DNA of 64,000 nt from Fomitopsis serialis (taxonomy: Eukaryota > Basidiomycota > Agaricomycetes > Polyporales > Fomitopsidaceae), in contig NW_025954983.1 of the NCBI RefSeq assembly GCF_022376445.1, forward strand, positions 1 through 64,000, read 5' to 3'. Positions within the stretch are counted from its first letter, which is position 1; each line of letters opens with the position of its first letter. A program made the translations under genes and the position numbers. The notes beneath the pieces were generated by a model. That model saw only the letters and a program-made list of their open reading frames with translations. It was not told where the DNA came from and did not search any database. Below are positions 1 to 64,000 of this stretch, in pieces.

Positions 1-784
1 CCTACGAGAGAGCGATGAATGCCGGACGCTATGCTTCGTATATCATACAGCTTACATTGACCAGGAAAGGCAATCCATCATATGTCGTGTTGATCAGCTC
101 ATTGAAGACAGAGGATGCGAATGGACTGCAATTTGGATGATCGTAAGTGAGTACTGAGCAGCACAATGCAATGCAACACTCACGGGCCAACACCCAGCAA
201 GCCGCGGTCAAAGCCAGCAGAGGTTGCATTGCTGCCGGGAGCGTTGACTGCAAGGTAGACACATGAGTACGGTCTGATCGCTGCGAGAATTACATGCACC
301 TACTGAAAGCCTGGCCACTAACGGTGAACTCGCCGAAACTGACGTTGCCTAGGACAATCGGACCAGTTGCAGACGAGCCATCTCTGTTCAGCGCAACATG
401 AGCGGCGCGGTTTATTGAAAATGATCAGTGGCATACACGTAGCCAATGGAACCAGTTACTCCTGTATCCTGAAGGTCGTCGAGGGTGACATTGGATGTGT
501 CCAACCAAAGATCTGAACTGCCAGAATCGATTTGGACCTGCAGATGTGTTCACGTTGAATCCAGAAGAGTCAAGTGAATTGCATACCTGGAAGGGCTGTC
601 CTTGCACATAGATGGTGGCAGTGTAAACGAATCCTGCACCGTTAGAGAATCCTATATTTCCGTTAGAGTTCTGATTCACAGACACAGTAGTCGAGCGGGC
701 GCCGACGGAGCGACGCTCAAATGGAATAGAGAGGCCATAAGTGCTCCCAATGAGGGCGAGAATAGAAAGGGGCAAAACAGTCAT
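1..784 (-). CDS. Secreted pepsin-like aspartic protease (family A1), 5' part only
   Basis: Reads leftwards and is cut by the window edge, so only the N-terminal region is present. It starts at 784 with a hydrophobic signal peptide (about 18 residues, MTVLPLSILALIGSTYG) followed by a short propeptide ending near a dibasic site. Exon 1 ends at 587; a 49-bp GT-AG intron follows, and exon 2 opens with the catalytic motif DSGSSDLW (the first Asp of the pepsin pair). Further small introns lie near 420-370, 305-250 and 195-130; splicing them gives flap and loop elements typical of fungal A1 proteases, including GLLGVGP. The family hydrolyses proteins in the extracellular acid environment. The second active-site Asp is outside the window. 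The gene is divergent from the uridine kinase gene. Confidence 0.85.
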
Positions 785-1666
785 TGGGAGAAGGAGAGAA
801 AGGGATAACGATGGTGATTTCCTCGAAGGTCGTCCCGGGTATATGTATGACAGGTGCCATCAGTCAAGCGTCGAGACAGGGCACACGGCTAGATTGCGGT
901 GTAATAGGGCGCTGGCAGGCAGTGGTTGTCATCCCGAGGGTCGCCGTCGCGGGTAGCAGGAACTACTAGCGATTGTGTGAGACAGACCGTCACAGAAGCC
1001 ACTTGCGCTGAGATGTATAGTGGTGCCTCCAGATGCTGGACCGGAAACAAAGAGCCTCTTAGCCGCAAGGCAGGCTTGAGAGTTGTGCTCAACAGATTAC
1101 AACAGCATGCTGGGCTGGCGTACGCCAGTACGTCGACCCGCGCCCGCGCCCGCACTGGTCAAGGGGGCTCAATATCAATCGCATAGCGGGTCGGCCAAGA
1201 GTCGGCAGGTCTTGATTCTGAATGGGCGCTCGCTTGGCACCTAAGACTGACTTTGATGAGCGCAATGCGCATCTCCGGATACGTACAACATTTTGACCGC
1301 ATTTCGTTGAGCAATTCGCTCCGAGACTTGACTTGGACTTGACAGAAGAACGGATTCGGATGGGCCCATGCCTCACGACGATTCTGCCACGTCCTCAATA
1401 GCATCTGAAGACTGAGACCGGAGGACAGTGGTGCAGTGGGAACACCGCGAAAGCTGTGTGTTTGAGCGGATCACAGCACACACGATGGCGAGTCGAAGAG
1501 CGATGTACAATATAAAAGAAACAGGCGCCTGCGAGGCCTGAGCGCGAGCGCCGGTACGTTCCGGCGCCTGCGAGGCACATTCCACCATCGAACTAAACGT
1601 CGACAGCTGCGAGCCACGATATCCCAACGCATTATCCCAGGCAAGGCGGCAGCTCAGGCAACGGCA
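785..1666. promoter_or_regulatory. Shared upstream region of two divergent genes
   Basis: This 882-bp gap lies between the starts of the protease (-) and the uridine kinase gene (+). It must hold both promoters. I see no convincing coding region, no tRNA and no clear TATA box; short open frames here have no recognisable protein character. Confidence 0.4.
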
Positions 1667-4098
1667 ATGTCTGGTGATAATTTGTCTCCCCTTCCGGCAT
1701 CCTCTCGCCCCGGGTTGTCGAGGACAACGACGACTCTGACTGCACGCGATGTGCTGTTGCAGGCTAAGAAGAACACGGTGCTCAAATCCCACGGCAGGCC
1801 ACCTTGGTAAACTTTCTACAGAGGCCCTTCACAGGTCTATCCATTGAGCTACGGATTACCAGGTATGGAGAGGATGGCCACAGAATCTCTGATGCGTTCG
1901 TCATCGGTATTGCTGGTGCGCAAATCTGACGCAACTCATACCGGCCAGTCGATCAGCGTTTGACCAGCTGATTTGCAGGAGGATCTGCTAGTGGCAAAGT
2001 GAGAACGTTCGGTAGCACCATTACAAGTATATTCATGCCCCGTCCGAGAACAGACGCATGTCGCGCGCCGTATAGTTCAGTCTCTAGGATCTATTCCGAC
2101 TGTCATCATTATGTCTCAAGTAAGATGCAACGCTGCACGTCGTTTCCTACATTTACACCGAACGTGTAGGATAGCTTCTACAAGCGGCATACGGAAGAGG
2201 AAATCGAACTGGCCTTTGCAAGCCGCTATGACTTCGATCATCCTGGTATACATCGCACGCTATGCTGTCTGTCCCTGACTGAGGCGCTTCGCGTTTGCAC
2301 TGGCAGACGCAATTGACATGCCGCTGTTCGCATCCGTACGTGCACCCATTCGTGTCATGTATCCTTGGAATGCGAGGTGTACTTGAACTTTGAAGGTCGC
2401 GTGTCCTGCCATGGAACTACACAGTGCCTGGCGGATCTGAAGGCTTGTCGACAAACGAACATCCCCATCTACTCCTTCACAGAGCATCAGCGTCTTGACG
2501 AGACGAAGTATCTCTATGGAGCAGCAATTATCATTGGTACGTCCAACCAGGCTTCAGTTGGCATCAGAATTTGAGCTCCAGTGAAGCGGAGGGCATCATG
2601 GCCTTGCACGACCCCGCCCTCAGGGCGTTGTATGATCTGAAGGTATAGACTGAATCCAGAGCCAACTCGATGGTAATTTAACGTCCGCATTCTCCAGATT
2701 TTTGTACAATGCGACTCAGACTTGATGCTCGCCCGCCGTATCAAGCGCGACGTGACAGAACGTGGAAGGAGCGTTGACGGAATCCTCGAACAGTCAGTGG
2801 TAGATTGCCAAAGGCGAAACTTATCGCTAACACCACACCTCGCACAGGTACCTTCGTTACGTGAAGCCCTCCTACGACCACTTCGTGCAGCCGACTTCTC
2901 GGTATGCCAATATAGTGCGCTAACTTTCTGTTTCGTTGAGTGCGCCCGCCTGACGTACTGCCTTATCAGATTGTACCCGGATCCGACAATGCCGTGGCCA
3001 TCGACATCATCTCGACGCACATTCGCAGACAGTTAGACGAGCGGGCGACTCAGCTTCGGCAGCGTCTGGCTGGAGCCGTCCCTCGCGAGCTTGTCGCTCA
3101 TGGTTCGCTCGACCTAAGCAGCTCGAGTCTCAATATCACTCAGCTCCCCCAGACACCACAGTTGAAGGCGTGTGCTACGTGCCTTATTACTCGACTTCGG
3201 GAATTGACGAACGTTACAGGGTATACTGACCATCCTGAGGGATGCGGAGACTTGCCGCGGGGACTTCATCTTCTTCAGTGACCGACTTGCGACGCTTCTG
3301 GTGGAGAAGGCGACAGAGTTGCTGCCATACCGCCCGAAGGCCGTCATCACTCCCCTCGGCGTCGAAGCACATGGTAAACAAGTAGATGTCCAGGTGAGTG
3401 CTCACTCGCATTGGTCCATGGGCACACCTGATGAGGTCTCTGTAGCATCTGTGTGGAGTGTCCATCTTGCGATCGTACGTCCCCTCAACCTATTACCTGA
3501 GACCTTATGCTGACCGCGTCTCAGAGGAGGGCCCCTGGAGCGGGGTCTCCGGAGGGTGATCAACGACATCCCGATCGGCTCAATGCTAATACAGTCGGAG
3601 GCCGCATCAGGGGAACCATTACTGCTCCACCTCCAGCTCCCCGTCTGTGTCCGCCAGCGTCACCTTGCCCAGAACACCTACGTCTTCCTCGTAGATGCCC
3701 AGGTGTGTTCCACGTCCCCAGTTATAGTAATCTTACTCATCAGAGTGGTCTGCGCAGATTGGTACGGGCGCGGCGGGCTTCATGGCCATCCGCATGCTGC
3801 TCGACCACGGCGTCCCGCAGGACCACATCATCTTCGTGACCTTCCTCGTCGCCCGCTGCGGCGGCATCTCCGTCCTCCAGCGCGCATTCCCCAACGTCAA
3901 GATCGTGTGCGGCGCCGTGGACGATCACCTGAGGGAGATGTGGCTCGAGGGCGTCGATGAGGACGAACAGCCTGCAGAGGGTCGGAAGGTCTGGGTGGTC
4001 GAGCCGGGGATGGGTCACATAGGTTCGTATCGGCGATTTATCAAACCCAGTGGATGCTCGGCTTACTTGTCTTCGCAGGAGATCGTTACTACCTCTAG
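1667..4098 (+). CDS. URK1: Uridine/cytidine kinase with UPRT-like C-terminal domain
   Basis: Pyrimidine salvage enzyme that phosphorylates uridine and cytidine to UMP and CMP in the cytosol. About ten small introns are needed. ATG 1667 opens a frame running to an HGRPPW motif; intron 1 is 1807-1862. The P-loop GGSASGK is assembled from exons ending at 1915 and starting at 1979, then a DSFYK segment (near 2170) and a DFDHP segment follow as in uridine kinases. The C-terminal half (about 3300-4098) has the uracil phosphoribosyltransferase-like fold seen in yeast Urk1 and human UCKL1, with a GTGAAGFMAIR segment near 3760 and the C-terminal GHIGDRYYL ending at stop 4096-4098. The last intron (about 4022-4078) interrupts GHIG/DRYYL. 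In this class the UPRT part is often non-catalytic; whether it is active here cannot be told. Convergent with the next gene. Confidence 0.9.
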
Positions 4099-4428
4099 AC
4101 GGACAGAATCTCGCTTCTGGCAGTAAAGGGGACGCTGTTCTTCGCTAGAGCTTCGACAAGGCATGGGAACCCAGAGCCGTCATATGTACACTATCACACG
4201 GTCGCAGTGACAACAGACACTTAGCTGAAATGGCTCTCGCGTGTATGTTCCGGTACCAAAGTCTATTCGCGTTCATTCGGTGAATGTGGGTAGTAAGGTA
4301 TGCATGTGACTCAACAGCAAGTGCGGAGGGGGGATAAACGAGGCGTAAGTGATGTATAAGACAAGAGACCCGTAAGTAAATATAGACATATCGGTCGTCA
4401 GAGCATTCGTAAAACCAACAACATTCAT
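4099..4428. other. Short region between convergent 3' ends
   Basis: A 330-bp gap between the stop of the uridine kinase gene (+) and the stop of the acidic repeat gene (-). It should contain both 3' untranslated regions. Nothing else was recognised. Confidence 0.4.
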
Positions 4429-7400
4429 TCACATTATTGTGCACCACCTGCCCCTCTTCTCTTCGTCGATCTTGCCATCAATCGGGGTATTCGCTGGTAC
4501 CTCGAGCCCAGGCGATGCGACGGCACTGCTAGGGCTCTTGAGGAACTCGCCCTCCGCATTCTCATGCGAAGTGAGCTCTTCAGGGAGCTTGGGCGAGCTT
4601 GAGAACCATCCGCCAGGGAAGAACCGTGACGACGTTGTCGACTCGTGCCTAGTGCGAATCGTCGTCGGCGACGGAGGCTGGACCTCAACGTGGGCCACTT
4701 GCTCAGTCTGCAGCTGTTCATTCTCATCGAGTGGTACTAGACGTGCAAGGCTAGGCCTGCAAAATTCGCGTCAGTGGGTAGAGGTCGCTTAGCCAAGATC
4801 AGCTCACTTGGTGGCGATGCCCTTGCTACCTCCCTCTGTCGTCGGGAAGGCATGCTTGTCGCTCTCCAGTGCAGCTGGTTGCGTTTCTGAGGCTTGCACA
4901 TCGACTGCCTCTGCTGTAGTGTCTGGGCCCTGTGTCGTAACTGTGTACGATGGTGTCCATGGGCGAGGCGGCGGGTCCTAACATAGCCAATACCGTCAGA
5001 ACTTTATTGGGCGGGTTAATATGACATATCACTCACTGTGGTTTCCTCAGGCTCGACCTCAACCTCTTTCAGCCCGGGCGTACCAGGACCCTGCGAGGTG
5101 ACTGAATACGATGGCGTCCATGGACGAGGCGGTGGTTCCTAGACGAGGTGAGACTTATTAGGCTAGGATTAAACACCATCAACAGTCATGGACTTACAAC
5201 CACCTCAGCAGGAACCCCTGAATCCGTTGCATAATCTTCGACTGGCGACTCTGAGGAGACTGTTACAATTGGTGCCAGAGGAGCAGGTAGCTCTTCAATA
5301 TGCTCCACCTCCTTCTCCTCGCTCGCCACGGGAGCACTGAGAGGGGTAGTACCTTGTCGAGAGACTGAATATGACGGAGTCCAAGGGGACTTCGGTCTCT
5401 CAATCTCGACAACAGCAGGCGCAGCGGCCGGCTCTGGTATCTACAAGAAAACAACGTCAATCTCTGTGCGTCGCACAACAATGAGATACGAACGGGCGCT
5501 GCAATCTCAGGAACAACCTGTTCCGGCTCGGAGGTCAGGACAATGACGGGTTCGGCGGGTGCAGGTTCGTCTTTGTGCTCTTCCGTGGAGGCGACGTCAG
5601 CAACAGGAGTCGATTCAGGAAAGACCGCAGGAACCGCTTCAACTGCGGCCACAGCGACGGCTGCGGTCAACGGTTGTATCTCTTCGACGTCTTCGTTTGC
5701 CGTCGCCACGGGCTTGTGTGCAGGAGTTGTACCTTGGGAGCTGACAGCATATGACCGGACCCAAGGAGATTTAGGTGCTTCCTCTGTAGTTTCTACAGAA
5801 GCAGACGGTTCGACTTCGGGCTATGTCCAAACACCATTAGTAAGTGAATGACAGGACGAACAAAGTACTCACCTCGGCCACAACCTCAGTCGTGACGATC
5901 TGGACGACTGGAGCTTCACTCGGATCAGGTTCGCTCTCTACCCGTGTCACCTCGATCTCAACAGCTTGCGGAGCAGGCACGGTCACATCCGCTTCTGCGG
6001 CCGTGGATGCTTGTGATTCCGGCGCATTTGCTGCATCTTCGTCTTGTGCTGACGGAGCGATTGCCTCTGCGTCCTCGACCGGTTGCACTGCCTCGATATC
6101 AACGGCTACGACCTGAGGCGAGTGCGCTGGACTAGGACCCTGAGAGCTGACAGAATACGAGCGAAGCCAAGAGGGCGACTTCGGTACCTCACCAGACGCA
6201 TTGCTAGACTCGTCAATGGCGGACTGGACAGAAAACGAGCGTCGTCAGCACGATGACACCTGTAACACAGCGGACATTTACCTCTGTCGGCTGAAGGTCA
6301 TTTGCCGGCTCTTCAACCACTTCCGTCAAAATAACTGGGACCGCGATTGTCGTATCCACAACTTCCAGGGTCGCTTGGACCTCTGCTACAGGAGGAGGAA
6401 GTTGTTCCAGTCCTTCGACCTCCTCAGGAGAGAGACTCTCCGACCCCTGCCTCACAACGCTGTAGGATGGCGTCCACGGTGACTTCGGACGCTCTATGGA
6501 GGCAGGTGCCGTGATCTCAGAGTCGATGGTTGCGTCGGCTACGACCGCAGTCTCGCCCACGGCGTCTTCGACCACCACGGTGACTGCAGGAGCCACGTCT
6601 GATACTTCTTCGATTACTGGTTCCTCCGCGACAGCATCAATGCCAGTTGCCTCGACTGCGGCCTCTGCTGATTCTACGCCAGTTTCGGGGACGGCTGGGA
6701 CAGTGAACGCGCCTTCAATCGGTAGTTCTTCCACGGCCTTGACAAGTTCAGCCTCCGATGCAGCATGCTCCAGTGGAACGACAGTTTCATCGGCAGAGGC
6801 AACAGCATCATCGGAGGACGATTCATTCGCCACGCCGATGACGACAGTCGCTAAAGCGGCAGCAGCAGCGATAGCCTCCCCAATTGACCTAACCACGTGT
6901 TCTTCGTCACTCGTGGAAGATTCGGGTGCCTCATTTCCGGCCTGCAGTGTTGTTTAGGTACTCGATATCTCAATCCGGACATAAGGTTGGAACACACCTC
7001 TACCACGTTGTCGCCAGATACCTCGACGTTGTCCGCAACCACTTCAGCTACAGCAACGTCCAGCTGGCTGTCCACCACGGAAGGTATACTCTCCTCTGCA
7101 GAGATGGCCGCTGGGTCAACAACGGCTTCCGGAACGGCAGAAGCCTCGTCCATGATGGGAACGACGATAGTAGAAGTCACGCTCTCTTCGAGGACTGGCG
7201 CCTCTGCGGAAACAGCCTCGTCACTGAGGGGCGCGTCAGAAGGTACTGTCGCATCTGCAGCGATACTTTCCGAGGGTTCATCAGGAACGACGTCCGTCTC
7301 AAGAGCAGGTAGCACTTCTTGCTGGATGACCTCTTCAACCCCAGGAGTCGACTCTGTCACAACTTCGATAACGAATGGCTCTCCAGCAACTTCCTCGGGT

Positions 7401-9693
7401 GGTGCCTCGACTGCAACAATGGATTCCTGCATAGTATCCACTGGTCAAAATCACTAAAGATCGAAATCTTTGATCGTACTCACTGTGGTCGTCTCTTCCG
7501 CGGCAGGAACAGCTTCGCTTTCAGGTTGAGCCTCAGCTACCTCCTCAGCTGCCACCTCCACAGGAACCGCTTCTTCGATAGCAGCCGCTTCCTCGACCGC
7601 AACAATTTCCTCGTTCACTGCAACAGTTTCCTCGTTCACTGCAACAGGGACCTCTGAGACGACTGTAGCCACCGTCTCGGTAACAACAGCCTCTCCGACC
7701 GGGTCCTCGACAGACTCCGTCGACGGTTCTTCAACCACCTCCACCAAATCCTCGGTATCAGTCGCTGTGTCCTCAGCAGGCGTTGCCTGATCCACCACAG
7801 GCTCTGCTGCGGTTGCTTCTTCGATAGCTTCTGCCACTGTAGGTGCGACGTCGACGTCAACTACCACCTCAACAGCTGGCGCTGCCTCCCCGGCCACGGG
7901 CACGGTCTCTTCAACAGGAACCGACTCCTCAACGGTGGCTAATTCTTCGACGACGGGTTCCTCTGCAGAGACGGGTTCTTCGATAACGGCGTGTTCCTCC
8001 ACAGAGACGGATTCTTCAGCAGCAACAGGCTCCTCTACAGCAACGAGTTCCTCAGCAACGACGGGTTCCTCTACAGCAACAAGTTCCTCATCGACGAGTT
8101 CCTCTGTGGCGACAGGTTCCTCAGCAACAACGAGTTCCTCTGTGACGACGGATTCCTCTGCGGCGACGGGTTCCTCTGCGGCGATAGGTTCTGCAACTAC
8201 AATGGGTTCTTCCGCCACGACAGGTTCTTCAGCGACGAGTTCTTCGGCAGCGGGCTCGGCCGACGCAGTTAACTCCTCGACAAGAGGCACCAGGTCTTCG
8301 ATCGCAGGAACCTCGTCCGCCGCTGCTGTTTCTGTTGAAGCAGAAGGTTCCTCGATCGCGGCCACCTCGACGGCTGCTTCGGTTACATCAGCCTCTTCAG
8401 AGGCAACAGGCTCTTCAGCCGGTGTCGGTACTTCCGGGGTAGGTGGCTCCTCGGCGACAGGTTCGCTTGATGGGATAGTCTCCTCTGTGATGGGTTCACT
8501 TGCCACGATAGCCTCCTCTACGAACGCTGGTGCTTCCTGTTCAGGGACAGTCGCGGTTTCTTCGGCTGGTACAGCCGCGTCCGCGACCGAAACCGCCTCT
8601 GCTATAATCTCGCTCTCTGTGGCGGCGACCTCTTCCGTAGGTGCCTCATCAACCACACTCGTCTCGGCCTCCGGCGAAACCTTTGCAGCCGCAGGCGGCG
8701 CGTCCTCGATGTCGGACGGCTCTGAGACATGGATTGTCTCCTCTACCACGCTGCCGTCTTCCTCTAGAGCAGGCGTCTCGTCCGTCAAGATAGTCTGACT
8801 CTCTGCAGCTGGCGTGTCTTGTTCAGCAGCCTCCGTCACTGCAACGGGCTCGAGTGCGACTGCGTGCGTAGGTGCTTCCTCTACAAGGACGTCCGAGGGC
8901 TCGTCCGTCGGTGTTGGCTCCGAGGGTGCGGCAGCGGAGGCAGGCAGCTCCTCTTCGACCTTGCTCTCGACGACTTCCTCTGCTTGAGCCTCCGACACGT
9001 TCTCCTCGAGCGCTGCCACCTCGACAGGTACTATGGATTCGGTGGGAGCGTCGGTGGTCGGCTGTTCCACCTCAATTGACACGGTAATTTCGTCGACAGC
9101 CTCAACTTCGGGCTCGCGTGCCGCACTCTCGCTCTCGTCAGCGTCCTATAGTCGCGCGTTTAGCTATCAATCACATGGACGACGCGTCAAGAGGCTAATA
9201 CACTTACGTGGTGTGGCGCATGACCATTTGCGGGGACGTCACTCTTTACAGCGTGCGACGCGTCTGATGCCGTGGCGTCGGCCACAGCAGCCTTTGCATC
9301 GATCTCCGGCTCTCCGACGTCGGCCTGGGCAGCCAGCGAGCATTGCAATGCAATGGTGTGAGCCACGTATGAGGGTTGAGTGAGAACTAGCACACGCACC
9401 TCTCCATTCTCATGCACCTCATCCTTCTCGCCGTTCATCAGAGTCACTGGCTCAGCAGATAACGCGTCCTCATCTACTTCCGCCCTCACTTCCTCAGCGA
9501 TCTCTGAAGCCTTCTCGGGCTCTGCGGCAGCCTCCGTCAATTCGACCGCAACAGGCGCGTCCACGTCAGGTTGTTTGTCAACAGCAAGGTCGGTTTCCTC
9601 CAGCTTCCCAGTCTCGTAAGTCGTGTGCGGCGCGTTTGTAGCATCTGCCAGAACCGAAATGGTTGGTTCGCCTTCCGCCACCGTGACGGACAT
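4429..9693 (-). CDS. Giant acidic Ala/Glu/Val/Pro repeat protein with C-terminal CaaX box
   Basis: Not a recognised family. Starts at ATG 9693 (MSVTVAEGEP) and runs leftwards through about ten exons separated by roughly 50-60 bp introns; I estimate about 1,500 residues. The largest exon (about 9130-7490) is almost entirely Glu, Ala, Val, Pro, Thr and Ser in short units such as VEEPVAAEE, strongly acidic and presumably disordered. The C-terminal third carries six diverged copies of a distinct motif, consensus SPWTPSYSVxxQG, at about 6465, 6160, 5755, 5375, 5115 and 4955, roughly one per exon. The last exon ends RGRWCTIM-stop at 4429, a CaaX prenylation signal whose final Met favours farnesylation, so membrane attachment is likely. 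Exon boundaries are approximate. The opposite strand shows long Ser-rich open frames that only mirror this low-complexity sequence. Confidence 0.75.
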
Positions 9694-10107
9694 GTCCACG
9701 AAGCGAAGACTTGATGATACGCGTGAGGTGTCGTTATAAGTAGTAATGTGCTGGCGCAATCAAGTGAGGTGCTGGTCGGTGTCGTCCAGCGGCGGGGGTT
9801 AGTGTGCTGTCAGAGAGAGAAAAGAAAGCACAATGGTTCTGCAGGGCGCTCGTGTGCCATACAGGATCGTGTCGGACCTCGTGCCCGGGTCTTTACGCGA
9901 CTTCATCACGTGATCGTACGTTGCGACTCTATTCGCCTTCCAGCGCTAACGATCAGGAACCTGGTTCGGAGCAGCCAGCACACAGTAGTTCGGAAGGCAT
10001 GTGTGCATAGAGTAAGAGGTTTACAGAGATCCTGATTACCGAAATTCTATGACACGACCGTCCAAGGAAATAGGTAACTATGAATCACAACAACAACGGT
10101 CCAGTGT
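9694..10107. promoter_or_regulatory. Intergenic region upstream of the acidic repeat gene
   Basis: A 414-bp gap between two minus-strand genes, expected to hold the promoter of the acidic repeat gene and the 3' end of the GPI protein gene. No further feature seen. Confidence 0.35.
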
Positions 10108-10971
10108 TCAGAAGAGAGCCGCGCCAACCAAGCCCATCAACGCAGTAAGACCGAAAGCACCAACGGAGGTGCGGCCAGCGCCGTTGCTGCTGTTGGTCGA
10201 AGAGGTCTTAGCCGCGCTGGACGAGGCCGAGCCAGAAGCCGAGCCCGAGGACTTGGCAGCCGATGCACCAGTCGTGGACGCCCTGCTCGAAGATGAGATT
10301 CCATTGTAACAGCTTGGGTGACAGGAAAAGCGACTTACGCAGCAGTGCTGGCACCGTTCGTCGCAGCGGTCGCGGAAGCAGTACCAACAGAGCCACCACT
10401 CTCCGTCACAGAGGTGTTCACACAGCTCGTGCCAGAGCCAGAGGCGACGGTCTGCTGGTCAGACAAAGCGTTGGCGCCAGTGCTGTCCTTCAGCACAGTC
10501 GTGCTAATGACGATACTAATTAATACCAGCAAAAGACGGTCGTTACAGTACTTACAAGGAAGTGCCTTGGGCCAGGTCAACGGTCCAGGTGTAGCTGGTA
10601 CCGCTAATCTGACCAAAGTTCTTGATCTGCACGACCACCGTCAGGCATTTGCTTTGAACACCACTACGGGCATACTTACCGCCGCAGCACTGGTGTCCTT
10701 GTTCGGGACGAGGGACAAAAAGTAGGGAGCAACTCCACCGTTCCAGGTGAAGAGCACGGGCTCTAAGGGCACAACGCGTCAGCACACACCAATACTTCAC
10801 GCGCCATCGCAGCATACCACACTCATTGACGCCAGTGGTGCTAGGGGAATTGTCAGATCATCACTCAACCTCATTCCCTCTACGGAAAGCTCACATGGTG
10901 TTGACAGTCAGACCACTCACGAGGGCAGGGACGACGGCGGCGAACGCAGCGAGAGACGCGAAATACTTCAT
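10108..10971 (-). CDS. Small Ser/Thr-rich GPI-anchored cell-wall protein (Kre9/Knh1-like N-terminal domain)
   Basis: Begins at ATG 10971 with a signal peptide (MKYFASLAAFAAVVPALVSG). After two short introns the mature part reads EPVLFTWNGG and PYFLSLVP, the pattern of the Kre9/Knh1-type N-terminal domain common in basidiomycete wall proteins. A third intron (about 10680-10630) leads to a SYTWTVDLAQGTS segment with the usual 'ordinary Trp plus hydrophobic strand' look, then a long Ser/Thr/Ala/Gly region expected to be O-glycosylated. The protein ends in a hydrophobic tail (ALMGLVGAALF) at stop 10108-10110, consistent with GPI-anchor addition. Likely located in the cell wall or outer face of the plasma membrane; no enzymatic role is indicated. 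Confidence 0.8.
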
Positions 10972-11352
10972 TGTTGCTGAGATCTAAGGAGTGTGCGTGT
11001 TGCAAAGAGCGGAATGGTGCGCCTGGCAGGCTTGTACAGATGTCGTCGTCGTCGAAAAGACAGGAGCCGAGTTGGGTTGCAGCGAGAAGACGGATCCGGT
11101 TTATGTAGTAGCGCGCGTTGCGGCAAACGAGCGGCGCCCCAATTCCTGACAGCCCCTCCCACGCCGCTATTCTTGGAATCCAAGAATCCATATGCTACCC
11201 GCGCTTGTCTTCCTTCCCTCCTCCTGGGCAGGACGGCCAGTCAAGAGGAATGAATAGCTGGACAAGTACATATAGTTTGCGAGCATGAGCATGATTCCCC
11301 TTCAGACTGCAAAAAGTTGTGATGCAAGGAATAATTCGGTACAAAATTTGTT
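10972..11352. promoter_or_regulatory. Upstream region of the GPI-protein gene
   Basis: A 381-bp gap between tandem minus-strand genes. It is expected to contain the promoter of the GPI-protein gene and the 3' end of the PRMT5 gene. No other feature was recognised. Confidence 0.35.
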
Positions 11353-14322
11353 TCAAAGCCCTATCCAACTGCTACGACCCTTGGGATTGTGAAGACTCGT
11401 CTGTCCGATCTTTATCAGCCCGATGTTTTTGTTTGCCGCATCATCCTCCATAGCTGCGTTCGAGTCAATCTCGATAGGTGGGATGTCAACCGCGTCCGCC
11501 ATCGGACTCGGCGACAAGACAGGCGTCGACCGGACAGATACTAGCCACCCTTCGCGGGAATCACTCCGCGTCACCGATAACCCATCCAGCGAGTCGCTGC
11601 GAGACGGTCGTGCGCTCTCTGCGTCCGTCTTCGCTCGCATAGACGTCGAGCCTGGCACTGGCAAGAACGCCTCCGCGTACCACTCGTACCAGACCTGCCG
11701 CTGGTTCGTCAGGCGCCAGATTGAGACGTGGAGTTCTGACGAGCTCGGAAGATATAGCGGTTCCTGGCGGCAGTGTCAGACGAACGACACAGAGAACCGG
11801 CACCGCGACGGATCAAACGGACCTTAAACGGGAAAAGTAGCGGAAACCAGCTCAGCATGTTCTTCGAGATGTATTGCATCCGGTCTGGGCGTATGCTCAG
11901 GCCGATGTTGCGGTAGAGTACCGCTTCGAAGTATCCGGCTAAGCCGTGCAGGATGCCCGCGTGGGGTATGTGGAACGTGAGCTGTGCGGATCGCGCGTTA
12001 TGACTATTCGTAGGTGGTAGGCCTAGTACACATACACGTACATCATCAATAACCTCCCAGTGTACGAGGTTGTGTCATACGTACCTTGTTCGTTGAGCAC
12101 AGCGTCCTTCCGAGGGTGTTCAAACTCCCAGCATTCCTGGACCTTAGGTCCGCAATTGCCGCTAAGGCCTCCGCCATTACCGCTCAGAATGTTGATGGCC
12201 TGGAACATCACCACGTAAGGCGTTTCGGCTGCTTTTACATCTTTTGTGGCCCTGGTTTCATTGAATAGCTTTGACGAGGATAGCGGTGCTATGTGTGCGG
12301 TATATGATGCAGGTATCGATATGCCTTCCGCTGCACCGAGGCGTCAAATATTGTCAACGACGTAGGAGCATGTTCACTCACGTTTCAAGAAGCGCATCGC
12401 CCCATCCAAGCACTCAGGACTAAGCTCGTTGTCTCCAAAAGACCCCAGCAGTTCGCTGACAAGTATGTCCACCTTCTCGGGCAGTTCGAAGGTCCGCATG
12501 TCACCGAAGAATAGCTTCACGCTCTCGCCCCAGTCATCGTGTACGCGCTGCTGTAATCTTCACTCCGGGAGGCTCAGGGGATGCGTAACGAGCGAGGAGA
12601 GGTAGTGCGTACGTGACATAAGCATTCGGGTTCTTCTCAAGTGCATAGACCAAGCCCTCTCGGTTGGCCCGTTGGAGAGCCTTCAGGCACCGCGCAACCA
12701 ATGGACCACGGCCTGCGCCGGCGACACATAGTATCCTACCCTCGGTAAGAACTCGGTGAAACCGCTAGAAGCGTAACACAAACATTTTGTCAGCCTTGTT
12801 GGGCCATTCTACGATTGCTGCATAAACCGCCTGTCCGTCGTCTCGGAGATTCATAATCTGATGGACTTAACACACCGAAGGACATACCTCCTCGTATTGT
12901 CTATACTTGACTGGATCTTGCTCGAATGTCTGGTACGTAACGCTTTGTAGGTTGTCCATCAAGGGCTTGACTCTCTGGTCTCAGCATCACGCCGACATCA
13001 TCGTCTGAGTGACGCCTTACCTGTAGAGGAGCTTGTAAGTAGTCTTGGTATCCCTGCGCGAAGTTCTCCACGGTCCCCTGAGTTTTCGATGCCTTGTACG
13101 CGGGGCTGGTTTTCTCCAGATGTCGTACGTACTGCGAATAGACAACCTCCCCGCCGTTCTTATGTCGACCTGCCGTAGTACCTGACAGGATAACATTAGG
13201 TCTCAGCTGTAGACGAAACACGGTGAGTCCTGTACGAGCTTGACTCGAATAACAGAGAGTTCGTCCTAACCTTCATGATGTCCCGAAGAAAGCCTTGCGC
13301 TACCTTTGGCAGTACTGGGTATCCCTTCGCGTTCGCGATAAATGCTGAGGCAGGCAAGAATATATGTCGTACGGGCTCTGCAGACCATTGGCTCAGAACG
13401 CTGATCACGGAAGGCATCGGGGGTGTCAAGTCCAGCGCTGCGAGTAGATGTCAGGTACTAATGGCATCACAAATCCGCGCATACGCACTGAGTGTCAGTC
13501 GCGGATTATACTCGCAGACTGTCCGGATCGCATCCCACATCTCCCAGGTCGCCACACTGGGCTCGTCGCTGAAGAGCACACTCGGGCTTGACACAGTGGT
13601 GATATTGACAGCGGACCCCGCGGATGAAGATGCGTGCAGCATGACGGGGTCGTAGATGGGTATACAGACGGAGAGCTCCATGTAGGGTACCGCGTTCAGG
13701 CAGGTGTTCACCGCCCGGGCATACGATGCGAGCTGCGATCGGTGCTTCGGTGGGGGTAGTATCGCAGACGTGATGTTGAGGTAGGATGCATATGCGAGTT
13801 CTTGGAGGAGTGCCTATAGACCATGCCGTGTGTATTCATGTCAGTCACCGGCAACCCAGATGCAGAACGACGAGATACACACCGTCTCCGAATCATGCCG
13901 CACCCAGTCGTCGGTCGCGTCCAATTCCAACCACTCGGACGCAACGGCGACCACGCCCTCCGCCTCATCTGCACGCTCGCCATCTCAGTATGGCCGCCGT
14001 CGTCCGGGTCACACACATCCCAGGACGCACCCAGTCTCGTCATCGTCACCTCATCTCTCTCGAAAGCCGGCGTCGCCCGCCACGCCTCCGCCCGCCGCTC
14101 GATCTCCACCTTGTCGTGCCCGTCGTCCGCGGGGAGGAGGCACATGCCCCGCCAGCGCGCGCGCCAGGCGTCCGTCGTGAGCGGGCAGCATATCCCCGCG
14201 TAGTCTTGGGATCGCGCGTCCGCAACGGCCGCCAGGATCGGTGTCTCGCCGTCTGCGCCCGCGCCGCTGCCGCCAGGTGATTGGAGGTCCGCGAGGGAGA
14301 GGTGCTTCGTGAAGGTCGACAT
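11353..14322 (-). CDS. PRMT5: Type II protein arginine methyltransferase PRMT5 (Skb1/Hsl7)
   Basis: Catalyses symmetric dimethylation of arginine in histones, Sm proteins and other targets, using S-adenosylmethionine. Starts at ATG 14322 ([10 protein letters not shown]); the first ~300 residues correspond to the TIM-barrel region. The catalytic part is spread over several exons: a YLQAPLQ / LMDNLQS segment near 13050-12940, the SAM-binding [10 protein letters not shown] at about 12735-12690, and the double-Glu loop [19 protein letters not shown] at about 12460-12400, diagnostic for PRMT5 rather than type I enzymes. The C-terminal beta-barrel includes [13 protein letters not shown] (about 11960) and [14 protein letters not shown] (about 11710). 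The protein ends at stop 11353-11355 after a Ser-rich extension. Introns are short and numerous, so boundaries are approximate. All catalytic motifs appear intact. Confidence 0.92.
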
Positions 14323-14683
14323 GACGGCGCCAATTTTGGAGGTCGGCGGGAGAGCGCGCTGGGGTGGTGGACGGAGGTAGGATGGTGCATGGGTGGTGGG
14401 TCGAACCAAGGTCGAGCAGACTCAAGTTGGACTCACTGAGGCTGCTTTCTGCGTTGTTGCAGTCTCGCAGACGGTGCGCACAGCATCTCAGACGTAAGTT
14501 CGTGATGACCTAGACGACTCGCGCTGGACCATGCAGCGATCATGATCGACCGCGTATGCGCTCAGGAAATCGCTGGTGAGGGCGTCCTCAGAATCTGCGT
14601 ATCTGTGTTCAGCTACATATAGGTGCAACTACTGCTACAACTTCAACTGCACAAGCGCAAAACATCGCTTCGTATGGGCCCCG
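14323..14683. promoter_or_regulatory. Upstream region of PRMT5
   Basis: A 361-bp gap between two minus-strand genes; expected PRMT5 promoter and ankyrin-gene 3' end. Nothing else seen. Confidence 0.35.
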
Positions 14684-15643
14684 TCAACCTTGTCCGTTGT
14701 TCCCGTCATCCATGCGTGTTCGCTTCGGACCCTCTGTCGGACCATCCTCGGCATTTTCCCTCCGCTGCCCACCCAGTGTGCTCATACCGTACCCAGTAAC
14801 CACTCCTTCCAGCACTGTCCTCCCCACGACCTGCCGAAGCTCTTCGTCGGGATTTCTCCCCTCGGCTTCAGCACGCTGCATTACGTCCTGCACGGACTGG
14901 ATGAGCGACGACGTGAGATGTTCTGACGCAAGGTTTTGGGCGTGCTGTGATGGTTGTGTGAGAGATGATGCCGCTGACGCTGGGTCCGTGGTAGCTGTTA
15001 GGCTGTGAAGGTATGCGGCGACCTCGGGGAAGTCTTCCTCTAGGTATTGCGCCGGCTACCTGCTGGTTAGCGACGAAAGCTTCTTCGAAGAGAAAACGCT
15101 AGTCACCGAGATACCCTCGCTATTCTGCCTCTCGACAGTAGCCCCGTGTTCGACGAGCCAACGCGCGGTCTCGATGTTCTCGACTACGTACAATGGTGTA
15201 TCGCCGTCGTTGTCGGTGATGTTTACGTCCCCTCCTACATAAACATTTCGGTGTGTGAGCCGGCCTTAGGGTACGGGACAATGACCTTTGGAGACAAGGT
15301 AGTCGAGAACATGGAGCTGTCCGTAAGAAGCAGCGGCATGCCTTCCCTATAGCGTGAGCTAGGTTCAATCTTCATCAAGCGATAAAACGCACATCGGCGT
15401 ATACGTGTTCTCGTCAGGGATATTGGCCGATAGCGCTGCACGCCTTTTCAGCGTCGAGTCGTCGGCGAGTAAACTTCATGGCTACGGACCTTGGTCCTCG
15501 ACGAGTTTCTGCGGTGCACGTTACATTAGCATGCATCCTTATCTAGCATAATCATAAGCACTCACCCTCACACGCTCGAGGTCGCCGTCGCCCGCGGCGA
15601 CCCAAATATTCTTCTCGTACCGCACTCGCGTCGGGACAGGCAT
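14684..15643 (-). CDS. Small ankyrin-repeat protein
   Basis: Starts at ATG 15643 (MPVPTRVRYEKNIWVAAGDGDLERV), which is already the first helix of an ankyrin repeat. The second exon region (about 15330-15060) contains a typical repeat with NVTDNDGDTPLYVV followed by a helix pair (ARWLVEHGA). An acidic linker with a YLEEDFPEVAAYL segment follows, and the C-terminal part (about 15000-14684) is Ala/Gln/Glu-rich, ending in a basic and Gly-rich tail (KRTRMDDGNNGQG). Only two or three repeats are present in a protein of about 250 residues, similar in layout to other small fungal ankyrin proteins. Presumably an adaptor; partner unknown. Some frame-joining introns (about 15350, 15540 and 15110-15060) are inferred. 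Confidence 0.75.
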
Positions 15644-17194
15644 GGTCGTTTTGCACAACTCTCGATCGCGTTTGAGCGCCTGTCAACGCGGTGTCACGCT
15701 ACGGGGGATCCCGTGACGGTTGCGTCACAGGGAAGCCGGCGGCAAGCGAGCTCGCGCCGATCATCATCGCGGTTCACTTTGGCTCGCCTCCGAAGTGCCG
15801 GTCCATTTCTCCGGCGTTGCCCCAGGTGCAGGGAGAATGGCGTATTTCCCTAGCACAAGAACGCAAGCTGAGGATGCGGGGCGTGCGCAAGGATTCACGA
15901 TGTGACGGGCGGCGTTCAAAGCCTGGAGCAGGGCCTCATATGTTGTCAGTGCTTCAGGTACAGATGCTGGCCGCAAGGTGTGCCTGCCCCTCCTCGTAAG
16001 TACATATGTAGGGCTGTGCACCTTGGTGACGAGGTTATACTCTGTCAGTGGGAGAGTAGGCCTGCGCTCCTTCACCCTCATTAGCACATCGGACATCCCA
16101 CGTAGCACGGAAACAGTAGGATACCTCGTGTCAGCAAGGTCCGTGAAGTGCGTCCCAGGCAAAATTCCATATGTCGGCTTCACAATTCGCTGGACGCAAT
16201 ATATCCTCCCTTTGTTGCAAGGCATGCCACTGCGACGTTCCCCGGTGTCATGCGTAGCGCTGTGACGAGGAGGAGCGTCCTCTTCACCCTGGCATGGATG
16301 CCGAGCTATCACTGTTGGGGTGTCAGGAGGCTTCTCGCGTGTCCGGAGAAAGAAGTCGTCGGTCGTACGCCTCGTCCTTGTGCTGGTGCGCGCAGAGTTC
16401 GCTGCGGTGGCCAGTGCGCGGCGTCGATCACGCCCTCGTCCTCGCTGCCCGCGTCCGCTGGGCGAGATGGGCTGCTCGATCGACGACCTCGGGCGTGATT
16501 ATGGCTGTCCTGACGATCGCGAGAAGCGGATCTTGTGATCGGAGGTTGATCTTCCGCCCCACGCCCACGGCCATGTCCCAGTTTGGCGCACCCCCACCGC
16601 GCGCGCCCGCCAGTGCCAGCGCAGCATCCCTGGTGGCCGCGGGCGTGATCGCGCGGGGGCGGAGGATGGGCGAGCTGCGAGGATTCCATTCATGTGTGGC
16701 GACGGGCCCCGGACACGGGCATGTGCGCGGCCGCGCGGATGCAGACATGTCGTCCTTTGCCCGCCTAATTTGGCAGGAGAACGTGACGCGCTGGCGCGGT
16801 CGCTCGCGCCCCCGTCCGCGGTGGTGCTGCGCTGGCAGCGGGGGCGGGGCAGCGCGAAGGGCAGCGCGCCGTAGAGACAGGTAGCACCGAGCGAGCAACG
16901 TAATCAGAGTTTGGGTGCGATCGACGAAACGACGCCGGGCTGAGTTCGGTGCGGTCCGATGACCTGGGGTTGTTCGTGTTGACTTGCCTCGCCCGTGTCG
17001 CCACAGAGGCCGCTGCCCCTGTGTGCCCCCTTCTTGTTCTCAACAACGACGGCAGCCACGCCCCTCGCCCTCTTCTTTCTCCTCCCACCCATTCCTCGCA
17101 GCCAGCCAGCCTCGCTGGCGCCCTACTCTACTCCGTTGGTTTAAGCCCGCCGCAGCCGTACCCTACGTCTCCCCTAGTCCTCGTACCCTATACC
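15644..17194. other. Long gap between ankyrin and WC-2 genes with unassigned open frames
   Basis: A 1.55-kb stretch between two divergent genes. Minus-strand open frames occur at 16312-15764 (182 codons) and 16898-16428 (156 codons, Arg/Ala-rich start) in a markedly GC-rich section (about 16,390-16,880). I could not match either to a known family or join them with convincing introns. They might be exons of an unrecognised gene or leader sequence of WC-2, whose 5' untranslated region probably includes the pyrimidine-rich stretch at 17,050-17,110. Confidence 0.3.
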
Positions 17195-19963
17195 ATGAGC
17201 TTTCTCACTTCTTCCCAGCGGAACTACGACGGCCTTTCCCACTCGGACGTCGCGCAGCTCCCGCCCATACACAGCTCCGTTTCGAGGATCCCAATGCATC
17301 CACTTTCGTCATTCGACAACCTCCCGCCAGTCACCCAGCTTCCACCGCTGGCCTCAGCACCCCCAACGCCGAGTAACGCCGTGCCTCCGTCACCGGTCCT
17401 AGATCGTCCAGTCTCTCTGCCAAAGCTTGGGCAGACACGCTGCTGTACGTGGTTCTCCCTTGCACCCCTACGATCATCCCTCGATCACTCGCTGGGTTAC
17501 TTTGTCCCCGGCGCTCAAGTGCTAACTTCACTCGCATACAGACTGGTGCCTCCTCACCCCAGACCTCCAATTTATCTATCTCGATCCCGTTCTCGCCCAT
17601 CACCTGGGAGAACAGGCCGACCTCTTAGTAGGCAAGTCGCTTCTGGCCTACGTCCACCCGGACGAGCAGGCCTCCGCAAAGCTTGACTTGGGGAGTGTGT
17701 TGGAGAGTCGGACACTGCATGGGAGCGTCACCCGGTACGCATACACGCACCATGCGCACTGCGTCCCATACGCTAACGTCCGCCCATTGATTCGTTGACG
17801 TAACTATTTGCTCTCAGAGTACGCTATTCTCGCCTCTCGCGTGTACGCAGGCAGCTGGGTTACCAAGGGCCTACACATGAGTTCGCAGACGCAGACAAGG
17901 TCTCCGTGGATACGAACTACATGGCTGTGGACCTCGTCATCAACTGGGCGTCCGACGGGCTCGTGTTGTGCTTCATGCATGCGGTCGTGGACCTCTCGCC
18001 TCGCGATAACGACGAGCACAACAAGACGCCTTGGACCAACTGGTGTGGCACACCGTACATGAACACTGAGCAGGTCCAGATTTTGTATCAGCGCCTGCTT
18101 GCTGTCGTGCCGCAGCCGCTCTCCATGAGCCGGGTGTTTCAGATCCTGCTTAACCTGCCGGAACGTTCGTTGTACATGAGCTGGCCCCCTGAACACCAGG
18201 AGCCCGGTGGGCCGACTTCCAAGGACTTCGCGCGGCTAGCGCAGGACGTTCAAATAAGTAACGCCGTTTCCAGTGGGACGGACGCCAAGACGAGCTGTAC
18301 CAGACGGTACAAGGCACACCAAACGATGCACTTCGGAGGAGACAATAGCAAGGAAGTCGAGAGCATCTTCATCCCGCACGGTATGTCCACCAACTCTAGT
18401 TCCACTCGAACAACGGCTGACCGGACGGGGTCAGGTTCTATCATCTTCGCTTGCCACAAAGTGCACCCGAGCACTCGCGACCTCAATCCCAATGACGCTG
18501 CATCCCAGTCTCAGCACTACGCTAACCACCCATACCAAGACCCGGCTCATCCTTCATACAACCTGCCGCACCTACCCGCTCAGTACCCTAGTAATATGTC
18601 TTCCACGCATTATCCGCCTTCGCACTATGCAAGCAACAACTGGTCGCACCCTCCTGAATCGTCAAGCTCGCAAACTCATTACCAATGGGACCCTCAAGGC
18701 AACTCTCTCTCGTCGGCGCCGTCGGTCAGCAGCATGCGTTCTTCGTCCTACCATCAACCTCCCCCGCCCCAGCAGCATCAATGGCCTTCCCAGCCGCCGT
18801 ACCTAGATGCCCATCCGGGTGCCCCGCCTTACAGCCCACAAGGGGCACCCTCCGGATCGTCGTATTCGGCACCGCCATCACATGACGAGGCCCCACCTTC
18901 TCCCGGTAGTGACACTGTGCCTCCCTCAAGGGTCACTCACAGGCGAGGGTCGAACAACTCGAGGGAGCAGTACGGGAACGGTGGACGCAGCACAGGGAAC
19001 CCGCCCATGGGCGTCCCGCGGTGCTCGAGCTGCAAGGTGACCCAGAGCCCGGAGTGGCGGAAGGGCCCCAGCGGCAAGAAGGACCTCTGCAACGCGTAAG
19101 TGCCGTGTTCTTCATTTGCGCAGAGATACACGAGCTCATGACCACACTTTGACGCCATCGGCTGACCCCTGCTCGCTTACACGCCCCCGAAACAGATGTG
19201 GACTGAGGTATGCACGATCACGCGCGAAGAAGGAAGGCGGGCCCTCGCAGCAGTCACGCCGCCGCAAGGACCGGGTATTCAATTCGATGCAGAAGGATCA
19301 CTCGCCGTCCGGTTCGCCGGGCCCGTCGGCTACCAGTCCCTCCCGCGGCGCGGTAGCTACTACGACGATGCATCGTTCGGATCGGCGTCGTCGAACGGCT
19401 CGCCTGGCGCGCCTGACTTGTACGCCCCAACGGCGCACGCTGGGCCGAGCTTCAAGGGCCCCATGTCGCCCTCGCCCTCGCCCTCGCCAGGCGGTGGCAT
19501 GCAGCATCACCCGCATCAGCCATACATGCCGTACCCGCACCCGCATCAGGGCGCCCCGCATCCACTCTTGCATGCCCCGCAAAACGCGCACGCTGACGCG
19601 CCTGGACGCTACTCGAACAGCTTCTATTCAGTGCCGCCGCCTGCACCGCCGCACCCGCACCCGCACCAGCAGCCGTCGCTGCATCACATGTCGAGCCACA
19701 GCAGTCTTCACAGCAATGGAAGCTACTCGCAGCCTCTCGCGGGCCCCGGTCAGCCGCCGCGCCTGGACCCCATCGTGCCGGTTCCATACAGCGCGGGTGG
19801 AAGGATGTCCCCGTCGCCCATAGGCGGTTCGCCACTCAGCACTAGCTTCTCCAGCGCGAGCTACGAGCGGGAGAGGCCGATGAAGATGCAAGACGACCGT
19901 GAAGGGCTGCCTCCGAGCCCTGTCAGCGCAGACCCGAGGAACAGGAGGTCGCCGTATAAGTGA
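17195..19963 (+). CDS. wc-2: White-collar-2 type PAS/GATA zinc-finger transcription factor
   Basis: Partner of the blue-light photoreceptor WC-1; the complex binds GATA-like sites and controls light responses and development. ATG 17195 starts a Pro/Ser-rich N-terminus. After an intron at about 17443-17542 a PAS domain begins (DWCLLTPDLQFIYLDP...) and continues through 18200 across another intron near 17735-17816. No LOV flavin-binding Cys motif is evident, as expected for WC-2 rather than WC-1. A Pro/Gln/Ser/His-rich linker follows. The single GATA finger is C-x2-C-x18-C-x2-C, split by an intron at 19096-19195: first three cysteines before 19095, last one at 19197-19199, followed by a basic stretch (GLRYARSRAKKEGG). 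The tail to stop 19963 is Pro/His/Ser-rich, with a His-Pro run near 19,500-19,690. Low-complexity reading frames on the other strand are not genes. Confidence 0.88.
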
Positions 19964-20629
19964 AGGGTGCACGCTAGGTAGTTCCCTTCGTGCCAAGTGT
20001 ACATGTCATTGTCGTTTCCTCGTTCACAGACGGACCTCGCTCGCGCCGTTCCGCAAAAGGCTCTCCCAGTAGTTTCCCGTAATATTTATCCTCGAGCAGC
20101 GCATCTCCCTTCTCCCTCGTACGTGTACTTCCGCGGCGCACGCGACGCTTCGAGTCGTCCGCCCGCTCCAGACGTTTTTAGTTAGCTATGTATTCTACCG
20201 TGCCCTCGTTAGATATTCATTCTGGCCCGCGCCCTGTGGGTTTAGGGTGTTTGTGGGGATGGCTCGATAGGCCAGGAACTTGTGATCGCGATCTTGCGCG
20301 ACAATCGGAGTCGATGGCCTTACGGCATCCCCGATCGGCACACAGACCAAACAATCAATTATCAGAGCCGGGCACATCATGGGTAAGTCTTGCCATAAGA
20401 AGCCAATTGCGACATACGAATAGCGAGTTGTAAAGGAAGAGAAGAGGGGTGGCCTTTCGTGTGCGCGTCGGGAAGACGAGGTTTCTTACTATAGAACCCC
20501 CCAGAGCTGATTATGATTTAGAGTCAAGCCACGCTCAGCGCACGCACGAGCGCCCATCTCAATGCCGATGACATCTGTAGGCGCCCATGCACTGGTGGTG
20601 GCTGCGCGCTCCGAGTCGCACTTCAGCAG
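19964..20629. other. Region between WC-2 and SDS22
   Basis: A 666-bp gap between tandem plus-strand genes. It should contain the WC-2 3' untranslated region and the SDS22 promoter. No coding or RNA feature was identified. Confidence 0.35.
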
Positions 20630-22236
20630 ATGATCCCAAGTGACCCTCACTCTCTCCAAGCATCCCTCGGCCTTGGAAAATCTGAGCTAATCTTCCAGAC
20701 GAGCGATGTCAGAACCAAGCTCCAAGCTCGCTACCGAGTTGAAGGCGTTACAGAGGAGACGCCTGTTCAGAAGACGCCACCTGCACCGTATGGTCGTCTC
20801 ACCAGGCTGCGCTACGCTTACTCACACCATCACACAGTGTGAAGAACGCACGTGTAGCGACAGTTGCGCCCCCGAAAACAGAGGATGGACATAGCAGTGG
20901 AGATGAGGAGGGAGAGGTGGAAGTAGCAGATGTAGACGACTCTGAGATACTCGAGGAACTTCCGGATGATACAGAGGTGCGTCGACGGTTCCGTCAGTCG
21001 GCCGCGCTCCAGGCTTACCACTTGTACAGGAAATCGAGCTCATTCATTCGAGACTGAACTCAATCAGTAGACTCGGGCTGCAACGATTCGGCCGTCATTT
21101 GCGGAAGCTATGCCTGCGGCAGAACCATATCTCGCAATTGGATCCGGATGTCGTCCGGACGTTGGTGGAACTGGAGGAACTCGATATGTACGACAACAAG
21201 CTGAAATCGATCGACGATTCTTTGTCTGCGCTGAAGAAGCTCTCGTGAGCACTCGATTTGGTGCGGGATTTTGGTCGATCGGCTCTGATCCTCTATTCGC
21301 TTAGCGTGCTAGATCTCTCGTTCAACAACCTGCGGCACGTACCTGAATCGGTACAGTATCTCGCCTCGCTGGAGAAGGTGTTCTTTGTCCAGAACAGGAT
21401 ATCAGAAATTAGCGGATTGGATCGTGTTGGACAGACTCTGCGCAGTCTCGAACTTGGAGGCAACCGACTACGGGTAGGTTGATAGCCATTCGCAAGGATG
21501 AGCCATGCTGACGTTATTGACGCAGAAAATCGAGAACCTCGATGCTCTTGGGGCCTTAGAAGAGTTGTGGCTAGGAAAGAACAAAATTGCGAAACTAGAG
21601 GTAGGCTCCAGGTGCCACTGTGCTGGAGCATAGCGTTGACGCGTCGTAGGGTTTGGATAATCTGAAACGTCTTCGCATACTGTCTATCCAGTCAAATCGT
21701 ATCACGAAGCTAGAGGGACTAGAGAACCTGGAGAGTCTGGAAGAGCTCTACATCAGCCACAACGGTGTCACTCGACTAGAGGGTCTCGAGCAGAACGTAA
21801 GTCCCCATCATCCAGACTGTCGTCCCGAGTCTTAAAGTTGGAGTTTACTTCTTTCAGACCAAGCTGAGGACCCTTGACATTGGTAACAACTTTGTGGTGA
21901 CCCTCGAGAATGTGGCACATCTGAATGATCTGGAAGAGCTTTGGGTGAGCATTACAACCCGATATTCACTAGGTGTTATGCTCATATGTTATACAGATGA
22001 ACGACAATAAAGTTGATACTCTTGAGGCGCTGGAGCCACAGCTAAAGCATATCAGGACACTCGAAACAATTTACCTCGAGGGAAACCCGGTGCAGAAGAA
22101 GGAAGGAGCAAGCTACCGGAGAAAGGTGATCTTGGCCCTTCCTCAAGTTAAGCAAGTGGATGCGACGTACGTCTTGTTCGTATACCTCTCTGTTCGCCCG
22201 CTCACAGCCTGGTCCAGATACGTAAAGCAGGTGTAA
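20630..22236 (+). CDS. SDS22: Leucine-rich-repeat regulator of protein phosphatase 1 (SDS22)
   Basis: Binds PP1 catalytic subunit and directs its nuclear and mitotic functions. The body is a chain of about ten 22-residue SDS22-type LRRs, split by small introns: examples are NHISQLDPDVVRTLVELEEL (about 21,110-21,190), LDLSFNNLRHVPESVQYL, ILSIQSNRITKLEGLENL and LEELYISHNGVTRLEGLEQ. The C-terminal cap (YLEGNPVQKKEGASYRRK) matches the family; stop at 22234-22236 after an intron at about 22167-22215. An acidic N-terminal segment (EDGHSSGDEEGEVEV) precedes the repeats. The start is uncertain: the frame that joins exon 2 through the GTATGG intron at about 20788 has its only upstream ATG at 20630, while ATG 20706 (MSEPSS) lies in a different frame. 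Confidence 0.88.
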
Positions 22237-22612
22237 TTGGAGCACCCGGTCCAATTAAGTACGGCATGTGCATCCATCATCGGTGAATCCCAAGTGAATG
22301 CTACGCGCGCCAACTGAATGGCTCGCTCGCCCAATGCTCCCGAGCGATCGTAGGCCCGGGAGATGCATCTTGGCTAGGTATCCGCACAACGATCGAGGGC
22401 TTGTACATATCGGTGTAAATTGCTCGATCGCTCACATATGTAGCAACCCGGAGGCTTGATCGTGTTTAGCCTCGATTGCAATCGCTCGGTCCTCTTGATC
22501 ACCCCAGCGGATCATTTTGAGGAGACCTGAGACCGTCTGCTTTGGTAGGCTGGCGTGACGTTATTGGCGTGACACTACGCGTTAGTCACGGGATCGGCGC
22601 GTAAGTGGCTGA
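22237..22612. other. Gap between SDS22 and the transposon stack
   Basis: This holds the SDS22 3' end. The sequence contains several copies of CGATCG-like words (22,343; 22,391; 22,423) but no gene. It ends at the poly(T) tract marking the LINE 3' end. Confidence 0.4.
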
Positions 22613-22634
22613 TTTTTTTTTTTTTTTGTTTTTT
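22613..22634 (-). repeat. Poly(A) tail of the LINE (poly(T) on the plus strand)
   Basis: Fifteen T, one G and six T on the plus strand, lying just 3' of the minus-strand LINE coding remnant. This is the expected poly(A) end of a non-LTR retrotransposon inserted in minus orientation. Confidence 0.8.
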
Positions 22635-22771
22635 GGAGGGCCTTCGAGGGCGCCCGCAAATGACAATGGGTCATTCCGGGTCGCCCAGCCTGCGTATGAG
22701 TTTCCCCATATTTGCCAATCCAGGGTGAAAAATGCTAATTACGCACGATTCAACAATCAGTGTGGGGCTCG

Positions 22772-23614
22772 TCAATCCGGTTCGAGGTCTACTCGTAAAG
22801 CCGGTGTTCTACCCACTAAAAAACCCCTATACATCGTCCAGTCTCTTGGGAGGGCAGGTTCATCCCGTAAAACCTTGTTCCATGTCGCCAGGACAAGGTC
22901 ACGTTTGAGGGCAGAGCCCCCGTACTTTCGTTGCACAGATTCAACGTCGAGCGCTAGTCTGTTATTGAGCGTGTACTGTAGCTTATTCCAGACAAACGTT
23001 TTATTGTGCTCCCATTGCTCGTCCTCCGCATGTCCTACCACTCTGTCGCATCTCAGCTTCCAGATGGTGTGGACGGCCTCAGATATCAGCACCCGCCACA
23101 GTCTTGTGGCACCCGGGCGAACGCGTCCCTTTTGGCTCGGCCATGCGGTTAGTCCTAGCGTGAGGACATCGGCAAGAGACAATGAGGGCCATTCCATCCC
23201 TTTCTTTTCCCACATGGTACGCGCTAGGGACCATATCAGGGACTGCCCCGTTGCGTTACACTCGAAGAGGATGTGCTGGATTGACTCAACTGCTCCACAG
23301 TGGCTGCACATCGCTCGCTCTTCGTATCCTTGTATCTTGCTCCAGTAAGCCCCGCACTTCAGGCCGCCGTGCATTAATTTCCAGAGGAAGACAGCGAAGG
23401 CTCGGCTGAAGTCCTTGTGCCTGGCGCTCATCCAGATAGAGCATCTCGTTTGCGAGGTCTTCATATGCGCCTGGGCTGTGGCTAAATTCTCTTCGGTTTG
23501 TCTTCGATTCGGTGTATCGCGGCGCTCCAGGATTCCGCGGTAGGCGATAGCTTGGGTCAGAGAGCTTAGTTTGGCTCCTGTTAGTTCGAAGTGTGGGTCG
23601 ATCACTCGTGCCGG
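22772..23614 (-). pseudogene. LINE polyprotein C-terminus with zinc-binding motif
   Basis: Open frame of about 280 codons in minus orientation ending at 22772. It holds the zf-RVT-like region that follows reverse transcriptase or RNase H in many basidiomycete LINEs: a CSHCG pair, then ESIQHILFEC giving the C-x2-C...H-x4-C arrangement, and surrounding Trp-rich helices (FLWKLMHGGLKCGAYW). The 5' end is not a true start: it is the break made by the gypsy insertion, and the frame continues at 63,481. The whole protein therefore can no longer be made. Confidence 0.8.
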
Positions 23615-25269
23615 TGATGAGCCCTTAGCTCACCTACCCACCGAAAACGCCATTTACGGTCGATACAACGGTACACTAAGTCAGAACGGTCGACGCACTG
23701 TCCGTCCGTTCGAGGGAACCGCCCGATGTTCGAAGCTCAAGCGTCCATGTTCGGAACCCTTAGTGGCAGAGACAAGCGGTGTAGAAGCGTCGCTACATTG
23801 GTAGGACTCCGGAGCAAGTACATGGCTACGTCAACCTAGCTAGTGACGACCCCGGCAACTCTCGTATCTATGTCCTCGACCACCACCACCCCTACCCCTA
23901 CGAACAGACGGACCGGTGTCGGAGCCACGGTCAGTGTTGACGCGCTCGAGCAGGCTTTCGAGCAACCCGACGAGGGTGCCGTGCGTGCGGCGCTGGTCGA
24001 CTGCGATGTTGTGAATCGCTCGACCCATGGACTCGAGGTTGTCGGGCAGTTGGCGAAAATCGGACAGGATCAACGACTCGCGCTGATACTGCGGGTTCGC
24101 GAGAGGACGACGCTCGGCCTGGTTAACTTGTTCGAGCAGCACCAAGGTCTCGGACCAGGCGATCGTAGGGTAGGGCGAACCTAGGATATCTCCCTGGTTG
24201 CCATCGCGGTGGAAGACCTCGTCAAGGTAACGCATCAACTCGTCAATCTCGGGGAACGACCTGGGAGCAGGAAGCGTATCGTTCGCTAGCAGGATAGCCC
24301 GGCTACGGGACTCGAACAAGAAGCGCTGTTCGAAGGTCGGTACGATGGTTCGAAGGATAGTCAATGTCCGGAGGCACGTACGATCATCCAACGGACTCCG
24401 TGGGCCCAAGCCAGCCACTCTCCGGGACTGTTGGCATCGTATCGCGGCTCGACAAGTCCCTCGGTCTTGAGGACCTCTAGGAGGCGGTAGTAGCGGGCAG
24501 CATACGCTTCGGAAGTTGGGTCGAGGTGCGGCATGTTCGTGTAAGCCAGGCAAACTCCTGCGGCTGTCTCATATCTTCGAGGACTGTCACCGGCTCCGGT
24601 TATGACCTTCACCGTTCGGGGACGGTCGCCCGTTATTCGGAACTTGCGGAAGGCCGAGTTGGGTTCTCTCATGTGTTAGTAGGTCCGGGTCGAGCGTTGT
24701 GACAGTCTCCGATTGGCTATTTTCCTTATCACTCTCATTCATCATTTCTTGGATTTCTCTTGGCTCTCTTGGTCTTCGGACCGTATTTTCCTGTATATAC
24801 TCTGGGACTTGTTCCCTTCGAATCTCAGAGACCCCCTTACCCTCTCAATCTCACCTCGCACCGGCGAGGTTCGTCAGTCAGCCAGTACGTTCGAAGTCAG
24901 CAAGTTCGCCGGTCAGTCAGTACGTTCGAAGTCAGTCAGTCAGTTTGCCAGTACGTTCGCCAGCTCGTAGTAGCCCCGAGAGGCTCTACACTTCTTCTCC
25001 TGCCGTCGCTCGCCTTCCTTGTCGCCGCTCGTTCGACACGTTTGTCGAAACTCTCCCTCCTACCTTCGAGGCTTAGCCCTCGTCTTCGAACAGTCTTCGA
25101 TATCTTCGAAGCTCTCCCACGTCGTTCGGAGTCTTGTCCGTCCTCCTCCTTCTTACCTAGACCACTGTACAGTCCCCCGTACATCTCATAGACGCAGAGG
25201 CCTCGCATACCACTGCTCGACCTCACGGTTGGGTTTTTGTGTGGCTTTTGTGTTCTTTTGGTCGCGTCA
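23615..25269 (+). repeat. Gypsy 5' LTR (1,655 bp)
   Basis: Starts TGATGAGCCC, ends GGTCGCGTCA (TG...CA). Near-identical to the three pieces 47410-47959, 54361-55024 and 63039-63480. It is unusually long and contains a complete antisense gene (23840-24672). The region 24,885-24,960 has short tandem GTCAGTCA/TACGTTCGAAGTCAG repeats. Confidence 0.92.
23840..24672 (-). CDS. Spliced antisense gene inside the gypsy LTR, function unknown
   Basis: Exon 1 runs from ATG 24672 to 24382 (97 codons). A canonical 56-bp intron (24381-24326; 5' GTACGT, internal TTGAC branch-like site, 3' AACAG) joins in phase 0 to exon 2 (24325-23840, 161 codons plus stop), giving 258 residues. Without splicing, exon 1 runs into a stop inside the intron. 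The protein has mixed, globular-looking composition: a basic N-terminus (MREPNSAFRKFRITGDRPR), helical Leu/Glu/Tyr-rich middle, WLAWAHGVRWMI across the splice site, and an Arg/Gly-rich tail (RRGRGGGGRGHR) that could bind nucleic acid. It is transcribed against the retroelement. I recognise no family. A second copy exists in the 3' LTR but is broken by the copia-like insertion. Expression is not shown by the sequence. Confidence 0.6.
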
Positions 25270-25272
25270 TCT

Positions 25273-25290
25273 TGGAGCCCACCGCGAGGG
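25273..25290 (+). promoter_or_regulatory. Probable primer-binding site of the gypsy element
   Basis: Three bases after the 5' LTR the sequence reads TGGAGCCCACCGCGAGGG. It begins with TGG, complementary to the CCA end of a tRNA, and lies where minus-strand priming is expected. The tRNA identity was not determined. Confidence 0.5.
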
Positions 25291-25307
25291 GGATATAGAG
25301 CAAGATT

Positions 25308-27839
25308 CCGCCGCGTCGGAACTTCGACGTCAACCCTGAAGACTACCGAGACTACGAAAGTCCTCTTCTCGCACTCGCTATCGACAGTCGTCTAGGTCCC
25401 GGATCCGCCGCCGCCTTTCGCAGGCATAGCAACCCTCTACCAGGACCTTCGACTATCCCCTCTTCGTCCGAACACGTCGAGCTTGTCCCCGATCACGACG
25501 ATCAGGAACGCTCCGCTCGAGACCAAGTACCTACTACTCCATCCCATCACGGACGTGCTCGAAGACTTTCGCTCTCAGACGACCTAGAGTCTCGAGTCTT
25601 TGGCTCTCCTCTACCGTCCCTAACGCCGTCGCCACCTCTCGAAGGAGAGGACCTCAGTTCAGCCACGCCGATCACGACGCGTAGTGGAGCCACCACCTCA
25701 CGTCTACCTTTACCCACTCGTCGCCGAGCGTCGTTAGCCCCTCCAGGACCAGAGTCGTCCGAGCCGCGAAGGACTTCGACCAGCGACAACCAAAACCCTT
25801 CGAACGATCCACCAAATCCTTCGAACCCTCCGAACACCGATACGAACATGTCCGAAGCAGCAGCACAAGCTTCGAAGGCGGCTTCCATGCCTGCCCGCGG
25901 TCACTCGACTGCGCCGGTCTTTGATGAGTCAGAGCCCTTCGCGTTCAACCGCTTCTTCCAGGACCTCGAGACCCACTTCACGCGATGCGGGATAACCACC
26001 GATGCGGACAAGAAGTCATGGGCCGTTCGGTACCCGCCGATACGGGTCTCGGACCTGTGGACGATGCAGCCGACGTACAAGGATGCTACGAAGACGTACG
26101 ACGAGTTTAAGACAGCTCTTCGAACACTCTACCCAGGTGCCGACGATCAACACAAGTATTCGACGGACGACCTCGACAAGGTGGTCCAGGAACGTCAGAG
26201 GCTTGGCCTGAGCAACGCGCTCGACCTCGCCGCTTATTATCGTGATTTCTACATGATCTCCGAGTACCTCATCGCTCAGGGTTCCCTCTCGACGCTCGAA
26301 CAAGATCGAAGGTTCCAGCAAGGCTTTCCCCCAGCGCTTTGGGGACCGATCGAACAACGCTTGTTCATGAAGAACCCCGACCACTCGAGACGCAAGCCAT
26401 GGACCTTCGCGCAGATCTACATCGCCGCTCAATGGGTCCTAGACGGCCCTACCCCCGCTTCGACGTTTCAGCAAGTCATAGTCCAATCTTCGAACGTCCC
26501 TCAGGTCCTTCGAACGTCGCACCATCTTTTCGTCGGCGTTAAGAACGAAGACCTCCTACCAGTCTTGCAGACGCTGATCAAGACTCTCGAGGCTCAGCAG
26601 TTTAGGAGTCGGTCACCCGGACCACCTGGTGGTAGAGACGGCCCTCACTGCTTCTACTGCGGTCGTTCGGGCTGTCGCATCAACGACTGCGAAATGTTCG
26701 AAGACGATGCGAAGAAGGGCTTGTGCCGGAGGAACCCAGACGGCAAGGTCGTGTCGTTCGACGGTCGATTCATGAGCAGGAGAGAGGGCGAGACCCTCCG
26801 CGACGCCATCTATGAGTACGCGCGCCGCACCGGCAAGGTCGGACTTAACGCGAACACTTCGAACGGTTCGGGCGGCGCCACCCAAGGTTCGACTACCTCC
26901 CAGCTACTCTACGAAGCGATCGAGACCCCACCGACTGCGACGTACGCCTTAGACATTGGCGAGACCCTCGAACGTATGCGAGACCAGTTGTCACATATTA
27001 CGGAGGTCTACGCCCAGGAACAGCGGAAGAAGCACGTGTTCGACGGCGTCATGATTGACAAGAGGCCGCAGCGTTCCACGGCCCGTCCTGCGAACTTGCC
27101 CACCGATAAGTCACGAGCTCCGGACTCCCGAGGCTCTTCGAAGGAGCGTACCGTGCGCTTCGCTTCGCCGCCTGTGTCGAGCCAGCAAGCAGCACCGATC
27201 GAGACCCCACCCACGCGTTCGAAGAGTGCAGAGCGTACCGGTCCACCGCCGAGAGCTTCGACGCCACCTGCAGACTCTAGGCCGAGCGTCCAGGCCTCGG
27301 CGCCACCAGCGCAGTCAGTGCCCGACAAGGAGAGTCCGATCCATCCCTTCGCAAATGTCCGCGACGCGACCTATGCACCGCCGACGACCCGAAACTTCGG
27401 AGCAGCGCCTACGAAGTTTAAGAACCGGGACGGCTCGTATACGAATCTTGCACCCGTAGTTCAGGCCCAGCTGGCCGAGTCCGTCTTCAAGCGGTCGATG
27501 AGCACGCCAACGGTCCCGCTGACCATCGAGGAGCTGTTGAGCATCTCGCCCGAGCTTCGCAACCGCTATCGCGAAGCGGTGACGCCCCGAAGAGTGACGC
27601 ATGACTCGAACCCGACCTCGACGAACATGGCTGCGTTCGAAGAACTTCCGACACACGACCCCGCGTTAGTAGACTGCCACGACAACGAGCTCGACCCAGA
27701 CGCCACCATCATCCCAGACTCGTACGAGACGTACCTGAGGGTGTTGCCTCGAGGCGCGATACCTAGCGAACTCACTGTCGCGGCGAGTCCCATTCGCTTC
27801 GAACGATCGACCTCACGATCGATCGTAAGGAGAAGGTAG
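25308..27839 (+). CDS. gag: Gypsy gag polyprotein
   Basis: Structural protein of the retrotransposon particle. The first ATG in frame is 25848 (MSEAAAQASKA, 663 codons), but the same frame is open without an ATG back to about 25308 and reads like protein (RNFDVNPEDYRDYESPLL, then Pro/Ser-rich), so the true start may be lost or non-AUG. The capsid-like region (about 25,930-26,430) has FNRFFQDLETHF and the typical helical pattern YYRDFYMISEYL. The zinc knuckle at about 26,650 is CFYCGRSGCRINDC, i.e. C-x2-C-x4-C-x4-C with Cys where most knuckles have His. A Pro/Ser/Thr-rich tail follows. Gag ends at TAG 27837-27839, and the protease continues in the -1 frame. Confidence 0.8.
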   Translation, partial: PPRRNFDVNPEDYRDYESPLLALAIDSRLGPGSAAAFRRHSNPLPGPSTIPSSSEHVELVPDHDDQERSARDQVPTTPSHHGRARRLSLSDDLESRVFGSPLPSLTPSPPLEGEDLSSATPITTRSGATTSRLPLPTRRRASLAPPGPESSEPRRTSTSDNQNPSNDPPNPSNPPNTDTNMSEAAAQASKAASMPARGHSTAPVFDESEPFAFNRFFQDLETHFTRCGITTDADKKSWAVRYPPIRVSDLWTMQPTYKDATKTYDEFKTALRTLYPGADDQHKYSTDDLDKVVQERQRLGLSNALDLAAYYRDFYMISEYLIAQGSLSTLEQDRRFQQGFPPALWGPIEQRLFMKNPDHSRRKPWTFAQIYIAAQWVLDGPTPASTFQQVIVQSSNVPQVLRTSHHLFVGVKNEDLLPVLQTLIKTLEAQQFRSRSPGPPGGRDGPHCFYCGRSGCRINDCEMFEDDAKKGLCRRNPDGKVVSFDGRFMSRREGETLRDAIYEYARRTGKVGLNANTSNGSGGATQGSTTSQLLYEAIETPPTATYALDIGETLERMRDQLSHITEVYAQEQRKKHVFDGVMIDKRPQRSTARPANLPTDKSRAPDSRGSSKERTVRFASPPVSSQQAAPIETPPTRSKSAERTGPPPRASTPPADSRPSVQASAPPAQSVPDKESPIHPFANVRDATYAPPTTRNFGAAPTKFKNRDGSYTNLAPVVQAQLAESVFKRSMSTPTVPLTIEELLSISPELRNRYREAVTPRRVTHDSNPTSTNMAAFEELPTHDPALVDCHDNELDPDATIIPDSYETYLRVLPRGAIPSELTVAASPIRFERSTSRSIVRRR

Positions 27840-29184
27840 CCTGCATTCTCGATCCCGGTTCTCAGGTCATCTGCATGTCGGAAGCGCTGTGCTATCATCT
27901 CGGTTTATCGTTCGACCCGACCATCGTCTCAGCATGCAATCCGCGAACGGTGGAGTCGACCGCTCGCTCGGCCTTGTTCGAAACGTACCATGTCAAGTCG
28001 GCCCGATCACCTTGTATCTCCAGATCCACGTCATCAAGCGCGCGTCGTACGACGTACTGCTAGGTCGACCATTCGACGTCATCACTGAGAGCCTGGTGAA
28101 GAACTTCGCCGACGAGAATCAAACCATCACCCTGTTGTGCCCGAACACGTCCGAACAGATCACGGTACCTACGATGCCTCGAGGACGTCCGAAGTTCCAA
28201 GAGGTTTTTCAGAAGAGGCAGTCGGGACTTTTGAACACGTAGTTCAAGCCGACGATGACGAGCAAGTCGCGCTTGTGATCGACTTCGAAAACGATACCCC
28301 GTCCATTTCTGCCTACGCAACATATCATCTCTCGAAGACCCAGTTCTCGCGGCTACGTATCTCTCCGTTCCACATACCTACTCCAGTTTTGTTTTCGATG
28401 AAGTTAGGACAGCCACCGAGGCTACGAGATCGACTCAGCATACCCCGTCATACACTTCGAAACCTTCGAACACGCAGGCATCTTCGACCACTTCTCCGAA
28501 CACGCTCTCTCGTTCGAACGACCCACCTACGTATACCCGCACCGGCCATACCCACGACAGTACCGACTCGTCCGAGGATGCTCCTGATGTGTCCACATTC
28601 GCACAGGCAAAATCGAAGAAGAAGTACAAGCCGGTCGCACTCAAGACGAGACCTGTTCTCGGGTCTGTCCCCGAACAGTTTCGTATCGTTCGCGACATCA
28701 AGGGAGATCCGCTCTCTACGATGCGTGAACTCAACCCCAACCCACCTCCTTTCAAGCCCGAAGGTCGCTACACGGCCGAAAGGGCAGCCATCTCGGATAA
28801 GTTACACGACGATGATCTGTTACAACCTGCCGAACGCGATCTACTTCACCACTTCATGGCTACGAACAACGACGTGTTCGCGTGGTCAGACAACGAACGT
28901 GGCAACTTCAAGTCCGAGTATTTCCCACCTATAGACTTTCCTGTGATCCCGCATACGCCTTGGGTCCAGAAGAACATCCCTATCCCTCCTGGCCTGTACA
29001 AGGAGGTCTGTTCGATGATTCGTCGCAAGATTGACTCCGGCGTCTACGAACCTTCGAACTCGTCGTACCGTTCGCGGTGGTTTTGTGTTGTTAAGAAGGA
29101 TGGCAAGTCCTTGCGGATTGTGCACAGTCTCGAGCCTCTCAACGCAGTCACGATCCAACACTCTGGTGTCCCGCCGACTCCCGA
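27797..29184 (+). pseudogene. pol: Gypsy pol: protease and N-terminal reverse transcriptase, frameshifted and interrupted
   Basis: In the -1 frame relative to gag, a retroviral-type aspartic protease is visible (ACILDPGSQVICMSEA at about 27,840-27,890). Its frame slips again near 27,925, before MQSANGGVDRSLG, and a stop follows at 28,240, so the copy is decayed. From about 28,589 a long frame gives the linker and first part of reverse transcriptase (IPIPPGLYKEV, then VVKKDGKSLRIVHSLEPLNA). It stops abruptly after GVPPTP at 29184, where transposon P1 begins; it resumes at 46881. The pol reading frame on both sides fits exactly when P1 and one GA are removed. Confidence 0.85.
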
Positions 29185-29197
29185 CATCAGGAAAAAC
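29185..29197 (+). repeat. P1 left terminal inverted repeat
   Basis: CATCAGGAAAAAC. The first 13 bases are identical to the inverted right end and to the inverted right end of P2. Confidence 0.9.
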
Positions 29198-29576
29198 ACT
29201 TTTGCCGCCCAAGACTTTGGCCGGGTAGCGAAGTAGCGCCCAGCATTCTCAAGCACTTGGTAGAGATTAAATCTGCTTTCACGTTGCTTAGGAGGTATCG
29301 ATAGCATTGGAAGACATGACCAGCATGGTTTTAGCCTTGCGCGCAGTATGGCGCCCTTCAAACCACTTTATATTTTCCACAACCGTTCATACCATTGCAT
29401 GCGTATGTTGCGGAGTCATACCAAATTGCGCTGCTATTCCGGTACATACAATCTCGTACATTATACATAACATCGTTGCACTGTTCTACAGCTCCAGAAA
29501 TGCACTCATCTACATGCTACAGTACGGACAACCGGCGTTGTACTACATGATCATTGAAATCAAACAAACCAATTAC
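29198..29576. other. P1 left subterminal region
   Basis: Noncoding stretch between the left inverted repeat and the stop of the first accessory gene. It contains CTCAAGCACTTGG-like words resembling the right subterminal repeats; no gene seen. Confidence 0.4.
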
Positions 29577-30833
29577 TTAATCCTGCCCGATGTACCTATA
29601 CTCGTCCCAGTCGAAATAGTCGTCCGCACCGTCGTTATCCGTGTCCTCGTCCCCGCCGTCTCCATCGCCCGTACCCTCGGCCTCATGCGCATGAAGCTCC
29701 GGCTCCGGCAGGAGCCCTGGTAGGACCACGCACCCCGCCTCTCCCGGCTGTGCCCTCACCGCGATAACGCCCTGTGGGGCCCCCATGTCCACCACGCTCC
29801 AGTCCGCGTCCATGTACATGCGAGGGCCTTGAGGAAGGTCGACCGGCCAGACGAAGTCGAGGTTCATGAACCGGTGCTTCATGGAGCACATCGGTTTCAG
29901 GGGGGCTGCGCCTCTGGCGTAGCTGTTGACGAGGACGGTGGTGTTAACGTGCGGCAACTTGAAGGTGGGGAACTGCCGCAAAGGCAGCTTGAAGCGTATG
30001 GGGTAGTTGCCTTCCTCGCGGCAGAGAGGGTAGAACGTCTCCAGTGCGAGGTTGTACATATCGAACCCGTCGTAACCCAGACCGTGCGCCCTGAAGCCGG
30101 GGTTCTCCCCGAGGTCCTGACCGGGGAAGATCTGCTGCAGCAGAGGTTGCTCGTCCAGCCCGGCAATTTCCATCTCCAGCCCGAGAGCGTCGATCTCGCA
30201 CAAAAGCGGGACGGACATCGGGCCAAAATCGTTCTGTAGTGTAGTTAGTTACCGACGTTACAAAACAAACCGAGGCACGTACGCTTATGAAGAAGAGACA
30301 TTCAACTACCGCCGCCTTCGGCGCCCGCTCATTGCGCCCAGGTTTCCTCAACAGACGGGGGACCGTCGTCGGGTTGTCGTAGAACCCGTGGTACGCCCCC
30401 ATAAAGATGAACCCATCCAGCGGGATGGGGCCGGCGAACACGGACACGTCGTAGATGTCCTTGAGCATCTCGATCTGCAGCTCGAACGTCGGCTGCAGGA
30501 AGCCGTTGGACGGGCGCATAACGCAGCGGGTGTGGTAGTACAGGGGGCACTTGGACGAAATGAATGAGATAACGTTCCATGATCGGTGCGTAGCTGAACT
30601 GCACTTACCCAATCGAAAAGCTCCCCTATATGCCCGTGCCCCAGGCACATCACCGTAACGTGCGCGATCCCAGAGTCGAACGGGCATAGCTTGACCAGGC
30701 CCCGCTCGGAGATTCCCCGAAAAGAAACCGGTTTGTTCTGGCCCATGAGGTTGAGCAGTTGCGGGTTGATGCGCGACACAGCCATTGTAAAGCGAGATAG
30801 GAGCTGGGAGGAAGTGGCGTCAAAGTTGCTCAA
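29577..30833 (-). CDS. P1 accessory protein A, unknown family
   Basis: Three exons: start ATG 30833 (MSNFDATSSQ), exon 1 to about 30609; 57-bp intron with GTAAGT; exon 2 (CPLYYHTRC...) to about 30281; intron GTACGT...ACAG; exon 3 (NDFGPMSVPLLCEIDALG) to stop 29577. About 380 residues and apparently intact. It is rich in aromatic residues and Pro, has an LPLRQFPTFKLPHV segment and a FVWPVDLPQGPRMYMD segment, and ends in a long Asp/Glu/Gly tail (GDGDGGDEDTDNDGADDY). It is related to the neighbouring protein B: both share LPLRQ(F/I)P(T/I)FK, PMC(S/W)MK and (V/I)WP(V/S)D(L/M)P in the same order. I do not recognise the family. Its position next to a transposase suggests a role in the element's life cycle, but that is inference. 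Confidence 0.65.
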
Positions 30834-31268
30834 AGCGAGGCGGAAGTGATGGACAGGAGTTGGAAGCGCTCGGGAGGCGACGCGCGTCCTTATCGCAGAG
30901 AAGCGCCCGTCAGGCCACCGCGCGTCTGGAGGAAATAGTGATTTAATGATGAATATTCGTACTTACATTGGATTTTGGGCGTGCCACGTCTGTGAGAAGT
31001 GTTTTGAACGTGCTGTTATTTCACGTAAAGGCAAGCTATGGGAAGGGAGAGTGAGTTGGTGTAATGCGTGGGCATCCGCGTGTGAGCAGTGACTGCGGAA
31101 CAACTCCTCCCGGTGCTTCAGAAGAATCTCTCAGAGCACGAAAGCACAACAAACTTTTGTTAACCGGCTTCTGAAGAGTTCATAATGCGCTATAGCGCTT
31201 GCAATTTTGAAAAACGTCAACGAGTAGCTTTACATATGGTACGGACATCATGCGCGCGACATACAAAT
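30834..31268. other. Spacer between accessory genes A and B
   Basis: A 435-bp stretch between two minus-strand genes; expected promoter of A and 3' end of B. No other feature seen. Confidence 0.35.
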
Positions 31269-32323
31269 TCAATCCTCCGCGTCTTCCTCTCCAGCAGGCA
31301 CCAAAAACCTCCTCACAGCCGGCACCGGGGGCTCCTCCGACATGGGCGCCGCCAACATTTGGGCGTGGTTCCGGAATGGAATCGGGAGCCACGCGCTCTG
31401 CGTGAAGACGCGCTCCTTGGGCATGTCGGACGGCCAGATCCACTCGTAGTCGTGCATGTTGGCCTTCATCCAGCACATGGGCAGGGGCGTCAGAGTCCCC
31501 AAGGCGTACTTCGACGGGTGGCCCGCCATGGTGACTCTGCCGTCCTTGAAGATGGGGATCTGGCGAAGGGGGAGAGGGAGGTGGATCGCGTTCGCGTCGT
31601 ACAGATGCGGAGGGAAGAACGTGTCGAACTCGAGCGTGTAGTAGTCGAAAGGCGGAGGAGTGTACTGCCGCTTGCTCGGGCTAGGCATGGCGGTGAGGAC
31701 GTGCTGTGTGATAGGTTGATTCAAGGAGAATACGATCTCCCCTTCGAGGACGTCGCATATCACGGGGATGGATATCGGACGGTAGGTGTCCTGCACGGCA
31801 GTAAGACTTTGGCATGGGGAAATAAGATCTTTGCAACGCACCTTAACGTACACAAGGATCTCCAAAATGCGCTTGGAGGTCAGGTCGCCTTGCAGGCACC
31901 TCGGCAAGCGATAGCAGGACTCCTCCCAGAACTCCACAACCTCTCCCATGTAACGCCATCCTCCGAGCTCCGCAGGCGGGTCCAGCGCGTCAATGAGCTG
32001 TAGGGCCTTCTCCCTGGCGGCGTCCGTGGGCTGCCACGCCGCCGAGGTATACGCCCAGCAGATTGGCCTGTTGAACATGACGCACTGGGCGGTAAGACAT
32101 TACGTTAGTACGGAACATCAGCAACAAGACGGTTGTAGCGACTCACGTATTCAAAAACAGCCCCCAGCTGTTTGCGATAGAAGCATACCACTGGAATGTG
32201 GTTGATCCAGAGGAACTGCTGACAGAAGTTCCCGCCGGTTCGGGGAAAACCCGCAGGGCGGAGCATCTTGCCGACTATGCGCTTGACGCGGGGATCGATT
32301 GGAAGCAGTGTAGGATACGACAT
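31269..32323 (-). CDS. P1 accessory protein B, paralogue of A
   Basis: Starts at ATG 32323 (MSYPTLLPIDPRVKR). An intron at about 32145-32092 leads to an exon beginning CVMFNRPICWAYTSAAWQP, another at about 31843-31790 to DTYRPISIPVICDVLEGE, and the stop is at 31269. About 320 residues. Alignment by eye with protein A shows the same order of segments: INHIPVVCFYRKQLGAVFEY matches the AHVTVMCLGHGHIGELFDW block of A, and LPLRQIPIFKDGRV, LPMCWMKANMHDYEWIWPSDMP match its C-terminal blocks. It lacks A's long acidic repeat tail but still ends acidic (EEDAED). Family unknown. The two genes are in tandem, so a duplication inside the transposon is likely. A plus-strand frame covering the same DNA is a shadow. 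Confidence 0.65.
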
Positions 32324-32543
32324 GGGAGCAGTGTGTGTGTGTGTAGATAGTTGGTGGTGGAGGTTGAGAGGCGGGATCTCTGTACGGCGCGTAAACCGCA
32401 ATAAAGCGCCCGAAACTTTGGCGCCAGCACTCACAAGTGTGCCGCAAAGTTCAAACAACGTCTTGACGCGCGGTGGAGCTACTTGGGCGTACATCAAATG
32501 TAGTTATCCGGGGTATGACAGAAATGCATTGCATTATTACCAA

Positions 32544-35500
32544 CTACCATAATGTTTGATACGCGTACATCCCACCCCAATTGTTGAGATAGAAACTGCC
32601 CGCCTTGTCAAGTATGTTCTCTGACCTCCAATCATTGGGAACAACCCCTTGGGAACCGCCTGGAAAGTTGGGTACGAGCTGACAAGACTGTCGGATTTGG
32701 GATAATGGGATGATTTTACCCTGAGGAAGACCGCCAGCACGAAGAGGGGGCTTGCAGACTGGGTACATCAGGTGTACGGGATCCGGTGCCGCCGGGAATC
32801 GTGCATACCACTCGATGTATGCCAGTGGTTCATTGGGCCACCAAGCCGGTGCGGGGCGGGCGCCCCTCAATGTTGAGAGCTTCTTCGGTAACGCAAAAAT
32901 TACTTTCACTCTCGCGGCTCTGGTACCTGTCATTCAACGGCTTGGTTAGTTCGATGTTGACATGAGATTGGGAGTCACCACTCACCTCGTATACCAGTTG
33001 ATTCAGCGTCTTCATTTTCCAGTACGATAACTGTGTCAAACCGGTTGTTTCTTCCCTTCCGACCCGCCCCCGGGATGGCCTTCACGATATCCACTTCTTC
33101 TTTTCCCTCTGAGAGCTCGCACGGTTTGAAGTAGAACTTGTGATACACATGACTCTGTCAAATGGTAACATGGCTTGAGACAGATCGCGCCGAGCGAGTC
33201 GAAGTGTCGCCGGTTGTTGGTCATTGACAAACTGGGACAAGGCGGCCATAAATCCGGGGGCGTTGTGGCGCTCTTGGACTCGCAGCAGATGCTGTTGAGG
33301 GGCCGGTGGATATTTGGCAACCTTGGTGGTACACCCGACATCCACCACCTCTTCTGGTTGATGGCCAAGAGCGTCAGTGCCCGCCCCGGACGCGCCGTTG
33401 TCGGATTTCTCTACATCTTCACTGTCTTCTTCATCCTCTACCTCATCCTCGGCCTGACGTTCCCTCTGGAATGCCTCGTAAAGGGCCATCTTCTCCCGAC
33501 GTGTGATCCACCTCATCATCTGCGGAAATTCGTCGCGGTGATTGGAAGCCCGCCAGGCTTTCTTGGCGAAATCGATGTGGAGGCGTTCGAACATTTCCGT
33601 ATTGTAATTGTCGGTAGTGCCAAATAAACGGATGGATTCGACGTAGTGGAGAAGCGAGTGGAATTTCGGAATGTTGAGATGGTCGCGAATGCCCAAGGTA
33701 ACCAGAACGTCCTTGTGACGGTGGAAGGTCTTCAGGGCATCGGTCATGTATCCGAGTGTGTCGTCGTCATGAGTGGGATATTGAGCCAGGTATATGAAGT
33801 CCAGAAGTGAGCGTATCGCAAGCAGAAGACTTTTAGGAACTTTGCCTATGAGGCAGCCTAGGAGGATGCGTGCCATGTCTTTACGCTCCTTGCCGCTGAT
33901 CTGAGAGAGAGAAGATATGCCACGTTTGAAGTGGCGGATGCCATACGCATGCGGAAGGGTGCGTAGTCGCCTATCTAGCTCCTTGGGACCCAAGATATCT
34001 TGACACCAGGAGACGAGGTGCTTGAAGACCCCTTGGTAGAGCTGGTGAAGTACGTCGGGAGTGATGGAAAGGTGGATGTCGGTGAAAGGTAGGTCCGTCC
34101 AGAACGGTTTCTTCACCGCCCCGCTGACATCCTGCTCCATGCAGACCGCCTCCGCCACGGCCGCATTGCGACTACTCTGTGAGCCTCCGCAATGATGCTC
34201 TCCGTTCCATCCGGCGTACGAGGGTCTGCGGCATTCTGATCTTGGAGCTTTTCAGCCGGACATTGGCATTTCGGACACGTTCCATACTTGGAGCATGTCA
34301 CTAGACACTGCTCCGGGTAATCGGCGACGTACGCGGCAAGAATGGGATGGACACGGCGGACGGAGCCGTCCCCGCCGGTCACCTCCATCCCCTCCACACC
34401 TGCACGTACAAGGGGCTTGAGAATAACCCGCATGGCGGCGTGGAATAATCGTTGAGACCTTGCTTTGCGCTCGCGTTTGGTGAGCTTCTCGCCATCAACC
34501 TTGGACACTGGGAGGTAGCCAAGTAAGATACAGGCGTGTTCCGATGGTTTGCGGCGGATGGCGCGGGGGATGTTACCCAGAGTCAGGTAGACCGGGTATG
34601 CGCACTTGTTTCCGGAGAACTGGGTCAGCTGCGTTTTGTCGGTCGATATAATGACGGGTGCTACGGCATGGCCTTCCGGTAGTAGTTGCTGCAGTAGGAT
34701 CTGGTTAACTACATGGCATACAGCTGAGACGTCACTGCTTACCTGCACAGAATTCCACCACAAGCCGCTCCACATCTCAGTGAATATTCGCTTCGTTCTT
34801 GACCTGTCTGCGAACACCCGCCGGGGTTTGTACACGATGTGCTTTGCATAGGAAGGGTTGCCCAGCAGCGCTTGTATAGCGTCCAGAATGTCGCGATAGT
34901 GCACTAGATGGGTATCATCGGGACGGTCGGGGAACGTCAGGGATGCCGTCTTCCAGGCCGACCTATCAGGGATGCTGTCCACTCGCATAAACAGCTCGCG
35001 GACGTCCTTAAAGGTGAGACCGAGCTTCTCAACAACCTATAATGATCGCAGGCCATTAGGATGGGGCCAGGCTAACTGAATGGACATGGCATCACTTACG
35101 CCGGGAATGCTAAGGAACCGATTCAGGGACTTCTGCCCAACACCCTCACCGACGATCCACATGGCGACACGCCAGTCAAGCTCGGATGCGAAGGGCTTCC
35201 ATTGTTCATTGGCCGGCTGCCCATCCTCGCCATCTACATCCATCCGGTCATCCTCCCCATCTACATCCATTTGGTCATCACCTCCCGGCCCCTCACCATC
35301 ATCCTCTCCGAAGTAGGCCTTCCACTTCTCCACGATTGTCTTCTCCATGCGTATGACCTTTCCCGCGAGAGGATCTTCTTCTTCCACCCTGGTATCCTCG
35401 TCGTCATCCAAGGCGGGCGGGGTGGGATGCGAAACGGTTCGGGTGGAGCCGCTGAAGTGGATGATGAGCCTGAGGCTTGGGCGGAATTCTGGTAGTGTGG

Positions 35501-35812
35501 GTCTGCCGCAGGTTCAGGGAGATCGAACCGAAATAGATCTCTGTTCCATATGATGTCCTCCAGATTGTCGCACTCGTCGTCAGCGGAGTCCTCAGAGCTC
35601 GAGTCGACATTCTCTAGGATTTCTGGAGCATAGTACTCCCCAAGATCGCGATTCTTCCCTTTCTGATACCATTTGCAGGATCTTGCGGAGGATAAGTGCG
35701 CCATGAGCCCTTGGGAGGTCCTGAAAGGTCTGTCGCAGGCCGGGCAAGTGCGTCCGTCCACGTCACCGCCATAAGGAAAGGCCGGGCAAGTTGTCTTCGC
35801 CCTGCCTCTCAT
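32544..35812 (-). CDS. Plavaka-type transposase
   Basis: Start ATG 35812 opens with a zinc-finger-like CPACDRPFRTSQGLMAH segment (C-x2-C...H), an acidic linker, then the transposase core over several exons: STDKTQLTQFSGNKCAYPVY (about 34,660-34,590), ILAAYVADYPEQCLV and CSKYGTCPKCQCP (cysteine cluster, about 34,300-34,250), FWTDLPFTDIHLSITPDVLHQL (about 34,110-34,040), and IPKFHSLLHYVESIRLFGTTDNYNTEMFERLHIDFAKKA (about 33,680-33,560), all in the order known for Plavaka. The C-terminus ends with YLNNWGGMYAYQTLW at stop 32544. Two frame changes (near 35,410-35,430 and near 34,160-34,190) are not explained by introns I can see, so the gene may be inactivated, or the sequence may contain small errors. 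It should cut and rejoin the P1/P2 ends. Confidence 0.8.
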
Positions 35813-36716
35813 CTTTTATGGGCTACAAGTCACAGACCGGGTTTTAGGCCTCGTCCATGACCGTGAATATTTATCACATACCTGCTGCAGAGGATATAGG
35901 CCAGGGAGAGTTTACGACCCGGATAGGCTTGTGAGGACTTCGCAGAACTTCGTCGGAACTTGGGTCGACCTGTCGGCGCTTTTTTGTCAATTGAGCGGGT
36001 ATGAGACGTAATGTCGATCGCTCACGTTACCTTCTGTCAAGCGCAAACGTGCATCCTGATCCTCTACACTTGTTGTCAGGCTTACCTCCTGTCCCCATGT
36101 GCATGGTGAAGACACTAGCTTGGCCCTCAACGTTGGCCATTTCATTTATTGTGCAAGTGCAGAAGACATTAATCTACACTGGCGGCGAAATATGACGGAT
36201 CAGGTAAGTTTCCTCTCCACTGCTCCGTCTTTTATTACTTACTTGCATTCTATGTGGGGCTCCATCTTAGGTGCATTGCCCTTCTATGGAGAGAAGTCAC
36301 TACGCGCACACCCATATGCGCTTACCGGTGCGATCACTTGCCTAATATGGATTCTGGCAGCCGACTGTCAGAAGCTATATTGGGCAAGCGCCCACCGCGT
36401 AACTGGGCTTCCCAATAACGCCGCACGGGGTGACCGGTCGGCCCAGTTCGACACGACTGGGAGTAGTAAGTGTTTGACTTTGGGTCAGATTTACTCACCT
36501 TTTAAGCTACGCGTTGGGGCGGCAAGCCATTGATATGACTGTGGTGGTGAGCGCGGGTCGGCAACTTGACCCGCGAAGTTGTGGTTTGTTTTCCAGTTCA
36601 CATGGGCCTTGCGGAAGCTGACATTATGCAGATGTCCTAACCAAGTCCCATCTCACGGACTTCGACGTTCAACATTTCAACTTCCACGAGCTCGTTCGGG
36701 CAGTGCTACTCCCTGC
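35813..36716. other. P1 central divergent region
   Basis: About 0.9 kb between the divergent transposase (-) and the next plus-strand gene. It should contain both promoters. It holds a short retroelement-like remnant at 36,628-36,699 (separate entry). Other open frames, such as one at 36,099-36,533, do not look like real proteins. Confidence 0.4.
36628..36699 (+). pseudogene. Possible copia pol C-terminal remnant
   Basis: Twenty-four codons read ADVLTKSHLT and onward, matching the ADxLTK signature near the end of Ty1/copia RNase H. The stretch is isolated, with stops nearby. It may be a scrap captured by P1; too short to be certain. Confidence 0.3.
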
Positions 36717-38317
36717 ATGTCTCACAATCGCTACGCCTCTCTAGCTTCTGTCCTCTCTCTCGACACTGGACCGGATACCGCCTCAGATGTTGGGCTATCC
36801 GACAGCGAGACGGAGTCCGTCCCGCCTCAGACCCCCACCGATGTCTCTGGCAGCGCTAGCATTGCCACTCACTACTCCCCTGGAAGCACCTTTACCGACA
36901 ACCTTGAGTCATCTCCAACCGCCATTGCAAAGCTGTCCGGCGGCAAAGGGGGACGTCGGGGCCCCCTCAATCATTTCGACAACTTCAAGGCTCTGCATCG
37001 CTTCGCAACCACTCATGTCGCACAACCTGAAGACACTCACCTCATCTTCGGATACCTCCGGGACATCTCGACACTGTGGGAGCAGTGGGTGGACGGTGGA
37101 CAAGTGGGATTTGTAGTCAAGGTGAGCCAACATAATGGCCTTTGAGAACTGTAATCACGTCCGATATAGGAGATACTTGGGATCACGGAGAGAGAGTTCT
37201 TGCTACTGCAAACCATGGTGGAGGAGAGCTGGGACTGGGAGGTGAGCGAGGATCTTGTCAAGTACGTTGCGTTTCTGCGTACGATCAAGTGAGTATGACA
37301 AGCTCAGCCTCTGATTATGCGGTACAGCGCTGATGCGTGTTAGTATGGACTTCTGGCCAGGTGATGGCAGAGTCGTGCTCCAAGCGCCGACGTTCAGCGA
37401 GGACTTCTCAATCAACATCCTCTTCGATGTTGCATCCATGTTGCGCCTAAGTTCCGCCCCTTTTAACGAGGCGAGGCCGACAGTGGCATACAAGACCGAC
37501 GTCAAGAACACTGATGTGCAGTTTACGTTACGCCACAGCGCCGTTGTGAAGGACATAGAGGCCGTTCCGGGTACAGAGATCTTCCTCACGCTGGTGACCG
37601 ACACACGCCAGGAGTTCGTATATCAGATGAAGAAGGTATGATTGCGCATTTAATTTTTTGACCATCCGTTTAACCAGTGTTCACAGATCGCTGCGGCATT
37701 GCCGTCACTCACTATACTTCAAGGATTCATCGTCGCCATGATTGGGCCGGCCGAGGCAACCGTGGAGAGGCATGACCTGTACAGCGCCAGACGCGTACCG
37801 CCGGGTGCGGCATCCCAGTCCATGGAAGTATGTGTGGTGGTCTACACATCCGCAGAGTTTGCCAGATTTCGGGTGGCGGCGAGCGGCGCCATGGGTTTCG
37901 AGGACTGGGTGGAGGATCCCAACTTCATGGTGCGTTATTGCCCACTGATATGCCATGTCGGCGCTGACATGTAAACCGCCAGCGACTGCTCAGATCAAGA
38001 CCTACGCCGCAGACGTCCCGGCTGACGGCTTCCGCTTGCTGGATGAACACATCCATAGGATCGTGCTATCGCACGCCTCCAACATCGCCCAGCGCTCGCT
38101 CTTGGCCCCGCCCCGGAGCGAGGAGATGGACACGCAGCTTCTGGAGGACGTCTGCCAGGGGGCTGGTGATAAGGTAGTTCGGTGGCTGCACCGGGTGGTG
38201 TACGAGAAGTTATCGGCCATCGTCTGCCAGCGCCAGGGGCTGGGCAAGCCTTTCATTGGGAACGGCCAGCAGCCTTACTATGCGAAGGGCCTCTCTCGCA
38301 ACGCGATGTTTATCTGA
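36717..38317 (+). CDS. P1 accessory protein C, unknown
   Basis: ATG 36717 (MSHNRYASLASVLSLDTG) begins a Ser/Thr-rich N-terminus; introns at about 37121-37169, 37290-37343, 37637-37687 and 37927-37994 connect exons reading EILGITEREFLLLQTMVEE, FWPGDGRVVLQAPTFSEDF, AALPSLTILQGFIVAMIGP and TYAADVPADGFRLLDEH. The stop is at 38317 after LSRNAMFI. Roughly 420 residues, mixed alpha/beta look, no signal peptide or membrane segment, no known domain recognised. It is the first of four co-oriented genes on this side of P1. The clean splice sites and sustained reading suggest it is, or recently was, functional. Confidence 0.6.
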
Positions 38318-38537
38318 TCATCTGAGCCGGTTGTAGAAGAATGTCATGTATTATCCGTATGTTATCCACGATGAATGATGATGTTATGCGCGTTCCACCG
38401 CTTTCTCAGCGCCTGCATGCGGCGTTATACCGGCGCACATGTCCCTGTGAGAAGAGAAGGTGATAAGCCCAGTACGTGACCGCCCTCAATGCAATATCTC
38501 AACGATACGCCCTACGACCTAGGAGAGTGCTCGCGCT

Positions 38538-39969
38538 ATGGCCTCCCATGCTGCACCTGGCCATCTACATGAAGCCATAGATGCGCTATTCCGTTGGTTC
38601 TTGGGGAACATCCTCGTCCCAATAGGTGACATGGCTGACATACCCATCACATGCACCGCAATCTCTCTGGGCGAGTCGCCCGCCATCGTCCCGGACACCG
38701 CATACATCATTCATTTCGGTTTCACCATTCACGCCGTGGTTATTCAGGAAACTGGCGTGTCTCAAACGCCTCAACAGCTCATGCGGAAGGTGAGTTTTAC
38801 ACTGGTCACATCTCAAATAGAATTCATTGTACAAACCGCAGTGTCGGGACATGGTGGCACGAAATCTCATACCAGCTTGTGGGGTGCTCCTGGTGTTTGT
38901 GCACGAGACTCGCGGGGCCCCAAACACCGTTCCCGACACCGTTCCACAGCATTGGATCAATGCGACACAAGAAGAGCTGGCTTTGAAGGCCAAAAACGAG
39001 GCTAATCAGGCGGGCCCGAAAGCTGATCCGGACGATGCGAACAACGCACAAGCTGCCAGGAAGTCCATCTCAAAGCTATGGGGACCTTGGGAGCTCCTTG
39101 GGACACCCCCAAGCAAGGTTACGCCACTCTAGGCGGTGAACGCGCACCCATAGAGGGGCGTAATATCTTGGATCAGTTTCGCGAACGGTGGCACGGTCAC
39201 ATCGTTCCCCCTGTCGCCCTACGCGGCATTGTTCTTCATGGCGCGACCCAGCTATATGCCGTGGCCGTATTGCCGTCAGAATATGGCCTGTTCGACAGGG
39301 CCGTCGAGGAGCACTGGAGCTTGCACAAGGTCCTCGAGGAATTTAAGAGCATGGTATGTGAAGCGGCACTTGACTTCAATACTCAAATACTCACCAAGAT
39401 CTCAGGAGTTCTGCCTGAAAATGGGGAGCACGCCGCACTCCACCGAGGACGCCGTGGAGGAGTTCAGGAAGCGACTCCTCATGATGGCCATCTTGACAAA
39501 CAAGCTGCTGAAAGCCATCGTTGCCCGTGAAACCAACGCCATTGACAACGATGTGCCGGGCATTCTACACCACTTCCCCGGGGTCACGTCGACGCTGAGC
39601 AATAGTGTTTTGCTCAGTGTTGCGGAGCAGGACATCCCCGGTTTCTACACTACCCTACCGTCCCTCGACCCCTCTGACCCGGACGTCGCTGACACATTCA
39701 ACATCATCGGAGGCACCCTCACCACCTCCCTGCTCAACAACCTCGCCGGCAAGTTGCCCTCTAGGGTTCTGGACTACGTAACGTGCGTTTGTCAAGTTCG
39801 CCTTCGCAAGGCGGTCGATGCAAAAATCGCGAGCGAAGCGGCTTTGCGTAAGAAGTTGGATGGTAAGAAACGGGCAAAGAGGGAAGCGGCGCAAACTCGT
39901 GCGGCGAAGGTACAGCCGGCCAAGGGCGGCGGCTCAAGTGGGGGAGGCTCGAAAGGCTCTGGAAGTTGA
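38538..39969 (+). CDS. P1 accessory protein D, unknown
   Basis: ATG 38538 (MASHAAPGHLHEAIDALFRWF). An intron of about 54 bp (38790-38842; GTGAGT...CGCAG) joins LMRK to CRDMVARNLIPACGVLLVF. Further exons give an Ala/Asp/Asn-rich spacer, a YATLGGERAPIEGRNILDQF segment, a LRGIVLHGATQLYAVAVLP segment and a long last exon (about 39,406-39,969) whose C-terminus is a Lys/Arg/Ala-rich helix (KKLDGKKRAKREAAQTRAAK) and a Gly/Ser tail. About 420 residues. The basic tail could bind nucleic acid. No known family recognised; it lies between accessory C and the TET/JBP gene and is transcribed in the same direction. Confidence 0.6.
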
Positions 39970-40130
39970 ACTGGGACACCGCAGCGTACGCATGTTTCAT
40001 GAATAGATGTAGCCTTAATATGCACTGTAGCTTGAGGTCAACGAAATCACCCCATATCTAACTAACACGGATTCAAAGTGGGCCCTTGGGCGGCGCATCC
40101 GTGGGCGCTTAGTCATCGGGTCGGACGTTG

Positions 40131-43100
40131 GCCATCACCATGTCGGCGGTACTTCTCAGCCTCTCGGAAACCGAGGGAAGTGCACTTCTGGCTCTCTTGA
40201 ACAATGCTCCTGACCGCTCTCCACCTCTTGAGTCTATCTGGGAACGCCTCTGTAGTGCCATGGGCCCATCAGATCACCGACAGGTGGAGTTCGTAATGGA
40301 AGGTCATGACGTCTCTACTGGTCGTCAAACCTCTCCTGACTTAGCCCAGGTCCAGATACTCACGCTGATACTGAGCGGGTATCCGCGCCGAGCACAACCT
40401 CGTCTCAGGCAATTCCTAGTATGGATGAAGATGGTAAGTGTCATCGTCATCTTGTTGAATTCGTTAATTGAAGTGACCCCTTCAGACTCCGTGAGTCATG
40501 CATCCGGTGAATCTAATCTACACGAAGACGGACCGAGCGAAGTTGCAGTGCCACGTGCAAAGGGATCGGATGAAGAAGGCGAGTGGGCATTCCATGCATC
40601 CAGCTGTTAACGGGATCTGACCGCGTCTCATCCATAGCGTCATCAGAGGGCGAGGGCCGTACCACCGCACGTCGGTCATCCAGGAAGAAAACCAGCTCCA
40701 GCAGTGGCAGGAGAGCAGATGTCGCGTACTGGAAGTGTCGCACTGGAGGGCAGGTCGCCGCAAGTAGGCGGTGGATAAATCTCCACGCACCAGCAACCGT
40801 CATCACACCCGAAATTCATACATTCGTGGCCACACTGGGAACTGCCGTGCAGGAGGCAGAGTCACAAATTGTCGGGATACTGACCTCATTCATCGACAAT
40901 AACTATCTCCAATCAGGCTTCGCGAACGACTCACTGTCCTCAATATTACAGAGATGTCGTATATCTGCTCACCGGGACATTACAGTGAGCTTTCTGTTGA
41001 TGATTCATCATATCCAGCTCGTATGCAAGTGCACTGCGTAGGTGACAGTCAACCTCTGAAGAATGATGAGCGCTGACACAAGAATTGCTCCGTAATAGCC
41101 TACAGCGACGAGACAATCTGAAGAGCGTTACCCAGGTGTATGAAAAACATGCAAGTGGCCTCCAAGATGCCCCGGGCGAACGCACATTCCGATATTGGGT
41201 TACCATGGGCAGCAAGTTTGCGGCTGTTGCCGCTGGAGGTATGCGTGTAATTCCTTTGGATGACACGCCATTAATCTGGGTTCTCCCCGAAGGAACTATA
41301 TATCTGTTGATGGTCATTGCGTGGGCAGACCTGCGCACTGATCTTACGAAATCCTTGGACAATTTTGCATGGCAGTTGGCCAACGTCTTGCGCGCGCCTG
41401 ATCTCTGTAAGATAATTCCATCGTACAGATGATGCACCAACTGATTGCAACGCCGTGAGGGGATAGCTACAACGTGTGGTCAAATAATAGTGAAGAGACT
41501 GATTCCTGGCCTGGCTCGCATCCGCCAGCGTGTGTCGCTTCGTTTGGACACCATGTTCTCTACGAGCCTTCTCAAAGAGCTTAATCTCGGCACTGACACG
41601 ATCCTCTGTTCTGACATAGAACAGTCCGATCGTGTTTTGGGAGCGCTGAAAAAGAAGTAAGTTAGTCTCTTGGTTGACGATGCATGTCCGTACATAATGC
41701 TACTATTTAGTACCTTCGACACCGTGGACAGGGACGTGAATGCCTGGGCGCCGTGTCTTGTTGCGGCCGATCAGCAGCAACAATTCGAGCTTACATGGGT
41801 TAGTCAACGCGTACTCTGTCCGACTAACGACGTACATTGGGAGTACCCTCCATCTCCCTGTACCTCCATTGAGGAGGATGAAGGATGCGAACGTGACGAC
41901 GATATGGGGGGGAAGTTGCCATGGCGGACACTCTATCTGCACCCCTGAGGGTCTGATCATAACCACAAGCTATCGTCAACAACATGAAGATCATCACGCC
42001 AGCCCTGTGCCCAAGGACCCGGCAGATGTGTTTGCTTGGACGGAGTTGCAGCGTTCCGAAGCCAAGAAAGCCCATGAGCCCAAGACTGTCAAGGAGCTGG
42101 AGCGTCTGGTAATGTCCTATACCTGTATACCACAGCACGCGACTAATGGAACATTTAAAACGTGGTAAGCTCGCGGAAATGTATCACAATGGCAGACGCG
42201 TCGATCCTACTCAGTACATCAGGATTGCGCCGGAAATCATCAGGTCTGTTTCTTATGTTGTATTCATGATAAACGCGTGGCGCTAACTATCAAGTTCCCA
42301 GTCAAACCATGCAGATCCAAGATTGTGATGCAAGTCTCATTGCGTGCCTGTTTACGGACATGCCAGAACACCTTCGAATGACGCTCACCGCTAATCTTAT
42401 GGCATGTTTTGCCATGGAGGAGTTCATCTTCAGCCGATGTCGTCTGAATCAATGGGAGATGAATTTTGCTTCCCGGCGGTTCATTTTCTTGGTACAATAG
42501 GCATGGCATGAGAGTAAGTGACACGCTCTACCATGATCTTGTGAGTGCTAATAAAAATATGAACAGGGACACGACGTCCCGCCGGACGTGCATCCTTACG
42601 TGGTTGGCAAGTCGGACAGCACCAGGATGAACTACGGACAGCTGCTCCCCTATATTTCCAGCGATATGAGCAAATATCAAGACATCTACGCGGCTTTGCG
42701 GTCAGTATTTGCTGATGTGTTTGAATACATGGCCAAGAAGGTGAGTGATTCCAGTCCACGACCGTTATGTACATAATCCTCAGCAATCTACATGTCAGAT
42801 TCAGACAATATTGCCCGCCACCTACGCCGATCTTCGACTGGATGCTGAGATACTGCCGGGCAATGCGTGCTCGGTTGTGCACCCCTTCCTTTCCCTCGTA
42901 ATCAACCTAAACGTGGCCACTCTCGCGCACAGGGACAGTCAGGATAAGTCACTGTGCGTTGTCCTGGCTGTCGGAGACTACGAAGGAGGAGAGCTGTGTT
43001 TGTACGAGCCGGGTCTCGTCCTGCCGCTCCGCAACGGGGACTTTGTGGCGTTCCCATCCTCGCGAGTAACTCATTATAACCTACATTTTACCGGACAGAG

Positions 43101-43191
43101 GGCTTCTATTGTTCTGCACACGGACAGAGAGATTGAGAGATGGACAAACGGAGGGCGGAATGGCTGGGACGAAAATATGCATTTTCACTAG
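40131..43191 (+). CDS. TET/JBP-family 2-oxoglutarate/Fe(II) dioxygenase carried by P1
   Basis: Predicted to oxidise 5-methylcytosine (or thymine) in DNA using Fe(II) and 2-oxoglutarate. The catalytic core is in the last two exons (to 42,740 and from 42,799 to stop 43,191). Iron ligands: His 42,928-42,930 and Asp 42,934-42,936 (HRD motif) and distal His 43,072-43,074 (THYN). The 2-oxoglutarate Arg is probably 43,099-43,101 (GQRASIVLH). GDYEGGELCLYEPG between them matches the TET/JBP double-stranded beta-helix. The preceding exons (ISSDMSKYQDIYAALRSVF) fit the N-terminal part of the domain. Upstream, plausible exons go back to ATG 40131, but joins around 40,430-40,640 and 41,040-42,250 are uncertain. 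Catalytic residues are complete. Confidence 0.8.
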
Positions 43192-43454
43192 TATGTCGTA
43201 TCGTATGTTACGTGTCTCTGAATACCGCTTGCTCGCACCCCTGGCACTGAAACCGGTTACTTGGAAGGTGTTTAGTCTTATCGCTCCGGATCTGTTTAGC
43301 CTCTGGTAACAATTCGAAGGTCCGGGAGCGCACCCAACTCCGTTCCGCCTCTCTCCGCCACTCCGGCGGAAGACATCACCGTTAGCTTCATCTCACGGTT
43401 TTGTTTTTCGAGTACACTTCCGTGGTCTCGCGCCTGCTCGCCCATCTCGGGGCC

Positions 43455-46201
43455 ATGTCTACACGCCAGACACGATCTAACTCGACTGCGAAGCCCAATG
43501 GGGCTCGGGCAAAGAAGACCGGGGCCCAGCCGACGTCAAAAGGCGCCTCCGCGGGTAAAGCGACGTCCAGCAAACCTGATGCGTCGTCCAGCAAGCACGA
43601 TGATTCGGCCGCCGCCCCCTTTAACTACAATGCTGCACTGAAAGAGGCGAAAGAGTTCGTGAGGAAGGCAATGCCGAATGCCAGCGACAAAGAAGTTCTG
43701 GCCAAGGCTCGTAGATACGTGACGGACATGAGGAAACAGGGCACAGTGTCGGAGAAGGACCGACGAGAAGGTAAGTCTAGGATCTGGCCGGTCTCCATAT
43801 AAATTGATATGTTCGCATTGCAGGCATACAGGCAAAGAGCGCGTTAATGCAGAAGGAAGATGAGGATGGAGATGGAGAGGTTGACGAGTTGGAGGAAGAT
43901 TTTGGCGAAGGTGTGGAAGTTGTGCCGCCTACTAAGGCCAACGATAAACGTGGTATGTCTTAGCTGTTGCTATTCACTGCTCATTATCACCCTCTGTTAA
44001 GCAGGGGAGCCGAACAAGACAAAAGCTGGTCGAAGAGGAAGGCTCCCCCAGCGAGTGAGGACGAAGACAGCGAAGAGGAGGGCGTGGAACAGCGGGGCAA
44101 GAAGAAGGCGAAGGTGGAGAAGAAACGCAAGCTGGCGAGAAGGAACACGTCAGATGAGGAGGAAGTTGACAGTAATGGCGGACACAGGAGCATGGTGCGT
44201 TCATCTCGGTTGCGTTCACCCATATGATGAACAAATTAACTCTGAAAGTACCCATCCGCCCGAACGCGTCGCCGTCACGGGCTCGTCTCACCTCAGGAGC
44301 GTCGAAGGAGGAGAGCCAGTTGACAGCGAGACTCAGTGAGTGTCGAACGTGCTTTAACTGGTGATGTGACTATTATACAGCATGGATCAGAAGCGAGAGG
44401 CGGACCAGCCGGCCATCGGGGGACGAAGGCAGCAGAGGAAATGGAGGAAGAGGAACCGGAGGACGTGGAGATGCAGGGCAAGGGTATGTCCAGTGCCATT
44501 ACCACAAAAAATGCGGAGCTGACCAATTATCTACAATGTGACTGGGCTGGGACAGCACCATCCACGTCCGCGAAGGGCAAGGCTAGAGCCCTTTCGCCCA
44601 GGAACCTGTCCGACAACTCTGATGAGGATGATGGCGACGCGTTCCACTCCTCAGATGCAGATGCGGAGGGGATGAGGAGGAAGACGACATCAACGTTGAG
44701 GAGAATGAGGTCGATGACGACGAGGTAAGCCCTGTTAATTGTAACTATCAGGAAGCTAAACTGTCATCGCCAGATCATTGTGAAGCATGAGGAGAAGACC
44801 CCGCCGAGAAAGAAGAAAGCCGCAGAGTCGGCCAAGGCCAAGGCGAAGCCAGCCAGCAACCCTGTTGCCAAAATTAACTACGCTACTGCCGAGGCCAAGG
44901 TCATCATTGGGACTGAGCTCCTCAAGGGCTTCGTGCAAGTGGTGCAACAGGAGTTCCGCGTCTACCTCGCCTTGGAGAATGCTTGGCCCCGCTCTAGGAA
45001 GCACGGTTTCGTGGAGAAGACCGACTCCGCTGCCATCATCATCAAGAGGGTAGGCGAACAGCACAAGGCATTCCAGGGCGAGGAGTTCCAGGCCGTATAC
45101 AAGATCTTGTCGAAACGGCGGGAGGTGATGAAATACATGGCGAAGCAGGTAAGCACTGAAGTTTCAACTCTAGCTGACACCAACGATGATGGCCCTTAGG
45201 TGTACAAGATCGCGTCACAGTTCCGCCAGGAGGTCAAACAGAAGGCGAAGCGAGTCGCTGACAGGGACTTCCTGTCCATCAAGGTGACGGAGGTTGGGCG
45301 GAACGGCGAGAGGTTAAATCCTACAGCCCGTGCGGAGAAGCTCGTCAAGGCGATTGAGGCCCGCATCAAGTGGCTGAAAGAGAAGGATGCGTTCCACCAT
45401 GGTGGCATGAAGCTGTCGGATCCCGACGACGATACATCGGCGCGTGATTGTGACCGGCGTGCATTTCTTCGTACTAATCTACTGGAACAGCACAACGAGG
45501 TCGACTTCGACATGCCATTCCACAACGATGCAGTGGCGGAGGTCATGGCGCGTCAGTGGTGGCTTGGGCAGCACCCGGAGGCACTGCGCGAGGGCAACCA
45601 GAGCCGCTTCGACCTCAACAAACCTCTCTCCAGCAACATGATTGCCCTGGTGTGCAGCGCGGTGAGTGCAACATCCATTCTTCCATGTTCATCCATGTTC
45701 ATTGATGCAATTCCCAGCTGCTCGTTTGTTTTGACGAGGCTTTGAGAGGCAACATGACGATCAACTTCGACGAGAAGTCTTACGCCCCCGAGTAAGTTTT
45801 ATCTTTGACCGGTCCTGAACTTGAACAAGCTAAGATGAGCATTGTAGGCATGACCGCATCAAAGCTCGTATCGACAGGCTCAGGAAGCTGGCGGGCCCGA
45901 AGTACCGCGAGAAGAGCGGCGCGGTTGCCGCATTCCTCAAGTCCATGAACGAGACTCTGACGAGTCACATCCGGTAATGTTCCTTATGCTACTCTGACCT
46001 AGTACTAATGTTGCCTTGCGCTCAAGGACTGTCTCTGGCTTGGGCGGCGAATGGGAGGATGAGGCCGAGGAGACTGAGAAGGAAGATGGAGAGCTGGAAG
46101 GCTTCCTTTCCAGGTGGGGGAAGAAAGCTGCGACCAGCACTGGAGCGGGGCCCTCCGGAAAGGGTGGCTCGACCGCCGGGGACCCCGACAGCTCGTCGTG
46201 A
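43455..46201 (+). CDS. P1 DUF6532-like protein
   Basis: ATG 43455 (MSTRQTRSNSTAKPNGARAKK) begins a Lys/Ser/Ala-rich, nuclear-looking N-terminus, followed by acidic and Lys-rich exons (EDEDSEEEGVEQRGKKKAKVEKKRK). The conserved part starts around 44,800: EFRVYLALENAWPR, ASQFRQEVKQKAKRVADRDF, then PFHNDAVAEVMARQWWLGQHPEAL and LSSNMIALVCSA, features I associate with DUF6532, a basidiomycete-expanded domain of unknown role. Introns at about 45,151-45,199, 45,662-45,718, 45,793-45,848 and 45,976-46,025. Stop 46199-46201. About 650 residues. A clear paralogue is carried by P2 (55,699-58,611). Function unknown; basic regions suggest a chromatin or DNA context. Confidence 0.65.
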
Positions 46202-46865
46202 GGTTCGAACAGCGCGGAGCAGTGTGGCATCTAGGCGATGACAGGTGAGTGAGTGGGTCGTGTCATGACAAGTCAATATGCTCATATGTCAAACCCCATG
46301 AGAAGAGCATCAAGCAGTGTACGTTCGAGCTGTATGATATTCTCTTTCCTCTGGTTCCCTCGTCCAAATGTTGTCTTCCCGCGGCCTCATTGTGATTGTC
46401 ATTCATGTTGTAACGTCACTTCCCAGCGCATATCCCATCTGTACTCTTCATTGCTGGTTGTATAGTGCTCATGTTACTCATGTATTTTCCCATACGGCTC
46501 CATACCCCCCTGAGCAATGTAATGAATCTGATGACCACACGTAATCCATGAACTTCTGAGTGCATGCTAGCAGTAAACCAGGCCAGAATGGTAGTGGAGA
46601 GCACTGGCAAGGAACTGGAAGTACAGCTAAGCATGACCTAAGGGAGCAAGGACATCAGGAATGTGCGTCTTGTAAGTGCGCATGAGCACACTGGAAAGTT
46701 AACAGCAACAGTTAAACATTGGTTATAAGCATGCAAAATGGTTTTGCTTACTTCTAATTAGCGGACTTGTCTTGCAAGTCCTTCCAATTGCTTGAAGTAC
46801 TTAGAGCTGCTTTGGAGCTCTGCAAGCGCTTCTAAGCACTTGCAAAGCTCTTTTTTACTCAAGGG
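46202..46865. other. P1 right subterminal region
   Basis: Noncoding. The last ~130 bp contain clustered short inverted motifs: GGACTTG/CAAGTCC around 46,764-46,783, AGAGCT/AGCTCT around 46,803-46,822, and several GCTT, AAGC, GCACTTGCAA words. Clustered subterminal repeats are typical transposase-binding regions of CACTA-type elements. Confidence 0.5.
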
Positions 46866-46878
46866 GTTTTTCCTGATG
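46866..46878 (-). repeat. P1 right terminal inverted repeat
   Basis: GTTTTTCCTGATG, the exact complement of the left end, followed by the duplicated GA and the resumed gypsy pol frame. Confidence 0.9.
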
Positions 46879-47398
46879 GAACATCTCGCCGAACAGTTCG
46901 GAGGCCGAACGTGCGGAGGGATGCTAGACCTCTATGTCGGCTACGACGAACGTTATATCGCCGAAAGTTCGAGAGATCTCACTACGTTCCAGACACCGTA
47001 CGGAGCCATGCGACTTACTACGCTTCCTATGGGTTGGACAAATGCAGTACCCATCTTCCACGACGACGTAACCTATATACTTCAGCCCGAAACTCCCGAA
47101 CACACTGTACCCTACATCGACGACGTTCCGCTCAAAGGTCCGGCTAGCGACTACGGTGGCGAAGTCATCCCCATCAGAACCAGTCCAAAACGGGAAAGAA
47201 GCGCTCACCTCCCGTCCAATGGGATTAATTCTTCGGATCAACGTGATCGAGGCACGTCCTGCCGTTCGCTAATCGCTTCTCGAGTGCTCGCCATTGGACA
47301 AGACCTTCGGACGGCCTGGCGCGGAAGCATCTCGATGATCGCGGACGCAAATCAAGCGCCGGCGTGTTCGAGCCGACCGAGGACGGTCTGGATCTCAG
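46879..47398 (+). pseudogene. pol: Gypsy reverse transcriptase, second part, then truncated
   Basis: Continues the frame broken at 29184 (EHLAEQFGGRTCGGMLDLYV), with the RT motifs TTFQTPYGAMRLTTLPMGW and the catalytic YIDD box (about 47,110-47,125). After KGPASDYGG the sequence becomes unrelated and runs into the polypurine tract, so RNase H, integrase and the rest of pol are missing. The element could move only with proteins supplied in trans. Confidence 0.85.
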
Positions 47399-47409
47399 TA
47401 AGGGGGAGA
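47399..47409 (+). promoter_or_regulatory. Gypsy polypurine tract
   Basis: TAAGGGGGAGA directly before the 3' LTR start, the expected primer for plus-strand DNA synthesis. Confidence 0.75.
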
Positions 47410-47959
47410 TGATGAGCCCTTAGCTCACCTACCCACCGAAAACGCCATTTACGGTCGATACAACGGTACACTAAGTCAGAACGGTTGACGCACTGTCCGT
47501 CCGTTCGAGGGAACCGCCCGATGTTCGAAGCTCAAGCGTCCATGTTCGGAACCCTTAGTGGCAGAGACAAGCGGTGTAGAAGCGTCGCTACATTGGTAGG
47601 ACTCCGGAGCAAGTACATGGCTACGTCAACCTAGCTAGTGACGACCCCGGCAACTCTCGTATCTATGTCCTCGACCACCACCACCCCTACCCCTACGAAC
47701 AGACGGACCGGTGTCGGAGCCACGGTCAGTGTTGACGCGCTCGAGCAGGCTTTCGAGCAACCCGACGAGGGTGCCGTGCGTGCGGCGCTGGTCGACTGCG
47801 ATGTTGTGAATCGCTCGACCCATGGACTCGAGGTTGTCGGGCAGTTGGCGAAAATCGGACAGGATCAACGACTCGCGCTGATACTGCGGGTTCGCGAGAG
47901 GACGACGCTCGGCCTGGTTAACTTGTTCGAGCAGCACCAAGGTCTCGGACCAGGCGATC
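47410..47959 (+). repeat. Gypsy 3' LTR, piece 1 of 3
   Basis: Matches 23615-24164 of the 5' LTR, ending in CGATC, the target duplicated by the copia-like element. It includes the end of the antisense gene (47,635 onward). Confidence 0.92.
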
Positions 47960-48159
47960 TGTAAGGCGCCTCACTCGTCGTGCCTCGTATGCGCTGCACC
48001 CAGTCTCTATTCAAGGAGATCTGTCTACAGAGTGCATACAAAGCGGTGACGAGGTAAAGGCTCAGGACTCGTAGGTGCGCCGGCGCGCCATACGAGTCCT
48101 GGAGCAAACAAGGACAAATATGTAATGTAAGATATACCGTAACGGGAATATCCGTTACA
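47960..48159 (-). repeat. Copia-like element LTR (3' in element orientation)
   Basis: 200 bp, identical by eye to 54156-54355. It contains two internal hairpins: GGACTCGTA/TACGAGTCC (about 48,063-48,097) and GTAACGG/CCGTTAC near its end. Confidence 0.9.
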
Positions 48160-48170
48160 CTCTCCCCCAC
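48160..48170 (-). promoter_or_regulatory. Polypurine tract of the copia-like element
   Basis: On the minus strand GTGGGGGAGAG directly before the LTR. It fixes the element's orientation. Confidence 0.7.
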
Positions 48171-48389
48171 TGGACACGACCACGGGTCCCAGCGATAACC
48201 AGAGAAACAGAGAGAAAAAGGAAAGAAAGGAATAGTACATGCAACCACCCAACGGTGGTAGCAATTGGCAAGACAACGATGATGTTGAACTGTAGACAGC
48301 GACAAACTACTTCACATCAGTGAGCCGACACGACCGTTCACCATTGTCATACACAACTCGACAGAGTTGTGCAACCAGCATGTAGACTA

Positions 48390-51300
48390 CTACTCGGACT
48401 CCGAGTAATAGTCTGCATCTTCGGAGTTACCCTCGTCTTCAGCAGATAGTGCAGAAAAACTGTAGGTATCCTCCATCTCGGACTGCTCGTAGTAGTCAGA
48501 GACTACTACTGAATTTGCCCCCTCAGAACCTGGATTCGAAGAATCCCACGAGCTATGATGCTCGGACTCGGAGAGAGACTCTGACTCAACATGGTCAGAG
48601 TAATCCTCACGAGTTGTGGTACGAGGCTCCTCATCAGAGGAGTTGTACCAGTCGGAGTCATCCTGAGGTTGACTGCGAGGTGGTACAACAAGCCATCCCA
48701 GCTTGTTGTAGGCCCAATATCGCACCATCTCCATAGGTAATGGTGCAACCAGCAGAGGATCGAACTCGAGAGGAACCACTTCCAATTCCCTCTGGAAGTG
48801 GTCCCATGCTCGTCGAGCAGCACGAGAATATGTCCCCGGTCGCGGGGACATCTCCTCGATGGCCTGTCCGCAGCTGAGTGCAGATCTCTTGCAGTGAGCC
48901 CAAATGGCCCACTCGCCATCACTCGCCGCGGATTCGGCCTCGTCGAAATCGTGGTCGAGCTGGTCCGCGAGGAGGCTGAAACACAACTCGCGCAACACCT
49001 CGTCCGTGGGCCATTGACTCACATCGACGGTTACTGGATGATCCGGTGTGCATGCTTGGTTCAAGACTGGTACTTCACGGCGCGAAGTACCATCTTCCCG
49101 AGTAAGGTCGTGGCCGCGACGGTCACCTGTATTCTGTATGTCGAGTCGATCGCTCGACACGCGTGGTACAGGTGGTTCCTGTCTCGATGTTCGACGTGAA
49201 GCTCGTACGTCGAGCTCAACGCTGGATGTACAGCCTGTGACTGCGTCCGATCCCATTACACCACTATGTGATGTACTGGCCACTCGTGAGGTGTACTGCA
49301 CATTGAGTCCCTGGCTCAATGTGCGAGTAGCTGACCTTCGCGTCGAGTCCCCATGGATAACCTGTACGTCAAGCTCACGGCTTGGCGTCCATGTAGCTGC
49401 AGGATTCGAGACCAGTACATCTTCACGAGATGTACTGGTGGTGGTGTGACGCAAGCGGTGGCCGCTCGAGGCCCCGCTCCCTTCCCCTTTTTGGAGAGTG
49501 CCCCCTCTCATGAGGACGGTAGCCCCCTCATGCACCCGCACTGGTTCGGTCTCGGTACCTCCAATAGTAGGTGAACATTGCTGTTCACCTGTGTCCGACG
49601 GTTCTTGCCTTCGTGCCGATGGGGCGTCCAGTTCATCCAGCTGCATCGGAAAACTTCCAACTAGCTCCCGGGAACGCGACCTCGTTTGGGCGCGTGACGA
49701 CCTCCTCGTCGTGCAAGTCGACGCGGACACTTCACTCGAAGTGCCTGCCGTGCTGCGCACCCGCGAGAACGAAGATTCGTTCTCGCCAGGTGTTCTTGCT
49801 CCTGACGTAGGATCATCAATCCGCGTCGAATCGTTCGACTGGGCCAGGTCCAGAGGAAGCAGCGACACATCCATCGTGGATGTGCTTGGCGGCGGTAGCT
49901 CCCGGTCTCGTTCGCTGGGCGTGCCAAATACTCCATGGTACTTGGGCTGGTGCTCGCCGTCGAAAGACACAACCAACTCGCGTCGGTCTTGCTGAACGCG
50001 ACGTGCCGGTAGCACGTAGCGTCCCGACGGTTGCCATTGATTCTCGGGTGCAGCCCATCGCACGTCTACCGTGGTAGGCGTCTTGGTCGACTGCTCGCAA
50101 TCTACCGAATGGGGCCCGGCCACTATTCCATCCTGACATTCGTTTACGACGGTGGAATGGTTCATCCCAGTGCGACACGGCGGTGGCACTGCGAACCAAG
50201 AAGATGAGTTGGCGAGTACCTCACGGTACTCGCCCTTGGCAGTCGGACGATCATGTCTGTATGCCGTACCCTCTGCGTGCGGATCCAGTGGGTGTGCGAG
50301 TACCCTGGGGTACTCGCACTCCTCCTTAGAAGGATGTTCGGCAGCACCTACACTGAGCATAAAGCTCGATGGCGGTGCCGCACCCGTCGTGGCGAGGTGG
50401 GGCGAGTCGGTAGTGCGTGTATGCGCTCCGGACGCGCCGCCGTGCGTGGCTGCTGATGCGACTACACTGTCGCTCTGTGATGTGGACGGGCCACTGTCGA
50501 TTGCGACGACCTTCCGGATGGTCGCGATCGACGCGGGTAGTGGTACCGTAGGTGGTGATGGTGGGGCGATTACCGCAAGGTACTCGCTGTCCTGGTCGCC
50601 GCCGAGCTCCTTGGATGAGCTCGCTCGCTCGTCGATCGTACCGCGTTGCGTGACCGTGCCAGTCGCGACCTGTAGGTCGCCCCGTGGGTCGTCTGTACCG
50701 CCGACGCACGTGGTGACTGCCACGACAACCGCATTGGTTGTCGTGGTCGTTACGGGTGGTGGTGGCGGTATAGGAGATGGTGGTAGAGGCGAGGGAGGTA
50801 CGTCCAACAGGGGCGTACCTTCATCTTTCGAGCACGTCTGCTCGTCTTCTTCGCGTACACTGCACCCTTCCCCCTCTCCTCCTTCTGCCTGACCGTCCCC
50901 ATCGGAATCTCCTGCTTCCACTCCCTCGTCCACGTCTTCTCCGTCCCTGTCCTGCCCATCCTTCCACCCTTCGTGCGAGCTTCCGAGTGCACGATCGTCC
51001 TGGGGCTCGTCGTACTCGTCGTAGTCTCCAACGGTGTTGGGAGGCGCGGAGATGTCGACATGATGTTGGCGAGGGGTCCCTAGGAGCGAACCATCGGCGA
51101 GAACTGTAAAGTTCTCGCCGGGTTGACGGTCGAGCAACCGTTCTGGTCGATCGGGATCCGTAAGCGCTGGCGGCTGTACTACCGGTAGTGCCGCAGATGA
51201 GTTGCGACCTTGAGCTCGCGCGTCCGTTGGGACGACGCGAGGGTCGAGTTGCAGGGTCGCCGGGTCATAGGGATCGCGAGGGTGGTTGATGGAAGCACCG

Positions 51301-52883
51301 GAGTCGAGGTCACTCCGAGGTGCTGCTAGCTGAACCGGGCGCGGTTTACTGACTGCGCCAGAGGCCCGTACTTCCATGAGGATGTACGGGCTGTTTTGCC
51401 TCACGACTGGATGCACAATGTGCCGGCCGTACGAGAGGTCGAGGCTCGCCAGCTGAACCACTGAAGGTTCAGCTGTCTTGGAGGCCAAAACGGAGGCTTG
51501 CACTTCCGGTAGGATGTGCGAATCCTCCTGGAAGTCGTCCGCGTACGAGTGGTGACCGTCGGACGTGAGATCAAATCCGTCCGGAGGGCCTGCCAGTTGA
51601 ACCGTAGGAGGTTCATCTGCGCGGGTGCGGACTGCTTGCTCTCGCCAAGGGACGGTACGGGCCTCTCTGCGATAGGCCATCCGCAGCGGTCGGCTCTCCA
51701 GAGATCTTGCGGGGTCGAGATGGTAGCGACATAGGTCGTCGGGGTCGTTCCACGGCTTGGCCAACTGAACCACAGGGGGTTCAGCTGCACTGAATCCGCC
51801 GGGGACCTGCACTTCCTCACGGAAGTGCAGTCTGCCTTGAGACACTGATGTGAGCGCGAGGCTACTGTCCGACAGGAGGTCAGTGATGTACGGGGAATGG
51901 TGATCGTTATCACCGTGTACATCGAGCAAGGATCTAGATGTACGCGCTGCACAGCCGGCAGTCGAGGTTGAATGGGGCACGTTGGACATGCATCGCTGCG
52001 TGTCCATCGTGCCACCTTGCGAATTGGAGAGTACGACCGTGAGGTCGTCCCCTAACGCAGATGCGCCGCCTTGCAGTGTGGACGGTACGACCATTGGGTC
52101 GTCCTGCAGCGCGGACATGCCGTCTTCCTGGCCCGCAACGCGCACAACGAACTTCACGGTCGTCGCCACGCTTGCTGCTGTGGGTACGGGCAAAGAAGGA
52201 GATATCGAGGTCGGTACGTCCATCTGGGACGTACCCACTACTCGACATCCGGTCGTGGAGTGGTGGGGCACGTCGGACGTGCGGTACTGCGCGTCCGCCG
52301 TGTCGCCTTTCGAAATGGATGGTACGACCGCAAGGTCGTCCCGGAGCACATGCGTGCCATCTTGCGGGACATCGGGCACGACTTCGCAGTCGTACCCGGG
52401 GACGGAAGTGCCACTTTCGTGATTCCCAGTGCACACGACAAGCGTTCCGTTTGTCGCTACGGCTCTGGGCGCGTCCATGAAGATGCAAGGCACGTCAGAC
52501 GTGCAATTCTGCACGTCCACCGAGTCGCCGTGCGTACGGTCCGGTATAACCTGTAGGTTGTACCCGGACCCGTGCGTGCGATCTGCGTGGCTAGCGGGGC
52601 GCACGACGACCTTCGCGGTCGTCGATACGGCTGTTGGCACGGGCATAGGGAGGGCTGGCGGCGAGGGCACGTCCGGTAGGGACGTACCTTTGAGCGTCGA
52701 GCCTGGGTGCTCGTGCTTGCTTTCCTCGTCGAACCCTTCCTCCTCCTCCTTTTCTGTCTGCTCATAGTCCCTCACCTCCGTCTCCGTCTCCTCCTCGTCC
52801 CCCTTGCCCTCTCCTCGCTCCGCGTTCGCCGTGGTCCGCTCGGTCTTGCTGCTCGGCGCTGGACTTGAACGCGCGGTGTTCAA
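48390..52883 (-). CDS. Copia-like element ORF2: about 1,500-residue protein, unknown
   Basis: A single uninterrupted frame of 1,497 codons to stop 48390. It has no ATG at its start: it overlaps the end of ORF1 and lies in the -1 frame (open back to about 52,945), which suggests translation by frameshifting like a pol frame, or splicing. Despite the pol position, I see no integrase, YVDD-type or RNase H motif. It is low in hydrophobic clusters and rich in Asp, Ser, Thr, Pro and Val, with recurring units like DDLxVVPSxxQGG. Blocks of VVQLA occur near 51,780-51,300, and there is a more ordered C-terminus (LRELCFSLLADQLDHDF, MVRYWAYNKLGWLVVPPR) before a Ser/Glu/Tyr-rich end. The frame has survived intact, arguing for recent function. 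Family not recognised. Confidence 0.65.
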   Translation of the reverse strand: MNTARSSPAPSSKTERTTANAERGEGKGDEEETETEVRDYEQTEKEEEEGFDEESKHEHPGSTLKGTSLPDVPSPPALPMPVPTAVSTTAKVVVRPASHADRTHGSGYNLQVIPDRTHGDSVDVQNCTSDVPCIFMDAPRAVATNGTLVVCTGNHESGTSVPGYDCEVVPDVPQDGTHVLRDDLAVVPSISKGDTADAQYRTSDVPHHSTTGCRVVGTSQMDVPTSISPSLPVPTAASVATTVKFVVRVAGQEDGMSALQDDPMVVPSTLQGGASALGDDLTVVLSNSQGGTMDTQRCMSNVPHSTSTAGCAARTSRSLLDVHGDNDHHSPYITDLLSDSSLALTSVSQGRLHFREEVQVPGGFSAAEPPVVQLAKPWNDPDDLCRYHLDPARSLESRPLRMAYRREARTVPWREQAVRTRADEPPTVQLAGPPDGFDLTSDGHHSYADDFQEDSHILPEVQASVLASKTAEPSVVQLASLDLSYGRHIVHPVVRQNSPYILMEVRASGAVSKPRPVQLAAPRSDLDSGASINHPRDPYDPATLQLDPRVVPTDARAQGRNSSAALPVVQPPALTDPDRPERLLDRQPGENFTVLADGSLLGTPRQHHVDISAPPNTVGDYDEYDEPQDDRALGSSHEGWKDGQDRDGEDVDEGVEAGDSDGDGQAEGGEGEGCSVREEDEQTCSKDEGTPLLDVPPSPLPPSPIPPPPPVTTTTTNAVVVAVTTCVGGTDDPRGDLQVATGTVTQRGTIDERASSSKELGGDQDSEYLAVIAPPSPPTVPLPASIATIRKVVAIDSGPSTSQSDSVVASAATHGGASGAHTRTTDSPHLATTGAAPPSSFMLSVGAAEHPSKEECEYPRVLAHPLDPHAEGTAYRHDRPTAKGEYREVLANSSSWFAVPPPCRTGMNHSTVVNECQDGIVAGPHSVDCEQSTKTPTTVDVRWAAPENQWQPSGRYVLPARRVQQDRRELVVSFDGEHQPKYHGVFGTPSERDRELPPPSTSTMDVSLLPLDLAQSNDSTRIDDPTSGARTPGENESSFSRVRSTAGTSSEVSASTCTTRRSSRAQTRSRSRELVGSFPMQLDELDAPSARRQEPSDTGEQQCSPTIGGTETEPVRVHEGATVLMRGGTLQKGEGSGASSGHRLRHTTTSTSREDVLVSNPAATWTPSRELDVQVIHGDSTRRSATRTLSQGLNVQYTSRVASTSHSGVMGSDAVTGCTSSVELDVRASRRTSRQEPPVPRVSSDRLDIQNTGDRRGHDLTREDGTSRREVPVLNQACTPDHPVTVDVSQWPTDEVLRELCFSLLADQLDHDFDEAESAASDGEWAIWAHCKRSALSCGQAIEEMSPRPGTYSRAARRAWDHFQRELEVVPLEFDPLLVAPLPMEMVRYWAYNKLGWLVVPPRSQPQDDSDWYNSSDEEPRTTTREDYSDHVESESLSESEHHSSWDSSNPGSEGANSVVVSDYYEQSEMEDTYSFSALSAEDEGNSEDADYYSESE

Positions 52884-54034
52884 GTCCTGGGTCTCGCAGC
52901 TGGGTTGCGTGTCGCCAGAGCCGCGGTAGGGGTTGCCAGAGTCCTAGACTCGAGAGGAAGGCCTCTCAAGTCAAGGTGCGAGACGATAGGAGAGAGGCGA
53001 GGAGCCGGGGAGGAAGGAAGTGGCGATCTGGTACCGTGAGGTACCAGGTCGTCGGTCGCCACTGACTGGACTGAGGATAAGTCAGCCAGCCAGTCGCAAA
53101 CACGAGTTCGCACTCGTGTTGGGACGGCGCGCGCGTCTGGTTCGCCAGACGGGCGCTCGAGGTGGCTGCCCAGAGAGTGGGAGGGGTCGAGGACGAAGAG
53201 TCGGTGGTGGCGGTCGAGCGCAGTGCGGTGAGCGCTAGCACTCAGGGCGCTCGCTACGAACTCGTGACGCTCAACGCCCGTAGGGTCGAGCGCGTCGCGC
53301 GTCGCGTCGAGCAAGCCGCTCGACATGGCGCGCACGTCATTTGACGACGAAAATATATGTTTTGTGTCGCGGCTCATCTCTGAGCGCGTGACGGCCGTAT
53401 CTACATGCGTGGGCTCGTTCCCACTGTACACAGTACTACCGTAGTACTGTGTCCCTATACCCTCCCGAGTCTGGAGATGCGTCGTCTCGACGTACCACTC
53501 GCTCAGTTCGGGTTGGTCGGCAACGGGCCTGCCATCGACCTCGGCGCGTGCACCATCCTTCGGGATGGTGCCCGGTTTCGCTACTTGGGCTGGAGCAGCC
53601 CGGGATGCTTCCGGGTGGCTCTGAGCAGGCCCAACGGCGGACTCAGGCTGCTCAGTGCTCAGTGCATGTTCGACCTCACGGTCGGACGGCGCCTGCTCCG
53701 TGGGTGCTCCGGCTGAGTTCTCCTGGTCGGAGGACTCAGTTCGAGCGGTCTGTGCACGCGATGAACGGCTGCGACTGCTGCTGCTCGCCGCCGACAGTGC
53801 CTCGTCGACGGCGTCCATCAGATCCTTGCGGGTCTGATTGGACTCCTCGAGCGCAGCATTAATCCGCTGCTGACTCGCCGCGGCTTCGGCGAGTGTTTGC
53901 TCGAGCCGCTCTTGGCTCGCGGCGAGCTTGGACTTGATCTCCGCTCGCAACGCCTTGAGCTTGCTGCGGGTTCCACTTCGGGTTCCGCGGCTGCTCCGAG
54001 TTGCTTCGGAGGGGTTGGTTATCGATCCAGACAT
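52880..54034 (-). CDS. Copia-like element ORF1: gag-position coiled-coil protein
   Basis: ATG 54034 (MSGSITNPSEATRSSRGTRSGTRSK) to TGA 52880, 384 codons. Residues about 25-85 form a predicted coiled coil rich in Leu/Ala/Glu/Lys (LRAEIKSKLAASQERLEQTL...). A Ser/Arg/Glu/Pro-rich region follows, and the C-terminus is Arg/Pro/Ala-rich. No zinc knuckle and no capsid motif that I recognise. Its place after the 5' LTR suggests a gag-like structural role, but that is inference. The DNA includes hairpins at 53,028-53,047, 53,428-53,452 and 53,550-53,571. Confidence 0.6.
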   Translation of the reverse strand: MSGSITNPSEATRSSRGTRSGTRSKLKALRAEIKSKLAASQERLEQTLAEAAASQQRINAALEESNQTRKDLMDAVDEALSAASSSSRSRSSRAQTARTESSDQENSAGAPTEQAPSDREVEHALSTEQPESAVGPAQSHPEASRAAPAQVAKPGTIPKDGARAEVDGRPVADQPELSEWYVETTHLQTREGIGTQYYGSTVYSGNEPTHVDTAVTRSEMSRDTKHIFSSSNDVRAMSSGLLDATRDALDPTGVERHEFVASALSASAHRTALDRHHRLFVLDPSHSLGSHLERPSGEPDARAVPTRVRTRVCDWLADLSSVQSVATDDLVPHGTRSPLPSSPAPRLSPIVSHLDLRGLPLESRTLATPTAALATRNPAARPRT

Positions 54035-54155
54035 CTTGTCAAGGTCTTCCTGGGTCGACTAGAGGGTTTGATAGAGCATAGAGTTTGAGTTTCGAGAGGT
54101 TGTTGCCTAGAGTAGAGAATCCCCAGAGTAGAAGCTTTTCTGGAGCGCAAAAAAG

Positions 54156-54355
54156 TGTAAGGCGCCTCACTCGTCGTGCCTCGTATGCGCTGCACCCAGT
54201 CTCTATTCAAGGAGATCTGTCTACAGAGTGCATACAAAGCGGTGACGAGGTAAAGGCTCAGGACTCGTAGGTGCGCCGGCGCGCCATACGAGTCCTGGAG
54301 CAAACAAGGACAAATATGTAATGTAAGATATACCGTAACGGGAATATCCGTTACA
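54156..54355 (-). repeat. Copia-like element LTR (5' in element orientation)
   Basis: Second 200-bp LTR, TGTAA...TTACA, followed by the CGATC duplication and the resumed gypsy LTR. Confidence 0.9.
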
Positions 54356-54360
54356 CGATC

Positions 54361-55024
54361 GTAGGGTAGGGCGAACCTAGGATATCTCCCTGGTTGCCAT
54401 CGCGGTGGAAGACCTCGTCAAGGTAACGCATCAACTCGTCAATCTCGGGGAACGACCTGGGAGCAGGAAGCGTATCGTTCGCTAGCAGGATAGCCCGGCT
54501 ACGGGACTCGAACAAGAAGCGCTGTTCGAAGGTCGGTACGATGGTTCGAAGGATAGTCAATGTCCGGAGGCACGTACGATCATCCAACGGACTCCGTGGG
54601 CCCAAGCCAGCCACTCTCCGGGACTGTTGGCATCGTATCGCGGCTCGACAAGTCCCTCGGTCTTGAGGACCTCTAGGAGGCGGTAGTAGCGGGCAGCATA
54701 CGCTTCGGAAGTTGGGTCGAGGTGCGGCATGTTCGTGTAAGCCAGGCAAACTCCTGCGGCTGTCTCATATCTTCGAGGACTGTCACCGGCTCCGGTTATG
54801 ACCTTCACCGTTCGGGGACGGTCGCCCGTTATTCGGAACTTGCGGAAGGCCGAGTTGGGTTCTCTCATGTGTTAGTAGGTCCGGGTCGAGCGTTGTGACA
54901 GTCTCCGATTGGCTATTTTCCTTATCACTCTCATTCATCATTTCTTGGATTTCTCTTGGCTCTCTTGGTCTTCGGACCGTATTTTCCTGTATATACTCTG
55001 GGACTTGTTCCCTTCGAATCTCAG
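54361..55024 (+). repeat. Gypsy 3' LTR, piece 2 of 3
   Basis: Corresponds to 24165-24828 of the 5' LTR and ends in AG, the dinucleotide duplicated by P2. Confidence 0.92.
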
Positions 55025-55037
55025 CATCAGGGAAAAC
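55025..55037 (+). repeat. P2 left terminal inverted repeat
   Basis: CATCAGGGAAAAC, one mismatch from the P1 repeat. A CAAGAGCTCTTG palindrome and further CTTGA words lie just inside (55,069-55,130), forming a subterminal repeat cluster. Confidence 0.85.
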
Positions 55038-55698
55038 CGCCCAAAACCCCAAGACGTTGGCGAGATGTCCAAGAGCTCTTGAATGCCTCTTGAAGAGATC
55101 CATATCTATTCAAGATGTCGACAACAGCTCAAGACAAGTCCCTCGATATATAGAGAGCACTATTGCTCAGTGACATCTCTGATAGCTCTTTACTATCTTT
55201 CTTACAGGTTGGGAACGCCAGCCGTATGGCCCATATTCTGGCAGCTCTTCAACTTCTCTGAGAGCATTATGCTAATCTCTCAACAGACCACATCAATTCC
55301 AATTCGGGCCATTGCATTCGGCGTATTGCAGCATAGAAATCATATCCATTGACATACAACATACAGCCCGTCGAAGCTATGCTAATATCCTACATCCAGT
55401 GCGTGTTGTACAATGTGAGCTATAAATCGATTTGCTGGTTGTGAAGGAAGAAAAGCACAGCTACAGTATTGTGAGCGACAAATGATACGTAGTACATATG
55501 TGAGCGACGGACGATGAGTAGTACATACAAGCTGTGAGAGCATCGAGACAGACAGGTATATCACCGGCTTGGAGGCTTGGATCCAATGTGAGAACGGAAG
55601 TACACGCCCCACGCGCAACCTGCAAATGATCAGTGAATAAGCCCACCAGACAAGACGGGACCATACCCATATTTGCAATCACCTCACGCCCGCTGCCC
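55038..55698. other. P2 left subterminal and noncoding region
   Basis: No gene recognised. The first ~100 bp are rich in CAAGA/TCTTG repeats; the rest probably includes the 3' end of the DUF6532-like gene. Confidence 0.4.
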
Positions 55699-58611
55699 TC
55701 AGGCTTTCTTGCCCTTGGTCGCGGTGGGAGGATTACGCTGGGTCGAAGGACCCGCTTCCTGGTCGGCAGCTGCGGTGGATGCCGTGGTCGGTGTCGCAGC
55801 GGCAGCCTTGCCCTTGCTCCATCGGCCGATCACCAGCCCCAAGTCAATGCCATCGTCCACATCGACACTCTTGCCGGTTTGCTTCGGGGCCGAGCTTTGA
55901 GCAATCCCCGCGAAGGCCCTGACAGATGGCTGTTAACACTAGCAGAGTCGGAAGCTGACCACTTACCTGATGTTAGTGACCAGGGTGTCATTCAAGGACT
56001 CAACGAGTGCGGCGACACCCTCATTATAGGCACGGCTATTGGGGTCTGCATGTCGACGGAGCTTCTCGATGCCTGCAAACAAGCGATCGAACCTAAGAAA
56101 CTGAGTGTCAGCGTCAGCAAGACCCCATTGCAAGGGGATGTACTCGGCCGCATAAGTCTTCTCCTCGAAGGCGACGGTTGAGTTGCCCTTCAGAGATTCA
56201 TCCAGGGCTACCAAGATCTAACAGTGTGTTAGAAGTGAGTCAATGGAATATTCCGGCACTCACTGCACTGCACGTCAAGGCAATCATGTTGCTCGACGGC
56301 GGCATGACATCAAGGTCGAACCGCTCTCGGTTCTCACTGCGGAGAGCCTCTGGATGCTGCCCAACCCACCACTGACGGGCCATCACCTCAGCAATGACGA
56401 TGCTGTGGAATGGTGTGTCGAGGTCGGGGGTTTCCCATAGCTGTTGCAAGTTAGCTAGCTAGGAAAAAGACTGATCAGTGATGCACGTACCGAAGGGTCC
56501 ACGCCGGGATCCGGCAGCTCCACGTTCCCGTAGTGGAAGGTATTGTTTTGCTTCAGGAACCTGATGCGTGCCTCCTTCGCCTTCTGCAGCTTCGCCGTAC
56601 GACTCACCACATCCAACCCGGTGTCCGAGATCTTGATGGACAACAACTCCTTCTCCACGACACGCTTTGCTTTCTGCTTCAGTTCTTGTCGGATTTGCGC
56701 CGCCGCCCTGTAGACCTGAGACATGGAAACCAAATTATCATTAGCATGGGATAGCTGACGCGAAACACTCACATATCTGCCCATCTTCGCTTGGATCTTC
56801 TCATCCGACCACAGCGGGGCGAAGTCCTTTTGGAACTCATCCGTCTGGTACTTCTGCAGGATTTGAAGGTCGTTCATGATGTTGATCGGGATGGTGAGCT
56901 TCTCCATGCTGGTGCCTTTCAAGCGCGGCCACGCATTCTCGAGGGCGATGTAGACCCGCAGCTCTTGCATTGCTTTGTGCAGGAAGCTCTTGACAGGCTC
57001 TTTCACGAACAGCTCCTTGACGTCCTTGACGTCCTTGACGTCCTGCAGCTGCGTCGATGTGACGTCCTTGGTCCTGGTACTGGTTTTCTGCACCTTGGCC
57101 TTGCCTTTGTTCTTCGAGTCCGCATTGTCGATCGTCTGTATGATGAGCTACAAGATTTGGTTAGTCTAGATTCCGCCATTCAAAAATGCTTACATCGTCA
57201 GCTCCGTCAAGTTCATCCAACTGATCCTCGTCACTGGCGTCCTCGTGCTCTTCAACTTCGGGCTGGTAAGAGGAGCTATCATCGCCGGAGCCATCGTCCA
57301 AGCTGCCAGATGCCCCGTCTTTGACCTTACTCACCGTCGCCGGCGGTTCGCCGGCAGACGCGCTGTCAATCTCTCCAGAGGGCTGAGGGCTACCGACCGG
57401 ATCTCATGAACAGCCCATTAGTGGGGCTTTGATTCGTTGAGAACCTGTGCATCATGGACTTACCTTCAGCATCCGACAACGGCACGTTGAATCGGCCACC
57501 CTTCCTCTTGAGAACCCCTTCCCTGCTTCCACCCTGCAGGACACTCCGGACAGGACCCACGGGCTTGGCTCTCCTAGTCGTTGCACCTATCCAAGTGTTA
57601 GGCTGTGTTGAGGCTTACTCGTATAGCCACATACCAAGTCGATCGGTAAGCGCTTTCTCCTCATTGGAGATACTTTGTCCTTGCTTGCGAGCCCTCGCAC
57701 CACGGGGTTCCTCAATCTCATCTTTCTCTGCAGCCGGTTGCCCTGTATATGGAAACGGTACGTCTTGAGCTCTGCGTGTGGGACAGAGTTATGCAACTCA
57801 CTCAGCACAATTGTGTCACCCTCCTCCGGCTCAGCAGCTTCTGGTGAGTCAATCTCTACCGTGTTGGTCTTTGGTTTCTTCTTGTTGGCAGGCTCCGCAG
57901 CCGACTCGTCATCACTGCTCTCCTTTTCAGAATCGATGGCCTTCCTCTTGCGCGGCTTGGCCGTCGGTCTTGACTTCGAAGAGGAGGCTCCTATAGCCGT
58001 TGACGAGCGGTGGCTGAGCTGACATACTACGATGACTCACCTTCCTTCGCCTTTCCTTTGGTCTTGCGCCTGACTGCAACTTCGCTGCCCTCCCCGGTGG
58101 ACTCTCCGCCATCCTGCCCACTCTCCCCCAACATGTCGATATTGCCTTCGTGTTCTTCATCTATCATGGCGGCACTGTTGGCCTGTATAGCTACAGAAAT
58201 GTCAGTGTGCCATATTCCACCATTACCGCTATTCTGTGAAGACTCACTGTCCCAACGATCCTTCTCAGCTTTGCCCTTCTTGTTCGCAGCCGCAACCATC
58301 GACCTAGCCATTACATCCAGCTCCTTGGGAGCCAGATCAGGGCGCTGCACCTTGAGCACGTCCTTCATCAATTTGAGGCTTTGCTGATAGGTTAGTGGGG
58401 TTGCTCCGGTCGACCCGCCTTTGCCAGACGGGGGCTTTGCGCTCGAGGCCGCATTCTTGCTGGGCAGGGGCTTTGGTTCCGAGGCGTCATGCTTGCTCGA
58501 GGAAGCCTGCGTTGGTGAACCTCGTCTGGCTGCCGGTTTTTTGCTCGAGGTCGCCTTGGTCGGGACGGACACAGCGGGCTTCTTCGTGGACCTTGTTTCG
58601 CGCTGAGACAT
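55699..58611 (-). CDS. P2 DUF6532-like protein, paralogue of the P1 gene
   Basis: ATG 58611 (MSQRETRSTKKPAVSVPTK) to stop 55699-55701 (TATKGKKA). It has a Lys/Ser/Pro/Ala-rich N-terminus, acidic and basic middle exons, then the conserved region: MQELRVYIALENAWPR (about 56,970-56,920), AAQIRQELKQKAKRVVEKEL (about 56,710-56,650), PFHSIVIAEVMARQWWVGQHPEAL (about 56,420-56,350), SSNMIALTCSA (about 56,290), and a helical tail (FRFDRLFAGIEKLRRHAD). These match the P1 copy block by block at clearly diverged identity, with the same intron-rich layout. Short introns at about 58,250-58,190, 56,765-56,717, 56,265-56,220 and 55,965-55,920 are inferred. A DVKDVKDVK tandem (57,015-57,045) is a small internal repeat. 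Function unknown. Confidence 0.65.
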
Positions 58612-59690
58612 GCTGTGAGTTGGCTACAAGGGATGCAAGGAGACAGACTTGTCACAGCAGGTGGAATCACTTGAGTGATTCCGCAACCGATAGTGAAAAC
58701 ATTGCGGGTTGGCGATACGGAGATGCGCGGAACACGTCTGACTTCGCGAAGCGTGATTCAAACACGCTCCGACAATTGCTGGCCCAGGCTCTTCAAGAGT
58801 GCGTAGATATGTTGACCGAGAGTTATGGTTGAGCTGGAGGTTCAAAAACAAGTCATTACGTGGCAATACGTGATGTCTGTCAAATAATATGCATTCGGGT
58901 AACATAACATACACAGCGCTAACTCTACTGAAAGTGACCCTTCTTTCCCTCAAGTGCACCTTTCGTTCGTCAGCTGTGCTGGTCTGTGCGTTGTTCCAGT
59001 CCATGCACTATGTGCACCCTCTCCCTCGTTTCCTATCCTCTCGCCTGCTCATCCACTCGCCAACACACTCACCCATCCAGTAGTCCGCCTGCCCACGGTC
59101 GGCGTGTGTTGTGCACGGAATGCCCGGCATGGCCGTTGGTCTGTACTAATGCGCGTGGGGTTCACCAATCATCTGTTGGCCGTGCCTGCGTACTGAGCAC
59201 TGAGCATCCGTCCAGTGTGCTCGCGATCGGCCTCCGTACCGTCGCCTGCCGGGCGCTCCGTAGCTCGTGGGAGCTTTCAGTTGTCATCACTTACCTTATT
59301 TGGGTTCGCAATGCATTGCGAACCCAAAAGCGGATCCTACGACAGGTGGTCCCGACGCACATCTCCGCGTGTCTGTCCTGGTCGAGTACACTTCAGTGAA
59401 ATGCATACGTCTGTGTCGACCGATGGGCGCACAGCCTGACACCACATCCCCTGGTCCACGTTCTCGCCCTCCGGATCCCGAGCCATCCCGCCCTTCCCGT
59501 CCCAGTACGTACGTGGTGCTCTCCGCCTGACCGCGTGTGCTCGTGTCAATGCGACACGCGTCCAGCGTGCGTGAATGCGTGCACTGTGGTACGTCGTCCG
59601 CGCTGTTCACTTCCGTACGTCCGGCATTCGAGCTGACGTGTGGTCCATCCTTCTGAGATGCTCGTCCAGCAGAGTGTCATCGATGGGCGA
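58612..59690. other. P2 noncoding stretch with a perfect palindrome
   Basis: No convincing gene. Contains the 30-bp palindrome at 59,299-59,328 and GC-rich, repeat-like sequence toward the right. Confidence 0.4.
59299..59328. repeat. Perfect 30-bp palindrome
   Basis: Two 15-base arms, TTTGGGTTCGCAATG and its exact complement, with no spacer. Its role is unknown; it may be a former inverted-repeat insertion scar or protein-binding site. Confidence 0.8.
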
Positions 59691-60660
59691 GCAAGCGAGC
59701 TGCGAGAGCAGAAGGGAGGGCGAGCTAGCGAAGAGGGGAGAGTGGGCATGCGAACGAGCTAGCCAGGGCGTGAGTAGGCAGACGAGCGGGGCGGGCAAGT
59801 GAGCGAGCGCCAAGCAGGCGAGCGGGTGAGACGAGTGAGACGGGCGAGAGCGGGCGGGTGATGAGTCGATCGAGTAGTTGTGCGTACCCTAGAATACGAT
59901 GCGCGAACCGTGGAACGACGGTGGAAAGACCGGGCTCCGTCAGGACGATGTCAGCAGCGCCGCCAGCAGCGTCGGTAGTACCCTCGACGGCGATACCGAC
60001 GTCAGCGTGGGACAGAGCGGGAGCGTTGTTATCACCGTCACTAGTCATCGCGACTAAGTGACCCAGACCTGGAGACGCGCTCGAAGCCGTTGCCCTGAAC
60101 TTCGAAGTTGTCGCCATCGACATCCTCGTAGGCAACCGCGAGAGCGCGCAGACCGCAGAACGGGCGGGCAAGACAGGGTGATGGTGAGGGTGCGGGCGGG
60201 CGAGACGGGCGGACAGGAAAGAGCGGGTGAGCGAGCGAGGTAGTGAGAAGGCGAGCGCGGGCGGACGAGAACGGGGAAAGCGAGCGGGAAAGCGAGAAGG
60301 CAAGCGCGTGAGCAAGAATGGGCACGCGAGCGGGAGTGGGAGGTTGGCTGTGTGACGGCACGAATGCCTCTGGTGCGTCGTTGTCGTCCGCGAGGTGGCA
60401 ACACAGCAGGTGCGTCCAGTGTTCAAGTTTTTGCGATTTACTGTGACTAGGACCGTACTCGGTACCCCACGGGTTCGCATGACCCATGCTCTGCACGGAG
60501 TGAGGGAAGGCGGGCGGGCGAAGCACGGATGAGCGAGCGGACGAGCAAGCAGGCAACCTGGCAAGTCTAGCGGTAGGGCGAGGGAAGGCTGGAAAGAACA
60601 GACGGGCGAGCGAGGGCGAGTGAGAGTGGGCGGGTGGGCGCGAGACGGCGGGACAAGACT
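59690..60660 (-). repeat. Period-4 GC-rich array, purine strand up
   Basis: Degenerate array of CGAG/CGGG-type tetramers (e.g. GCGAGCGGGCGAG) in several blocks, interrupted by the ATPase fragment. On the minus strand it reads as CTCGCCCG repeats, the same unit that appears on the plus strand at 61,180-62,090. Long open frames here are a by-product of the repeat. Confidence 0.7.
59900..60150 (-). pseudogene. PMA1: Scrambled fragment of plasma-membrane H+-ATPase
   Basis: On the minus strand, [24 protein letters not shown] (about 60,150-60,080) is joined, in another frame, to [10 protein letters not shown] and onward (about 60,070-59,920), ending [12 protein letters not shown]. Both segments are characteristic of fungal P-type H+-ATPases, but they normally lie about 100 residues apart, so an internal piece is missing. 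The hinge motif TGDGVNDAP is altered to TSDGDNNAP, and the downstream RNYSI region has a frame change and a stop. It is therefore a captured, non-functional fragment inside P2. Confidence 0.8.
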
Positions 60661-61179
60661 GGGAAATTCTTTTCAACGAAGCGAGTGAGCGTGAGGACAG
60701 AGGTAAGTACATACCGGCAGTGTGACTCTGAGTTCTGGCGCGTCAAGTCTTTAGCGCCTGAGCCTGGCGCGCTGCTCTCGACGACCGTCCAAACCCGGTC
60801 CAAACCAAGTCCAAACTCGCGTGCCCGCCCACTACTCGCGCGTCGACCCATCTGCCTGGCTCGCGCGCCATCTCGACCGTTTGTTCACACTCGCCCGCCC
60901 GTCTCCACGCGCGTTGATCCGCCCGTCTGCGTGCGCACTTGCTGGACTCTCGTCGTACCCAACTCACGCCGCTGCTACTACCAACCACCATGACCGACTC
61001 CCATGCGTTAAGGATCCCGCGCCTTCTCCTGGTCACAAGAAAACGAACGCGGAAGGAGGAGAGAGAGGGTGGGTGGAACTTGAACGTGCAGGGCGAGTCG
61101 GGGAAGAGGGAGATTGGAGCGAGCGCAAAGGTTCGGAAACCAAAGGTGCGCCCCGGTTGTTGCATGTACCTTGATTGGC

Positions 61180-62095
61180 TCAGATTGGCTCGCCCGCTCA
61201 CCCACTCGCTCGCCCGCTCCGCCGCCCATGTGCTCGCCCGATCGCCGGCCCATCCACTCGCCCGCCGGCCTGTCCATCCGCTCGTTCGCCCACTCGCCAC
61301 GGTCTCACTCACTTATCCGCCCGCCTGCCCGCCCGTCAATCCGCCTGTCCTGCCCGCTCACTTCCCCGTTCACCTGCTCGTCTCGTTCACCCGCTCGTCT
61401 GTGCAGTGTCCAGTCACCCAGTAACTCGCCCGTCCGAGACTCCGCACTCGCTCGCACGCCTACTCGCTCGTCCTTCCGTCCGTCCGTCCTCTCCCTCGTT
61501 CGCCCATTCACACATTCGTCCGCTCGCTGACTCGTCCAGCCGGCCGCTGGCCGGCGTGCTTCCCGTGCTGACTGGACGACCACCCACACGCGCAGCATCG
61601 CCCGCTCGAATGGGCTTAGACGTAGGACTGGATGACAGCCAGGGCGGGCTCTCGCGCAGGGCCGCAGTCGTTCACGCCAGCGATCTTCAATTCTCTCCTC
61701 TGACTAGTTCGCAAGCCGGGTCGAGGCCACCATCATGATCAATCCCACCATCCTCAGCACCGACCCCCCAACTCCTCCTGCACGCCCATTCTCTCGTCTG
61801 TTCGCGCTCCCACCGGCCCACTTGCTCACCCGCCCGTCCGCCTGTCCGCTCGCTCGACCGCTCGATCGCCGGCTCATCGACTCACTCGCTGGCCCGTCCA
61901 TGCGCTCGTTCGCCCATTTTTCCGAGGTTTCACTCACTGACTCGCCCGCCGGCTCGTCAATCCCTCTGCCCGCCTGTCTATCTGTCCGGCCGCACAGCAA
62001 CTCGCCCGTCCGCACTCGCTCGTACGTCCACTCGCTAGTTCTCCCGTCCACTCGTCCGTCCACCCATTCACTCGCTCGCCCACGTCTGCCTCGAC
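61180..62095 (+). repeat. Period-4 GC-rich array, pyrimidine strand up
   Basis: Degenerate CTCG/CCCG tetramer array on the plus strand in two main blocks (about 61,180-61,560 and 61,770-62,095), opposite in orientation to the array at 59,690-60,660. Predicted proteins here (Pro/Ala/Arg/Ser-rich) are repeat artefacts. Confidence 0.7.
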
Positions 62096-63023
62096 TGGCT
62101 GAGACGTGCGCACAAGACGGCGGAACTGACAACCAGGCCGATGTGGGCGAGCGGGATGAATTCCGATTGCGGAAGTGCAAGGCTAACGAGGTGGAGGAGG
62201 ACCACCGGGATTGCGCGCGCAGCATGGACCGGGCGAACGGGGTTCGGCGCGGGCCAGGTAGTTTTCGATACCATCGTGGACGTTGCGAACCGCACGACAA
62301 TCCATCTGGAGGACGTGTTCAACATCACGCCTCCCCGCAGATCTGCGACCGTGCGGAGGAGGGCGAGCATTATCATTCTGCCGTCTGCACCCTGTTCGAC
62401 GTCGCCCACAATTGGATATACTGCTGCGTCGACAGCGCGGGCGACGTCAGCCGCGACACATCCCGCGAGGCATTCGTCGACAACACCCGAGCAGCATCTC
62501 ATCCAGGACACGGGAACAGCCTCGACAATGTCTTCCGCGCACTCCGCGCGTGGGGCATCGACACGCGGCAGGGTGAGGCATCAGGTCATAGTGCGACTCT
62601 GAAGTGTGTGGACGAGCAGGGGTACGTGTGGACCAAGGAGGTGAAGGAACGGGGCAAGGGACTCTGGATGGATTGTTGGGAGCTTGCGGACAAGGATACG
62701 GAGGCGTGTGGATGACCTCGAGCAGAGCCTTAGCATTATGGGGGTTGCAAATAGTGTACATAGTCATAACACAAATATATTGCTCGTTTACAAATAGCTT
62801 CTGATACATTGTTGGGTGCAATGATTGATTAAGATATTTGAAAGTCTGGAATGGCCTGACAGCCTGCTATGACTGGCAAAACATGCTGGAGAGCGGACAC
62901 AGGCTCCAGAATGCTATTGAGACATATTGGAGTTAAGGCAAACATCTTTTTGACAGCCCTCAGACATGTTTGGCCAGGTTAAGGAAGGTTTGGAAATTGG
63001 CCAATCTGTTGGGCGTCCAAAGT
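62096..63023. other. P2 right part, unassigned
   Basis: A plus-strand frame continues out of the array to 62,715 and looks more protein-like at its end (LDNVFRALRAWGIDTRQGEA, WTKEVKERGKGLWMDCWELADKD), but I recognise no family. The last ~300 bp are AT-richer and noncoding, probably subterminal sequence. Confidence 0.3.
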
Positions 63024-63036
63024 GTTTTTCCTGATG
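63024..63036 (-). repeat. P2 right terminal inverted repeat
   Basis: GTTTTTCCTGATG, identical to the right end of P1. Confidence 0.9.
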
Positions 63037-63038
63037 AG

Positions 63039-63480
63039 AGACCCCCTTACCCTCTCAATCTCACCTCGCACCGGCGAGGTTCGTCAGTCAGCCAGTACGT
63101 TCGAAGTCAGCAAGTTCGCCGGTCAGTCAGTACGTTCGAAGTCAGTCAGTCAGTTCGCCAGTACGTTCGCCAGCTCGTAGTAGCCCCGAGAGGCTCTACA
63201 CTTCTTCTCCTGCCGTCGCTCGCCTTCCTTGTCGCCGCTCGTTCGACACGTTTGTCGAAACTCTCCCTCCTACCTTCGAGGCTTAGCCCTCGTCTTCGAA
63301 CAGTCTTCGATATCTTCGAAGCTCTCCCACGTCGTTCGGAGTCTTGTCCGTCCTCCTCCTTCTTACCTAGACCACTGTACAGTCCCCCGTACATCTCATA
63401 GACGCAGAGGCCTCGCATACCACTGCTCGACCTCACGGTTGGGTTTTTGTGTGGCTTTTGTGTTCTTTTCGGTCGCGTCA
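63039..63480 (+). repeat. Gypsy 3' LTR, piece 3 of 3
   Basis: Matches 24829-25269 of the 5' LTR with one extra C near 63,470, ending GCGTCA. The three pieces add to 1,656 bp against 1,655 bp for the 5' LTR. Confidence 0.92.
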
Positions 63481-64000
63481 CCGGTGGGTTAGCCTTATGG
63501 AAGGTTTGCGGTCGAGCCATCGAGGCGTCCTGACGCGCTTTCTCCAGGGTTTGCCACTCATCCTCTCCGGTTATTCTGCCAAAGGTGGTGGGTGCGCATC
63601 TCCGGCGGAGGTGGTTAATAAACGGCCTCAGGTATTTCGCAAGGGGGGCGCCGATCCAGCCCTTCTCCTCCCACAGCGGTGTCTTGTCGAAAATTAGTGT
63701 GGGCAACACGCTGTCCGTGCTCAGGAAATTTAGTGGTGCGTCCAGAGGTGTTCGCTCGGCAGCACACATTGCAGCCAAAAGGGCCCCCGGCTCGGTCACG
63801 TCGGTATTCGGGTCTGCAGTCGGGGTGACCAGTATGTTCCGCTCGTCATTGGGGCCGAAATAGGCCGCATAGGTGCTCCGGTCGGCGCGGGAGACAGGGT
63901 CCGGCGCATCAGGGTTCTCTGTGGGCCGGAAAAGCATCACCGTTGTGGACTCCTCCGGGACTGCGATTCCGGGGCGTCGCCTGATCGCCGGGGGTTCTGT
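63481..64000 (-). pseudogene. LINE polyprotein: RNase H region (continues beyond window)
   Basis: Minus-strand open frame entering from the right edge. It has an RNase H type I pattern: YAAYFGPNDERN, EPGALLAAMCAAE (helix with catalytic Glu position), STDSVLPTLIF (DS motif) and LWEEKGWIGAPLAKYLRPF. It then breaks off at the CCGG duplication, where the gypsy element entered. The continuing frame is at 23,614-22,772. Reverse transcriptase should lie outside the window. The LINE is the oldest layer of the stack. Confidence 0.8.

Follow-up and report, generated by a model that had tools for sequence, protein, structure and literature searches.

Can a transposon bring along its own eraser of DNA methylation, and do the genes that lie between its ends travel together? 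The question is raised by P1, a 17,694-bp DNA transposon at positions 29185-46878 of the window (the whole stretch of 64,000 nucleotides of Fomitopsis serialis DNA that was analyzed), for which a Plavaka-type transposase, a TET/JBP dioxygenase, and several accessory genes had been predicted. Our probable reading is that P1, although damaged in its coding sequence, is complete in structure and belongs to a large group of PlavakaB elements with TET genes in this genome.

The clear ends that had been predicted are confirmed, as P1 is bounded by exact 13-bp inverted repeats and flanked by a duplicated GA. With up to one mismatch allowed, the end 13-mer has four matches in the window (0.06 expected), and there are 179 exact copies genome-wide (66.2 Mb), versus none for a reversed control pattern. 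P1 is inserted into retroelement-like sequence: excision in silico, with the flanks joined at one GA copy, restores a single open frame across the junction, and this frame is lost if both GA copies are kept. No subterminal repeat array was seen in P1, where the 9-base words common to both 450-bp ends are the terminal inverted repeat (TIR) and one other. Assignment to PlavakaB (CMCT) is based on the PF18759 domain, the termini, and the 2-bp target-site duplication (TSD); in the accessible parts of the defining paper, the group has 5'-CATCA..TGATG-3' termini, as P1 does, and TSDs of 2 or 3 bp (Kojima 2025; PMC12730594). The features are given below (gene models are from a purpose-built gene finder and their ends are approximate; a doubtful final 5-base exon of gene C, at 40031-40035, is excluded).

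28259-29184, plus strand: left part of the interrupted retroelement-like frame (no Pfam match alone)
29183-29184, no strand: target-site duplication GA, left copy (flank comparison)
29185-29197, plus strand: left terminal inverted repeat CATCAGGAAAAAC (exact match, 13 bp)
29577-30785, minus strand: gene A1, family A (3-exon model; related frames in C62, C72, C158, and C345; no Pfam match)
31269-32323, minus strand: gene A2, a paralogue of A1 (3-exon model; no Pfam match)
32544-35812, minus strand: Plavaka transposase gene (PF18759, by Pfam; frame breaks near 34182 and 33151)
36535-39937, plus strand: gene C (multi-exon model; related frames in C72, C76, C345, and C62; no Pfam match)
40260-43191, plus strand: TET/JBP-like dioxygenase gene (multi-exon model whose frame breaks within 42420-42500)
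42799-43191, plus strand: TET catalytic exon, which carries HxDx2D, the distal His, and the Arg (residues in alignment)
43455-46234, plus strand: DUF6532 gene (PF20149; multi-exon model; Pfam E=1.2e-17)
46866-46878, minus strand: right terminal inverted repeat CATCAGGAAAAAC (exact match, 13 bp)
46879-46880, no strand: target-site duplication GA, right copy (flank comparison)
46881-47148, plus strand: right continuation of the interrupted frame, resembling reverse transcriptase (RVT_1 E=0.0017, under the Pfam cut-off)

The transposase is of the Plavaka type, as anticipated: PF18759 matches a hand-joined reading with E=1.2e-109 (367 bits versus a cut-off of 26.3), and the single open frame at 34176-35012 scores 295 bits by itself. 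The original prediction also listed four unknown genes (A to D) and a DUF6532-like gene. The last is a DUF6532 gene by Pfam, two of the unknowns turned out to be the family-A paralogues A1 and A2, and what remains of the unassigned plus-strand sequence ahead of the TET gene is read here as the one multi-exon gene C.

Pfam Tet_JBP scores 24.5 bits on the P1 TET (E=1.7e-5), below the cut-off of 34.9, and 35.6 bits, just above it, on relatives in C23 and C156 that were read through stops. A search with the P1 TET C-terminus gave 170 matching stretches, and 88 loci were taken from the matches listed. The catalytic exon was read in 49 copies (P1, eight in elements, and 40 from the better-scoring of the 88 loci, a sample that leans towards conservation): the first His, the Asp of HxD, a second Asp at H+5, and a Cys at H+9 are invariant in all 49, and the distal His and the Arg are present in all 47 that are readable there. 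The two-His-one-carboxylate iron site and the 2-oxoglutarate-binding Arg of the TET/JBP superfamily are thus retained in P1 and in the sampled copies, as had been proposed for P1. HxD is also found in all six rows of an alignment of P1 with P0002, P0003, P0004, P0006, and P0007.

In the accessible parts of the 2025 survey, Plavaka elements are assigned PE-type TETs, the hallmark of which is HxE, and Asp337 of CcTET is reported as essential for activity on 5-methylcytosine (5mC) (Kojima 2025; PMC12730594). The P1-type TETs have HxD in 49/49 copies, and the column of CcTET Asp337 holds Cys in the alignment rows compared, which places them outside the PE and AG types. Further, AG-type TETs are carried by Kyakuja or Zisupton, and the P1 transposase is Plavaka. 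In a tree (made by a quick method and with long branches, and therefore weak for depth), 38 P1-type copies plus five database proteins are split from 20 AG-type sequences by a fully supported branch. A single-sequence search of the protein database gave seven relatives, from F. serialis (three), Plicaturopsis crispa, Artomyces pyxidatus, Suillus americanus, and Mycena galericulata, and a profile search gave two; none of the seven is of PU type. Judged by the hallmarks of the PE and AG types, the P1-type TETs form a separate HxDx2D lineage that is neither of these two.

The P1 TET model had no match among PDB sequences at E<=1, and an alignment profile gave no convincing one (the best, at E of 0.011, was a fusion without stated relation); one AG-type frame of the same genome matches the CcTET sequence with E=1.8e-21. 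A structure model of P0002, of moderate quality (mean pLDDT 60), has CcTet and NgTET1 as its best matches, with CMD1 also among the matches. From this moderate model, the fold of the P1-type TET would be the TET/JBP double-stranded beta-helix.

Mobile TETs are known from other elements of this kind. TET-carrying PlavakaB elements have been described from Agaricus bisporus and Gymnopus confluens, where they end in CATCA..TGATG and have TSDs of 2-3 bp, and, in the accessible parts of that paper, TET in Polyporales is reported on Kyakuja only; an earlier paper is noted there to have implied Plavaka-TET links in Fomitopsis pinicola, in which no TET-carrying Plavaka family was found (Kojima 2025; PMC12730594). 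P1 is like the published elements in its Plavaka transposase, termini, 2-bp TSD, and internal TET/JBP-like gene, and differs from them in its HxDx2D TET (versus the PE-type HxE) and in its Polyporales host, for which the available text has just Kyakuja-borne TET. The accessible parts of the main text do not mention DUF6532, gene C, or family A for Plavaka. The pairing of TET with Plavaka, offered as new in the original prediction, is therefore already published with these termini; relative to what was available of that paper, the HxDx2D type, its occurrence in Polyporales, and its place in a recurrent multi-gene cassette are new. A search by title and start of abstract, which most subscription papers lie outside, found no TET-carrying Plavaka beyond this paper, and found DUF6532 in a single paper, within a domain list.

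The same genome also holds Kyakuja/KDZ elements with AG-type TETs (relatives of CcTET), likewise recognized by Pfam Tet_JBP; the paper by Iyer et al. of 2014 is said to have been the first on TET and KDZ. The AG-type TETs go with a convergent KDZ gene and the P1-type TETs with Plavaka, on opposite sides of one tree branch, and both lineages are present in many copies of different ages. With two TET lineages in one genome, each with its own transposon superfamily, it becomes possible to ask directly if a TET carried by a transposon works just on that transposon's family or on methylated DNA in general.

What might such an enzyme do for the element? The transposase would move the whole unit by cut and paste, as happens with other CMCT transposons. 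The dioxygenase would oxidize 5mC that the host places on the element or close to it, and the element's genes could in this way stay expressed against host silencing. Oxidation of 5mC is probably the chemistry of the P1-type TET, and we would give an anti-silencing role an even chance. DUF6532, present in 17 of 18 TIR-bounded intervals (see below), would be our first candidate for a partner in DNA binding or targeting, a suggestion that should be treated as speculative. It is also conceivable, if somewhat doubtful, that the HxDx2D TETs, taken up by PlavakaB in an event separate from the capture of the PE and AG types, constitute a fourth class of DNA dioxygenase carried by transposons, and that they are bound up with DUF6532 (plus gene C and family A) in a module that protects itself, with DUF6532 bringing the dioxygenase to element DNA. 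Counter-silencing by transposons has precedents in plants, where En/Spm TnpA is a transposon-encoded anti-silencing protein; to our knowledge, neither it nor the Vandal/MuDR protein acts with an oxidizing enzyme. The latter is presented as a plant transposon-encoded anti-silencing protein in the introduction of the 2025 paper (PMC12730594). The P1 TET would resemble both in principle.

Of three candidates scored exon by exon in the host genome, one match among those listed is a C5-DNA-methyltransferase (C79:391611-391925, locus L108); Pfam confirms the frame, and the top match among solved structures is a chain named Rad8 (E=7.7e-88), which we take to be the fungal maintenance methyltransferase DNMT5. 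The presence of this match makes 5mC plausible. The CpG observed/expected ratio is 0.90-1.10 in nine elements and, when the window is divided into 4-kb bins, 0.93-1.28; no CpG depletion was seen in either, and hence there is no RIP-like scar and no mutational trace of methylation.

These observations bear on a possible, although not favored, alternative, in which the TET belongs to the element and oxidizes another base (thymine or 6mA, for instance) or attaches a larger, CMD1-like mark, thereby protecting or labelling element DNA. The absence of the Asp337 needed by CcTET for 5mC, the appearance of CMD1 among the structural matches, and the lack of CpG decay that would need relief are all in its favor. 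It is opposed by the invariant Asp five residues past the first His, a position that presumably corresponds to the 5mC-contacting Asp of NgTET1, and by the best folds, which are those of TETs acting on 5mC.

P1 itself carries coding damage. Compared with the C72 transposase used as query, its transposase has frame shifts at ~34182 and ~33151 that leave no space for an intron; compared with the paralogue P0002, the conserved stretch preceding the catalytic exons of its TET is scattered over frames in 42420-42500, with at least one break and apparently two. P1 is therefore complete in structure and not in coding, so that the description of it as apparently complete stands for the ends and gene set and is not confirmed for the frames. 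Could P1 be intact and currently active, the breaks being assembly errors (which the assembly sequence does not separate from genuine mutation)? The otherwise full gene set, the two whole ends, and the small size of the breaks would fit, but this seems improbable with the transposase broken twice and the TET at least once and apparently twice, against a C72 transposase model that reads through four exons without interruption. As a side observation, the public gene model here (P0001) joins a portion of the TET with DUF6532 in a single gene and omits the distal-His stretch. An F. serialis database protein is 99% identical to the P1 TET over 35% of the searched stretch.

The 88 TET loci were compared with 122 Plavaka and 119 DUF6532 places, all among the matches listed. 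At least 59 are followed on their own strand, at a distance of 0.5-6 kb, by a DUF6532 gene (4, 1, and 0 for the other arrangements), at least 38 have a divergent Plavaka gene 3-15 kb upstream (other arrangements: 3, 1, and 7), and at least 25 have both. When twelve groups of copies with identical or near-identical scores, maybe haplotypes, are collapsed, the counts are 47 of 70 for DUF6532 and 34 of 70 for Plavaka. Among the matches listed, DUF6532 is absent from its expected place at 29 of the 88 loci and Plavaka at 50, and short contigs may account for part of this. For the 39 other Tet_JBP hits (those left from 71 genome hits after removal of the P1 type; the 20 that were read are CcTET-like or near), a convergent KDZ gene lies within 6 kb in 26, versus 3/88 for P1-type TETs, and DUF6532 (4/39, within 6 kb) and Plavaka (7/39, within 12 kb) occur in mixed arrangements. 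A KDZ reading of the P1-type elements was rejected, given the scarcity of KDZ neighbors among the matches listed and the PF18759 transposase. DUF6532, with more than 100 occurrences across the genome, gains a genomic context through its link to TET and transposase.

The units can also be delimited by their ends. From 160 of the 179 TIR copies, counting inward intervals of 2-35 kb, we obtained at least 18 inward, at least seven outward, and at least 14 tandem pairings. The 18 inward intervals contain DUF6532 in 17, transposase in 16, TET in 12, gene C in seven, and family A in six. The transposase points left, followed by C, TET, and DUF6532 pointing right; C is not always found (it was not in C22, C23, C29, and C63), and tandem family-A genes are optional. 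Wherever transposase, TET, and DUF6532 occur together (11 intervals), order and strands are the same. No TET match was found in C129, C169, C219, C237, or C412, nor in C76, where transposase, C, and DUF6532 are present; the gene order deviates in C237, and DUF6532 is the sole one of the five genes seen in C169 (5.5 kb). Recurrence of the gene set between these ends, which the original prediction proposed to check, is supported for the cassette order, with the proviso that not every copy has every gene. Copies of the set lie at many sites in this wood-rot fungus, with a putative eraser of a type different from that in the available 2025 description (PMC12730594).

Selection on the TET was estimated from 38 copies of the catalytic exon that are stop- and gap-free over >=110 residues (37 counted), a choice that again leans towards conservation: in the 20 of 666 pairs that are usable, the median dN/dS is 0.09 (range 0.05-0.33), and pooling eight independent pairs gives a pN/pS of 0.13. 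Between C345 and C62, pN/pS is 0.06 for transposase, 0.10 for TET, and 0.32 for family A; in this pair, DUF6532 shows a single change, which is synonymous, and C has too few changes. The C345-C158 pair gives higher values, with 0.23 for TET, 0.33 for DUF6532, and 0.33 for family A (three and three changes). A dN/dS of ~0.1 suggests that the TET is under selection, and very likely it is so as part of the mobile unit. We find it hard to see the TET instead as a passenger that was picked up a single time and has since been of no use to the element: the TET-less intervals, C76 in particular, would be expected of a passenger, but purifying selection, catalytic residues that are invariant across copies from diverged families, and a fixed position beside DUF6532 would not.

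Insertion footprints were evaluated for 16 TIR pairs, excluding C237, C412, and a second window element (with these, 12/19). A 2-bp TSD is present in ten and absent from six (shuffled mean 2.25; 0/20,000 shuffles as high). C345 and C62 are 93% identical across 20.6 kb and have different flanks. The cassette genes thus appear to spread as a unit between 13-bp inverted ends, most testable pairs having a 2-bp TSD, and from these patterns the P1-type cassette is almost certainly a mobile unit. For P1 to be a chance composite of unrelated nested transposons between similar ends is extremely improbable, and for the group it is refuted by the recurrence of the gene set, because despite real cases of nesting (P1 in a retroelement-like frame, C158 between TET pieces) and the odd order in C237, the order is identical in 11/11 intervals, TSDs exceed chance, and one 20.6-kb stretch sits at two sites.

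Some copies illustrate how the group varies. A 9.2-kb element at C158:28248-37472 (loci L026 and L027) has no transposase, carries A, A, TET, and DUF6532, and has the TSD TC; pieces of another P1-type TET lie on both its flanks, so it was apparently inserted in another TET gene. It is 99.3% identical to C345 at the left end and 89.5% in the right part. C62 and C124 have the same 12-base right flank and different left flanks; they are probably haplotype copies, or possibly the result of a misjoin, and copy counts may be inflated accordingly. Family A, when present, occurs as 2-5 tandem genes per element, with amplification up to five in one element in C62 and C345 (loci L015 and L065-L067). It has 117 matching stretches in the genome, and A1 found nothing at E<=1e-3 among 5.8 billion proteins, so the family seems to be unannotated; a structure model from two window sequences has a pLDDT of 30, too low to be of use.

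The second TIR-bounded element in the window, at 55025-63036, has one mismatch in its left end and the TSD AG. It contains a DUF6532 frame on the minus strand at 56458-57147 (Pfam E=4.5e-6), and a survey of its open frames by eye placed a DUF6532 N-terminal part at 58027-58623.
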